From the IMG/VR virus record IMGVR_UViG_3300042453_005789, positions 1-40,100 of that record: a DNA stretch of 40,100 bases. One strand, 5' to 3'. The position numbers and the translations under genes are program-made. The DNA comes from a virus. Shown in pieces: positions 1 through 40,100 of the stretch. How positions within the stretch are numbered: the first letter of the stretch is position 1; each line of letters opens with the position of its first letter. The notes below the pieces were generated by a model. It did not search any database. It was not told where the DNA came from and saw only the letters and a program-made list of their open reading frames with translations.

Positions 1-63
1 TTGTTCCTTAGTTTTCACAATACAAAGGCAAAAGGCTGCGCCTTTTGACAGTGGCGCTGGATA

Positions 64-126
64 CCGGATCAGCGGTCGCTGCGCTCCCTTGTCCGGTATG
101 ACGATGCATAGACATGAACAGCCCTG
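64..126. repeat. 63-bp dispersed repeat, left inverted copy
   Basis: This 63-bp stretch is the exact reverse complement of 1332-1394, so the pal gene sits between two inverted copies. The repeat carries a gtccggtatgacg core and inverted ccgg ends, which makes it partly self-complementary. It contains no gene. The copy here is truncated compared with the copy near 1333-1437, which has both terminal inverted repeats. I infer a small non-autonomous repeat (REP or MITE type) dispersed in the host genome. Confidence 0.85.
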
Positions 127-149
127 CGCGGCGGGGCGGGACGGTTGTC

Positions 150-425
150 TTTTGGGGTCAAGGGGCGGGGCGGAAAAATACCGGACTGAAGACCGCGCAG
201 CGGGCTGAGGGAGGATGATTTTTTCGCACCGGCGCAGCGCACCCCTTGACCCCAAAAGAGAACTGTGGGGGTGGGAGGCGCGTGCTTCCGGCGAGGAAAA
301 GGCTCCCACCCAGCAGAATTTGCTTTGGGCCTCAAGGGTCCGCTTCGCCGAGGGGAAAAAAATCATCCTCCCTCGCTATCGCTCAGTCCGGTATTTTTCC
401 CCCCTCGCCCTTGACCCCCAAACCC
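150..425. repeat. Nested inverted repeats, no gene
   Basis: The first 520 bases hold no convincing gene. The strings 'ggggtcaagggg' and 'ccccttgacccc' recur in both orientations (about 152-163 and 242-253, with a relative near 408-418). The block 'aaaaataccggactga' near 175-190 is answered by its reverse complement near 387-402, and 'gagggaggatgatttttt' near 207-225 by its complement near 358-375. The result is a set of nested, imperfect palindromes. The open frames across it are low-complexity Pro/Arg/Ser translations and look like by-products of the repeats. Confidence 0.6.
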
Positions 426-460
426 AATCCTGCTGCCCCGCCCCGCCTTTTCAAAATATT

Positions 461-500
461 TTTAAAAAAAAGGCCCCGACGTTTTCACGTCAGGGCCTTT
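461..500 (-). terminator. Rho-independent terminator of pal
   Basis: On the - strand a stem with one mismatch (arms at 487-500 and 469-482, aaaggccctgacgt paired to acgtcggggccttt) is followed directly by a T run. It lies 23 bases beyond the pal stop codon and faces the right way to end pal transcription. Confidence 0.85.
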
Positions 501-522
501 GATACAGAAAGTCTAAAGAAAA

Positions 523-1047
523 CTATTTCTTCAGAACGGTGATGGAGCGACGGTTTTTGGACCAAGCGGACTCGTCAAAACCAGCAACAGCAGGACGCTC
601 TTTACCAAAGCTGATGGTGGTGATGCTGCTGGCAGGGACACCGGAAGCCACCAAGAAGTCTTTTGTGGCGGTGGCACGACGGGCACCCAAGGCAAGGTTG
701 TATTCACGGGTTCCGCGCTCGTCGGTGTGACCTTCGACGATCAGGGCCAAATCAGGGTTGGTTTTCAACCATTCGGCTTGCTTGCGCAGGGTGGCTTTAG
801 CGTCTTCGTCCAAAGCGTGGCTGTCATAAGCAAAGTACACGTTGGCGCCAACAGCGGCATCAAAAGCGCCTTGTTTTTCGTTGATTTGGCTCAGATCCGT
901 ACCGTAGGTGGTGACGTTCACATCACTGGGAGTTGAGCTGGCGCTGGTGTCGGAAAGATCGTTTCCTGTGGAAACGTTGTCTTCACCGCCGGCACAAGCG
1001 GCCACAGCGACCAAAAGAGAGACAGACAAAAGAATTTTTTTTATCAT
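523..1047 (-). CDS. pal: Peptidoglycan-associated lipoprotein Pal
   Basis: Pal anchors the outer membrane to peptidoglycan and works with the Tol complex in cell-envelope constriction. The 174-residue protein begins with a lipoprotein signal peptide whose lipobox ends VAAC, so Cys18 is the likely lipidated residue. A Ser/Thr/Asp-rich linker (about 22-60) leads into an OmpA-like domain (about 68-172). That domain has the hallmark HTDERG followed by N-x3-GARRA (Asp109 and Arg123/124), the residues that bind diaminopimelate in this family. The length is normal for Pal. The start has an SD-like aagg a few bases upstream. No tol genes are on the visible side; upstream neighbours are separated by 475 bases of repeats. 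The identification is secure. Confidence 0.95.
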   Translation of the reverse strand: MIKKILLSVSLLVAVAACAGGEDNVSTGNDLSDTSASSTPSDVNVTTYGTDLSQINEKQGAFDAAVGANVYFAYDSHALDEDAKATLRKQAEWLKTNPDLALIVEGHTDERGTREYNLALGARRATATKDFLVASGVPASSITTISFGKERPAVAGFDESAWSKNRRSITVLKK

Positions 1048-1331
1048 AGGTTTACCTTAACGTTGATGATGAATGAATAACTGCGCAGGATGGGGGAGAT
1101 TTTCAATCTCTTTTTCTCAAGCGACTGTGAATATACATTTTTTCTGACCAAAGAAAAGGACTTTTATCAAAAAAAAAGGATGAGAAAAATTTGCGTGTAT
1201 CATTTCGAACACAGGGGTAACAGATGGCTCTTTCTTTTTTGCAAGCAACAAAAAAATGTGTCGTGCTTTCCCTATTTGCGTACTGAGCCAAGAACAAACA
1301 CCTACGTAGATGTTCAAGTAGCCGTCAAACC

Positions 1332-1437
1332 CAGGGCTGTTCATGTCTATGCATCGTCATACCGGACAAGGGAGCGCAGCGACCGCTGATCCGGAATGAC
1401 GCAGAATCGTTAGGTTCTGGCAGAAAGGAACAGCCCT
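1332..1437. repeat. MITE-like element with 10-bp terminal inverted repeats
   Basis: The stretch 1333-1437 begins with agggctgttc and ends with its exact reverse complement gaacagccct. Bases 1332-1394 are the inverted copy of 64-126. The element is about 105 bp and encodes nothing. I see no clear target-site duplication; 'gtcaaacc' occurs just outside both ends (about 1324-1331 and 1441-1448) and might be a flanking direct repeat. The class (MITE, REP or other) is an inference. Confidence 0.6.
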
Positions 1438-1450
1438 AGCGTCAAACCTC

Positions 1451-1490
1451 TAAAAAAGCAAAAACGATAGGCTCAGCAGAGCCTATCGTT
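1451..1490 (-). terminator. Rho-independent terminator of ihfB
   Basis: A perfect 12-bp stem (1463-1474 with 1479-1490, loop agca) is followed on the - strand by a T-rich tract. It lies 33 bases beyond the ihfB stop and is oriented to terminate it. Confidence 0.85.
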
Positions 1491-1494
1491 ACAG

Positions 1495-1529
1495 TTACCT
1501 GTCACCTGTCACCTGTCAGGTGTTACCTG
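1495..1529. repeat. Heptad tandem repeat array 1
   Basis: There are five 7-base units: ttacctg, tcacctg, tcacctg, tcaggtg, ttacctg. CCT falls every seven bases, except that the fourth unit is inverted (AGG). The array runs into the last codons of ihfB. The same period-7 pattern occurs at 16155-16256 and 16873-16896. Confidence 0.7.
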
Positions 1530-1810
1530 CCTTTCGGATTCAACCGATCCCGCAGAATTTTTCCCGATTTGAAAAACGGGGTGGCTTTGGCAGGAACGAA
1601 GACAGATTCCCCTGTTTTGGGATTTCTGGCTTGGCGCTGCTCGCGATGACGTACGGCAAAAGACCCAAAGCCCCTGAGTTCAACGCGGCCGTTATGGGCC
1701 AGCGCTTGGGTAATTTCCTCAAAAAACAAAACCACAGCCTCTTCCACCTGTTTGGCGGACAGATGAGGGTTTTCTTTGCACAAAGCATCAATAAGTTCAG
1801 AGCGTTTCAT
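1523..1810 (-). CDS. ihfB: Integration host factor subunit beta
   Basis: IHF beta pairs with the alpha subunit to bend DNA in replication, transcription and site-specific recombination. From the ATG at 1810 the protein has 95 residues, the usual length, and begins MKRSELID. An upstream in-frame start at 1834 would add eight residues, but the SD-like aaggac sits in front of the internal ATG. The HU/IHF signature is complete: RVELRGFGSF, then RNPKTGE, VPAKATPFFKSGK and LRDRLN. The ELRGFGSF form and DRLN end favour IHF beta over HU. The last codons overlap a heptad repeat array. Its position just downstream of rpsA on the same strand matches the conserved rpsA-ihfB order, although cmk is absent upstream. 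Confidence 0.93.
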   Translation of the reverse strand: MKRSELIDALCKENPHLSAKQVEEAVVLFFEEITQALAHNGRVELRGFGSFAVRHREQRQARNPKTGESVFVPAKATPFFKSGKILRDRLNPKGR

Positions 1811-1853
1811 AATCAATACAGTCCTTTTCGACACAACACATAACAGACAAAAC

Positions 1854-1879
1854 AGAGGGAAGGCATACCCCCTCCCTCT
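1854..1879 (-). terminator. Putative terminator or processing hairpin after rpsA
   Basis: The arms agagggaagg (1854-1863) and ccctccctct (1870-1879) form a 10-bp stem with one mismatch between rpsA and ihfB. On the - strand it is followed by a mixed gttttgtctgtt tract, so termination may be partial. Confidence 0.5.
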
Positions 1880-1895
1880 TCATCCCCCTTGGCGA

Positions 1896-3668
1896 TCAAG
1901 ACGAGGCTTCATCCTTCGAGGTTTTGGCACTTGCGCTTTTCTTAATGGCAGGGCCCAAAATATCACCCAAACTGGCGCCGCTGTCTGCGGAACCATATTC
2001 GGCCATCATTTGTTTCTCTTCCTTGATTTCACGGGCTTTGATGGACAACGTGATTTCTTGTTTGGACAAATTCAGGGCAGTGATGAGGGCATCAATCTTT
2101 TCCCCCTTGGCAAAACGATCCGGACGTTGTTCGCTGCGATCACGGGACAAATCCGATCTTTTGATAAAGAGAGGCTGTTCAAAGTTGGGCAGCGTCACAT
2201 GAATCCCCGCATCTTTAATGTCGGATACGGTACAGGTCACAATATCACCCTTCTTCAGCTTGACAGAGGGAGCGCTGCTGGTGGAAGAAGCCTCCTCAGA
2301 CTTCGATGCGCTGGGCTGGGCCGCCTGCGATGAAGCGTTGGCACCCAATGTCACGGACATTTCTGCCGGATCAACTTTTAATAGGGTGACGGTTATGACA
2401 TCGCCCTTGGCAATGGTTTTTAACGCCTCAGCCCCTGAGCCTTGGGGGGTGAAATCTTCCGCGGCCAAAGTGCCACGAATACCGCTTTCAAGTTCAACCA
2501 ACACTTTGGCGTTATAGGTTCGCACCACAACCCCCTGCAATTCCGTGCCCTCGGGGTGCTGATCCGCAAAACGTTTGTAGGGATTTTCCTGACACTGTTT
2601 CATACCCAGACTGATGCGGCGCTTGTCGGTATCCACATCCAAAACCATCACATCAACATCTTGGCCAATGGTCACAACTTTTTTAGGATCGGGGTTTTTA
2701 TCCGCCCAAGAGATTTCAGACATATATACCAGACCCACAATGCCAGGCTCCAGCTCAACAAACGCCCCATAATCGGTGACACTGCTGATGCGTCCGGTCA
2801 GTTTGGTGCCCACGGGGAATTTGGTGACGGCCACTTTCCAAGGGTCTTCCTCCAGATGCTTCATGCCCAGAGAAATGCGCTTGGTTTCGGGGTCAATTTT
2901 GGTGATTTGAACCTCGATGGTTTGGCCAATTTCCAGCGCTTCGCTGGGGTGATTGACGCGGCGCCAAGAAATATCCGTAACATGCAACAATCCATCCACA
3001 CCGCCCAGATCCACAAAGGCCCCAAAGCGGGTGATGTTTTTGACCACGCCCTTGACCACTTGTCCCTCGATGATGTTTTTCAGGAACTCTTCGCGGGCTT
3101 CGGTGCGGGATTCTTCTAAAATGGCACGACGGGACACGATGATGTTGCCGCGTTTTTTGTCCATTTTCAAAATCTGGAACGGTTGTTCGATATTCATCAG
3201 CGGTGACAAATCCCGTATAGGGCGAACATCCACTTGACTGTTGGGCAGAAACGCCACGGCGCCCTGCAAATCAACCATCAAACCACCCTTAACACGGCTG
3301 AAAATTTTTCCGGTGGTGGGTTCATCTTTGGCGTAGGCTTTTTCCAATTCAATCCACGCCTCTTCACGGCGGGCTTTTTCACGGCTCAGGACAATGGCCC
3401 CGTCGCGATCTTCGTAACGATCCACGTAAACATCGACTTCATCGCCCACGGCGGGGGTTTTGCCATCGGCTTGCTCAAATTCCTGTAAAGGGACCATACC
3501 CTCAGATTTTAAACCCACTTCAATCAGGGCAAAGCCCCCGAACAGATCCATAACGTGACCGCGCAGAACAGAGCCCTCAATTTTGCCCTCCGCCCCTAAA
3601 ACTTCATCCAGCAACGCGCCAAAGGATTCTTTGGATTGAGATGTTTGCTGTGCTTTTTGATGTTGCAT
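1896..3668 (-). CDS. rpsA: 30S ribosomal protein S1
   Basis: S1 binds mRNA and helps load structured or weak-SD messages on the 30S subunit. The 590-residue protein (ATG at 3668 preceded by aaagg at good spacing; the TTG six bases further out is less likely) carries six S1/OB repeats. The third and fourth are the most canonical, with FGAFVDLG...GLLHVTDISW and YGAFVELE...GLVYMSEISW. Repeats one, two, five and six are more diverged, as is normal. The C-terminus ends with a YGSADSGASLGDILG segment that I recognise from alphaproteobacterial S1. A Ser/Ala-rich linker separates repeats five and six. ihfB follows on the same strand. Confidence 0.97.
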   Translation of the reverse strand: MQHQKAQQTSQSKESFGALLDEVLGAEGKIEGSVLRGHVMDLFGGFALIEVGLKSEGMVPLQEFEQADGKTPAVGDEVDVYVDRYEDRDGAIVLSREKARREEAWIELEKAYAKDEPTTGKIFSRVKGGLMVDLQGAVAFLPNSQVDVRPIRDLSPLMNIEQPFQILKMDKKRGNIIVSRRAILEESRTEAREEFLKNIIEGQVVKGVVKNITRFGAFVDLGGVDGLLHVTDISWRRVNHPSEALEIGQTIEVQITKIDPETKRISLGMKHLEEDPWKVAVTKFPVGTKLTGRISSVTDYGAFVELEPGIVGLVYMSEISWADKNPDPKKVVTIGQDVDVMVLDVDTDKRRISLGMKQCQENPYKRFADQHPEGTELQGVVVRTYNAKVLVELESGIRGTLAAEDFTPQGSGAEALKTIAKGDVITVTLLKVDPAEMSVTLGANASSQAAQPSASKSEEASSTSSAPSVKLKKGDIVTCTVSDIKDAGIHVTLPNFEQPLFIKRSDLSRDRSEQRPDRFAKGEKIDALITALNLSKQEITLSIKAREIKEEKQMMAEYGSADSGASLGDILGPAIKKSASAKTSKDEASS

Positions 3669-3850
3669 GAACAATGCCTTTGATTTGGTTAATGAAAGAC
3701 CTTCCTTATACGATGCTGTTTTTCGTTATGCAAGGTGTCTTTGGGGTTTTTTTTTTGGAAAAAACGAAGGGAGGCAAAAGCGTTCCTGCGAAAGATCACG
3801 ATTCTTCTTCACGCGGCGATGCGACCTAAGGACGCGAAGACCTTCCTGAT

Positions 3851-4642
3851 TCAAGGCCTCCCTTGCTCCGCCACCACGGCGGCGGCGGCGGCATCCAGAT
3901 GATATTGGGGGACATCGCGCATCAGGGCGGTGATTTTATCGTAACCTTCCAGATCCACCAAAACCGAAGGATCATGCCGTTTGGCTTTGTCCATAAGGAT
4001 TGTATAACGCTGGTGCAGAGCTTTGGTCAGGGCGTTGGGTTTATCCTCCATGGCGGCATCCAGATTTCCGCTGTGCAGGGCATAGCTGTCTGGTCCTGCG
4101 CTGGGCAGACAGGTGGTGAAGGTGGCCTCATCCAGCCCCCTCAGCCGGATACGCCAGCAGCGGGAACGCACCGTAATCGGCAAAGCCCCCAGGGCCGACG
4201 TGGTTAGAATCAAGAGCGATCCTGCGGGCGGTTCCTCCAGCCGTTTCAGCAGAGCATTGGCCGCCTGATGGTTCATGGTTTCCGCCCCCGCAATGATCAG
4301 TGCCCGCCCCGCCCCCAAACTGGACGTTTTGCCCAAAAAGCTGCACGCCTCGCGGATGGCATCCACAGAAATGCCGGTTTTATCCTCAGGTTTTTTCACC
4401 ATCATCACATCGGGGTGGGTGCCCTGCATCAGATGGGCCATCACACGGGCCTCTTGGTTTTTTTCCAAAAACGCCGCCACCAAATGCTGGGCCACCAGGG
4501 CCGCGCCGCACCCAGGGGGCCCATACACCACCCACGCATGGGCCAAACGCCCCCCCGCCAACGCATCATCAAACGGCCGCAGGGACGGTCCATGATACCG
4601 GATCAAGGCCGTCATGGCCTCTGGCGAAAGGGGTGTTAGCAT
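3851..4642 (-). CDS. holB: DNA polymerase III delta' (clamp-loader) subunit
   Basis: This 263-residue AAA+-like protein resembles HolB, which helps open and load the beta clamp. Visible signatures are a P-loop-like GPPGCGAA near residue 42, then LIIAGAETMNHQAANALLKRLEEPP around 112-138, and an SRC motif (VRSRCWRIRL) near 158. The NALLK-LEEPP and SRC motifs are the family hallmarks. The P-loop lacks the normal GKT/S, which agrees with delta' not hydrolysing ATP. It is shorter than many alphaproteobacterial homologues, with a weak C-terminal domain. A gamma/tau (DnaX) origin is less likely because of the degenerate P-loop. In many alphaproteobacteria holB follows tmk, but no tmk is visible here. 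Confidence 0.8.
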   Translation of the reverse strand: MLTPLSPEAMTALIRYHGPSLRPFDDALAGGRLAHAWVVYGPPGCGAALVAQHLVAAFLEKNQEARVMAHLMQGTHPDVMMVKKPEDKTGISVDAIREACSFLGKTSSLGAGRALIIAGAETMNHQAANALLKRLEEPPAGSLLILTTSALGALPITVRSRCWRIRLRGLDEATFTTCLPSAGPDSYALHSGNLDAAMEDKPNALTKALHQRYTILMDKAKRHDPSVLVDLEGYDKITALMRDVPQYHLDAAAAAVVAEQGRP

Positions 4643-4695
4643 AAGACGGGAAACATTTCCTTCTTTTTAACCTTCCCCACGGTATCATTTTCAGA

Positions 4696-4723
4696 TTGAC
4701 GATCCAAGTGAAACTCGCTAACT
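4696..4723 (+). promoter_or_regulatory. Predicted sigma-70 promoter of tRNA-Asn
   Basis: TTGACG at 4696-4701 and ctaact at 4718-4723 are separated by 16 bases and end 13 bases before the tRNA. The -35 match is good and the -10 is moderate. Confidence 0.5.
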
Positions 4724-4736
4724 GTTTTGTCTGTGT

Positions 4737-4811
4737 TCCTCGGTAGCTCAGTGGTAGAGCAAGCGGCTGTTAACCGCTTGGTCGGGGGTTCGAATCCCTC
4801 CCGGGGAGCCA
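4737..4811 (+). tRNA. tRNA-Asn (anticodon GTT)
   Basis: A complete cloverleaf can be folded: acceptor tcctcgg pairs with ccgggga with one G-T wobble. The D arm contains agctcagtggtagagc. The anticodon stem is gcggc/gccgc-like around loop ctGTTaa. The T arm is ggggg-ttcgaat-ccctc. The discriminator is G and CCA is encoded. The anticodon GTT reads asparagine codons AAC and AAU. It is the last host gene before the prophage-like cassette. Confidence 0.96.
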
Positions 4812-5144
4812 TTTCATGTTTTTGAACTTTTCTCTCCCCCTCATCACCATTCTCTCAAGGCCGGCTTTCTGCCGTACTTTGCGGGTTTTTCACTTGGCGG
4901 CGGTGTTTTGGGGGTTTTGCGCACGGCTTCGCATGGGTTCGCTCAGAGGGGTTTTCTCTGTAACGTCACTTGGCTTTTTGCGCCAAAGCCAAGTGGCAAA
5001 AGTCATTGTTTTTTAATGTTTTTTATTTTTTAAGGTTCGAAACCCCTTTGCACACCCACTTGAGCGAAGCCGTGGCGGTTAAAGCGAAACGCTGCGAAAA
5101 CAAAGGTGATTGAGCGAAATTCAGGGTCGTTTTATCCTGTGGTT
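4812..5144. other. Non-coding junction between tRNA-Asn and the recombinase cassette
   Basis: No gene is supported here. An 11-bp perfect hairpin (4967-4977 with 4985-4995, loop ttgcgcc) is followed by a tract with several T runs (about 5008-5031). It could terminate tRNA transcription on the + strand. The prophage attachment site may be in this junction, but the other end is outside the window. No second copy of the tRNA 3' end was seen. Confidence 0.5.
4967..5015 (+). terminator. Putative terminator downstream of tRNA-Asn
   Basis: The stem cacttggcttt/aaagccaagtg is perfect and is followed within about 12 bases by a six-T run. The gap before the T run makes it a weaker candidate than a classical terminator. 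Confidence 0.45.
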
Positions 5145-5336
5145 ATGAAACAGGAATTCCCCATCATTGATTCCCCTCTTTTGGAGGTTGCCGAAATCCT
5201 AGCCCTAGGCATTCTGCGCCTGCGGGAAAAACATTCTGCCTTTTCTGGCCCAGAAAGAGAGATTTCCCTGGACTTCTCGGGGCCTTCTGAGCCTTCATGG
5301 ACACACCTTAAAAACACAGGAAAAAACAATGAATAA
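5145..5336 (+). CDS. Small conserved protein of the recombinase cassette
   Basis: This 63-residue protein starts at the ATG at 5145; the frame extends 13 codons upstream without a better start. It has a helical segment (LEVAEILALGILRLREKH) followed by a short SLDF-type acidic tail. I recognise the layout AEILA.G..RL....-LD from small ORFs that precede DUF2924 and serine-recombinase genes in alphaproteobacterial islands, but I cannot name a function. Its stop overlaps the start of the DUF2924 gene by eight bases, which suggests translational coupling. It might be a regulator or partner of the recombinase. Confidence 0.65.
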   Translation: MKQEFPIIDSPLLEVAEILALGILRLREKHSAFSGPEREISLDFSGPSEPSWTHLKNTGKNNE

Positions 5337-5760
5337 CAATGTATTGTCGCAGATCAATGACCTTAAAACCCTCACCATGGTCCAGCTGCGACAACGCTGG
5401 CTGGTGTTGTTTACAACCGACCCGCCAGCATATGGGCGGGCTTATTTGGAACGTCGCCTTGCTTACCGTATTCAGGAATTGGCCCACGGCACCGACACGG
5501 CGCTGTTAGAACGAAAAATGGAGGAAGCGGCCAAAAAGCGGCTTGGAGAAAGGAACCACGGACGCAAAACCATAGAACGCCCTGTCAGCGGCACGCGCAT
5601 CACCCGGGAATGGCAGGGGGAAGAGCACCAGGTGACGGTGCTGGCCGATGGCTTTGACTATCGCGGCCAGAAATACAACAGTCTCTCACGCATCGCCAAA
5701 GTGATTACCGGCACCGTCTGGTCGGGGCCGGTGTTTTTTGGTCTGAAACGGGGGTCCTGA
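5329..5760 (+). CDS. DUF2924 domain protein
   Basis: This 143-residue protein ends with the strong DUF2924 signature: GTRITREWQGEEHQVTV, then GFDYRGQKYNSLSRIAKVITGTVWSGPVFFGL. The N-terminal half is helical and includes a YLERRLAYRIQELA segment. The family is of unknown biochemical function and is found next to large serine recombinases in alphaproteobacterial islands and prophages. The domain resembles DNA-associated 'REWxG...H.V.V...F.Y.G..Y.SLS.IA..ITG' folds fused to restriction or helicase proteins, so a DNA-binding accessory role is plausible. The stop overlaps the recombinase ATG (ATGA). Confidence 0.88.
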   Translation: MNNNVLSQINDLKTLTMVQLRQRWLVLFTTDPPAYGRAYLERRLAYRIQELAHGTDTALLERKMEEAAKKRLGERNHGRKTIERPVSGTRITREWQGEEHQVTVLADGFDYRGQKYNSLSRIAKVITGTVWSGPVFFGLKRGS

Positions 5761-7100
5761 TGAAACGCCAAGAGCCGCTTCAAAAACGCATCCGCTGCGC
5801 CGTCTATACCCGAAAATCCACCGAAGAAGGGCTGGAGCAAGAGTTCAATTCGCTGGATGCTCAGCGGGAGGCTGGTGAATCCTACGTGGCCTCCCAAAGG
5901 CACGAAGGCTGGACCTTGGTACCGGATCACTACGATGATGGGGGGTTCAGCGGTGGCAGCATGGAACGTCCCGCTTTGAAGCGATTGCTGGCCGATATTG
6001 CCGCCCGTAAGATTGATGTGATTGTGGTTTATAAGGTTGACCGTCTGTCCCGCTCGCTGTCCGATTTTGCCAAGATGGTGGAGATTTTTGATGCCAACAC
6101 TGTGTCTTTTGTCTCGGTGACTCAGCAATTTAACACCACCACAAGCATGGGGCGGCTGACCCTGAATATCCTTCTGTCCTTTGCCCAGTTTGAGAGGGAA
6201 GTCATCGGCGAGCGCGTGCGCGACAAAGTCGCGGCCAGCAAGCGTAAAGGGATGTGGATGGGCGGGTGCCCGCCGCTGGGGTATGACATTGTCGAGAAAA
6301 AACTGGTGGTAAATCCAAGTGAAGCCGAGTTGGTGCGGCGCATTTTCCAGCGGTTTTTGACGCTGCGCTCTTGCACCACGCTGGCGCGGGAGCTTCGGGC
6401 CAAGGGCTGCCGCACCAAGAGTTATACCACCCAAACAGGCCGCGAGAAAATCGGCACACTGATGGACAAGGGCTATGTGTACAAGCTGCTGAGCAACCCG
6501 ATGTATCTCGGCGAGATTCATCACAAGGGACAGATTTATGATGGTCAACACGCGGCGATACTCGACCGTGATACATGGAACGCTGTACACGCTGTGATGC
6601 AGGAAGGCCCCCACCAACGGGCCAACACCACCCGCCGCCAAACGCCGGCTCTGCTCAAAGGGATCCTGAAATGCAGCGGCTGTCAGTGCGCCATGACCCC
6701 CACCCACACCCGCAAAAAGGGCAAACTGTATCGGTATTATGCGCCCAGTGCGGTGATGAAAGCCAAATGCACCGATTGCCCTGTGGGAACCATCCCCGCT
6801 GGTGAAGTTGAAGAGGTGGTTTTAAGCCAGTTAACCGATATTTTCCGAACCCCTGAAATGGTGGTGAGCATATGGAAAGCTGCATATGCCCGCGATGATG
6901 ACATCACAGAAAAGGATGTGGTGGAGGCGCTGGGCAACATGCAGGCCCTTTGGGATCACCTGTTTCCCGCTGAGCAAGCCCGCATTTTGCATCTGCTGAT
7001 TGCCCAAGTGTTGGTCAGCACCAAGGGCGTGGATTTGCGCCTGCGTACTGATGGCCTGACCTCTTTGGTCAAGGAATTACAGGCACGAGAGGCCGCATGA
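5760..7100 (+). CDS. Large serine recombinase (putative prophage integrase)
   Basis: The 446-residue protein begins with a resolvase catalytic domain (about 11-160): YTRKS with nucleophile Ser20, the ERPALKRLL segment (68-76), YKVDRLSRS (91-99), and the family-typical FNTTTSMGRLTLNILLSFAQFEREVIGERVRDK. A recombinase domain follows (about 170-280), then a zinc ribbon with Cys305, Cys308, Cys337 and Cys340. Large serine integrases insert phage DNA between short attP/attB sites without a tRNA requirement, so the nearby tRNA-Asn may be incidental. At 446 residues it is on the short side, with little room for a long coiled coil. It starts in an ATGA overlap with DUF2924 and ends in an ATGA overlap with the next gene. 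All catalytic residues I can check are present. Confidence 0.93.
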   Translation: MKRQEPLQKRIRCAVYTRKSTEEGLEQEFNSLDAQREAGESYVASQRHEGWTLVPDHYDDGGFSGGSMERPALKRLLADIAARKIDVIVVYKVDRLSRSLSDFAKMVEIFDANTVSFVSVTQQFNTTTSMGRLTLNILLSFAQFEREVIGERVRDKVAASKRKGMWMGGCPPLGYDIVEKKLVVNPSEAELVRRIFQRFLTLRSCTTLARELRAKGCRTKSYTTQTGREKIGTLMDKGYVYKLLSNPMYLGEIHHKGQIYDGQHAAILDRDTWNAVHAVMQEGPHQRANTTRRQTPALLKGILKCSGCQCAMTPTHTRKKGKLYRYYAPSAVMKAKCTDCPVGTIPAGEVEEVVLSQLTDIFRTPEMVVSIWKAAYARDDDITEKDVVEALGNMQALWDHLFPAEQARILHLLIAQVLVSTKGVDLRLRTDGLTSLVKELQAREAA

Positions 7101-7513
7101 ACCTCAACCCTAACTTTAGCCCAGCCACGGTGAATATTCACATTCCCCTTCGCCTCAAGCGACGTGGAGGGCGCAAGCTGATCGTTACCCCAGAAGGCCA
7201 TACCCTTGCGCCAACCCCCGCCCAAAAACGCGAACCCGATGCACCGCTGGTCAAAGCGTTGCTCAAAGCTTGGAAATGGCAGAAAGACCTTGAATCTGGC
7301 AAAGCCCAAAGCATGGAAGACATCGCCAAACGCCATAACATCGACACCGCCAGCGTTTCCCGCCTGATGCGCCTCAATTTTCTGGCACCCGACCTGAAAT
7401 TAGCCATTCTGGAGGGGACGCAGCCACGAACCATGCTGCTTCAGGACCTCATCAGAAAAGTGTGGCCGGATGATTGGGAGGGGCAGAGGGGTTTTTTTTG
7501 GAGTCAATGGTGA
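7097..7513 (+). CDS. Helix-turn-helix-like protein of the recombinase cassette
   Basis: This 138-residue protein starts in an ATGA overlap with the recombinase. It opens with a basic IPLRLKRRGGRKLIV segment. A central helical region follows in which SMEDIAKRHNIDTASVSRLMRLNFLAPDLKLAILEG (about 72-107) reads as a helix-turn-helix of the resolvase or ParB type. I recognise this protein as the regular last member of the DUF2924/recombinase cassette in alphaproteobacteria. Its role is not established; a DNA-binding directionality or regulatory factor is an inference from position and fold. The C-terminus ends in a WPDDWEGQRG segment. Confidence 0.75.
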   Translation: MNLNPNFSPATVNIHIPLRLKRRGGRKLIVTPEGHTLAPTPAQKREPDAPLVKALLKAWKWQKDLESGKAQSMEDIAKRHNIDTASVSRLMRLNFLAPDLKLAILEGTQPRTMLLQDLIRKVWPDDWEGQRGFFWSQW

Positions 7514-7616
7514 CATAAAAGACATACCTATGGTTGTTTTTTGGGTTGCATATTATCATATTTTAAATTATAGATTGGCCACCTGTTTTCATTAGACTTC
7601 TTTAAAAATTTGACTA

Positions 7617-8384
7617 GTGAGCAAACAAATGATTGTATCAACGGGAAACTTTTTATTAAAATGCTTTGATGCGCCTTCAATTGAAATATTAAATGAGTTA
7701 TTATCTTTAGCTTTAAAAAATTTCAATATTAAATACTGGGCATACCTTTCCCTACCGAACGATACGAGATATAACTCTGATAACAGACCTATTTGTTATA
7801 CCAATTATCCCCAAGAATGGGTTGAGTTTTATTTTGAAAATCGGTTTCAAACAATCGATCCTATTTTACTAAGCTTTCAGAGCGCAGAAGAACCCTATTT
7901 ATGGAGCTGTTTTTTAAAAGAACTTTCGTTATCAACTCAGCAAAAAAAGTTTTTTAAACAAGCTTCGGATTTTCAATTGCATGAGGGGATAACTTTCCCC
8001 ATACGCTTCTCTGATCGAAAAAATTCAGCCATTTTGACTTTTGTTCCGGAAGACAATCCACTTGAATCTTATGGATTTTTTAGTACAAATAGAGATGATA
8101 TAAAAATTATCGCCCACACTTATCATTCATTAATCAAGAAATTTCACGAGCATCACCCAAGACAAGATTTTAATTTGTTAACCCCAAGAGAACAAGAATG
8201 CTTGGCATGGGTCATTCAAGGAAAAAGCGATTATGAAATTGGCATTATTCTTGGCAACCTATCAAAAGCGACCGTTACCTCAATGATTGGCAATGCGAAA
8301 CAAAAACTAGACTGCTACAGTCGTACCTCAGCCGCGTTTAAAGCCCTTCAACACAATTATATACCACCGGTTATCCCCGAATAA
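7617..8384 (+). CDS. LuxR-family quorum-sensing regulator (LuxR solo)
   Basis: This 255-residue protein has an autoinducer-binding domain (about 20-170) and a LuxR-type helix-turn-helix (about 186-245). The TraR/LuxR invariants are all present: Trp68, Tyr72, Asp81, Pro82, Trp96 and Gly124 correspond to TraR 57, 61, 70, 71, 85 and 113, each shifted by exactly 11. Glu192, Leu196 and Gly202 match TraR 178, 182 and 188, shifted by 14. This implies binding of an acyl-homoserine lactone and DNA. No luxI synthase is in the window, so it would sense a signal made elsewhere. The gene is much more AT-rich than its neighbours, a sign of separate acquisition. The start is uncertain (GTG 7617 or ATG 7629; no strong SD). 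It converges on the endolysin gene and lies between the integrase cassette and lysis genes. Confidence 0.9.
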   Translation: MSKQMIVSTGNFLLKCFDAPSIEILNELLSLALKNFNIKYWAYLSLPNDTRYNSDNRPICYTNYPQEWVEFYFENRFQTIDPILLSFQSAEEPYLWSCFLKELSLSTQQKKFFKQASDFQLHEGITFPIRFSDRKNSAILTFVPEDNPLESYGFFSTNRDDIKIIAHTYHSLIKKFHEHHPRQDFNLLTPREQECLAWVIQGKSDYEIGIILGNLSKATVTSMIGNAKQKLDCYSRTSAAFKALQHNYIPPVIPE

Positions 8385-8424
8385 TCATGGATCATAAGGC
8401 AGATAATAGGCCCTTCAAGGGTAT

Positions 8425-8880
8425 TTAAAAAGAGAAAAAGGCTTTGGCATACAGGGCAGCTTCCGCCTCCCTCCGTCTCACCAACCCCTCCAGCTTCCGT
8501 CCCCCCGCCCATACCCATTTTCTAAACTCTGGCGGCACATTGGTATGATCGCCACGATTGACCTTCCGTCGCAGGGTGGAGCGTTGCAGGGCGCCGGCAC
8601 CGAGATTGAAAGTGAAGGAAACCAGAGCATCGAACTGCCCATCGGTAAGCGGCACAGTAATCAGCCGTAGAACGGCGTGTTCGGCTGTTTGCAGATCTCT
8701 GCGCAGTAGGCTTTCAGCTTGTTTGGCGGTGATACCGCTGGCAAACTGTTGTCGCTCATCGGGATTTACCGCATGGCCGTAGCCGATGGTGGGGTAGCCG
8801 GCCAGGCAGATATAGATGGCGGCTGAAAATCCTTCAAAGTGTTTGATCAGGTCGATACCGGATTGTGTTACATGGCTCAT
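8425..8880 (-). CDS. Phage endolysin, GH24 lysozyme (muramidase)
   Basis: The 151-residue protein is a T4/P22-type lysozyme that cleaves the N-acetylmuramic acid to N-acetylglucosamine bond of peptidoglycan. The catalytic pattern Glu-8aa-(Asp/Cys)-5aa-Thr fits exactly: Glu16 (HFEGF), Cys25, Thr31 (TIGYGH). Further family motifs are LTDGQFDALVSFTFNLGAGAL and a C-terminal RRREAEAALY. There is no signal peptide or SAR helix at the N-terminus, so export would depend on the holin encoded nearby. It is the last gene of the leftward late operon. Confidence 0.93.
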   Translation of the reverse strand: MSHVTQSGIDLIKHFEGFSAAIYICLAGYPTIGYGHAVNPDERQQFASGITAKQAESLLRRDLQTAEHAVLRLITVPLTDGQFDALVSFTFNLGAGALQRSTLRRKVNRGDHTNVPPEFRKWVWAGGRKLEGLVRRREAEAALYAKAFFSF

Positions 8881-8899
8881 GGTTCCTCCGTGCAGGCAT

Positions 8900-8930
8900 A
8901 AAAAAAAGCGCCAGCTTTTTAGGCTGGCGC
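8900..8930 (-). terminator. Rho-independent terminator upstream of the endolysin gene
   Basis: On the - strand the stem gcgccagcc-taaaaa-gctggcgc is followed by eight T. It ends the transcript of the 8959-9270 gene and would separate it from the endolysin gene, which then needs read-through (antitermination) or its own promoter. Confidence 0.8.
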
Positions 8931-8958
8931 GAGTTGGGTTAGCAGAGTTTGGGGTTTT

Positions 8959-9270
8959 TCAGCAGGCCTCCAGACACCCCATCACCTTCAGGCTGTGCTG
9001 GCCATCGGTGAAGGTGCCCGTCCAGACGTGGTCGGTGTTTTTAAGGGCAGGGTTGTCCATCATCCTCTCAATTTCTATGCTGTAGGCCCCGAGTCCTTTC
9101 CGGCTGGCCAGCGTCAAGTCGCCCAGCTCATAGTAAGCGCGGCGGCAGGAGGCACTGGCGGCTGTCGCCATCAGGCTTTCGAAGCAGTCGAGCAGCGGGG
9201 CGATGTGCGCTTCGGGGCAGCCTTCGTTTTGGACGTCGATGATCACCCGTTTCATGAGGTCTTTTTTCAT
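8959..9270 (-). CDS. Hypothetical phage protein, 103 residues
   Basis: I do not recognise this protein. The start is well supported by an AGGAAA sequence seven bases before the ATG. The N-terminal half is helical (VIIDVQNEGCPEAHIAPLLDCFESLMATAASASCRRAYYELGDLTLASRK). The C-terminal part contains an HVWTGTFTDGQHSLKVMG segment that may form strands, and ends with Cys. There are five cysteines (18, 29, 42, 99, 103). It sits in the lysis region behind its own terminator, so a late or accessory role is possible. Confidence 0.55.
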   Translation of the reverse strand: MKKDLMKRVIIDVQNEGCPEAHIAPLLDCFESLMATAASASCRRAYYELGDLTLASRKGLGAYSIEIERMMDNPALKNTDHVWTGTFTDGQHSLKVMGCLEAC

Positions 9271-9288
9271 AGTATGTTTCCTTTCGGT

Positions 9289-9308
9289 TGGTGTTGCTTA
9301 CAACACCA
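9289..9308. other. Short perfect hairpin before the 103-residue gene
   Basis: The sequence tggtgttg-ctta-caacacca is an 8-bp perfect stem. It lies just upstream of the SD of the 8959-9270 gene and has no T run on the - strand, so it is more likely a leader hairpin than a terminator. Confidence 0.35.
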
Positions 9309-9374
9309 TGAATGCTTGGATTTTTTTGTCTTTCAAGGCAATAAGCTCATGATTTCACATTATAATTTTTGATT

Positions 9375-9824
9375 TCAGGGTTTCCCCATGGCCCGTTGGC
9401 CAAACCAAAACGTCATAATGGCGGCGAACAGGGCCTGCGTTTCGGCATCCCAAATCAACGGCATGGCCACGGCCAGCGACATCCCGTCAAAACCCACCAT
9501 GGTGTACAATCCGGCAATTTTCACCGCCGCAAACAGCAGGAAGAATGCGTAGGTGAGGATTGGGCGAACGCTGGCACGCAGGGCCTCCACCCATTTGTAC
9601 CCCGCAGGCTGGCTGTCATGTTGGTACAAGGCCAACGATTGTTTGATATCCCCATCCCTTTGGATCTCTTCTAAACGCTGCTGATGTCCCTGTCGTTGTT
9701 GCTCCATCTGTAAATTAAGAATGGCCAGCTCATGGCGGCGATCATGGGCCTCTTGAAAAAGTTTTAGGATTTGGGGAAAGGCACTGCCCAAAAACCCCAG
9801 CAACGATCCGAGTAACGTCAACAT
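9375..9824 (-). CDS. 3TM-type phage/GTA holin
   Basis: From the ATG at 9824 (SD ggaga; the frame extends further out but overlaps the previous gene) the protein has 149 residues. It has an N-terminal hydrophobic helix (LTLLGSLLGFLGSAF), a charged Gln/Arg-rich helix (about 25-75) and two C-terminal hydrophobic segments (ILTYAFFLLFAAVKIAGLY and the FAAIMTFWFG end). The WVEALRASVRPILTY motif is typical of the GTA_holin_3TM family, which permeabilises the membrane to release particles. Its start overlaps the stop of the preceding membrane-protein gene (TAATG), so the two are probably translated together. Confidence 0.85.
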   Translation of the reverse strand: MLTLLGSLLGFLGSAFPQILKLFQEAHDRRHELAILNLQMEQQRQGHQQRLEEIQRDGDIKQSLALYQHDSQPAGYKWVEALRASVRPILTYAFFLLFAAVKIAGLYTMVGFDGMSLAVAMPLIWDAETQALFAAIMTFWFGQRAMGKP

Positions 9825-10015
9825 TAGCCAATCTCCTGTACCAATAAAAACAATTTGAAAATGATGGTCGCCATGCCCGTCATCAGCACAGCGGCAATCC
9901 AATAGAGCGCGCGTTCAAGGCGCGAGAGTCGCATTTCCAGCATCTTGTACCGTTCCTCGCACTTGGCGACGTGAATGGGCAGATGTTCGGATTCGTTGGA
10001 AATGTCCGCGTTCAT
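9824..10015 (-). CDS. Small phage membrane protein with coiled coil
   Basis: This is a 63-residue protein with a short hydrophilic N-terminus, a predicted amphipathic helix (EERYKMLEMRLSRLERALY) and one transmembrane helix (WIAAVLMTGMATIIFKLFLL). The layout resembles XhlA-type haemolysin or holin-associated proteins. It is coupled to the holin gene through TAATG, which supports a lysis role. Function is inferred from architecture and position only. Confidence 0.65.
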   Translation of the reverse strand: MNADISNESEHLPIHVAKCEERYKMLEMRLSRLERALYWIAAVLMTGMATIIFKLFLLVQEIG

Positions 10016-10037
10016 ATGTTCTCCAGTGGTTGGTTTG

Positions 10038-11234
10038 TTAGGCTTTGGCGGCGATCAGCCAGTTTGTGCCGTCTGATACGACCTGCACGGCTTGGTTCTG
10101 GGTGGCGAGGGTTTGTCCGTTGGCACCATCAATGGTTTGTGTGAGCGCAGCGGTGGTGGTTTCCATGTATTCGCCCAGCAGGCTGCCTTCTTGCAGCTGC
10201 ATGCCCCATGCCTGCACGCCAAGGGCGGTGTCGCCAACGTAGGACGTGCCAGCGTTATAGAGGCGCACGGTTTGCGTCACGCTGCCCGCGCTGGTTGGCA
10301 CACTGATTGTGATACGCAGCAGATACCAGCCGCTGCCAAGGTTGGTGACACTATTCGATAACAGCGTGTAGGTGCCGGTGTTGTCGGTGAATGGCACCGC
10401 GCCAGTGGAAAGGTTCGCCCGGATTTGTGCCCGATTGGTCGCTGTGCCGTCATCCAGCATCAGGTAGGCTTCACTCCGGCCATCGGCCTTGAGTCGCACG
10501 GCGGCGGTGAGAATCGTAACACCCCCAGGTTTGCTATACGCCTGCTTGATTTCGTGCACGCCGTTATCCACCGTTTCCAACACACGATCGGCGGTGGTGG
10601 TGCCATCGGGTGCGGCGGCAGTATTGGCGGTGACGGTAACGCGGGTCTTTATCCAAGCGGCGTTGTCGAGTTGCTGGCTTTGGGTGAGCAGGTTTTGCGC
10701 TGCCCGCAGTGTCACGGCATTTGCGCTGCTGTCGATTTTTTTGACGGTGATAGGAAAGCCGTTGCCGATGGTGGCGGCGCTCGGCAAGCGCACCTCAACA
10801 GCGGCGGTATTAGCGCCCACCGCCAGCAATTTGCCTCTGTCGCTGGCTTGCACCGCATAACTGGCGGAAACGCTGGCCACCGTGACAAACTGCCCGCTGC
10901 CGACGAACGCGGACCATGAACCGCCGCTGTAAACAAAATACCCAGCCTCATCCTTGATCCACGCCCTGAGGCCATCGGGAATGACATAGAAATACCACTG
11001 GCCGCTGTCGTAATGGGCGAGTTTATTGGACTGGCCGCTCCAAGCCCCTGATCCAGCCCCGTTAATGAACCAGACCTGCCCATTTTGTGGGCTGATGGGC
11101 GGGGCGCTGAGATGCCGGTCTTCGAGGCTTAGGCTTACCAGCGCATCCACCATCAGCAACGCTTCATTATGCGTGACCTCTTTCTGCGCTTGGGCAGCCT
11201 GAATGTAGGGCAAGGCAAAACGTGGGGTGCTCAT
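10038..11234 (-). CDS. DUF2793 tail-fibre-like protein
   Basis: The 398-residue protein starts with the DUF2793 signature (RFALPYIQAAQAQKEVTHNEAL, about 5-26), found in alphaproteobacterial phages and gene transfer agents near the tail tip. The N-terminal 110 residues continue with the WSGQSNKLAHYDSGQWYFYVIPDGLRAW segment typical of the domain. The rest (about 160-350) is Thr/Asn/Ala-rich and resembles jelly-roll carbohydrate-binding modules of tail proteins (a 'DNAAWIKTRVTVTANT..PDGTTTADRV' opening). It probably helps bind surface sugar. The start overlaps the stop of the tail-hub gene by four bases. It is the distal member of the tail operon, before the lysis genes. Confidence 0.85.
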   Translation of the reverse strand: MSTPRFALPYIQAAQAQKEVTHNEALLMVDALVSLSLEDRHLSAPPISPQNGQVWFINGAGSGAWSGQSNKLAHYDSGQWYFYVIPDGLRAWIKDEAGYFVYSGGSWSAFVGSGQFVTVASVSASYAVQASDRGKLLAVGANTAAVEVRLPSAATIGNGFPITVKKIDSSANAVTLRAAQNLLTQSQQLDNAAWIKTRVTVTANTAAAPDGTTTADRVLETVDNGVHEIKQAYSKPGGVTILTAAVRLKADGRSEAYLMLDDGTATNRAQIRANLSTGAVPFTDNTGTYTLLSNSVTNLGSGWYLLRITISVPTSAGSVTQTVRLYNAGTSYVGDTALGVQAWGMQLQEGSLLGEYMETTTAALTQTIDGANGQTLATQNQAVQVVSDGTNWLIAAKA

Positions 11235-12868
11235 ATCGTTTTCTCCAAAGGGGCGCCGCGCCCAACGGTGGCGGACAGTTGATACACGCGCACAGCAATT
11301 GCTGCCTGCACGCTGCCAAAATCAGCCGTTTGCTGGGCGGCGGTGTAAGTAATCGTGGGACTGGCGGTTGCAATCGTGCGCATCACCGCCGTGCCGTTCA
11401 GAATTTCGATCTCGTAGGCTTCGCTGGTTTCTCCAAGCGGCACCTCGGCATTATCCCTCCAACCGCCACCTATCCGCGTGCGGCGTTTCCATGTAAGGGT
11501 GAGATCGCCCGCGCTGTTGCGGCGGCCGGTGAGATTAACGGGTGATAAGGGCTTCAACCCTTTGGCGGTATTGCTGAAGCTGGCCGCCGTGGCGGAGGTG
11601 ATATCCCGCCCCGCCGACACGGCTTTATAAGATCGTGATGCGCCAATCAGGTCGAGGCCATCGGGAATGCGCTGCACCGTGCTGCTGGAGAGCACTACAA
11701 ACCGTTCATTGAGCGCATGGGTGCCAACGTCGGCTTCCGTGCCGCGCCGTCCGCGTAATAATTTTGAGAGGCGGTAGGTTTTTGGCGCGATGAGTTCCGC
11801 CGTCTGCCACTGGATGATTTCATCGCCCAGAAGACCAGCGTTCGCGCCATTCAGCACATCAAGGGCGGGGGCGGACAGCAGCGTGCCCGTGCGGCTCAAT
11901 ACCACTGTCACGGTGTTTTGATAATCCCACAGTGTGGTGCGTCCCGCCGCCAACACGGTTGTGGCTTTGCCGGTAATGGCAGCAACGGGGCTGCTCGCGA
12001 GAAAGCCATAATCGGTGGTGTTGGCCGAGCGATACACCGTGGCGCCGCGCCAACTGCTGTTTTCCTGCCTGTCCACTGCCAGATAAAACCCTGCGTTATC
12101 GTCGGCATCCTGCAACATCGGAATGTCGAGCAAAAACAGCGTCGTGTCGCCCACGTTCGGCACCACCTGCACGGGGATGGTATCATCGCCGCCGGGGTTG
12201 GACTGGTTGTAGACGCTGCCATCCTCGGCAAAACCCTCACAGCGCAATTGCTGGCCGGACAGCGCGGTTTTCTGCAAACGGATGCGGTGAGTGGCACTGG
12301 CCGTCACAATATCCAACACATCGCCTGGCTCGAGGCAGGCGTATTTCACCGGCAGGGCGAAACGGTACGAGGTGCGCTCCGTCCATTCGGTGTACAGCAG
12401 CACATCCGCCACTTTCCGCGCATAATCAGCTGTCATGACGATGGGCACGGTGACGTTACTGGCGTTCTCGGCCTCGTTCACCTGCCGCTGCGCCAACTGC
12501 GTGCCCTGCTGGTAATCGGCACCCTTGCTGAGATAATTCACATTGAGGGTCTGCGACAGCTCGCTTTCCTGCCGCCGGGTGATGGTGAGGAGTTCCCGAC
12601 TATTACCGTCCCCTTGGGGTATCAGGTCGTTGATAGGAATGGTGGCTGCCACCAACTGCCCACGTGGCACAAAGCGGATTTTGCCGCTGCTCTCGACAAT
12701 ATCGAGAAAAAACGCCCGTTGCAGATGCTCCAGCGACGAGCGCACGCTGGCGCGGTTGCTCACCACAAACCCCTCGATGGTGCCCGTCACCAGCGATAAA
12801 TCCACCTGTGACAGGGCAAGCCCCGCCTTCTGGCACAGATTCGCCAACACTTCCTGCAGCAAGGCCAT
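11231..12868 (-). CDS. Tail hub / host-specificity protein, C-terminal part
   Basis: The 545-residue protein begins at a domain that is normally internal in GTA-type tail hub proteins: LLQEVLANLCQKAGLALSQVDLSL, then GFVVSNRASVRSSLEHLQRAF and GKIRFVPRG. It continues with the tail-hub features LLYTEWTERTSYRFALPVKY, LEPGDVLDIV, SKLLRGRRGTEA and LTWKRRTRIGGGW, then ends in an Ig-like stretch. The expected N-terminal module (GPRL.DLK.QSS..G) is missing here but is encoded separately at 16251-16868 and again at 14518-16149. The start ATG is six bases from the preceding stop, with only a weak SD. I infer a split gene that still works as two proteins, or one part of a modular locus. Confidence 0.8.
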   Translation of the reverse strand: MALLQEVLANLCQKAGLALSQVDLSLVTGTIEGFVVSNRASVRSSLEHLQRAFFLDIVESSGKIRFVPRGQLVAATIPINDLIPQGDGNSRELLTITRRQESELSQTLNVNYLSKGADYQQGTQLAQRQVNEAENASNVTVPIVMTADYARKVADVLLYTEWTERTSYRFALPVKYACLEPGDVLDIVTASATHRIRLQKTALSGQQLRCEGFAEDGSVYNQSNPGGDDTIPVQVVPNVGDTTLFLLDIPMLQDADDNAGFYLAVDRQENSSWRGATVYRSANTTDYGFLASSPVAAITGKATTVLAAGRTTLWDYQNTVTVVLSRTGTLLSAPALDVLNGANAGLLGDEIIQWQTAELIAPKTYRLSKLLRGRRGTEADVGTHALNERFVVLSSSTVQRIPDGLDLIGASRSYKAVSAGRDITSATAASFSNTAKGLKPLSPVNLTGRRNSAGDLTLTWKRRTRIGGGWRDNAEVPLGETSEAYEIEILNGTAVMRTIATASPTITYTAAQQTADFGSVQAAIAVRVYQLSATVGRGAPLEKTI

Positions 12869-12871
12869 GAT

Positions 12872-13981
12872 CTAAGCGTATCCCAAAAACAAGCGAAACC
12901 AGTAATACCAGTCGGTGGTGAGGCGTTCGGAACGGCTGGCAATGGTGATCATACGGCTTTCAGGCTGATAACTTGAATTCAAAAGCCGCTTGAAATAGCT
13001 ATAAGCCAAAGCCACCCGCGAGGCATGGCCGGGGATGAACAGGGCGTTGGGTGCGAGGTATTCCGGGCGGCTGGCGAGCCACCGCTGCGCATCAAAGGGA
13101 TCGGTAGAGGAGGCAAATTCGTAGTGTTTTGTGGCACTAAACAGCTTGTCTTTGAGGAACGCGAAGGCGTTATCCATCAGCGCCTCGTAGCGGTTGCCGG
13201 TGAGGATGGCGATTTCCAACCATGGCTCCACGTCATAGACATGGTAATGCAAGGAGTCGCGGCGGATGTAGTCGATGCTCTCGCCAGGATGGTTGGCGGC
13301 GCGGGGTATATCGTGGATGCTTTGGTTAAACGGCACACCAGACGCAGGCACGATGACGGCGGCATTGCCGTAGGGAAAATTCACCAGCGCGTGGGCATCA
13401 ATGGTCGGCAACAGCGCATTAAAAGCGGCAGTATCTTCCTGGGCGTAATAGCACAACAACAACTTTTTGAGGTGATGCGTGTACCAGTTGCCATAGCGGG
13501 TGGCGCGGCCGGGGAAGGTGAATCCTTCAGCAGCGTTCCGCACCTTGGTCAGCCAGGCGTTCAGGATGGCATTTTCGGATGTGCTGAATAAATCCCGATG
13601 CAGACGAATTGCCTTCAAAAACCCCTCAAAGTGCGTCTCGTTGATGGGATTTCCATCGGGGATGTTGAGGCTTGTCCAATCGAGCAGTACGCGGCGGATT
13701 TTGTCGCGGGCGGCGGTATCGAGAGAATACCGATACCACTGGCTGATGACCAACAGGCGGCGGGTATCCTGAAAGCCCCGGCGGCTTTTCTTCACCGCAC
13801 CGCTGCTGGTATCGGCTTGCCCTTCGGACAGCAGGTTTTGCACCGGCTGGTGGTCGGTGGCAATGTACTGCTTGCCGTATTTCTCCAAGCGCTTGCGCTG
13901 GACGTTGTGGAACGACAGGCCGACATTGGTGTCGGCCAGTTGCCCTGCCGCCAACGCGCCGCTGCTTTCGAAAAATTCCAA
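12872..13981 (-). CDS. Alginate-lyase-like protein (putative tail depolymerase)
   Basis: This 369-residue protein has features of the alginate lyase family (alpha/alpha-toroid fold): RYGNWYTHHLKKLLLCYY around 192-209, matching the family HGTWYDLQ segment, and RRDSLHYHVYDVEPWLEIA around 273-291, matching R..SLHYs...LE.LLrLA. Such lyases cleave polysaccharide by beta-elimination, so a tail-associated capsule or matrix depolymerase is a reasonable inference. There is no signal peptide. The only start is TTG at 13981; the frame is open about six codons further without ATG, and the first residues read like an internal segment. The 5' end may therefore have been lost when the AT-rich cupin block was inserted just upstream. 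Confidence 0.7.
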   Translation of the reverse strand: MEFFESSGALAAGQLADTNVGLSFHNVQRKRLEKYGKQYIATDHQPVQNLLSEGQADTSSGAVKKSRRGFQDTRRLLVISQWYRYSLDTAARDKIRRVLLDWTSLNIPDGNPINETHFEGFLKAIRLHRDLFSTSENAILNAWLTKVRNAAEGFTFPGRATRYGNWYTHHLKKLLLCYYAQEDTAAFNALLPTIDAHALVNFPYGNAAVIVPASGVPFNQSIHDIPRAANHPGESIDYIRRDSLHYHVYDVEPWLEIAILTGNRYEALMDNAFAFLKDKLFSATKHYEFASSTDPFDAQRWLASRPEYLAPNALFIPGHASRVALAYSYFKRLLNSSYQPESRMITIASRSERLTTDWYYWFRLFLGYA

Positions 13982-14018
13982 ACCAGCAATTAATTGTAAA
14001 TATTATGTTTTAACCAAG

Positions 14019-14441
14019 TTAGAAGCAAACGACGCATATCCAATTAGCACTATATCCAATTTCGGTTTTTATTTCATACGGTGTTCCAGTTGGGATTAAC
14101 ATCCAATCTCCTGTTTTATAGGTTTTTCCGTTCACTATCGCTTCACCTGATGTAATAACGCGAAATACAGGACTTTTATGTGCATGAGAAGGAACAGTGG
14201 TGCCTGGGGCAACATCTGTAATTCTCATTTCTCTTAAACCGCCTAAATCAACGGGGACAATATCTCTTTGAACGCCTTCTATCTTTGATTGATCTGTTAC
14301 ATCCATTTCAGTATTTAAGTAATCAACAAAATTGTCCTTATCTACAATGTTGTTGATTTTAAAAGGATCAACAAAATTGTCCTTATCTACAATGTTGTTG
14401 ATTTTAAAAGGATCAACAACTTTCATTTTTGAAACGTTCAT
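14019..14441 (-). CDS. Cupin-domain protein (moron)
   Basis: The 140-residue protein has a C-terminal cupin fold (about 68-138): PGTTVPSHAHKSPVFRVITSG, then GKTYKTGDWMLIPTGTPYEI. The His-x-His is present but the Glu of the first cupin motif is replaced by a hydrophobic residue, so metal binding is uncertain. The N-terminus carries two identical 15-residue units (DPFKINNIVDKDNFV) encoded by a perfect 45-bp tandem duplication. The gene is much more AT-rich than the tail genes on both sides, so it was probably acquired separately. No enzymatic role can be assigned; small-molecule or sugar binding is typical of the fold. Confidence 0.7.
   Translation of the reverse strand: MNVSKMKVVDPFKINNIVDKDNFVDPFKINNIVDKDNFVDYLNTEMDVTDQSKIEGVQRDIVPVDLGGLREMRITDVAPGTTVPSHAHKSPVFRVITSGEAIVNGKTYKTGDWMLIPTGTPYEIKTEIGYSANWICVVCF
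14322..14411. repeat. Perfect 45-bp tandem duplication in the cupin gene
   Basis: Bases 14322-14366 and 14367-14411 are identical, followed by a partial third start (14412-14419). The unit is 45 bases, so copies add or remove 15 residues without a frameshift. Identical copies imply a recent duplication or an expandable site. Confidence 0.95.
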
Positions 14442-14517
14442 TTTAAGGTCTTTCTTGTATGAGTTAGCGTATCAATTGAGATTTATACTTTTGTTAAAAA
14501 GCTGATGCAAGATCTTT

Positions 14518-16149
14518 CTAGTACCCCTCACCAATTAGCACAAAGTCATATTTCGTCTGCGTCACCACGAACCGCCCATCGCGCAGTGCCAGCACCTGCC
14601 CTGGAAAGGCCACGGTGCCGTACTGAATGAGCGAGAGATAACCACCGTCCTTGGCAAAGCCCTCTTTTGGCGAATAGCTGCGCACGCGGTTGCCGCCATA
14701 CGAGGTGCTCCAGATGATGCCGTAGGGATCAGCTGGGTGAATGCTCACATCCATGGCGTTGGTGCCGTGGTTCAGCGTTTTGGTGATGGTATTGGTCGCG
14801 GGGTTGATGACCTGCAAAATATCTTGCCCGTTGACCACCACCCAGATAAAGCCATTCACGGAGTTAACGGCAATGCCCCACGGAAAGAAACCCAGAGCAA
14901 TCGTAGCCTTGACCGCTCCCGTGCTTGGATTCAGGCGTACCACGCCTTCGTTGGTCGTCAGCCACAGATCGCCGTCAAGACCAAACGCCAGTTCGGTGGG
15001 GCATTCGGTTACTGTATAGCTGGCAACAACGCTGCCCGTGGCAGGATTGATCTTCTGCACAAGATCTGCCCACGGGCAACTGATCCAGACAAAGCCATCG
15101 GCAGCCACTTTCACGCCCCACGGGTAAATCCCCGTGTTCACCGTGGCAACAATCGCGTTTGTCGCAGGATTGATGCGCTGTACGGTGTTATTGGCATGGC
15201 AGGTGACCCACAGGTGGCCGTCTACGGGGCTGATTGCCGCCCGCACGGGCTGTGCGTCAAGATTTCCCAGATAATCCGCGCTGCTGCGGCCAATCGTTGC
15301 CTTAACCCGAAACGTTGCGCCGTCAATGCGGGTGACGGTGCGTTGCAGGCGGTTCACGACATAAATATCGCCGTCCAGCCCCTCGACGAGACCGTGCGGG
15401 CCTTCTTCGGTGAACACACGCCCCAGCGTGTCGATGACTTCCGCCTCCACATTGGGCAAGCGGTTGCCGTAGCGCGAGAGATCAATGGTGTCGAACCGCA
15501 GATAGGCATGGTCACGGTAGGCAGGCGTTAAGCCGATACCCTCGATGCTTTCGATCAGCTCATCGGGGGCTTGGTCTTCGCCGCCCAGATAAATCTCAAC
15601 ATTCAAATCTCGCCCATTCACACCGCGATTGTTGGCGCGAAAATCATAGACAAGGTTGCGGTTCATCCAGATGCGCCGCACCGCCGAAATCCCTTGGCGG
15701 CGTTTAAAGGTGAGTTCGTCCTCATCTTCAAAGCTCTCCCGTGCACTGCCTTCCTCTTCCAGCGGCGGCGTATTGGCGAGGGATACAGCGAAACTCGCCA
15801 CATAAAATTCCCGCGTTTGGTAGACAGGTTGGGTTCGCCCGCTCTTGCCGCCCTCAATCACCGTGGTGCCCACCAGCACGTTTTCCGATGTGGCGGTGAT
15901 TTCGGTTGACCAAATGACGTTCCCTGCCACGCGGGTGATGCCATACACCAGCGGAATCATCGCGCCGTGGGCCGAGGATTGTGCTTTCAGGTCTTCGAGG
16001 CGCGGTCCCACCTGATAGGCATCGGCGTTGGGCAGGCTGCCCGCTGCGCTAAACGCGCCCATAGCGGCGGCAATGCCTAGCCCTAAGCCCGCCATGGCAA
16101 AGCCCGAGCCCATGCCTGCGCCAGCAGCACCGAGTACCAGCATTGCCAT
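14518..16149 (-). CDS. Tail-hub N-terminal module fused to a YVTN beta-propeller
   Basis: The first 200 residues are a glycine-rich hydrophobic segment followed by the GTA-type tail-hub N-terminal module (GPRLEDLKAQSSAHGAMIPLVYG...AGNVIWSTEI, then GLTPAYRDHAYLRFDTIDLSRYGNRLPN). This is paralogous to the whole 205-residue protein at 16251-16868. From about residue 240 to 520 it has repeats of about 42 residues of the type W-x-NPATxxxVATV, PWGIAVNxVNGFIWV and LQVINPATNTITKTL, which is a YVTN/NHL beta-propeller. Propellers serve as binding platforms, so receptor or glycan recognition is likely. The 543-residue length is normal for a two-domain protein, and the C-terminus ends with a beta strand, not the usual hub domain. 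It is probably an alternative or accessory tail-tip protein. Confidence 0.75.
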   Translation of the reverse strand: MAMLVLGAAGAGMGSGFAMAGLGLGIAAAMGAFSAAGSLPNADAYQVGPRLEDLKAQSSAHGAMIPLVYGITRVAGNVIWSTEITATSENVLVGTTVIEGGKSGRTQPVYQTREFYVASFAVSLANTPPLEEEGSARESFEDEDELTFKRRQGISAVRRIWMNRNLVYDFRANNRGVNGRDLNVEIYLGGEDQAPDELIESIEGIGLTPAYRDHAYLRFDTIDLSRYGNRLPNVEAEVIDTLGRVFTEEGPHGLVEGLDGDIYVVNRLQRTVTRIDGATFRVKATIGRSSADYLGNLDAQPVRAAISPVDGHLWVTCHANNTVQRINPATNAIVATVNTGIYPWGVKVAADGFVWISCPWADLVQKINPATGSVVASYTVTECPTELAFGLDGDLWLTTNEGVVRLNPSTGAVKATIALGFFPWGIAVNSVNGFIWVVVNGQDILQVINPATNTITKTLNHGTNAMDVSIHPADPYGIIWSTSYGGNRVRSYSPKEGFAKDGGYLSLIQYGTVAFPGQVLALRDGRFVVTQTKYDFVLIGEGY

Positions 16150-16154
16150 GGTTA

Positions 16155-16256
16155 GGTGTTAGGGTGTAGGTTGGAGGGGGTAGAAAAGGTGCCTTTGTAC
16201 ATTGTCTTTATTCGTTTCTTTCCTAAAACCTGCCACCTAAAACCTACACCCTACCC
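16155..16256. repeat. Heptad arrays 2, an inverted pair
   Basis: AGG occurs every seven bases at 16154, 16161, 16168 and 16175 on the + strand. CCT occurs every seven bases at 16222, 16229, 16236, 16243 and 16250. The two arrays face each other across about 40 bases, in the gap between the two copies of the tail-hub N-terminal module. Confidence 0.7.
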
Positions 16257-16868
16257 AACAACCTCGAAGTGCAAATTGGGAATCTGGTTGCCGTAATCGG
16301 TGAGGTTCAGGCGGTTGATGACGGCATAGGCCATGCCCCGATAAGCAGGCACAAAGCCAACGCCCAGCGCACTTTCGATGCGATCATCAGGGGATTGTGT
16401 TTCGTTTCCGAGGTACACTGTCATATCCAGCAAACTGCTGCTGGCATCGTGCACAAGCTTGCCGTTGGCCCATACCCGATTCACAGAGGCAATCGGTCCG
16501 GCGCACAGCCCCACGGCAAAGCTGGCGAAATAGATATAGGTGCGGGTGGTACTGGTCACCGATCCGCCGCCGCCTTTACCGCCGTTGCCGGAGTTGGTTT
16601 CCGTGACCACCTGTTCTTCGAGGTCTGCCGCCCAGATGACGTTGCCGGCAATCCGCACCGTGCCGTACACCAGCGGCAGCATCGTGCCATGCGCCGAGGA
16701 CTGGACTTTCAGGTCATGCAGGCGTGGCCCTTCTTGGATTTGATCCGGCGGGCCGTCCTGCGGAAACAGAACACCACCCAGCAGAGAACCCAGCGCAAAG
16801 CCCAGGTACGGTGCCCCAAAAGCACTGCCGACCAGTGCCCCAGCTCCAGCAATAGCAAGCTGAGCCAT
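16251..16868 (-). CDS. Tail-hub protein, separate N-terminal module
   Basis: The 205-residue protein opens with an Ala/Gly-rich hydrophobic segment (about 1-36), then the GTA-type tail-hub N-terminal module: EGPRLHDLKVQSSAHGTMLPLVYGTVRIAGNVIWAADL, a Gly/Lys/Ser loop, YFASFAVGLCAGPIASVNRVWANGKLV, then GFVPAYRGMAYAVINRLNLTDYGNQIPNLHFEV. It stops right after FEVVG, exactly where single-chain homologues continue into the LLQEVL domain that is encoded at 11231-12868. The next gene encodes a diverged second copy. This is either the ancestral N-terminus detached by insertion or a self-standing subunit. Confidence 0.75.
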   Translation of the reverse strand: MAQLAIAGAGALVGSAFGAPYLGFALGSLLGGVLFPQDGPPDQIQEGPRLHDLKVQSSAHGTMLPLVYGTVRIAGNVIWAADLEEQVVTETNSGNGGKGGGGSVTSTTRTYIYFASFAVGLCAGPIASVNRVWANGKLVHDASSSLLDMTVYLGNETQSPDDRIESALGVGFVPAYRGMAYAVINRLNLTDYGNQIPNLHFEVVG

Positions 16869-16872
16869 AATC

Positions 16873-16896
16873 AGGTGACAGGGAACAGGTTACAGG
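16873..16896. repeat. Heptad array 3
   Basis: AGG occurs at 16873, 16880, 16887 and 16894 (units of the type aggtgac, agggaac, aggttac, aggtgac). The array lies between the NlpC/P60 gene and the split hub gene. It is the same period-7 pattern as at 1495-1529 and 16155-16256. Confidence 0.65.
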
Positions 16897-16910
16897 TGAC
16901 GGGAAGCATT

Positions 16911-17339
16911 TCAGTTCTCCAGCCCAGGGAAGCGAAAGGCAAAACGGCGGCGGGACAGCCATTTGTCGGACAGCCGCGTTTCCGCCACTTTACCGATTTC
17001 AGCGTAGGCGTGAATGATAGTGTCCGCGCTGGCAACAATGCCTGCGTGCGCCGCTGGCCCCGTGCCGAAGCCGAACAGCAGCACATCGCCGATGTATGCC
17101 GATTCCAGCGGGATTTCTTCCGCATACTGGCAGGCGTGTGCATAGAGCACCTCTTCAGCGCGGTGAAAGTGCCAGTGCGGCGAATAGTTGATGTCCACGT
17201 TCAGCGGTGTGAGAAACGTCTCATATACCCCGCGCAGCAGGCCGATGCAGTCACAGCCTACGCCTTTCAGCGCAGCCTGATGATGATACGGTGTGCCCAG
17301 CCACGAACGGGCTTCAGCAACGATATCGTCTCGGGTCAC
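16911..17339 (-). CDS. Phage NlpC/P60 tail cell-wall hydrolase
   Basis: This 142-residue cysteine peptidase of the NlpC/P60 family is present in GTA and lambda-type tails, where it cuts peptidoglycan peptides during DNA entry. The catalytic Cys31 lies in GVGCDCIGL and the likely catalytic His98 in AAHAGIV; a third polar residue may be His110 (IIHAY). The leading EARSWLGTPYHHQ is family-typical. Its start overlaps the stop of the DUF2163 gene by four bases, so translation is coupled. Confidence 0.9.
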   Translation of the reverse strand: MTRDDIVAEARSWLGTPYHHQAALKGVGCDCIGLLRGVYETFLTPLNVDINYSPHWHFHRAEEVLYAHACQYAEEIPLESAYIGDVLLFGFGTGPAAHAGIVASADTIIHAYAEIGKVAETRLSDKWLSRRRFAFRFPGLEN

Positions 17340-18172
17340 GGCAGTTTCAGAATCTGATCAATGCCGGGCAAATGGGGCTCGCCGCGAAAGTTCAGCACGT
17401 TGTTAAACACCGTGCGGCAAGTCTCAAACGTACGGTCACACCCACGAATCGCTTTGAAGGTTTTTCCCACGGCGATTTGGTAAGGCATCGGCTGCACCAG
17501 CGTGAACACGCCGCTACTGTAGGTTTTGACTTCAATCTCAAGCCCCGCGTTTGCACCCGTCAGCCACTCCACCAGCCCCATCTGAAAATACCCATCGGGC
17601 TTCAGGCTGGCGGCATGGGCGAAGGTGCGCTGATTTGTCACCGCTGATACCGTCAGGGTGTGGGTATAGGGCGCAAGGTCAATCTTGCAGCGATTGTCAC
17701 CCAAACGTTTGACACGGCAAGTGGGTGAATACAGCTCGCCTATCTGCCGTTGGAAGGCTTGGGAGAGACCCCGAATTTCCGCCACAAACACGCCTTTCCG
17801 TACCGTAACTTCCCCCAGCGTGCCCGTGCGTAGCACCAGTTTGCCTTGGGTGAGGTCTTGGTAATTGACCAAGAATATCTCAATGGCGGCGTAATCGTAT
17901 TTTCCCGCCTGCAAATCCGCTTCGGTGATGCTGGTGTCATTAAGGATGGCCTCGACCTCCAGCTGATCCACCGCCAGACCGGCGCTGGTTTCAATGGCGG
18001 TGGGGGTGAAGCCCGTGGAGGCTTTGTAGGTGACGCTCTCCACCACCAGATCGCGGCTGAACGACGTAAAGCCCGACGTCACACCGTCTTTGCGCATAAC
18101 CTTCCAGCATAGCGCAAGGGTGGTGACCTCACTGGTAAGGTGGGTTTTCAGGGTGGGGGAGGCGGGGATCAT
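17336..18172 (-). CDS. DUF2163 / BR0599-type tail protein
   Basis: The 278-residue protein matches GTA gp13-type tail proteins: an N-terminal DUF2163 part (LKTHLTSEVTTLALCWKV, FTSFSRDLVVESVTYKASTGFTPTAIETSAGLAVDQLEV) and a C-terminal BR0599 part with four cysteines (SPTCRVKRLGDNRCKIDL, RGCDRTFETCRTVFNNVLNFRGEPHLPG). In R. capsulatus GTA the homologue sits between the gp12-like DUF2460 protein and the NlpC/P60 protein, and the same order holds here, with a 4-base overlap on both sides. It is probably a distal-tail hub component. Confidence 0.9.
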   Translation of the reverse strand: MIPASPTLKTHLTSEVTTLALCWKVMRKDGVTSGFTSFSRDLVVESVTYKASTGFTPTAIETSAGLAVDQLEVEAILNDTSITEADLQAGKYDYAAIEIFLVNYQDLTQGKLVLRTGTLGEVTVRKGVFVAEIRGLSQAFQRQIGELYSPTCRVKRLGDNRCKIDLAPYTHTLTVSAVTNQRTFAHAASLKPDGYFQMGLVEWLTGANAGLEIEVKTYSSGVFTLVQPMPYQIAVGKTFKAIRGCDRTFETCRTVFNNVLNFRGEPHLPGIDQILKLP

Positions 18173-18771
18173 AGGCGAATCTCCACGAGAGATATTTGAT
18201 CCCAGACGAACAGCTCGTGGGACTGGATGCGGATGGCGAGGCGATCGGTGTCAAAGCGCACGGGCACGTCAAATTCGCAGTCCGCCGTGATCAGCACGCT
18301 GGCGGCGGGGGCAGTGGTAAACGTCACAACCCCCGTTGTGTAATCCACGGTAACACCCGACGATTGCAGCACACTGTCCTTGTAAATCTTCACCGTGCCC
18401 GAGACGGGCTTTTTCAGCGGGCGGGTTTCGTTTTCACCACCGCTGGTGTAGGTTTTGGTCAGCTGAAAGGCGGTTTGCGTGCCGTTACCGGTGCCAATCA
18501 GCTGTCCCGTCACGCGATAATCGCTCCAGTCCTTAAAGCGAAAACCGTAAGCACGCCCCTTGCGGGCACGGAAAAAGCTGATGACCTCCGCCGCTTGGGT
18601 GCGGTTTTTGATGCCTGTTGAAACATCATAGCGTGCACGCGCACTGTCCCAGCTTTGATTTCGCTGCTCAAAGCCCGATTGCAGGATGACAATGTCAGTG
18701 AGGTATTCTGGGCCGCCCGTGGCGCCGTAAGCAATGGCATCGGGGAAACGGACTTCGTGGAAGTTTGACAT
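18169..18771 (-). CDS. DUF2460 distal tail protein
   Basis: The 200-residue protein carries the DUF2460 signature: FHEVRFPDAIAYGATGGPEY near the N-terminus, GFEQRNQSWDSARARYDVSTGIKN and FFRARKGRAYGFRFKDWSDY. The family corresponds to GTA gp12, which forms the distal tail ring. It lies upstream of the DUF2163 gene with a 4-base overlap. A + strand moron separates it from the tape measure gene, which is unusual in a tail operon. Confidence 0.9.
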   Translation of the reverse strand: MSNFHEVRFPDAIAYGATGGPEYLTDIVILQSGFEQRNQSWDSARARYDVSTGIKNRTQAAEVISFFRARKGRAYGFRFKDWSDYRVTGQLIGTGNGTQTAFQLTKTYTSGGENETRPLKKPVSGTVKIYKDSVLQSSGVTVDYTTGVVTFTTAPAASVLITADCEFDVPVRFDTDRLAIRIQSHELFVWDQISLVEIRL

Positions 18772-18820
18772 TTTTTTAGATGGTTTTTACAATTGGAACA
18801 ATGAAATTGGAGATTGAAAA

Positions 18821-19312
18821 ATGAATGAAATCCATAATGAGACGGAGCGACGTCGTCATAGTTATAAGCCAGAAAAAATTCGCATATTATTCATAGGAGA
18901 GTCAGCACCAGATCGTGGGACGTTTTTTTATAGAGAAAATAGCGGTCTTTACCGCGAAATGAAGAAGGGATTCGAAAGTCAGTACGGTTCAATTGATGAT
19001 TTCTTATCTTGGTTTAAAACGAATGGTTTTTTTCTTGATGATCTCGTCTTAGCTCCCGTTAATAAAAAAGCTAGAAAGGAGCGCAATCACTTTCATACAA
19101 TCTCAGCCAACGATTTAAGATCAAGAATTCAACAGTATAAACCGATAGAAATAATAGGCCTTCTCAAAAATAAAAGTTTTCAGAAGGCCGTTTCAAATGC
19201 GGCAACACAAGCTGGTTGTAACGTCAAAACTTTCCTTCCTTTTGCTGGAATGGGACATCAGAAATCTTTTCAAAAGGAGTTCTCTCAAATACTTCAGGGA
19301 ATCTCTCTTTAA
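18821..19312 (+). CDS. Uracil-DNA-glycosylase-fold-like protein (moron)
   Basis: The 163-residue protein runs opposite to the tail operon and is much more AT-rich than its surroundings. It has a supported start (ggaga seven bases before ATG). Near residues 20-37, IRILFIGESAPDRGTFFY resembles the IGESPP..G.FFY loop of uracil-DNA-glycosylase-like proteins. Further, FLDDLVLAPVNK and a C-terminal FLPFAGMGHQKSFQKEF are visible. I do not recognise catalytic residues well enough to claim base excision. Inserted genes like this often give the lysogen a benefit, such as protection from other phages; that is inference. Its last bases overlap the end of the tape measure gene tail to tail. Confidence 0.6.
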   Translation: MNEIHNETERRRHSYKPEKIRILFIGESAPDRGTFFYRENSGLYREMKKGFESQYGSIDDFLSWFKTNGFFLDDLVLAPVNKKARKERNHFHTISANDLRSRIQQYKPIEIIGLLKNKSFQKAVSNAATQAGCNVKTFLPFAGMGHQKSFQKEFSQILQGISL

Positions 19313-21732
19313 GTATTCCGCCCCTTGTGCCGTGCCAGCGACACCGCCAGATCCCCCATAATCTGCCCGCGGCTTTGGCGAAAAGACTCTGCATCGCGGG
19401 TGACGATGGTCATGTTGATAACGGGACTGCTGGAGCCGCCCGTTTTTCCGGCTTGTTCGCGGGGGATGACAACCTCGCCCCGTTGCAGGATAGCGGGCAC
19501 TTCATCGGGCATCAGCCCTGCAATGCCCCCGCTGTGATAGCGCGGGGCAGTGGCAAATAGCATCGGCGAGACAGCGCGTGACGGTGCGCCCGCGCCAACG
19601 GTGCCGCCCTCATGAAAGATGCCCGCCCCCAAAAGTCCCTGTGCCAGCGGTGCGGTGATGGCTTGGCGAACGGCGATGCGGGCCAGATCCCGCAGAATGC
19701 TGTTGGCGAGATCTTGAAAGTTCAGTTTTCCCGTGGTGACAAAATCAACAAGGGAATCCTCAAGCCCCTGAAGGCTGCGGCTCATGGCGTCCTGCACTTG
19801 CCCGGCCACGTCGGTGGCGGATTTGGCGTAGTCTTCCAGAGCCCGTTTCGCGCCTGTGGCAAAATCATTGCTGCCTTCTTCGGCCTGGTGGAAAGTCTCG
19901 CTTGCCTGTGCGACAGCGCGGTTGTAGGTGTCTTGGTCAATGGCACCTTTGGCCAGTAGGTCGTTCAGTTTAGTGATTTCGGCGCCGTATTTTTCCGCAT
20001 CGTTGCGGGTCGTTTCGAACACCTGCCGAGCGGCATCGGCTGCTTGTTGTTCTTCGTAGAGTTTCGCCGCCAGCTCCTGGGCCTTGGCTTTTTGGTCATC
20101 GGTGGCATCTGGGGAGAGCCTCTCCACGGCTTGATCCGTGAATTTTTCCTTATCCGATTTGCCGACAGCAGAACGGTCGGCCTCTAACCGTGCCAGAATC
20201 TCTTGGTTTTTGGCGTAATCTTCCTGCGCTTTTTTGGTGGCTTCTAGCGCGGTTTTTTCATCGTACAGCGCACCAGCCAATTCCCGCACCCGTTCGCGTT
20301 GGGTGGCAGTGGCTTCGCTGGAAAGCCGGCGTTCCGCCGTTAAAACAAACTGCTGGCGTTCATTGAGCAGCAGAGCCTGCCGTTCATCTTCCAAGGAACG
20401 GATGACGCTGGCGCGGGCATCCACGGTGCTTTTTTGTGCTTCGGCCTGTTCTCTGCCCGCCTGTTCCAACGCGGCATTGGCCACGGCCAGTTCTCGGATT
20501 TTCTGGGCCTCCGCGCTTTTGGCATCGATTCCTAATTTACGGATCTGTGTTTCGGCAGCTTGTTCACCCTTCACCCGCGCCACGGCGTCTGCACCTTGGA
20601 TCATGGCCGCGTTTAATTGTTCAATCTGCTGCTGTTCCCGTTGCAAGGTATCGATGACTTCGCCTGTATCCTGTTGTTTACGGGCGGCTTCGTAGGCCTT
20701 TTGCGCTTCCTCTTTTTTGCGCTGTTTTGCGGTTTCCGTAGCGGCGTTTTCGAGGATCTGCCGCTGTACGCTGTCCAGTTCGGCCTTGATGCGGTTCACC
20801 TCTTCCCGTGCTTGGGCGATGCGGCGGCCGCCCAGCAGGCCATCGCTATCGTTATTCAGTTGCTGGGAGGCGTTCAAATCAGCCGTTGCCCGTTGCAATC
20901 GTGCGGTTAAATCCCGAAACTGCTCATCCAGCGAGGGATCAGAAAACAATCCCCGCAGACCATTGACGGTGCGCAAGATAACCGTTTTGTAGGTGGTGTC
21001 CACCTGCTGGGTGAAGCGGTTCCATTCGTCTTCCAGAGCTTGGGTCTGTTTGACCAGATCCTCGCCCAAGACAACACCAAACGCATGGGCTTCCTTGGAA
21101 AGGCTGGAAATGCCGGCCTCGCCTTCAGAGAGCAATTGCACCAGACGCGGCCCTGCCTGTTTGCCGAACAAATCAGAAGCCAAGGCGGCTTTTTCAGCCT
21201 CGGAACCAACACTTTCGAGTTTCTGCACAAATTCATCGAACACATCACCCGCGTTTCGGATGGTGCCATCAGTATTCAGGGCCGCAATCTGTAATCGTTC
21301 AAACGCACCTGCCGCCGCGCCCGTGCCATCGGTGGCGACATCACCGAGGCGCTGATTGAGTTTGCGGATGCCATCATCCAGCAGTTCCGCCGATGCCCCG
21401 CTTTGTTCGGCGGCGTAGCGCAATTCCTGCAACCGCTCGACATTAATGCCGATGCTTTGTGCCAAATCCCCCAACTCTGCCGTTTTAATGACGGCGCGGT
21501 TGATGCTGTCAAAAATCTGATTCCCCGCCGCCAGCGTGCCCGCTACGGCAAAAGCCCGCTTCAGGCCGCCAACAACGGAACTGAGGGCCTGCAACTGGTT
21601 CGAGGCCGGCACACCGGCCTGCTCAATGCGTTTTAATGCCTGTTCCCCCGCGCGGCCAATATCCTGCAGCTCTCGCGCGACGACTTTGCCGTTTTGGGTG
21701 GCAAGGCGGATGGAGAGGTTACGGGTTACCAT
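19309..21732 (-). CDS. Tail tape measure protein
   Basis: The 807-residue protein sets tail length. The N-terminus contains an ALSSVVGGLKRAFAVAGTLAAG hydrophobic helix. It continues with IGINVERLQELRYAAEQSG and GDVATDGTGAA, which are familiar from lambda-type tape measures. A long Ala/Glu/Gln/Lys-rich coiled coil follows (about 265-620). The C-terminus has LEDSLVDFVTTGKLNFQDLANSILRDLARIAVRQAI and a glycine-rich FHEGGTVGAGAPSRAV...RGEVVIPR segment, the standard end of the lambda-like family. The start overlaps the end of the chaperone -1 frame by 14 bases, and the frame is open throughout. Confidence 0.95.
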   Translation of the reverse strand: MVTRNLSIRLATQNGKVVARELQDIGRAGEQALKRIEQAGVPASNQLQALSSVVGGLKRAFAVAGTLAAGNQIFDSINRAVIKTAELGDLAQSIGINVERLQELRYAAEQSGASAELLDDGIRKLNQRLGDVATDGTGAAAGAFERLQIAALNTDGTIRNAGDVFDEFVQKLESVGSEAEKAALASDLFGKQAGPRLVQLLSEGEAGISSLSKEAHAFGVVLGEDLVKQTQALEDEWNRFTQQVDTTYKTVILRTVNGLRGLFSDPSLDEQFRDLTARLQRATADLNASQQLNNDSDGLLGGRRIAQAREEVNRIKAELDSVQRQILENAATETAKQRKKEEAQKAYEAARKQQDTGEVIDTLQREQQQIEQLNAAMIQGADAVARVKGEQAAETQIRKLGIDAKSAEAQKIRELAVANAALEQAGREQAEAQKSTVDARASVIRSLEDERQALLLNERQQFVLTAERRLSSEATATQRERVRELAGALYDEKTALEATKKAQEDYAKNQEILARLEADRSAVGKSDKEKFTDQAVERLSPDATDDQKAKAQELAAKLYEEQQAADAARQVFETTRNDAEKYGAEITKLNDLLAKGAIDQDTYNRAVAQASETFHQAEEGSNDFATGAKRALEDYAKSATDVAGQVQDAMSRSLQGLEDSLVDFVTTGKLNFQDLANSILRDLARIAVRQAITAPLAQGLLGAGIFHEGGTVGAGAPSRAVSPMLFATAPRYHSGGIAGLMPDEVPAILQRGEVVIPREQAGKTGGSSSPVINMTIVTRDAESFRQSRGQIMGDLAVSLARHKGRNT

Positions 21733-22021
21733 GGGTGGTGTCGTTCATTGCTGAATGAAGGGCGGCGGGGATAGCCGGAAACAGTTCGGCAATCACAGCC
21801 GTGTCATAGCCGAGGCAGGAAGCCAGTTGCAGGGCATCAGACAGGGTTTGGGTGCGCAAGCCAATGTCCCACGCCTGCCAACCCTCCAGCGTTTTCGGCT
21901 CAAAGCGCTGATAAGGACAATCGTCGGTTAGCTCACTTGCACAGGGGAGTCGCTGCTCATGGCATCCGGCGCAGTAACGGGCGCCGCCGCCGAAGTGCCA
22001 TTGGCAGCGCTCGAACAGGGC
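21719..22021 (-). CDS. Tail chaperone T-domain, reached by -1 frameshift
   Basis: This frame has no ATG or GTG in a usable place, yet it is open for 100 codons from the slippery site to a TAA at 21719. Its product has five cysteines (relative positions 6, 17, 20, 27, 35) that look zinc-binding: RCQWHF, YCAGCHEQRLPC, DDCPYQRF. A conserved-looking helical end follows (EGWQAWDIGLRTQTL, LASCLGYDTAVIAELFPAI) of the sort seen in tail chaperones before the tape measure gene. Fused to the first 121 residues of the upstream gene it makes a protein of about 221 residues, as lambda G/GT does. The upstream zero frame after the site is low-complexity Ala/Ser/Pro, which agrees with its being a tail of no great constraint. 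Confidence 0.75.
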   Translation of the reverse strand, partial: ALFERCQWHFGGGARYCAGCHEQRLPCASELTDDCPYQRFEPKTLEGWQAWDIGLRTQTLSDALQLASCLGYDTAVIAELFPAIPAALHSAMNDTTHGNP

Positions 22022-22383
22022 TTTTTTTCGGCGTCTAACAACTCCTTTAATCCCGTGTACTGCGTGCGAAACTCATCGGCCAGCGTCCAGAAACTCATCA
22101 AATCGCTTACGGTTTGGTTATTGACGGGGGCGGGGTCTTCGGAATCGGGCAGCAGCACCCCCTCCCATGCCAGAATACCCACTTTCGCCAGCGCCGTGGT
22201 GAAGGCAGCGATGCGGCGGCCTTCCTCTAGGGCGGTATTTTCTGATGGGGTATCGCCCAGCTTCTGCCGCGCCACCGATTGGGCCGCATAAAACACCGCG
22301 CTGGTGAACGGGCGCACCTGCACACGCACACCCAGCTTTAAATCAATCCAATAGGGCTCGGTGGGTATTTTTAATGATAACAT
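21928..22383 (-). CDS. Tail assembly chaperone (G-like frame)
   Basis: The 151-residue product begins with IPTEPYWIDLKLGVRVQVRPFTSAVFYAAQSVARQKL. It lies between the tail tube gene and the tape measure gene, the standard chaperone position. Residues 1-121 are shared with the frameshift product. The codons at 22029-22021 are GAA AAA AAG, giving an A AAA AAG slippery heptamer at residues 119-121. The 30 residues after it (PCSSAANGTS...) are low complexity. The start has AGGAAA at good spacing. In lambda the two products bind the tape measure and recruit tube subunits; the same is inferred here. Confidence 0.85.
   Translation of the reverse strand: MLSLKIPTEPYWIDLKLGVRVQVRPFTSAVFYAAQSVARQKLGDTPSENTALEEGRRIAAFTTALAKVGILAWEGVLLPDSEDPAPVNNQTVSDLMSFWTLADEFRTQYTGLKELLDAEKKPCSSAANGTSAAAPVTAPDAMSSDSPVQVS
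22021..22048 (-). promoter_or_regulatory. Programmed -1 frameshift site (A AAA AAG with upstream SD)
   Basis: On the - strand the heptamer A AAA AAG spans 22027-22021 in the correct zero-frame register (GAA AAA AAG). An SD-like aaaggag spans 22048-22042, 14 bases upstream. This is the same slippery heptamer as in E. coli dnaX, where an SD about 10 bases upstream also stimulates the shift. A hairpin ggcgc-ccgttact-gcgcc lies further downstream, too far for a classical stimulator. The direct signals are strong; frameshifting itself is inferred. Confidence 0.8.
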
Positions 22384-22417
22384 AGTTTTTTTCCTGTTTT
22401 TTAATGTAAAAGATTAA

Positions 22418-23359
22418 TTAATAAGAGGCCACATCATTCACCAAGGTGACGGTCACCATGGCGTTGGCCGCCGTGTTTCTGGCCCCTTGGAAATCGTAGG
22501 AGGCTTCCACACCGCCGGGGCCTTGAATACCAATTTTGGGTTTGGGCAAATACACCTCGTGGCACAGAATGACCAGCTTGTTGTTGGCATCAATGGTGTA
22601 GGAAAACTCCAGATCCACCGCCGTTCCCGCGCTGGCGAGGTCAATGAGTGTATTATCGGCGTAGCGCACCGCCACTGACCCCGTGAGCGCGGTGATACCA
22701 GGATCGACGCCGTCCAGCTTGCCATCGCTGCGGATGGTTTCGATTTTCTCGAGGTTGTTGCTGTACGTGACAGATGCGCCGGTGACATTGGCCAACGCAC
22801 TGCCGCCTTGTTTGATGGCCCCTTGAAATTGCGAGAACCGCGTGTAATTGGCTTGGGTTGGCGTGCCGCCTTGGGTGGTCGCATTCCGCGTTTCGCCCTG
22901 GCCGATGCAGTTGATGGTGGCGGTGGCTTCGCCCGAGCGGGTAAAATTGAACGCCATGGAATTGACACGCACGCCGGCCACCATGAAAAAAGCGGGAATT
23001 TGGGGAAGTCCCGTTTCTAAAGACAGGCTGGGCAGGCTGGTCGCCCCTGATTTGAAGGCATGGCTGTAGGGCGCGGTGCTGCCCGTTGTGGTGGGGGCAC
23101 CGAGAAGGGCTTTCAGCCACTGGCCGATATTGCGCAGATCCACGGGCACCACAATATCGCCGTCCACGTTGATGGCGTCCTGATACGGCTGGGTCGGATC
23201 GCGTCCTAAACCAATGACGTTGCTGGCAATCAGCCCTTGCTGGGCGCTGATATCCCGACTGACAAAGGGCATTTTTTTAAAACCAGACACGGGCGGCGTG
23301 CCGTAGGTGGATTCAAAAGCAAGCAAAAGTTGGGCGTTCCAGCCGTAAGCACGGGCCAT
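22418..23359 (-). CDS. Phage tail tube protein
   Basis: The 313-residue protein belongs to the 'Phage_tube_2' type of tail tube proteins. Visible family features are ARAYGWNAQLLLAFESTYGTPPVSGFKKMPFVS at the N-terminus, PYQDAINVDGDIVVPVDLRNIGQWLKALLGAP, GVRVNSMAFNFTRSGEATATINCIGQ and a C-terminal QGARNTAANAMVTVTLVND. It is the immediate upstream neighbour of the chaperone gene, as expected for the major tail protein. The SD ggag is well placed. Confidence 0.88.
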   Translation of the reverse strand: MARAYGWNAQLLLAFESTYGTPPVSGFKKMPFVSRDISAQQGLIASNVIGLGRDPTQPYQDAINVDGDIVVPVDLRNIGQWLKALLGAPTTTGSTAPYSHAFKSGATSLPSLSLETGLPQIPAFFMVAGVRVNSMAFNFTRSGEATATINCIGQGETRNATTQGGTPTQANYTRFSQFQGAIKQGGSALANVTGASVTYSNNLEKIETIRSDGKLDGVDPGITALTGSVAVRYADNTLIDLASAGTAVDLEFSYTIDANNKLVILCHEVYLPKPKIGIQGPGGVEASYDFQGARNTAANAMVTVTLVNDVASY

Positions 23360-23371
23360 GGGGTGTTCTCC

Positions 23372-23803
23372 TTACGAAATGGGGGTGTTAGCGATGTATT
23401 CCAGCAGCACCGGTACGCTGGCGATTTTCAGGCCCGCCGCGCCTTCGATGGGCTCGTCGGTTACTTGCGGGGCTTCAAATACGGCGACATCGACGGTGCC
23501 GGAAAGGGTCGGGTTGGCGGTGAGCGCGGCGGCGATTGCCGTTAAAATCCCATCAAGGGAAGCATTTCTGGCACTGGCCGTTGTTTTTTGTACCGACACC
23601 TGCACTTCAGCGCGGTGTTGGATGAGATAACGCAGCGGAGAAAGCAGCATTTCTGCCACGGTCACCTCGCCATCAAACAAGATGATCAAGCCATTATCGG
23701 GAATTTTAACGGGCAGAATTTCCCCCCGTTTCACGGTCACACCCGCCACACCCTTCAACACTACAAACAGAGCCTGCAGGGCGGTTTCACGAACGCTGCT
23801 CAT
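23372..23803 (-). CDS. Tail terminator-like protein
   Basis: The 143-residue protein has the fold signature and place of a tail terminator (gpU/minor tail type): an N-terminal helix (SSVRETALQALFVVLKGV), then strands GLIILFDGEVTVAEMLLSPLRYLIQHRAEVQVSV, a helix with ARNASLDGILTAIAAALTAN and a strand-rich end. It lies between DUF6441 and the tube protein. There is no strong single motif, so identity rests on order and composition. Its start overlaps the DUF6441 gene stop by four bases. Confidence 0.65.
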   Translation of the reverse strand: MSSVRETALQALFVVLKGVAGVTVKRGEILPVKIPDNGLIILFDGEVTVAEMLLSPLRYLIQHRAEVQVSVQKTTASARNASLDGILTAIAAALTANPTLSGTVDVAVFEAPQVTDEPIEGAAGLKIASVPVLLEYIANTPIS

Positions 23804-24438
23804 TTTGGGTCTTTCCAGTGACTCGCAATCAGCGCTGGCAAGCGGTTCTGCCAGGTTTCGGCTTCACGTTTCAGATCAATGCGTTTCTTGGTTCGTACCT
23901 GCCGCACCAGCCAGAACATAACCGCCGTGGATAGGCCGCGCCCCGAGGCTTTCTGCTTATCGCTGGCGGATCGAATGCCGCGTGCGGTGGTGCGCACGTT
24001 GTCCACCACCAGCAGCGACACGCCGCTGGGGCGATAAACGAACCGCAGCCGGCCAAGGCTTTGTTCGGGAAAATTGCTGGGGTTGATGCGCTTGCCGCCC
24101 ACGCCGCGTTTTGGGGCATTGGGGGTGGGAATCGCCAGCCACAGGCCGTCTTTGCCGCGTATTGTTGTTGCGGTTTCGAGGCCCATCATGATTTCTGGCG
24201 CGTTGGTATACACCAAACCCGCCGCCTTGAGGCTCAGTTGCCCTTGCGGATAGACCTTGCCGCGCCACGTATTGGCCAGCCTCTGGCCAAGCCCGGCCGA
24301 CGTGACCTGCCGCCGCATCGCCCCTTTCAAGCCATCGGTTGCTTGTTTTACCCCAGATGTGACGGCGGTTTCCGCTGCCCGCACTTCGGCGGCCATGTAT
24401 TCGGTCAGCGATCCTTGGATGGCGGCAGTAAACTTCAT
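23800..24438 (-). CDS. DUF6441 phage protein
   Basis: From the ATG at 24438, which overlaps the previous stop as ATGA, the protein has 212 residues. It has a helical N-terminus (LTEYMAAEVRAAETAVTSGVKQATDGLKGAMRRQV), LGQRLANTWRGKVYP, a strand-rich middle (LVYTNAPEIMMGLETATTIRGKDGLWLAIPT, RLRFVYRPSGVSLLVVDN) and a basic C-terminus (VRTKKRIDLKREAETWQNRLPALI). I recognise this as the DUF6441 family of phage head-tail or minor tail proteins. Its function is unproven. The neighbourhood (FII-like gene upstream, terminator-like gene downstream) fits a connector or neck role. Confidence 0.75.
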   Translation of the reverse strand: MKFTAAIQGSLTEYMAAEVRAAETAVTSGVKQATDGLKGAMRRQVTSAGLGQRLANTWRGKVYPQGQLSLKAAGLVYTNAPEIMMGLETATTIRGKDGLWLAIPTPNAPKRGVGGKRINPSNFPEQSLGRLRFVYRPSGVSLLVVDNVRTTARGIRSASDKQKASGRGLSTAVMFWLVRQVRTKKRIDLKREAETWQNRLPALIASHWKDPK

Positions 24439-24746
24439 GGCCGAGTACAATCCAACGTCCAGACAAGGTTTTCCGCATCGCGCACGGGCTCACCCTGCAC
24501 GGCATAGAGCAGCGTACCGATGGTTAGAATGTCACCTTCATTGGGAACCGGCACATCTGATACCCGCACATCCACCACCAATGTTGGCGTGTGAATGGCA
24601 ATATCCCGCACATCGATAATACGGTCAGGCGATTTAATCACCGCCCGAATTGTTTTCGGAGTGCCCGCCACAGGCGTATACAAAACATCTCGAGCCAGAG
24701 AAGAATTAAAAAATAAGGCATCGATCATCTCCTGAAAAGCACTCAT
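24435..24746 (-). CDS. Head-tail attachment protein, lambda FII-like
   Basis: The 103-residue protein has the length and strand pattern of lambda FII: an N-terminal helix (FQEMIDALFFN), then IRAVIKSPDRIIDV, PTLVVDVRVSDVPVPNEGDILTIGTLLYAV and a final LVWTLDC strand. FII joins the filled head to the tail. It sits between the capsid genes and the tail-neck genes, coupled to its neighbours by ATGA overlaps on both sides. Confidence 0.7.
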   Translation of the reverse strand: MSAFQEMIDALFFNSSLARDVLYTPVAGTPKTIRAVIKSPDRIIDVRDIAIHTPTLVVDVRVSDVPVPNEGDILTIGTLLYAVQGEPVRDAENLVWTLDCTRP

Positions 24747-25078
24747 TGGGCGGCCAGCAGCGCGGTGGCGATGAACAATTGCCCATCCAACGACGCGGCG
24801 GCTTTCACCGCCGCAATCTTCTGGCCGCTGTCGATCAAAAGGTATTCCGGCAGGTTCGCGGGCAGGTACAGATTGCTGGTCGTGGCCGTGGGATTGGTGC
24901 CAATGGCCAAATGACAGGCCACCGTTGCCACCACTCGCACCAAGACTGCCGTCAACGCGGCGGTTTGCGCCGATGTCGCGGTCAGTGCCAATACCACATC
25001 CGCCGCCGAATTCGGCTGAATAAACGGCAGGGCCTCAACATTGGGGCCTGCCAGTGGGGTTTTGATCAGGTCAGGCAT
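24743..25078 (-). CDS. Hypothetical head protein, 111 residues
   Basis: I do not recognise the family. The protein is Ala/Thr/Val-rich and strand-rich: SAADVVLALTATSAQTAALTAV, VVATVACHLAIG, TATTSNLYLPANLPEYLLIDSGQKIAAVKAA and a hydrophobic end. The segment YLLIDSGQKIAAV resembles small beta-sandwich virion proteins. It lies right after the major capsid gene and overlaps the FII-like gene. A decoration or connector role is only inferred from position. Confidence 0.5.
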   Translation of the reverse strand: MPDLIKTPLAGPNVEALPFIQPNSAADVVLALTATSAQTAALTAVLVRVVATVACHLAIGTNPTATTSNLYLPANLPEYLLIDSGQKIAAVKAAASLDGQLFIATALLAAQ

Positions 25079-25082
25079 GGCT

Positions 25083-26087
25083 TTAGGTGTTCGTCAATTT
25101 GACCAGAACAGCCGGACGCAAACACATGGGCAGGGGATTGCTTTGCGTGTGCAGATCCGTGCCCCGTTCAAACTTGCGGGGTTCCTGCTTGGCGTAGAGG
25201 GGTTGGCCAAGGGTATTTGCCGTCTCATTAAAATCCGCCGGTGCGAAATACGTGGTAAACGTCCCCAGCGTGCCAATGGGGAAACAATGCCCCTCGTTTG
25301 CGGCAATAAACCGCCGCACGTTGCCGTCGGCATCGGTGGCCACGCCGCGATATTCCTCAAACACCATGCCAGCAAAAGGGAAACCAGAGCGCATATCGTC
25401 CCGCAACGCCGCGCCGTCTTGCCAGCGTTGATAGGCCTCTTTCACCAAAGCATGACTGGTCAGGGCATCGAAAAACTCTGGGCTCACCAGGGCGTGGACG
25501 CGGGTCATGACCTCGCCTTTCAGGTTATCCTCGATGTGACGGATGACCTCAAGGCATTTCTTTTTGATGTCGGTGGTGGCGGTGCCAAGCTGGAAGTTGA
25601 CCGATTTGGCGGTGATGCCAAACTCTGTATAAAGATCGAACAATGTCGAGTTATCCGCATCAAGGATCACGCCTTTAAGGGCACCCATGCGCAGATACTC
25701 CAGCGTAATGGCATGCTTGTTGCGCATGTTTTGCAGGTGCGTGGCCAAGACATCCGCATAGGCACGGGTAGCGTCTTCCGAACCAAAAGCGCGAATGCCC
25801 TGAATTTCTTCGGGCAGCACCACATCATCGTGGGGAATGTGGGGCACGGTGAACGAGCGCACTGTCCGTCTACCGCGCTTACCCAGTGTCCCCGGTGAGC
25901 CCAGCACTGCCGTGGGTAGCAGGTTCAAGACACCGTTTTGTTCCTCCACCGTAATGGCCCGAAACCGCACGGGACTCTGCGGCATCAGGTTCAATTGTTC
26001 CAGGCGCCCGTAAGTGTTGGGCAGGATATTAATGGCCGACGTCAGGCTGGTCATGCTGAAGGCGGGGTTTTGAAACGGGTTTTGCAT
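25083..26087 (-). CDS. Major capsid protein, lambda gpE family
   Basis: The 334-residue protein matches the gpE-type major capsid protein: PFQNPAFSMTSLTSAINILPNTYGRLEQLNLM at the N-terminus, VRFRAITVEEQNGVLNLLP, RGRRTVRSFTVPHIPHDDVVLPEEIQGIRAFG, then FFDALTSHALVKEAYQRW and a C-terminal SNPLPMCLRPAVLVKL. The family builds an HK97-fold shell stabilised by gpD-type trimers. It lies in lambda order: protease-scaffold, gpD, gpE. The SD aaggag precedes the start. Confidence 0.95.
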   Translation of the reverse strand: MQNPFQNPAFSMTSLTSAINILPNTYGRLEQLNLMPQSPVRFRAITVEEQNGVLNLLPTAVLGSPGTLGKRGRRTVRSFTVPHIPHDDVVLPEEIQGIRAFGSEDATRAYADVLATHLQNMRNKHAITLEYLRMGALKGVILDADNSTLFDLYTEFGITAKSVNFQLGTATTDIKKKCLEVIRHIEDNLKGEVMTRVHALVSPEFFDALTSHALVKEAYQRWQDGAALRDDMRSGFPFAGMVFEEYRGVATDADGNVRRFIAANEGHCFPIGTLGTFTTYFAPADFNETANTLGQPLYAKQEPRKFERGTDLHTQSNPLPMCLRPAVLVKLTNT

Positions 26088-26092
26088 GATGA

Positions 26093-26467
26093 TTAGACTC
26101 CTTTACGGACAAGAATGCCCTTGGTTTCCAGTTGTGAAATGGCCGTATTTTTTTGCGCCAGTGTGGCACTGCCTGGCCAAACAAGGCCGTGATCGGCGAC
26201 AATGCCATGGCGGGCGAGGATGAGGCCCTTAACATCCGCCGTGGCCGCAGCAGCATCCGCCAGCAAAATCGCCGCCGCCGTCTGGCTGCCGTCCACGGCG
26301 GCCGGGGCGAGCAGAACATACTTACCCGTTGCCGTGATGCGCCCCAACACAGCCCCCAGGGTCAAGTTAGCCCCTGTGCCGATCACTGCGTTTTCCCTAG
26401 AAAACAGGTTCGGCGCTTCGTATTTCAGGAAATCGCCGAGATAATTCGATTCGTTTAAAGCAGGCAT
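26093..26467 (-). CDS. Head decoration protein, lambda gpD family
   Basis: This 124-residue protein is of the HDPD type. Family features are FSRENAVIGTGANLTLGAVLGRIT, KYVLLAPAAVDGSQTAAAILLADAAAA and an aliphatic end (LILARHGIVADHGLVWPG). In lambda, gpD trimers cap the expanded shell. The gene lies directly before the major capsid gene, with an aaggag SD. Confidence 0.92.
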   Translation of the reverse strand: MPALNESNYLGDFLKYEAPNLFSRENAVIGTGANLTLGAVLGRITATGKYVLLAPAAVDGSQTAAAILLADAAAATADVKGLILARHGIVADHGLVWPGSATLAQKNTAISQLETKGILVRKGV

Positions 26468-26479
26468 GATGGGGTCTCC

Positions 26480-26773
26480 TTACTGTTTGGCTTGGGCGGC
26501 GCGTTTCTGCGCTTCGGCCAGCATCGGGTTGGGGGCATCGGTGCCGCTGGCAGGCTGGATTTGAGATTGGATTTCCGCCTGTTGCGCCGCCAGCTCCAGC
26601 AGGGTTTTGCGTGCAAATTCCAGTGTTGCACCCTGCTCAATAAAATCAGCGGCTTTATCGGGCTTGCCAGCCAAACGGCAGGCATGGATGATCTCCAGAT
26701 GCTGGGTTTTCAGGGCTTCGGCGGCTTCTTTTCGGATAGCCTCCAGATCAACGGGGGGTTTTTCATCAAGCAT
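26480..26773 (-). CDS. Nested in-frame scaffold protein (Nu3-like)
   Basis: An ATG at 26773, within the protease gene and in the same frame (residue 268), has an aaagGAAA-type SD at close spacing. It would yield a 97-residue product starting MLDEKPPVDLEAIRKE. It is highly helical and Gln/Ala-rich towards the end (AAQQAEIQSQIQPASG...QKRAAQAKQ), like lambda Nu3 made from the 3' part of gene C. Scaffold proteins guide head assembly and then leave or are digested. The separate start is an inference from the SD and the lambda precedent. Confidence 0.75.
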   Translation of the reverse strand: MLDEKPPVDLEAIRKEAAEALKTQHLEIIHACRLAGKPDKAADFIEQGATLEFARKTLLELAAQQAEIQSQIQPASGTDAPNPMLAEAQKRAAQAKQ

Positions 26774-27574
26774 ACGGGTTTCCTTTCGTGGTTTGGGGGT
26801 TAAGGTGTTGGCGAGAGACTGGACGGTGCTTTCAAAAGTGCCCATACCATCGGCAAGCCCGGCTTTTACGGCATCGTCGCCAAAGAACAGCCCGGCTTCC
26901 GTGGCGCGGACGGCATCGGGAGTCATTCCCCTGTTACGGGCAACAGTATCAAAGAACAAACCGTACAGGCGGTTCACTTCGGCTTGCAGGAAGCCCGCTG
27001 CGTCTTCGCTTAAAGGTTCATGGGCGTTGAAATCGTTCTTGCGACTGCCAGCAAACAGTGTTGTGACCTTCACACCCTGCTTTTCGTCGTAGCCCGATTG
27101 ATCAACGTGGGCAGCCAGCACGCCGATGCTGCCCACGCCGCCGGTGCGGGTGAGTAACAGTTTATCGGCGGCACTGCCAATGGCATAGGCAGCGGAAAAG
27201 GCGCTGTCATTAGCTATTGCCCAGACGGGTTTGCCGCCACGGGCGGCAAAAATACGGTCGGCCAGATCAAACGCGCCCGCCGCTTCACCGCCGGGGCTGT
27301 CAATCTCAAGGAGGATGGCATCTACCGATGGATCATTGAGGGCGGAATCGAATCGTGCCTGCACGTCTTCATAATTCCCAAAGCCGAACAGTGCATCGAG
27401 GAACGATCCGCGTTTGACCAGCGGCCCCAATACCGGCACCACCGCAATTCGGGCGTTGCCGCTGGTCGAGCCGCTACGCGCTGCCAGTGATTGCGGCGCA
27501 CGCAGCAGCGGCAGAGCGTGCGGCGCCAGCAACAACGGCCGGTTCAGCCAGTGTTGGGAGAAACTGTTGGTCAT
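26480..27574 (-). CDS. Capsid assembly protease, S49 (lambda gpC-like)
   Basis: The 364-residue protein is an S49 (SppA-like) serine protease that matures the procapsid. Visible motifs are RIAVVPVLGPLVKRGS (about 42-57), LLEIDSPGGEAAGAFDLADRI (about 88-108) and SAFSAAYAIGSAADKL (124-139) with Ser127 as likely nucleophile. GGVGSIGVLAAHVDQ follows, then FAGSRKNDF with Lys179 as the likely general base. The last 97 residues (from Met268) form a separate helical scaffold module with its own start (see the nested feature). This matches lambda gpC/Nu3. Confidence 0.93.
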   Translation of the reverse strand: MTNSFSQHWLNRPLLLAPHALPLLRAPQSLAARSGSTSGNARIAVVPVLGPLVKRGSFLDALFGFGNYEDVQARFDSALNDPSVDAILLEIDSPGGEAAGAFDLADRIFAARGGKPVWAIANDSAFSAAYAIGSAADKLLLTRTGGVGSIGVLAAHVDQSGYDEKQGVKVTTLFAGSRKNDFNAHEPLSEDAAGFLQAEVNRLYGLFFDTVARNRGMTPDAVRATEAGLFFGDDAVKAGLADGMGTFESTVQSLANTLTPKPRKETRMLDEKPPVDLEAIRKEAAEALKTQHLEIIHACRLAGKPDKAADFIEQGATLEFARKTLLELAAQQAEIQSQIQPASGTDAPNPMLAEAQKRAAQAKQ

Positions 27575-27576
27575 GG

Positions 27577-29040
27577 TTACTCGGGAAAACTGCTTTGTGT
27601 TTGTTGCACCGCGCCGGTTTTGGCGACTTTGCGCGGGTCACTGTCTAAAATCAGGCCAAGGCTGTCGGCACGTTCATTATCAGCGGCGATTTCCGCATCA
27701 ATCTCTTCGGCGTCGTATCCCAATTCAGAAACAACCTCCGACCGGCTTTTGAAGCCGTTGCGCACGGCGAGTTGTTCGGCCTGTTGGTCTTTCAGCGGAT
27801 CAACCCAATCCCAGCCTTGGGGAATCCATTTCGCGGCAAGATAGGCACGGCGGTTTTTCTGAAAATCGCTGAGCGAAATGGGGAGTGCGCCCGCCAGCAC
27901 CGCCAGTTCCAGCCATCGCTGCCACACGGGGCGGCACAGTTGGTACACCAGCACCTGATGTTGCAGCATGGTACAACGGCGGCGGAATTCAATCAAACCA
28001 GCACGAATGCTGGAATAATTGACCCCTGTCAGGTCACTGGTGAGTTGTTCGTAAGTGATGCCAAGGCCAACGGCGATCATCCGCAGTTGCTGGCGGAAAA
28101 ACGCCTCGTAACTGCCGCCGACATCGCCAGGCTCCGAGAATTTCACATCCTCCCCAGGCTCTAAAAGCTGCAGCGTGCCGGGTTCAAGCCCTGCCTGCGC
28201 CGCACCTTTATCGTCAGGATTCCCTTCACCCATGAAGGGCGTGTCGGGGTCGTTTTTGGTAATGAAGCCGGCGAACATGGCGGCGGTTTTCTTGCGCACC
28301 AGTTCCGCATCGTCGTATTGATCGAGTTCATAGAGCTTGAGCAGTACGCGGCCTAACCATGGCTCGCCGCGAATCTGCCCTGGGCATTGGGGTTTAAAAA
28401 TATGCAGCACTTCTTCGGCGGGCACGCGCACCGTTTCTTTGGCGGTGCCGAACAGAGCGGCATCGCCGGGGTGTTCACGGTACAGGTGATAGGCGACCCG
28501 TTGGCCGAGGCGGTTAAACTCAATGCCGCCCCTGATAAAGTTGCCGTTTGCCAGCGGTTTGTTGTTGCTGGCATCCAAGTGTTCCGCTTCCAGCGTTTGC
28601 AGTTGCAGCGGCACGGAAAGGCCATCTTCTGGGCGGCGCACGCGCAGGCGCACAAAGCATTCGCCCCCTTCCACCATGGCGCGGCAGATGAGGGCTTGCA
28701 GACCGTAAAAGTCCGTCAACCCCACGCTGTCGGCCTCATCCGTCCATTCCAGCCACAGAGCCTGAATTTGCTGGCGCAGGTCGGATTCATTTGTTTTCGA
28801 TTGCGGTTTGATGCCCGTGCCAACGGCATTGGCCACAATCGCCTCAATGCCGTTGGCGGCGTAGGCGTTTTTCCGCGCCATGTCGCGGCTGCGGGAGCGC
28901 AGCAGCGCCGCATCCTGAAACAAAATGGCATTGGCGGAATCGTTCGTTGGCATCCACGTTTGCAGCCGCCGTCCCGTGCCCGCCGTATCATAGCCTAACG
29001 CCTTGGCTTTAGGACGTTTCAACCAGCCAAAAATGGTCAT
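27577..29040 (-). CDS. Portal protein, lambda gpB family
   Basis: The 487-residue protein is a phage lambda-type portal, the dodecameric ring through which DNA enters and leaves. Family features are GYDTAGTGRRLQTWMPTNDSANAI near the N-terminus, LLRSRSRDMARKNAYAANGIEAIVANAVGTGI, FVRLRVRRPEDGLSVPLQLQTLEAEHLD, HIFKPQCPGQIRGEPWLGRVL and LTSDLTGVNYSSIRAGLIEFRRR. The gene follows gpW and precedes the protease gene, the lambda order. Its start and the gpW stop overlap by four bases. Confidence 0.95.
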   Translation of the reverse strand: MTIFGWLKRPKAKALGYDTAGTGRRLQTWMPTNDSANAILFQDAALLRSRSRDMARKNAYAANGIEAIVANAVGTGIKPQSKTNESDLRQQIQALWLEWTDEADSVGLTDFYGLQALICRAMVEGGECFVRLRVRRPEDGLSVPLQLQTLEAEHLDASNNKPLANGNFIRGGIEFNRLGQRVAYHLYREHPGDAALFGTAKETVRVPAEEVLHIFKPQCPGQIRGEPWLGRVLLKLYELDQYDDAELVRKKTAAMFAGFITKNDPDTPFMGEGNPDDKGAAQAGLEPGTLQLLEPGEDVKFSEPGDVGGSYEAFFRQQLRMIAVGLGITYEQLTSDLTGVNYSSIRAGLIEFRRRCTMLQHQVLVYQLCRPVWQRWLELAVLAGALPISLSDFQKNRRAYLAAKWIPQGWDWVDPLKDQQAEQLAVRNGFKSRSEVVSELGYDAEEIDAEIAADNERADSLGLILDSDPRKVAKTGAVQQTQSSFPE

Positions 29041-29264
29041 TCCACACCTTTGCTGGTGAATACGCGGATTTGGCGGGTTTTGGCACCCGTGGTGCTTTTA
29101 ACCTCTTGGCGGATACGGTCGCGCAAAGAAATCAATTCGCCTAGCTGTACCTGGCTGTAGCCCACGGTTTTGCCGTCATAGGCGACAGAGGCCACCCGCT
29201 CGCCGCTTTGCAGCTTGCGGATGGCGGTTTCGATGTCGGTGAGGTCTTGTTCGATGTAGGCCAT
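29037..29264 (-). CDS. Head-tail joining protein, gpW family
   Basis: The 75-residue protein resembles lambda gpW: a helix at the start (DLTDIETAIRKLQSGERVASVAYDGKTVGYSQ), a short hairpin, then a second helix (QLGELISLRDRIRQEV). gpW is added to the filled capsid before FII and stabilises DNA. It lies between terminase and portal genes, as in lambda. Confidence 0.88.
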   Translation of the reverse strand: MAYIEQDLTDIETAIRKLQSGERVASVAYDGKTVGYSQVQLGELISLRDRIRQEVKSTTGAKTRQIRVFTSKGVE

Positions 29265-29265
29265 G

Positions 29266-31140
29266 TCAGCTCATCCAGCGCGACCGCGTTACGCGGGGGC
29301 GCCCAGGTTTATTTGTTGTCACAGGTTCAATGGCACGGCGCTCGGCAGGCACCAGTTGCGCTTCCAGATTCTGCCAGTGGCGGTCGGTAAAGCGTTCGAT
29401 GCCAAGGGTAATGGCGGCGGCGCGGGCGTAAATCCGGCAGTCGAGGGCCTCGTTGCGTTCCCGCAATTTCTGCCATTCCCGTTTTGGGTAGCCCTTGACG
29501 GTCTTGGTCACCAGCTGTTCGGCGGTCAGCTGCTTGAAGTATTCCGCTTCATACTGCGGAAAATGGCAGTATCCGGAGGGAAACTGGCTGTCTTCGCTGC
29601 GCTGGAGCTTCAGCCACTGATAGAGTTCGGATTTCAGCAGCGAAACGCCCACTGGCCAGACCTTGATGCCCCGCCGCAAGCGTTTGCCGCCGATATTCAC
29701 ATCCAGCGCCGTGGGGGCTCCCACCGGCGCTATCGCCCGTTCCACACCCTTGACCGCCAGCACGCGGCCGGCTTCTTGGCGGCGGCACCACGCGTAGACA
29801 TCCTGCGTGGCAAAGCCCGTATCCACCGCCAGAGCGCGGATCATGAGATCAACCCCGCTGGCATGCCGGAAAGGTTCGCTAAGTAGCGTTTGTAACTGTT
29901 GCCAGACAGCTTCCTGCGCTGGATCGCCGTACAAAATACGGTAATCCACCGACCAGCTTTCTTTGCCCTTGCCCCACGCAACCACCTCGACTTCGATGCG
30001 ATCTTTTTGAATGTCGGCACCGGCGGTGAGCAGCAGACCAGATAAAGGGATAATTCCAAGAGAGTAATGCTCCCGCCGCTCATATAGCCGCTGCCAATCC
30101 GGGGCTTCGCCGCGATCCACCCAGGTTTCGCCCAGCACCGTGTTCACCCAGACCTTGAGTTGTGCTTCATCGTCCTTGGCCTTGAGGAACGCCCGCACCG
30201 CTTCTTCCCAACTGAACCAGCCCACGGGGCTGTAAAGCGACGAGAGGTGATACCCTCGGGTCTTACCGTCGCCCACCGCTGTACTGCGCCATTCGCCGCC
30301 CTCCAGCATCCGGCTTTTGCCGTGGTTGGGGATGGGGGTATCACACGCTTCGCAGTGATAACGCACCGTGGCGGGGTCATTGTCCTGCCACCGCAACTGT
30401 GCCCATTTCAGTATCTGCATATGCCCACACACGGGGCACGGCACATGGAAGAAACGCTGATCCGAGGATTCAAATTCTTTTTCAATACGGCTGAGACCGC
30501 TCACCGTAGGGGTAGACACCTCTAGAATCTTGCGCCGCGCAAACGTGGCGGTGCGCTGTACCGCCAGCGAGACGGGATCGCCTTCACCGTCGGCATCGCC
30601 GGGGTAACCGTCGATCTCATCCATGAACAGATACCGCACGGGCATGGAGCGCAGTCCTACGGCACTGTTTGCGCCCGTAATGACAACGATACCGCCGGGG
30701 AATTCCTTGCTTTGCACCGTGTTACCCGCATCGCGGGAACGCGGGTCTTTCACCTTGGCGCGAATAGCCGGCGTATCATCAATCAGCGGCGCAAAGCGTC
30801 CCTTGCTCCACCGTTTGCCCATCTCCACGGTGGGCAATACCACCAGCATCGGCCCTGGCGCTTGGTCAATGACATAACCGATCCAGTTGTTGCCGGCTTC
30901 GGTGCCTCCGACCTGGGCGCCCTTCATAAAGACGACCTTCTCAACCCCACTGGAGGGCGACAGGCAGTCCATGATCTCGCGTAGGTAAGGCGTTCTGTCC
31001 GTGCGCCACCGCCCTGGCTCAGCGGAAGCCGTTTGCGACAGCATCCGAAACTGATCCGCCCACTGCGACACCGTCAGCAGCGGATCTGGCCGCAGGCCGT
31101 CGCTGAAGGCGGCGTTGTAAATCTCAAAAGCTGTCGGCAT
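29266..31140 (-). CDS. Terminase large subunit, GpA family
   Basis: The 624-residue ATPase/nuclease packages phage DNA into the procapsid. It carries the GpA-type Walker A-like KGAQVGGTE (73-81), the Walker B LFMDEID (171-177) and a C-terminal nuclease region (IRALAVDTGFATQDVYAWCRR near 437-457). A cysteine pair region is visible (HVPCPVCGHMQI, RYHCEACDTPIPN near 232-268), a zinc-binding insert typical of this family. The start overlaps the small-subunit gene by 17 bases. The family implies cos-type packaging in lambda, but the cos site was not identified. Confidence 0.95.
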   Translation of the reverse strand: MPTAFEIYNAAFSDGLRPDPLLTVSQWADQFRMLSQTASAEPGRWRTDRTPYLREIMDCLSPSSGVEKVVFMKGAQVGGTEAGNNWIGYVIDQAPGPMLVVLPTVEMGKRWSKGRFAPLIDDTPAIRAKVKDPRSRDAGNTVQSKEFPGGIVVITGANSAVGLRSMPVRYLFMDEIDGYPGDADGEGDPVSLAVQRTATFARRKILEVSTPTVSGLSRIEKEFESSDQRFFHVPCPVCGHMQILKWAQLRWQDNDPATVRYHCEACDTPIPNHGKSRMLEGGEWRSTAVGDGKTRGYHLSSLYSPVGWFSWEEAVRAFLKAKDDEAQLKVWVNTVLGETWVDRGEAPDWQRLYERREHYSLGIIPLSGLLLTAGADIQKDRIEVEVVAWGKGKESWSVDYRILYGDPAQEAVWQQLQTLLSEPFRHASGVDLMIRALAVDTGFATQDVYAWCRRQEAGRVLAVKGVERAIAPVGAPTALDVNIGGKRLRRGIKVWPVGVSLLKSELYQWLKLQRSEDSQFPSGYCHFPQYEAEYFKQLTAEQLVTKTVKGYPKREWQKLRERNEALDCRIYARAAAITLGIERFTDRHWQNLEAQLVPAERRAIEPVTTNKPGRPRVTRSRWMS

Positions 31141-31603
31141 CGGACAGTTCCACCAGGACGGTACGGATTTCGGTGGTCAGCAGGGTGTGTACTTTGGTGG
31201 CGTCATGCTCGGCGGCGAGTATTGCCGCCAGTCGATCCGGCAGGTTCAGCATCCCGTCCCGCACGATGCGTGCGCGGCGGAAGGCGGCGATTTTGACCTC
31301 ATCGGCGCTCACCAGCTTGCCGGTTTCTGCTTTGGCCTTGGCTTCCAGCAGCCGCCCGCGCTCAACCTCGGTTTTGATGCGGGATTTGAGCAGCAAGGTT
31401 GAGAGGCTTTGGCCACCACCATCCACTAATTCATCGCTGGAAAGCTGCCGCAATGGCTCTCGCAGGGCGGCCAGCGCCGCTTCCGCCTGCACCGTATCCA
31501 CCTTGCCATTGGCGAGACGAATCGTGCCTTGTTTGATCAGCTTGGCGGCATATTGCCGTGAGAATCCTTTTTGCCGTGCCCATTCAGACGGGGTGAGGAT
31601 CAT
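31124..31603 (-). CDS. Terminase small subunit (Nu1-like)
   Basis: The 159-residue protein begins with a winged-helix DNA-binding module (LTPSEWARQKGFSRQYAAKLIKQGTIRLANGKVDTVQAEAALAAL), of the type seen in lambda Nu1. It continues with a helical dimerisation part (LLLKSRIKTEVERGRLLEAKAKAETGKLVSADEV...RDGMLNLPDRLAAILAAE). The last 17 bases overlap the large-subunit gene. It would recognise the packaging site and recruit the large subunit. Confidence 0.85.
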   Translation of the reverse strand: MILTPSEWARQKGFSRQYAAKLIKQGTIRLANGKVDTVQAEAALAALREPLRQLSSDELVDGGGQSLSTLLLKSRIKTEVERGRLLEAKAKAETGKLVSADEVKIAAFRRARIVRDGMLNLPDRLAAILAAEHDATKVHTLLTTEIRTVLVELSDADSF

Positions 31604-31609
31604 TGTTTT

Positions 31610-31957
31610 TTAAGAAGTGTTTTTTGCGGCGATGACGGGGATAGCCGCCAGAACGTGACGCTGGTGGCTGGCAGATAGGGTGCGAAACATTCTGATTAAT
31701 TCCTGTTCAATCTCGGTGAGGTGGACGGCATCCGGCAGCGGTTCCCAAAAATAATCCATGCCCACCTGTAACAAAGGGGCCAGCAACATCAGGCGGGCCG
31801 CCGAAATGCGGTTCACACCCCGCTCAATTTTTTGCAGTTGTTGAAACGTGATGCCCAAATGGTGCCCAAGATCCTTTTGGGTCAAACGAATAGCCCTTCG
31901 CCGATGTTTGATTTTTTGCCCGATGATCCCACTTAAGGCGCGCTCTTGATCTTCCAT
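31610..31957 (-). CDS. XRE-family transcriptional regulator
   Basis: The 115-residue protein (ATG at 31957 with agga upstream; a TTG further out is less likely) has a Cro/CI-type helix-turn-helix around residues 12-65: IGQKIKHRRRAIRLTQKDLGHHLGITFQQLQKIERGVNRISAARL. The C-terminal tail is helical. This form is common in alphaproteobacteria and their phages. It sits between the early and packaging genes and diverges from the DUF3489 gene across 195 bases. It may be a late-gene activator or a repressor; nothing in the sequence decides. Confidence 0.88.
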   Translation of the reverse strand: MEDQERALSGIIGQKIKHRRRAIRLTQKDLGHHLGITFQQLQKIERGVNRISAARLMLLAPLLQVGMDYFWEPLPDAVHLTEIEQELIRMFRTLSASHQRHVLAAIPVIAAKNTS

Positions 31958-32158
31958 CCACAATCCTATTTTTTACATTAAAAACAATGCACTAATGGCC
32001 TTTTGTTTTTTAGGGTAAAGACAGGCGGATCTCAAGAGAAATAACGATTACACCATTGAAAATAAATGTTTTTATGACTTGATAAGCCGTAAAAACGAAG
32101 CCTTGGTGGATCCCAAGCGGACACCGCTTATTTTGTTCACCTTAATCAGGAGCTTTTT
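31958..32158. promoter_or_regulatory. Divergent intergenic region between XRE and DUF3489 genes
   Basis: The 201 bases are AT-rich and contain no gene. They must hold promoters in both directions. A candidate + strand promoter is TTGAAA near 32057 with a poor -10. No clear inverted operator was found. Confidence 0.45.
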
Positions 32159-32485
32159 ATGACACACTCTTCCAAAATCCCAAGCAAACAGGCCATTTTT
32201 CTGGATTTACTGGGCCAACCCGAGGGGGCTAACCTTGGTCAACTCATGGATGCGACGGGCTGGCAGGCGCACAGCGTACGGGGGTTCATCAGCGGATTTA
32301 TCAAGAAAAAACGTGGTTTGACGATCGTTTCTGAGAAACGTGAGGGGGTGCGTTTTTATGCTCTGCAAACCCAAAACTCTGCAATGCAGAAAGAAGATGC
32401 AGGGGACCTCGCCGAAGCGCAAGCTGAAGAAGCCGAATCTGAAGATGAATCTGAAGCCGAAGCTGAAGCCCAAGCCCAAGCCTAA
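32159..32485 (+). CDS. DUF3489 protein with acidic repeat tail
   Basis: The 108-residue protein has the DUF3489 signature at the N-terminus: SKQAIFLDLLGQPEGANLGQLMDATGWQAHSVRGFISGFIKKKRGLTIVSEKREGVRFYAL (about 9-68). This is a winged-helix-like domain common in alphaproteobacterial phages and plasmids. The C-terminal third is a Glu/Ala/Ser repeat (EAEAEAQAQA type), encoded by near-identical 6-base units, and so prone to length change. The SD aggag is well placed. It converges with the methyltransferase gene (4-base overlap of stops). Its role is unknown; DNA binding is likely. Confidence 0.85.
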   Translation: MTHSSKIPSKQAIFLDLLGQPEGANLGQLMDATGWQAHSVRGFISGFIKKKRGLTIVSEKREGVRFYALQTQNSAMQKEDAGDLAEAQAEEAESEDESEAEAEAQAQA

Positions 32486-33729
32486 AGTGACCCGGAAGAA
32501 AACGGCGTTCCGTCTTCGCGGATCGCCGTTTTCCCCGTAAAATCCTGCCACCGCTTCACAATCACGTCGACATAGCGGGGATCAAGTTCAATCAGCCGCG
32601 ACTGCCGCCCGGTTTTTTCACAAGCGATAAGGGTAGAACCAGAACCGCCGAACGGATCGAGCACGATATCCCGCGTTTTGCTGCTGTTGCGAACCGCCCG
32701 TTCCACCAGTTCCACCGGCTTCATGGTGGGGTGCAGATCGTTTTTCTGAGGCTTGTTGAAAAACCAAACATCACCCTGATCCCGCGCCCCGCACCAGAAG
32801 TGTTCCGCGCCTTCCTTCCAACCATACAAAATCGGCTCGTACTGCCGCTGATAATCCGACCGCCCCAGCGTAAAGGTATTTTTTGCCCAGATAACGAAGG
32901 TTGACCATTTGCCGCCTGCCTTGCGGAAGGCCGATTGCAGCGTGTCAAGTTCGCTGGAACTCATGCAGACATACACCGCGCCCTTGCAAACCAAGAGAAA
33001 ATTGACGCACGCATCGTATAAAAACTGCTCGAACCCTTCGCCGAGATTGTCGTTCATGATGGTGCGGCCCGCGTTTTTGCCGCCCTTGGCGCGGATTTTA
33101 TCCTTGGCGGTGTTGCCGTAATCCACGTTGTAAGGCGGATCGGTAAAGACCATGTCGGCCAGCCCACCATCCATCACCCGCTCAACATCCGCCAACACCG
33201 TGGCCGAGCCGCAAAGCACACGGTGATCCCCCAGCAGCCACACGTCGCCGGGCTGTGATAGGGGGTTTTCCTGAATCTCAGGGGCGGCGTCATCGTCGGT
33301 GAGACCTTGGTTTTCAGCGTGTTCGCCATTGAGCAATCGGTCGATATCCTCGAAATCAAACCCCGTAATGTCCAAATCAAAATCCGCTTCCCGAAGGGCT
33401 TGCAGCTCGATGCGGAGCATTTCTTCGTCCCAGCCTGCATTTTCAGCAATTTTGTTATCGGCGATGACCAAAGCTCGCCGCTGGGTTTCCGAGAGATGAG
33501 CCAACATGATCACCGGCACCGTCGGCAAGCCCAACCGCTGCGCCGCCATCAAACGCCCGTGCCCCGCGATGATGACGTTGTCCTCACCGATGAGGATCGG
33601 GTTCACAAAGCCAAACTCGGCAATGCTGCCCGCGATCTGGCTGATCTGTTCATCCGCATGCGTCCGCGCATTGCGTGCGTAGGGAATCAGCCGCTCAAGC
33701 GGGGAATGTTGGATTTGCAAGTCGTTCAT
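32482..33729 (-). CDS. DNA methyltransferase with ParB-like N-terminus
   Basis: The 415-residue protein fuses a ParB-like domain (about 8-95: LIPYARNARTHADEQISQIAGSIAEFGFVNPILI...IIAGHGRLMAAQRLG) to an N6-adenine/N4-cytosine methyltransferase (about 160-405). Catalytic DPPY is at 197-200 and the AdoMet-binding DPFGGSGST at 358-366, in the beta-class order (DPPY before FGG). It is a common phage enzyme that may protect DNA from host restriction. A conserved hairpin-like region near its 3' end (32496-32534) could fold in the mRNA. The start follows the C5 methyltransferase stop by two bases. Confidence 0.95.
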   Translation of the reverse strand: MNDLQIQHSPLERLIPYARNARTHADEQISQIAGSIAEFGFVNPILIGEDNVIIAGHGRLMAAQRLGLPTVPVIMLAHLSETQRRALVIADNKIAENAGWDEEMLRIELQALREADFDLDITGFDFEDIDRLLNGEHAENQGLTDDDAAPEIQENPLSQPGDVWLLGDHRVLCGSATVLADVERVMDGGLADMVFTDPPYNVDYGNTAKDKIRAKGGKNAGRTIMNDNLGEGFEQFLYDACVNFLLVCKGAVYVCMSSSELDTLQSAFRKAGGKWSTFVIWAKNTFTLGRSDYQRQYEPILYGWKEGAEHFWCGARDQGDVWFFNKPQKNDLHPTMKPVELVERAVRNSSKTRDIVLDPFGGSGSTLIACEKTGRQSRLIELDPRYVDVIVKRWQDFTGKTAIREDGTPFSSGSL

Positions 33730-34711
33730 GTTCAGTCCTGATCAAAACAAGCGCGGAGAGTGCGCCACGCATATGCCGCTGCCAGCGGTACCACCCCGTT
33801 ACCGCAGGCTCTGATGCGGTCCACCCGATAGGCCAGCCCATCAGCCATTCGGTGAACGCTGGGTTTAAGGTGGGCTGGGACACCGCTCCAGTCGCCGTTT
33901 GGGTGGGGTGGGAACAGTGCAAGGTGGCTTCCACATTCAGCGGTTTGGTGTTGCGCTGAAACTGGCTCGCACCCCCATTGTTCTTTGCATCCTGCGCGGT
34001 GATGGTGGGCCAAACCTTTATCGTTTCTGCCAGCCCCATGCTGTAATGTTCGCTGGTGCTGCCTGGCTCCTGCGCCCGTGGGGTCGGCCAGAGACTCTGT
34101 GTTCCCAAATTGCTGGGGCTGTCTGGCATCGTCCAATTCACCACGCCCACTTCCAGCCGCTGTTTCGGGTTGCCCGCTGCAATCTCCCGCGATGACGGCC
34201 CGTTTGCCGATGACACCCGCACGGTGGGCCATGATGAATAATCGTTCACGGCGGTGCGGCGCACCCACTTCTTCCGCGCTAAACAAACCCGCCGCAATTT
34301 GGTAACCCAAGCCGTCCAGGTCATGGCAGACCTGTTCAAATCCCAGCGATAGATGGTGGGCGACGTTCTCGAAAAAGCACCACTGGGGTTGACACTCGCG
34401 GGCGATACGGGCGACGTGTGGCCAGAGGTGGCGGGGGTCATCGGCAGCGCGTTTTTTCCCTGCGATGCTGAACGGCTGGCAGGGATAGCCCGCTGTGATG
34501 CAATCCACTGTTCCACGCCAGCTTGTGCCGTCAAAGGTTCGCACGTCAGACCAGACATGCGCCGGATCCAACCGTCCTGCTTCCATATGCGCAACAAGGA
34601 GGCTGGCGACATAGGCTTCCCCCTCGACATAACAAACGGCACGGGCATCAGGCACGGCGAGACGCAGGCCAAGCTCAAGCCCGCCAGCGCCGGCACATAA
34701 AGCCAAGACAT
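33695..34711 (-). CDS. Overprinted frame within the C5 methyltransferase gene
   Basis: A second frame of 338 residues is open across the methyltransferase gene and beyond its stop. It starts with ATG at 34711, four bases after the methyltransferase TTG. Its translation has motifs that I recognise from phage proteins near C5 methyltransferases: PASRSASQGKN, WTAWVTKLRRV, repeated WPT (SSWPTVRVSSA, SLWPTPRAQEPG, KVWPTITAQDAKNNGG) and LNPAFTEWLMGWPIGWT. Several of these lie exactly opposite methyltransferase motifs in the other frame. It may be a real overlapping gene or a by-product of conserved methyltransferase DNA. The sequence alone cannot decide. Confidence 0.4.
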   Translation of the reverse strand: MSWLYVPALAGLSLACVSPCLMPVPFVMSRGKPMSPASLLRIWKQDGWIRRMSGLTCEPLTAQAGVEQWIASQRAIPASRSASQGKNALPMTPATSGHTSPVSPASVNPSGAFSRTSPTIYRWDLNRSAMTWTAWVTKLRRVCLARKKWVRRTAVNDYSSWPTVRVSSANGPSSREIAAGNPKQRLEVGVVNWTMPDSPSNLGTQSLWPTPRAQEPGSTSEHYSMGLAETIKVWPTITAQDAKNNGGASQFQRNTKPLNVEATLHCSHPTQTATGAVSQPTLNPAFTEWLMGWPIGWTASEPAVTGWYRWQRHMRGALSALVLIRTEHERLANPTFPA

Positions 34712-34715
34712 TCAA
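33732..34715 (-). CDS. C5-cytosine DNA methyltransferase
   Basis: The 327-residue protein has the complete motif set of a C5 methyltransferase: LALCAGAGGLELG (4-16, AdoMet binding), GYPCQPFS (77-84, with catalytic Cys79), FENV (115-118), RRERLF (155-160) and a final RIRACGNGVVPLAAAYAWRTL. The middle section (about 170-270) is the variable target-recognition region. The start is TTG at 34715, unless ATT/ATC further out is used; the N-terminal MNVLALCAGAGG is where this family normally begins. Nearly the whole gene is also open in another frame (33695-34711), whose ATG overlaps the TTG start region. The methyltransferase frame is clearly real. Confidence 0.93.
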   Translation of the reverse strand: MNVLALCAGAGGLELGLRLAVPDARAVCYVEGEAYVASLLVAHMEAGRLDPAHVWSDVRTFDGTSWRGTVDCITAGYPCQPFSIAGKKRAADDPRHLWPHVARIARECQPQWCFFENVAHHLSLGFEQVCHDLDGLGYQIAAGLFSAEEVGAPHRRERLFIMAHRAGVIGKRAVIAGDCSGQPETAAGSGRGELDDARQPQQFGNTESLADPTGAGARQHQRTLQHGAGRNDKGLAHHHRAGCKEQWGCEPVSAQHQTAECGSHLALFPPHPNGDWSGVPAHLKPSVHRMADGLAYRVDRIRACGNGVVPLAAAYAWRTLRACFDQD

Positions 34716-35120
34716 AATGATTTCCGAGAATAATTTCTGTGGATGAAGATTGTGTCAACCAACCGCGTCAACCAGGTTGACAAACGGGGGCTTAGTTGAC
34801 AGTTTTGGTTGACAAGAAAACGCGGGAAAAACGGGCATTTAGGGGGCGGTTGTCAACCGCGTGTCAACCTTGTGTTTTTGGCTGACGCTAAAAAGATCCT
34901 GCGCTTAGCCCACCCGCATAGGTTTTGGGGCGGGGAGGACCCTGTTTTTTCTAAAGTTTTTAAGGGTGAAGAACGTAACGGTTGGCTTCATGGCCCACTT
35001 ATTCACTCTACCTATGAGGTTATCTTTTCGGTGCACCAACCGTCAAGAGAAAAAATGCACTTATCGTAGCCGTGCGGCTACAAAAGTAGTCCTGCGTAGC
35101 GGTGCGTAATCCTGCGTAGG
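34716..35120. other. Non-coding region upstream of the methyltransferase genes
   Basis: The 405 bases contain no supported gene. The left part holds the GTCAACC/GGTTGAC cluster (34754-34869). The right part has a short hairpin gtagccgtgcggctac (about 35068-35083) and two copies of cctgcgtag (about 35092 and 35112). The + strand open frame of 86 codons has no RBS and reads as low-complexity basic protein. Confidence 0.5.
34754..34869. repeat. Cluster of seven GTCAACC/GGTTGAC-type repeats
   Basis: The units are GTCAACC at 34754, 34767, 34852 and 34863; GGTTGAC at 34775 and 34807; and GTTGAC at 34795. One pair forms the 15-bp palindrome gcggttgtcaaccgc (34846-34860). Spacing is irregular and both orientations occur, like operators or iterons. 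The cluster sits upstream of the methyltransferase operon, 37 bases from its start. Confidence 0.75.
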
Positions 35121-35657
35121 TCATCGTCTGCGCCGCCCCTCGTTCATCTCATCCAGTGCTTCCCGCAGACGAATGATGGCATACCCCTTGCGCCAGCCGC
35201 GTTGTTCTTCGTACGCCACCACGCTGTGGCAGACGCAGCAAATGGCTTCCAAGATGCGCTGAGATTCCGCGTTGACCCTGTCCATCACCGCGCGGTAGTC
35301 GTGCACGGCCTGCAAGGCCCGATGGATGGCCTCGTCACTGGAAGCGCTTTGATCCACCCGTGGTTCCCACTGTTGCCCTGCGCTGCGGTGCGTGCGCATG
35401 AACAGGGTGTAGAGACGGTCGGCGATGCGGTACTGGTCGTGGTTGAGGCCACGGCAGCGGTCGGGGGCGATGTCTTTGGCCTCATCCTCACAGTACCAGC
35501 GGTAGTATTTATCAATCGGTCGCTGGTCTTTGATACGGTTGGCATAACCCAGATCGGTCTTGATCGGCTCGAACGTCACCCGTGCCTGCATTTCCGGTGT
35601 GCCAAGGTCGGCGTACAAACCGCTCGGCAGGATGTGGAGGTTTTTCTTTTTAGCCAT
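35121..35657 (-). CDS. Hypothetical phage protein, 178 residues
   Basis: I do not recognise this protein with certainty. The N-terminus is basic (MAKKKNLHILPSGLYADLG). The middle has a charged segment (RPIDKYYRWYCEDEAKDIAPDRCRGL) and a helical region (DQYRIADRLYTLFMRTHRSAGQQWEPRV). The C-terminus (RILEAICCVCHSVVAYEEQRGWRKGYAIIRLREALDEM) has a CCVCH motif and resembles the replication- or regulator-associated helical domain often found in alphaproteobacterial phages. The gene lies between the RuvC-like gene and the GTCAACC cluster, overlapping the RuvC-like stop by eight bases. A DNA-related early role is likely by context. Confidence 0.6.
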   Translation of the reverse strand: MAKKKNLHILPSGLYADLGTPEMQARVTFEPIKTDLGYANRIKDQRPIDKYYRWYCEDEAKDIAPDRCRGLNHDQYRIADRLYTLFMRTHRSAGQQWEPRVDQSASSDEAIHRALQAVHDYRAVMDRVNAESQRILEAICCVCHSVVAYEEQRGWRKGYAIIRLREALDEMNEGRRRR

Positions 35658-36138
35658 GGTTCAGGTCTCCTTTGTGGTGGTTCATGGCCCAGTGCAGCAG
35701 GGCGAGGGCATCGGCTTCGTTGTCGTCCGCAGGGGCGTGGCCGAGGGCTTGCATGGCCTTGATCATGGCTTCTTTGGTGGCATTGCCTTTGCCGGTGGTG
35801 AATTGCTTGATGGTGCCCACAGGAACGCCTTGGTAGGGAATCTCGTGATGTTCACACCAAGCGGTGAGGTGGGCCAGAAAGCCGCCGTAAGCATGGGCGG
35901 CATCGACACCGAGGTGGCGGCGGACTTCCTCGAAATACACCGCCTTCGCGCCGCCGCTGACGCGGTGTGTTTCCTCCAGCCAGTGTTTAAAGCGCAGGTA
36001 GCGCATGCCGCCACCTTCAAAACGGCGGGGTTTGAAGCACACCGTGCCGCTGAAGATGTGTCCGCTATCACCGCGCAGCGCCCAGCCGAGGGTGGTGCCG
36101 AGGTCGAGGGTAAGGATGGTGGTGAAGATATCGCTCAT
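35650..36138 (-). CDS. RuvC-like Holliday junction resolvase
   Basis: The 162-residue protein has the RuvC fold signature: LTLDLGTTLGWAL with Asp12, FEEV with Glu70/71, and C-terminal DDNEADALALLHW (138-150) with Asp139 and Asp143. These make the acidic metal-binding active site that cuts four-way junctions. In phages such proteins resolve branched DNA before packaging. It overlaps the next gene by eight bases. Upstream is a hairpin-containing leader and a nine-copy repeat array. Confidence 0.85.
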   Translation of the reverse strand: MSDIFTTILTLDLGTTLGWALRGDSGHIFSGTVCFKPRRFEGGGMRYLRFKHWLEETHRVSGGAKAVYFEEVRRHLGVDAAHAYGGFLAHLTAWCEHHEIPYQGVPVGTIKQFTTGKGNATKEAMIKAMQALGHAPADDNEADALALLHWAMNHHKGDLNHG

Positions 36139-36172
36139 ATGGCCCTCCCCACCAGCGTGCGGGTAGCAGCCT

Positions 36173-36218
36173 CTCCCCCGTTATAAGGGGTGGTATTCAC
36201 CCCCCTTATAGGGGGGAG
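36173..36218. promoter_or_regulatory. Long GC-rich hairpin upstream of the RuvC-like gene
   Basis: A near-perfect stem pairs ctccccc-g-ttataagggg-tgg (36173-36193) with cccccc-ttata-ggggggag (36200-36218), around a tattca loop. It lies in the leader of the RuvC-like gene, 35 bases from its start. There is no T run on the - strand, so it is unlikely to be a plain terminator. It might be a leader regulator, a single-strand origin or a processing site. Confidence 0.55.
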
Positions 36219-36225
36219 TCTGCGT

Positions 36226-36400
36226 GCATTCTGCTCGATGCCATTAAATACAATAAAAACAATGAATTGAAACCAGAATGCACAGAATGCAAACCAGAAT
36301 GCGCCGCATTCTGTAATCTGGTTTAACCTATTGATTATATTGCATTCCAGAATGCAGAATTTTTGCATTCTGCATTCTGCTTCCCCAGTTTTGCATTCTG
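36226..36400. repeat. Iteron-like array, nine GCATTCTG/CAGAATGC copies
   Basis: Perfect 8-mers occur as GCATTCTG at 36226, 36306, 36365, 36372 and 36393, and as CAGAATGC at 36274, 36283, 36295 and 36348, all within 175 bases. The region is AT-rich compared with its surroundings and lies between the primase-helicase gene and the RuvC-like gene. Such arrays often are replication origins or operators. Confidence 0.85.
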
Positions 36401-36420
36401 CCCTTTGGGCCGGATAATGC

Positions 36421-38553
36421 TTAATTTTCATGCTCTTCCTCCTGATAAATCCAGATATTGGGGTTTTCAACCTCGCGGGGCATACCGCTTTGCGAGCACT
36501 TGAAGTGGGTTGGTAAAACACAGGCTTCTTGACCGCCCGGCAGGGTGAGCAACATGGCTTCAACGCACATATAGCCAAACTTGCTGCGCTCTGGCTGAGG
36601 CAGTTGGTAATCTTTGATATTGCGGAAAAACTTGATGTAGCCCTTGGTAGTCAACACGCTGATGCGCTCCTGCACGGAACGATTACTCCCGAGACCACCC
36701 TGATTCTCGAATCGTTCGGCAAACTGGGCGATGGTGTACGCACGCCCTTCTTTCGCTTCATCGTAGAGTAGCTGCAGGATGACATCGCGTTTGCGCCGCC
36801 GTTCAGCATCCAGCCGTTCGCCGTGCTGAACCCCAATCAGCCTTTCGCTAAACGGATTCAGCTCCACCCACTGGCCGGCGATCTTGTCGATAATCTTGCG
36901 GGCGGGGGACTGGCCGTTGCGCAACTCAAAATACAGATGCCGTTTGCTGTCCAGCTCGTTCGGGCGTGCTAGGATCAAGCCGCTGGTGTAATAACTGCGA
37001 AGGCTGCTGGCACCGCTCAGCGCCTGAAACGGGTCTTCCTCAAGCTGTTTTTTGCCGATTTTACGGGTATGGTGGGCAAGGATGATCCCGGCTTCGGGAT
37101 TGACCATGTCACGCAGTCGTTCCACCCGCTCGCGCAGGAAAAACAGCATGGCATTGTTGTCGTTCTCGCTGTTCCCTTCGGGGCCGCCATCGAACAGGTT
37201 GCGTAAAGGGTCGATAACGATGATATCGGGCGGCAATTCTGGGAACATCTCACGGATCAGTTCGGCCACTGCCAATATGCCCGCTTCGTTCAGGATCATC
37301 TTAAACTGTGGTGTAATGGCGAGGTTATCCCACGCCAGTTCAACGATGTGGGCGGCCAAGGATAGCTGTTGGATACGTTCGCGGAGGTAGTGGTACTGGA
37401 TCTCGGCTTGAAGGATGAAGATGCGCAAAGGCCGGGCGGGGCGAAACCCCAAAAACTCAAGCCCCGCCGCCATATGAATGCACAGGCACAGGATAAAATC
37501 GGTTTTGCCCACCTTGGGCGCACCGCCAAATGCCAACAGCCCAGCGGGTGTGAGCAGGCGCGGCGCGATGAGATCCGGCGGCATTGGTGAGGTGTCGTGG
37601 GCATAGGCACGCAGCAGCTTCGCCTTGGGCAGCAAGACAGACGGCTTGGAAGGGGTGGAGGCCAGAAACCCGGGAATGTCTAACCCTTCGGCGACAGCAT
37701 TAGCGGCATCCCACTTGGGCGGCTTGCCGACAGGCGGGGTAAGCACAGACACCGAGGCCGCACCCGCCAGCCGCAGCGCATCGGCGGCACGCAGGGCATA
37801 GGCTTTGCCTGCCTCGTCATTGTCTGGCCAGATCAAAACGTGCTTACCAGCAAGTGGTGACCAGTCGGTTTTTTGGGTGGGGGCATTGGCACCATTCATG
37901 GCGGTGGTGGCGCAGATGCCTTGGGCAATCAGGGCATCTGCGCATTTCTCGCCTTCTACCAGCACCACACGATCGGCGGTGACGATGCCGGGCTGGTTAT
38001 ACAGCGGGCGCGGGTCGGGGGCCTTGTGGCGGCGGGCTTTGACATCCCATGGGCGGAATTCTTTGCCGTTTGGCGTATCGTAGCGGTAGACGCAGGCGAT
38101 GAGGTTGCCCGCCGTGTCCAGATAATCCCAACGGGCAGTGGCGGGACCAAGATCATCGGTGGGTGGCTCTCGGCGCGGAGCAGAAAAGACAGGAGCGGTA
38201 CCCATCCAGTTGTCGATGCTCTCCAGAAGTCGGCCAAAATCCCGCCGTGTGTCCAAACTGTGCACGACTGCCCACAGGTCGAATACATCCCCGCCTTCAC
38301 CCGTGGCAAAATCCTGCCACAATCCCGCTTGATCCCCCCGCAGCGTGACCGACAGGCTATCACCGCGCTGGCCGTTAAGGCCGCCGATCTTAAACGCGCC
38401 ATTACGGATTTTGCCGCTGGGGAACAGATGATGCAGAACGCCAGGCAGTTGGCCGATCAACGCCCTGCGCAGCCTCTCCCGCCGTGCCTCGAAAGACTCT
38501 TCAGGCGTTTGTTCAGCGGCATCGTTGAAATCCAGCCAGTGGATGTTGCTCAT
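36421..38553 (-). CDS. Phage primase-helicase (Toprim plus RecA-like ATPase)
   Basis: The 710-residue protein (ATG at 38553, overlapping the nuclease stop as ATGA; a frame extension upstream is not needed) combines a primase-like N-terminus with a helicase. A Toprim domain has VLVEGEKCADAL (about 197-208) and IWPDNDEAG (about 241-249). A RecA-like ATPase follows with Walker A GGAPKVGKT (343-351) and Walker B DIIVIDPL (443-450), as in RepA-type helicases. An N-terminal zinc finger is not visible; instead there is SLSVTLRGDQAGLWQDFATGEGGD, a Toprim-primase-associated region. The C-terminus has a winged-helix part (YTIAQFAERFENQGGLGSNRSVQERISVL). It would start phage DNA replication, and the iteron array lies just past its 3' end. 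Confidence 0.9.
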   Translation of the reverse strand: MSNIHWLDFNDAAEQTPEESFEARRERLRRALIGQLPGVLHHLFPSGKIRNGAFKIGGLNGQRGDSLSVTLRGDQAGLWQDFATGEGGDVFDLWAVVHSLDTRRDFGRLLESIDNWMGTAPVFSAPRREPPTDDLGPATARWDYLDTAGNLIACVYRYDTPNGKEFRPWDVKARRHKAPDPRPLYNQPGIVTADRVVLVEGEKCADALIAQGICATTAMNGANAPTQKTDWSPLAGKHVLIWPDNDEAGKAYALRAADALRLAGAASVSVLTPPVGKPPKWDAANAVAEGLDIPGFLASTPSKPSVLLPKAKLLRAYAHDTSPMPPDLIAPRLLTPAGLLAFGGAPKVGKTDFILCLCIHMAAGLEFLGFRPARPLRIFILQAEIQYHYLRERIQQLSLAAHIVELAWDNLAITPQFKMILNEAGILAVAELIREMFPELPPDIIVIDPLRNLFDGGPEGNSENDNNAMLFFLRERVERLRDMVNPEAGIILAHHTRKIGKKQLEEDPFQALSGASSLRSYYTSGLILARPNELDSKRHLYFELRNGQSPARKIIDKIAGQWVELNPFSERLIGVQHGERLDAERRRKRDVILQLLYDEAKEGRAYTIAQFAERFENQGGLGSNRSVQERISVLTTKGYIKFFRNIKDYQLPQPERSKFGYMCVEAMLLTLPGGQEACVLPTHFKCSQSGMPREVENPNIWIYQEEEHEN

Positions 38554-39305
38554 GACTGCCCCCAGCATCGGTCTTGCCAGGCGCACATTTTACAAATGTG
38601 ATGGGCGGGGTCGTTGGCGATACGCGGCAGCCATTCGTGGGCATCGCAGGCTTGCAGGATCTTCACCGCCCGGTCGCTCATCTTTTGTGCCAGTGCGGGA
38701 TCGAACGGCAGCAGTTCGACATAGAGTTCCGCCGTATCCTTGTTAATGGCGGTGAACAGGGCGGGATTGCTGGCGACACCAGATATAGTGCCATCCAGAT
38801 ACGCCTGATAGATGGCGATTTGCGCTGCATAAACGGGTTTTGAGAGCACCAGCCCACGCTTCTGCGTGTCCTTCCACGATTTGTTATTCAGTGCCTTGCA
38901 TTCCCATAGCATGGGGAAGGTTAGCCCCAGTTCAGCGGGTGCTCTATTGATGATGCCGTCTACATGACCGCGAATCCCCCCGCCTGCCGCTGTGAAGCCA
39001 AACTGGCTGCCATCGGTCTTTTCTGTGTAAAGATCAAACCCCGCCAAACGCAGCCATCCTGCCGCCATAGCCTCAAAGGTGTGGCCTGCCTCAAATATTC
39101 GCAGTAGCTTACCGCTGAAACCACGTCCTGCATCCACCGGCGTATGCAAATATTCGTATTGCAGGGCACGGTCACAGTCGGCACCGATGCGGGATGCGCC
39201 CAGATAATTGCGTGGTTGTTGCTGCTTGTTCCGTGCTTCAAGAACATCATCAATCGCTTCAATTATGCGTTCAGCGGGTGTGGGTTTGTGGTTGTAGTCG
39301 AGCAT
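38550..39305 (-). CDS. PD-(D/E)XK nuclease with Fe-S signature (Cas4/RecB-like)
   Basis: The 251-residue protein has a PD-(D/E)XK active site: GHVDG with Asp116, WECKALN with Glu135 and Lys137, and QIAIYQAYL with Gln162 and Tyr166. Four cysteines (Cys44, then Cys238-x2-Cys241-x5-Cys247) match the pattern that binds a 4Fe-4S cluster in Cas4 and AddB. This predicts a 5'-directed exonuclease used in phage recombination or DNA end processing. No cas genes or CRISPR array were seen. It is coupled to its neighbours by ATGA overlaps. Confidence 0.88.
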   Translation of the reverse strand: MLDYNHKPTPAERIIEAIDDVLEARNKQQQPRNYLGASRIGADCDRALQYEYLHTPVDAGRGFSGKLLRIFEAGHTFEAMAAGWLRLAGFDLYTEKTDGSQFGFTAAGGGIRGHVDGIINRAPAELGLTFPMLWECKALNNKSWKDTQKRGLVLSKPVYAAQIAIYQAYLDGTISGVASNPALFTAINKDTAELYVELLPFDPALAQKMSDRAVKILQACDAHEWLPRIANDPAHHICKMCAWQDRCWGQS

Positions 39306-39661
39306 CAGAACGGCACCTCCGCTCTATCGGCAGAAGCCGCAACGATGCGCTCTTGAAACGCCGTGACGATCACCTCGATGAGCTGCAACGCCTGCTCTCG
39401 GCTGTAACGGGCGGGCGGTACCTCAAAGCCGATCTCGGCCATGAGTTCGCCCATGGGCTTTAGGCACGCCTGAAAGGCAGCGCGTTCCAGCGGGGTTGGG
39501 TCAATCATGATGCGCCTCCGCCGCTGCGCCGCGTAGATGTCCTGGCAATGGAGGGAACAGAATTTGCGGTAGGATTTGTGGCGTTGGGGGGTGAAGAGGG
39601 CTTCTCGGGTATCGAACCAGCCAAAACCCCGCTCTTGTCGGATACAAATTGCACATCTCAC
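39305..39661 (-). CDS. DUF6511-like zinc-ribbon protein
   Basis: The 118-residue protein begins with a cysteine-rich segment (RCAICIRQERGFGWFDTREA, RKFCSLHCQDIYAAQRRRR), with Cys at 3, 6, 35 and 39, probably a zinc ribbon. A helical second half follows (PTPLERAAFQACLKPMGELMAEIGFE, REQALQLIEVIVTAFQERIV). I recognise the RC..C.r..RGFGWFD start from DUF6511 phage proteins. The start is GTG, overlapping the previous stop as GTGA. Function is unknown, probably early and linked to replication by location. Confidence 0.75.
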   Translation of the reverse strand: MRCAICIRQERGFGWFDTREALFTPQRHKSYRKFCSLHCQDIYAAQRRRRIMIDPTPLERAAFQACLKPMGELMAEIGFEVPPARYSREQALQLIEVIVTAFQERIVAASADRAEVPF

Positions 39662-40100
39662 GCGGTCCCCCGTTGTCTGGAGGCCGCGAACACCAGTTGT
39701 TGGATGGCGCGGCGCTTGAAATGGAAGGTGATGAGGGTGGATGCCTGATAGCGGGTCAGGCCATAATCGTTGCGATAGTTGGGTGGCAACAAAGAGAGTT
39801 GTTTGTCGGTGGCAGGCAAACTCAGCCAGCGGCGGGTTTTGCGGGCACTATCGTCGGTCTCATGGGTATTGAGCCAGTCATCGGCGGCGGCCAAGGCCAC
39901 CATGCGGTCACCCATAGACAAAAGGCGTGGCGACAACTCCCTGCCGCCCCCCACCGCATGCCAGCGGCCTTCAAGGAAAAACACCCCTGCCCACGCATTA
40001 AACCCTTGTGCCAGCAGCGCGGCATCATCACCGAACAGGTCGCACCAGCGGAAACTGGAGCGGCTGAGCAGGTCAATCTCGGTCATGACGAAATCGGCCA
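39658..40100 (-). CDS. Partial phage helicase C-terminus
   Basis: The frame is open to the window edge. A Met is encoded at 40084-40086, but the upstream codons (ADFV) continue in frame, so the start is probably outside the window. The visible 147 residues include AGVFFLEGRWHAVGGGREL, GDRMVALAAADDWLNTHETDDSARKTRRWLSLPATDKQLSLLPPNYRNDYGLTRYQASTLITF and HFKRRAIQQLVF. I recognise this as the C-terminal part of the DEAD/DEAH-type helicase carried by many alphaproteobacterial prophages. The N-terminal ATPase motifs are not in view. It overlaps the DUF6511-like gene by four bases. Confidence 0.7.
   Translation of the reverse strand, partial: ADFVMTEIDLLSRSSFRWCDLFGDDAALLAQGFNAWAGVFFLEGRWHAVGGGRELSPRLLSMGDRMVALAAADDWLNTHETDDSARKTRRWLSLPATDKQLSLLPPNYRNDYGLTRYQASTLITFHFKRRAIQQLVFAASRQRGTA

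Follow-up and report, generated by a model that had tools for sequence, protein, structure and literature searches.

The window, a 40.1-kb virus record of the IMG/VR type, carries at the edge of a prophage in an uncultured alphaproteobacterium an intact gene for a LuxR-type transcription factor whose closest relatives are receptors of the bacterial host's own order. The protein looks like a prophage-associated LuxR solo with its host-order ancestry as the most interesting trait, that is, one more example of a familiar type, taken up from the host, and not a new sort of phage sensor. As a whole, the best explanation, in which our confidence is evenly balanced, is that of an acyl-homoserine lactone (AHL)-responsive receptor of the host lineage, which is carried as prophage cargo and acts in the ordinary LuxR manner on the host regulon. 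The features on which the analysis relies are collected in Table 1.

Table 1. Coordinates of the features discussed, numbered along the window.
Feature	Position	Strand	Remarks
tRNA-Asn	4737..4811	+	left boundary of the integrated DNA
Integration cassette	5106..7513	+	small ORF 5106-5336; DUF2924 5329-5760; serine recombinase 5760-7100; 138-aa phrog_14161 protein 7097-7513
luxR upstream region	7514..7616	+	AT-rich; without strong palindrome or + strand promoter match
LuxR-type transcription factor (solo)	7617..8384	+	255 aa from GTG; ORF intact
Autoinducer-binding domain (PF03472)	7689..8129	+	residues 25-171; Y64, W68, Y72, D81, P82, W96, G124, T141
LuxR/GerE DNA-binding domain (PF00196)	8175..8339	+	residues 187-241; E192, L196, G202; one-residue insertion in the HTH turn
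Phage lysozyme/endolysin (PF00959)	8425..8880	-	convergent with luxR, 40 bp apart
AT-rich (33% GC) insert	13972..14519	-	cupin-like 140-aa gene 14019-14441; missing from five relatives
AT-rich (36% GC) insert	18764..19312	+	163-aa gene 18821-19312; missing from relatives

Domains and relatives of the receptor

By every sequence criterion, the gene behaves as a luxR. Both Pfam domains passed the cut-off (Autoind_bind, E = 5.5e-23; GerE, E = 4e-11), and the closest PDB relatives of the protein were TraR (1.5e-14), followed by LasR, RhlR, CviR, and SdiA. With TraR, LasR, and RhlR it shares the two-domain architecture and nine conserved residues, although it is remote from them in sequence (phmmer E about 1e-14). 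These nine residues had been matched to TraR in an earlier note on this DNA, and the alignment confirmed each of them: W68, Y72, D81, P82, W96, and G124 correspond to TraR W57, Y61, D70, P71, W85, and G113 at a shift of 11, whereas E192, L196, and G202 correspond to E178, L182, and G188 at a shift of 14. The lactone contacts Y53 and T129 of TraR are likewise present, as Y64 (shift 11) and T141 (shift 12). With the Pfam domains and all invariants in place, the ligand pocket and the HTH, previously proposed to be functional, do look intact by sequence. The HTH turn contains one additional residue (LGNLSKATV). The true start of the protein is probably the ATG at 7629, since the N-terminus of the homologue fits that length. 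An AlphaFold model built from the single sequence had a pLDDT of 34, and no use was made of it.

The AT-richness and the lack of a luxI partner in the window, both claimed before, were also borne out. The GC content of luxR is 0.35 versus 0.523 in the host flank and 0.555-0.571 in the cassette and late genes (35% against 52-57% in the surroundings), and there were zero matches to Autoind_synth in the 40.1-kb record, even at an E value of 1.

The host itself is represented by bases 1-4811 of the record, which hold an OmpA-family gene, rpsA, a gene of the DNA polymerase III delta-prime type, and tRNA-Asn. Two metagenome-assembled genomes (MAGs) titled Alphaproteobacteria bacterium RE-18aug17-8 (G024) and RE-18aug17-138 (G025) encode rpsA products with 91-94% identity to that of the window, any other found being at most 57% identical; the host order is represented by four genomes in the comparison, and the identity of the host is to be read at a genus-like level only. 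The nearest homologue of the receptor is a solo of G025 (C34 10815-11555), 54% identical over residues 9-249, with the same invariant residues, HTH insertion, and AT-richness; luxI was likewise not found in that sister MAG. Another genome of the same order, G038, encodes a 37% identical LuxR that adjoins its own divergent luxI and differs further by a nearby tyrosine integrase and by the lack of the HTH insertion, while G024 yielded no luxR and no luxI. In a tree of 47 rows, the receptor and the G025 solo formed a supported pair (100/99), which G038 joined next (99/98), and the LuxRs of Aeromonas phages were placed well apart from this clade. The best LuxR of an annotated phage collection was only 31% identical over most of the length, and scans of viral and genome contigs with the single protein revealed no relative. 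A profile-guided scan of viral sequences gave one match at 39%, but it spanned two reading frames on an AT-rich contig with transposase-like ORFs and was set aside as uninformative. Since both the closest sequences and the tree partners are those of G025 and G038, the receptor belongs, on these sequence grounds, with the LuxRs native to the alphaproteobacterial order of its host. The earlier view that it looks distinct as a phage receptor is therefore not supported. What the earlier note had named as counterevidence, an identical host gene outside prophages with a cognate luxI, was found in part: a chromosomal copy exists in G025, though it is not identical, and a luxI does lie beside a homologue, though beside the more distant one of G038.

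Unlike the gene in the window, the G025 solo belongs to a chromosomal contig, where TolC and a biotin-carboxylase-like gene flank it. No recognizable prophage surrounds it, and its neighbors, identified by reading the sequences (UDP-glucose metabolism, biotin carboxylase, TolC), look chromosomal. G024 has a lon-like gene after TolC, hence luxR is accessory in G025 too. The G025 luxR lies in an AT-rich patch and is trailed codirectionally by two further AT-rich genes (L353:8436-10660), whose products of 527 and 188 aa are of unknown family and which are possible targets or effectors.

The prophage and the junction at luxR

G025 aligns to the window at 95% as far as 4814, just beyond tRNA-Asn, and the integrated DNA therefore starts there. 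An origin of luxR by chromosomal synteny at this locus was rejected, since G025 carries other genes there, among them a remnant in which pieces of a recombinase and of a late gene of this phage are fused. Between tRNA-Asn and the fused remnant, G025 also has a gene (L399:7017-8421) with a match at E = 3.7e-68 to PDC-S50, a candidate defence model.

The phage is lambda-like in its portal, capsid E, and gpA terminase; the minus strand encodes its late genes, of which lysozyme is the last. Two other AT-rich single-gene inserts interrupt this body (cf. Table 1), and their absence from relatives indicates that the phage collects such cargo, which suggests that luxR is comparable, moron-type cargo. 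The first adjoins tail genes of phrog_4271, and its flanks are almost joined in the five relatives; the gene of the second is on the plus strand within the minus-strand late operon and had no match in Pfam, PHROG, or PADLOC. Separate portions of phrog_4271, a tail-protein family of 1309 residues, are matched by two minus-strand ORFs (11231-12868 and 14518-16149). The tail gene therefore seems to be split, and a 369-aa ORF whose family is unknown lies between the two. Furthermore, a DNA methylase that bears a ParB_N domain at its N-terminus (32482-33729, minus strand) is encoded upstream of the terminase and of an HTH_3 regulator (31610-31963).

The position of luxR between the recombinase cassette and the lysis gene was confirmed. 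Its description as phage-borne stands insofar as the gene is within integrated phage-type DNA; membership in the phage is probable yet short of proof, given a cassette–lysozyme junction unlike the arrangement in the relatives. In 20 relatives with recognizable early genes, these abut the cassette on its 5' side (14 of 20) or its 3' side (6 of 20), and late genes or lysozyme adjoin it in none, which raises the possibility of two elements with luxR in the middle. In our judgement, it is somewhat more likely than not that luxR is part of the phage genome. None of the phage relatives carries luxR, although the nearest ones end at most 75 bp from lysozyme; in the relative L091, the last 60 bp past lysozyme were compared with the LuxR C-terminus, and the score was reached by 7% of shuffles.

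A possible though less probable explanation is that luxR is not a phage gene proper, but a host or island gene trapped between a prophage and a distinct integrase-cassette element, or what is left of one, at tRNA-Asn; the junction could also be chimeric through assembly. Besides the gene order in the 20 relatives, this would fit with the chromosomal location of the G025 luxR, with the 69% identity of the cassette to that of its nearest viral relative as opposed to 82-96% for the phage body, and with the occurrence of DUF2924 cassette pieces at two G024 loci. These divergent identities, the two loci, and the junction also mean that the cassette may have been inverted, exchanged, or part of a second element, and it may be mobile on its own. 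However, the luxR of G025 is in the TolC neighborhood and not at this locus, one inversion of the body or the cassette also accounts for the gene order, and the 3' end of tRNA-Asn (GGAGCCATTTCAT) has no second copy within 4818-40100 that would mark the end of an element between cassette and phage. The cassette pieces in G024 (L397 and L398; 87-89% identity to parts of 4815-7513) cover portions of the small ORF, DUF2924, and serine recombinase with about 500 bp upstream, and one of the loci is truncated and lies beside a recR-like gene. A 17-nt direct repeat around the cassette (4944/7484) was near chance level, the expectation being estimated by hand, and was discarded.

Possible lysis control and known phage receptors

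Phage LuxR receptors have been on record since 2019 (PMC6456758). In Aeromonas phage ARM81ld, LuxR works with an XRE partner on a phage promoter to start lysis (PMC9894119), and prophages of Roseobacter, also alphaproteobacterial, use xre-luxR-luxI modules controlling lysogeny (PMC13345283, 2026 preprint). By these precedents, an intact receptor in a prophage could be an eavesdropping switch that senses host AHL and controls induction or lysis, as the earlier note had envisaged for lysis or excision; we consider this unlikely, and no evidence for such tuning was found. The gene faces lysozyme convergently from the opposite strand, an orientation that does not directly favor control of lysis, and a terminator-like hairpin (8930-8908) sets lysozyme apart from the genes upstream of it. 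No lux box was recognized in the luxR upstream region or at the lysis genes, and no motif common to the upstream regions of the window, G025, and G038 luxR genes rose over background. Moreover, luxR is not next to a repressor or early genes: the gene directly upstream encodes the 138-aa cassette protein and not an XRE regulator, and the S24-type repressor of a relative adjoins the cassette at its early end, a region beyond this contig.

The receptor thus lacks the XRE partner and the regulatory-region position of the known phage systems. The LuxRs of Aeromonas phages ARM81ld and Apop (KT898133; Silpe and Bassler 2019) likewise belong to temperate phages and have no luxI, but they are 29% identical to the present protein, occupy a separate tree branch, and have a regulator gene immediately upstream in an XRE-luxR operon; the C4-HSL response and lysis control were demonstrated there. 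The Roseobacter modules include luxI and xre, in contrast to the lone luxR at the late end of the phage.

Predicted action in the lysogen

In the preferred reading, a receptor inherited from the host-order LuxR lineage, predicted to be AHL-responsive and having no synthase of its own, would be packaged as a moron, a lone AT-rich gene carried as cargo at the late end of the tRNA-Asn prophage. It would fold around AHL released by neighbors or relatives, dimerize, and bind a DNA site resembling that of its chromosomal homologue. In the lysogen it would probably extend or redirect the host AHL regulon (lysogenic conversion) and not serve as a dedicated lysis switch.

The divergence from the G025 solo is uneven: the DNA-binding domain is 71% identical (dN 0.20) and the ligand domain 47% (dN 0.49), with dS saturated. 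Conservation over such a distance argues for a working protein. Since the HTH region was conserved while the ligand domain drifted, our best guess from these sequences is a DNA site common to both proteins together with an altered ligand range, and this pattern provides a concrete, testable prediction of shared DNA sites. A bolder version, which we find very doubtful, is that the prophage captured a host-order AHL receptor whose DNA recognition was kept and whose pocket diverged, with the result that in lysogens another signal would drive the quorum regulon of the host. If true, it would mean that a virus rewires host quorum sensing and does not eavesdrop on it. For the phage LuxRs studied so far, direct transfer from the host is not apparent, as stated for ARM81ld and Apop (PMC6456758). 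Because the nearest relatives of the present receptor belong to the host order, it would be a case of the host-to-phage transfer route itself.

What the first reader, a model, noticed from the sequence alone, without database searches (positions are those of the whole stretch)
21719..22383. Hidden T-domain read by programmed -1 frameshift in the tail chaperone gene
The zero frame holds GAA AAA AAG at 22029-22021, an A AAA AAG heptamer in the correct register. An aaaggag SD-like sequence lies 14 bases upstream. The -1 frame that follows is open for 100 codons to a TAA at 21719, has no ATG/GTG in a useful place, has five ordered cysteines and ends 14 bases inside the tape measure gene. The zero frame after the site is low-complexity. 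Lambda G/GT is the known precedent (established). The sequence is shown directly; the shift is inferred.
Basis: partly seen in the sequence, partly recalled or inferred. Interest (0 to 1): 0.7.

Follow-up and report, generated by a model that had tools for sequence, protein, structure and literature searches.

The report
Phage tail chaperone made by frameshifting
A prophage makes a second, longer version of a tail-building helper protein by having some ribosomes slip back one base at a run of A's, a well-known phage trick that is supported here by comparing about 60 related sequences, so the finding is real but ordinary in kind.

Summary
On the minus strand, a 151-aa tail assembly chaperone (22383-21928) carries A AAA AAG in register at 22027-22021; the -1 frame after it encodes 100 residues and stops 14 bases inside the tape measure gene. 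A search with the neighbouring tail tube protein, independent of the finding, recovered over 60 relatives. Every one long enough to test has an in-register heptamer (A AAA AAG/AAA/AAC, or G GGA AAC in Rhodobacter phages) upstream of the same -1-frame domain. Purifying selection switches from the zero frame to the -1 frame at the heptamer. In 17 loci a -1-frame stop abuts the heptamer, leaving no room for a separate start. Rhodobacter phages already carry this gene as a joined CDS in GenBank. Extra points: most relatives have a covarying hairpin 7 nt downstream; the window's clade has lost it and instead shows AAGGAG 14 nt upstream. All 60 distinct T domains keep four cysteines, a possible metal site. 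Verdict: a new member of the lambda G/GT kind.

The parts
21928..22383 (-). Zero-frame gene for the tail assembly chaperone 'G' (151 aa); residues 123-151, just after the shift site, are predicted disordered
   Evidence: ORF, phrog_313 E 1.1e-06, model with pLDDT <50 at 123-151, best structural neighbour HK97 tail assembly chaperone 2ob9 Z 5.1
22021..22027 (-). Slippery heptamer A AAA AAG in register for a -1 shift
   Evidence: an in-register heptamer is kept in all testable relatives
22042..22048 (-). Shine-Dalgarno-like AAAGGAG, 14 nt upstream of the heptamer; candidate 5' stimulator
   Evidence: core AAGGAG in 13/13 distinct window-clade sequences; 9-14 nt spacing for -1 stimulators per PMC5009743
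21722..22021 (-). -1-frame 'T' domain, 100 aa (ALFERC...THGNP), with a conserved WHFGxG-YC-x2-C...C...CP motif and a DUF7697-like C-terminal half
   Evidence: PF24752 E 8.8e-06, 26 bits against a cutoff of 27
21719..21721 (-). TAA stop of the -1 frame, inside the start of the tape measure gene
21981..22013 (-). Place where relatives carry the covarying 3' hairpin (alignment columns 15-47 from the heptamer); the window cannot form that stem, and its alternative stem (columns 18-25 with 40-47) is not conserved within its clade
19309..21732 (-). Tape measure protein gene
   Evidence: Tape_meas_lam_C E 3.4e-29, PHROG tape measure families
22418..23359 (-). Tail tube protein gene
   Evidence: Phage_tube_2 E 8.1e-62

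Best explanation
This is a lambda G/GT-type programmed -1 ribosomal frameshift. Most ribosomes finish the 151-aa chaperone G. A minority slip back one base at A AAA AAG and make a fusion of about 220 residues (the first 120 of G plus the 100 of the -1 frame). By analogy with lambda, G coats the tape measure protein and the T domain of G-T recruits tail tube subunits, so that their ratio governs tail assembly. Shown here: sequence anatomy, conservation of the site, coding selection in the -1 frame, and neighbours. Inferred: that slippage happens, its rate, the roles of G and G-T, and the roles of the upstream AAGGAG and of the hairpin in relatives.
For: Anatomy. G is phrog_313 tail assembly chaperone, between tail tube and tape measure. 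All 63 analysed loci (60 distinct) in the first set have an in-register heptamer and a -1 frame running on past the zero-frame stop. In the bacterial genome set 36 of 37 loci have it, the exception being a contig that ends too early, plus Methylobacterium, Shinella and Paracoccus. The heptamer-to-Trp distance is 27 nt in all 63 first-set loci and in every genome locus matched by the motif search. The heptamer changes type (AAG/AAA/AAC, G GGA AAC) while staying in place. pN/pS in the window clade: zero frame 0.15 upstream; after the site zero frame 0.89, -1 frame 0.22; two other clades show the same switch. 54 of 63 loci have no ATG/GTG/TTG before the conserved Trp in the -1 frame, and in 17 a -1-frame stop abuts the heptamer. 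A hairpin 7 nt downstream covaries in relatives. RcKemmy and RcKvothe carry a joined two-piece tail assembly chaperone CDS.
Against: No measurement of either product. The window itself lacks the covarying hairpin (z -0.09), so its stimulator is uncertain. The structural match of G to HK97 chaperone is weak in absolute terms (Z 5.1), and Foldseek alone gave E 1.9. The T domain has no confident structural match.
Confidence: 0.96

Rival explanations
1. The -1 frame is a separate small gene (as some annotators drew it) translated by internal initiation or coupling from the end of G.
For: Nostoc phage Nsp-JY21 and Synechococcus phage Sc-Yong805-1 are annotated with the -1 frame as a separate ORF. 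The window has an AAAGGAG that could serve initiation.
Against: 54 of 63 loci have no ATG/GTG/TTG in the -1 frame before the conserved WHF motif, and in 17 the -1 frame is closed right up to the heptamer. Selection in the -1 frame is present over the stretch right after the heptamer. The separate ORFs in the two cyanophage records begin after the conserved WHFGxGxYC region and would cut it off.
Confidence: 0.02
2. Transcriptional slippage on the A7 run, rather than ribosomal slippage, supplies the -1 frame.
For: The window has seven consecutive A and many relatives seven or eight.
Against: Rhodobacter phages use G GGA AAC, which is not a homopolymer, at the same place; L075 and L077 have only six A. 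A covarying RNA hairpin at 7 nt spacing fits ribosomal stimulation. The register is always that of tandem slippage.
Confidence: 0.02
3. A sequencing error or a real indel has broken one gene in two.
For: None found.
Against: The same frame relation is seen in about 60 distinct sequences from viral contigs, isolate phages and bacterial genomes, and zero-frame stops stay fixed within clades.
Confidence: 0.005

Closest known systems
Tail assembly chaperone frameshift of Rhodobacter capsulatus cluster RcC phages (RcKemmy genes 15/16, RcKvothe 15/16)
   Same: Same gene place, homologous G and -1 T domain (33-36% identity), in-register heptamer 27 nt before the same Trp; deposited as a joined CDS. 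[quoted passage not shown]
   Different: Heptamer G GGA AAC instead of A AAA AAG; a strong 3' hairpin that the window clade lacks.
Lambda G/GT
   Same: Position between tube and tape measure, -1 direction, short G and longer G-T product; described in PMC5009743.
   Different: No lambda G or T family came up in the profile searches. The T domain here is a Cys4, DUF7697-like domain. Lambda uses a different slippery sequence (own knowledge).
HK97 tail assembly chaperone (PDB 2ob9)
   Same: Best structural neighbour of the modelled G: Z 5.1 over 94 residues, next row 2.4.
   Different: 10% identity; Z is in the range that may reflect only a common arrangement.
E. coli dnaX frameshift signal
   Same: Same heptamer A AAA AAG and an upstream Shine-Dalgarno-like element at a spacing given as 9-14 nt (PMC5009743).
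   Different: dnaX also has a 3' stem-loop and its -1 product is the shorter one (PMC5009743); the window has no conserved 3' stem.

Membership tests
Lambda G/GT-type frameshifted tail assembly chaperones | Gene lies between tail tube and tape measure genes | tested here: met
   Phage_tube_2 and Tape_meas_lam_C on either side
Lambda G/GT-type frameshifted tail assembly chaperones | In-register X XXY YYZ slippery heptamer near the 3' end of G, conserved | tested here: met
Lambda G/GT-type frameshifted tail assembly chaperones | -1 frame continues past the zero-frame stop to about the tape measure start and is under protein-coding selection | tested here: met
   where a tape measure start could be located it lies from 38 nt before to 68 nt after the -1 stop; pN/pS 0.22 in the -1 frame
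Lambda G/GT-type frameshifted tail assembly chaperones | G belongs to a known chaperone family | tested here: met
   phrog_313 E 1.1e-06 for the window, 28 of 29 aligned sequences
Lambda G/GT-type frameshifted tail assembly chaperones | Both G and G-T are made, with G in excess | not testable with these tools
   needs a reporter or proteomics
PF24752 DUF7697 | Score above the Pfam gathering cut-off | tested here: inconclusive
   window 26 bits against 27; 50 of 54 aligned sequences match at E <= 0.01
PF08809 DUF1799 | Profile match | tested here: inconclusive
   8 of 54 aligned sequences at E <= 0.01; not listed for the window itself
HK97-type chaperone fold | Same fold as 2ob9 | tested here: inconclusive
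   Z 5.1, 94 residues, rmsd 5.5, clearly above the next row at 2.4; Foldseek E 1.9
Shine-Dalgarno-stimulated -1 frameshift (dnaX-like) | SD-like element 9-14 nt upstream | tested here: met
   AAAGGAG with 14 nt spacing; spacing rule from PMC5009743
Shine-Dalgarno-stimulated -1 frameshift (dnaX-like) | The element is conserved beyond what the protein requires | tested here: inconclusive
   AAG GAG invariant in 13 distinct sequences, but 15 of 28 comparable two-fold sites are also invariant

The most novel reading that the evidence does not exclude
Within one chaperone family the frameshift stimulator has been exchanged: relatives use a covarying 3' hairpin, while the window's clade has lost it and relies on an upstream Shine-Dalgarno-like element together with A AAA AAG. 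In addition the T domain is a metal-binding (Cys4) domain, which I did not find described for tail chaperones in the papers listed.
Probability: 0.3. Interest if true: 0.4.

Novelty: new member of a known kind. Interest (0 to 1): 0.25.

Why it matters
It supports by comparison that a tail chaperone family found mainly in alphaproteobacterial phages and prophages uses -1 frameshifting. It explains the separate ORFs annotated at this place in some phages and, probably, why DUF7697 stands alone as a family of unknown function: part of it would be frameshift-encoded T domain. It also supplies a natural series in which the slippery heptamer and perhaps the stimulator change while the shift is kept, which would let stimulator replacement be tested directly.

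Tried and rejected
Separate-gene reading: rejected, no start codons. Conserved 3' hairpin in the window's own clade: tested and not supported. AAGGAG as significantly conserved: not significant on codon counts alone. Structural relatives of the T domain: none confident in BFVD or PDB, which does not show that the fold is new. Literature for a zinc or cysteine T domain: three papers held all terms and none was about this by title and abstract. A first motif search missed Shinella and Paracoccus because they have WSF instead of WHF; reading their frames showed the heptamer and the domain. L047, L078 and L108 end before the site and could not be tested.

Full report
What is there. The window is a 40,100-base IMG/VR viral record. 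On its minus strand the tail tube gene (23359-22418, Phage_tube_2) is followed by a 151-codon ORF (22383-21928) and the tape measure gene (21732-19309). The 151-aa product matches phrog_313, 'Tail assembly chaperone'. Near its end it reads GAA AAA AAG, so A AAA AAG (22027-22021) lies in the register needed for tandem -1 slippage. The -1 frame after it runs 100 codons to TAA at 21721-21719, 14 bases inside the tape measure gene, and offers no early ATG, GTG or TTG. The -1 product has six cysteines rather than five.

Test by homologues. I searched with the tail tube protein, which does not depend on the finding, and looked at what follows it. In the first set all 63 analysed loci (60 distinct in sequence) have a zero-frame chaperone ORF with an in-register heptamer and a -1 frame open beyond the zero-frame stop. 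In bacterial genomes, mostly Alphaproteobacteria (Micavibrio and unnamed lineages), 36 of 37 loci have it and the last ends before the site. Methylobacterium, Shinella and Paracoccus replicons have it too. Some viral and genome records overlap, so the two sets are not fully independent. The heptamer changes between A AAA AAG, A AAA AAA, A AAA AAC and, in Rhodobacter phages, G GGA AAC, yet stays 27 nt before the same -1-frame Trp.

Selection changes frame at the heptamer. In the window's clade, pooled pN/pS upstream is 0.15 in the zero frame and 3.97 in the -1 frame. After the heptamer it is 0.89 in the zero frame and 0.22 in the -1 frame. A second clade of 21 shows 0.09 in the zero frame before the site and, after it, 0.83 in the zero frame and 0.35 in the -1 frame; a small third set agrees. 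The modelled G is confident to about residue 110-120 and has pLDDT below 50 from 123 on, that is, from just after the shift site. In one group the zero frame stops within three codons of the heptamer (L074 and kin).

No separate start. In 54 of 63 loci no ATG, GTG or TTG precedes the conserved Trp in the -1 frame, and in 17 a -1-frame stop codon directly abuts the heptamer, so the only way into the frame is at or after the slippery site, where there is no start. This argues strongly against a separate gene, although two cyanophage records are annotated that way.

Stimulators. In 41 distinct relatives outside the window's clade, a hairpin starting 7 nt after the heptamer is paired in 91.4% of cells, 6 of 11 pairs show changes on both sides, and its covariation score (0.352) is far above all slid controls (at most 0.099). 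RNAalifold finds the lower stem on its own. Individual members differ in strength: L084 z -5.7, RcKemmy z -5.0, L041 z -2.4, L074 z -0.6. The window's clade cannot form this stem. Its alternative stem shows no covariation and breaks in several members, and the window's own folding energy is no better than shuffles (z -0.09). Instead it has AAAGGAG 14 nt upstream of the heptamer, within the 9-14 nt given for -1 stimulators in PMC5009743. The core AAGGAG is invariant in 13 distinct clade members, although codon invariance of this degree is common in that gene. A replacement of stimulator is therefore suggested, not shown.

The T domain. The -1-frame domain keeps the motif xLxxRxxWHFGxG-YC-x2-C...C...CP. 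All 60 distinct first-set sequences have four cysteines within 30 residues, most often spaced C-x2-C-x3-C-x2-C; in the window's clade C-x2-C-x6-C-x7-C. This fits a metal site, by inference only. The C-terminal half matches DUF7697 (window 26 bits, just under the cut-off; 50 of 54 aligned sequences at E up to 0.01), and 8 of them match DUF1799. The predicted structure is helical with mean pLDDT 87, without a confident structural relative. For G the best structural neighbour is the HK97 tail assembly chaperone, Z 5.1 against 2.4 for the next row.

Mechanism. By the lambda precedent, as summarised in PMC5009743, G binds the tape measure protein and the T part of a minority G-T product brings in tail tube subunits. 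The anatomy here fits this in each testable respect. What is not shown is that slippage happens, how often, and what each product binds.

Known or new. The same gene in RcKemmy and RcKvothe is deposited as a joined two-piece CDS, and the kind as a whole is textbook. This is a new member of a known kind. Of moderate interest are the exchange of heptamer and perhaps of stimulator within one family, and the Cys4 T domain.

Noticed in passing
window 21877-21728 (about 150-300 nt after the heptamer): The C-terminal half of the T domain exists as two very different alleles among otherwise near-identical relatives. Window against L038: 92-100% nucleotide identity in most blocks on both sides, but 43-62% in the 150 nt in between, as if a small cassette had been exchanged.
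   Followed up: partly
window 1-7100: Host-like genes lie at the left end: OmpA-family protein (523-1047), a protein with six S1 domains like ribosomal protein S1 (1896-3674), DNA polymerase III delta-prime-like (3851-4642); with a large serine recombinase at 5760-7100 this suggests an integrated prophage whose edge is in the window.
   Followed up: partly
window 7617-8384 (+): LuxR-type regulator with an autoinducer-binding domain (PF03472 E 5.5e-23, GerE) near the recombinase, possibly carried by the prophage.
   Followed up: no
window 14518-16149 (-): Tail-region protein with beta-propeller-like matches (virginiamycin B lyase-like, NHL, SMP-30), an unusual candidate receptor-binding protein.
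   Followed up: no
L044, L054, L056, L057, L085: In several relatives an extra stretch of about 0.2-0.4 kb, in L056 with a small ORF, lies between the tail tube and chaperone genes.
   Followed up: no
H4-H14 Rhodobacter phages: The tail tube protein of RcC phages aligns with the window's in two pieces, with about 330 extra nt in between, so it seems to carry an inserted domain.
   Followed up: no
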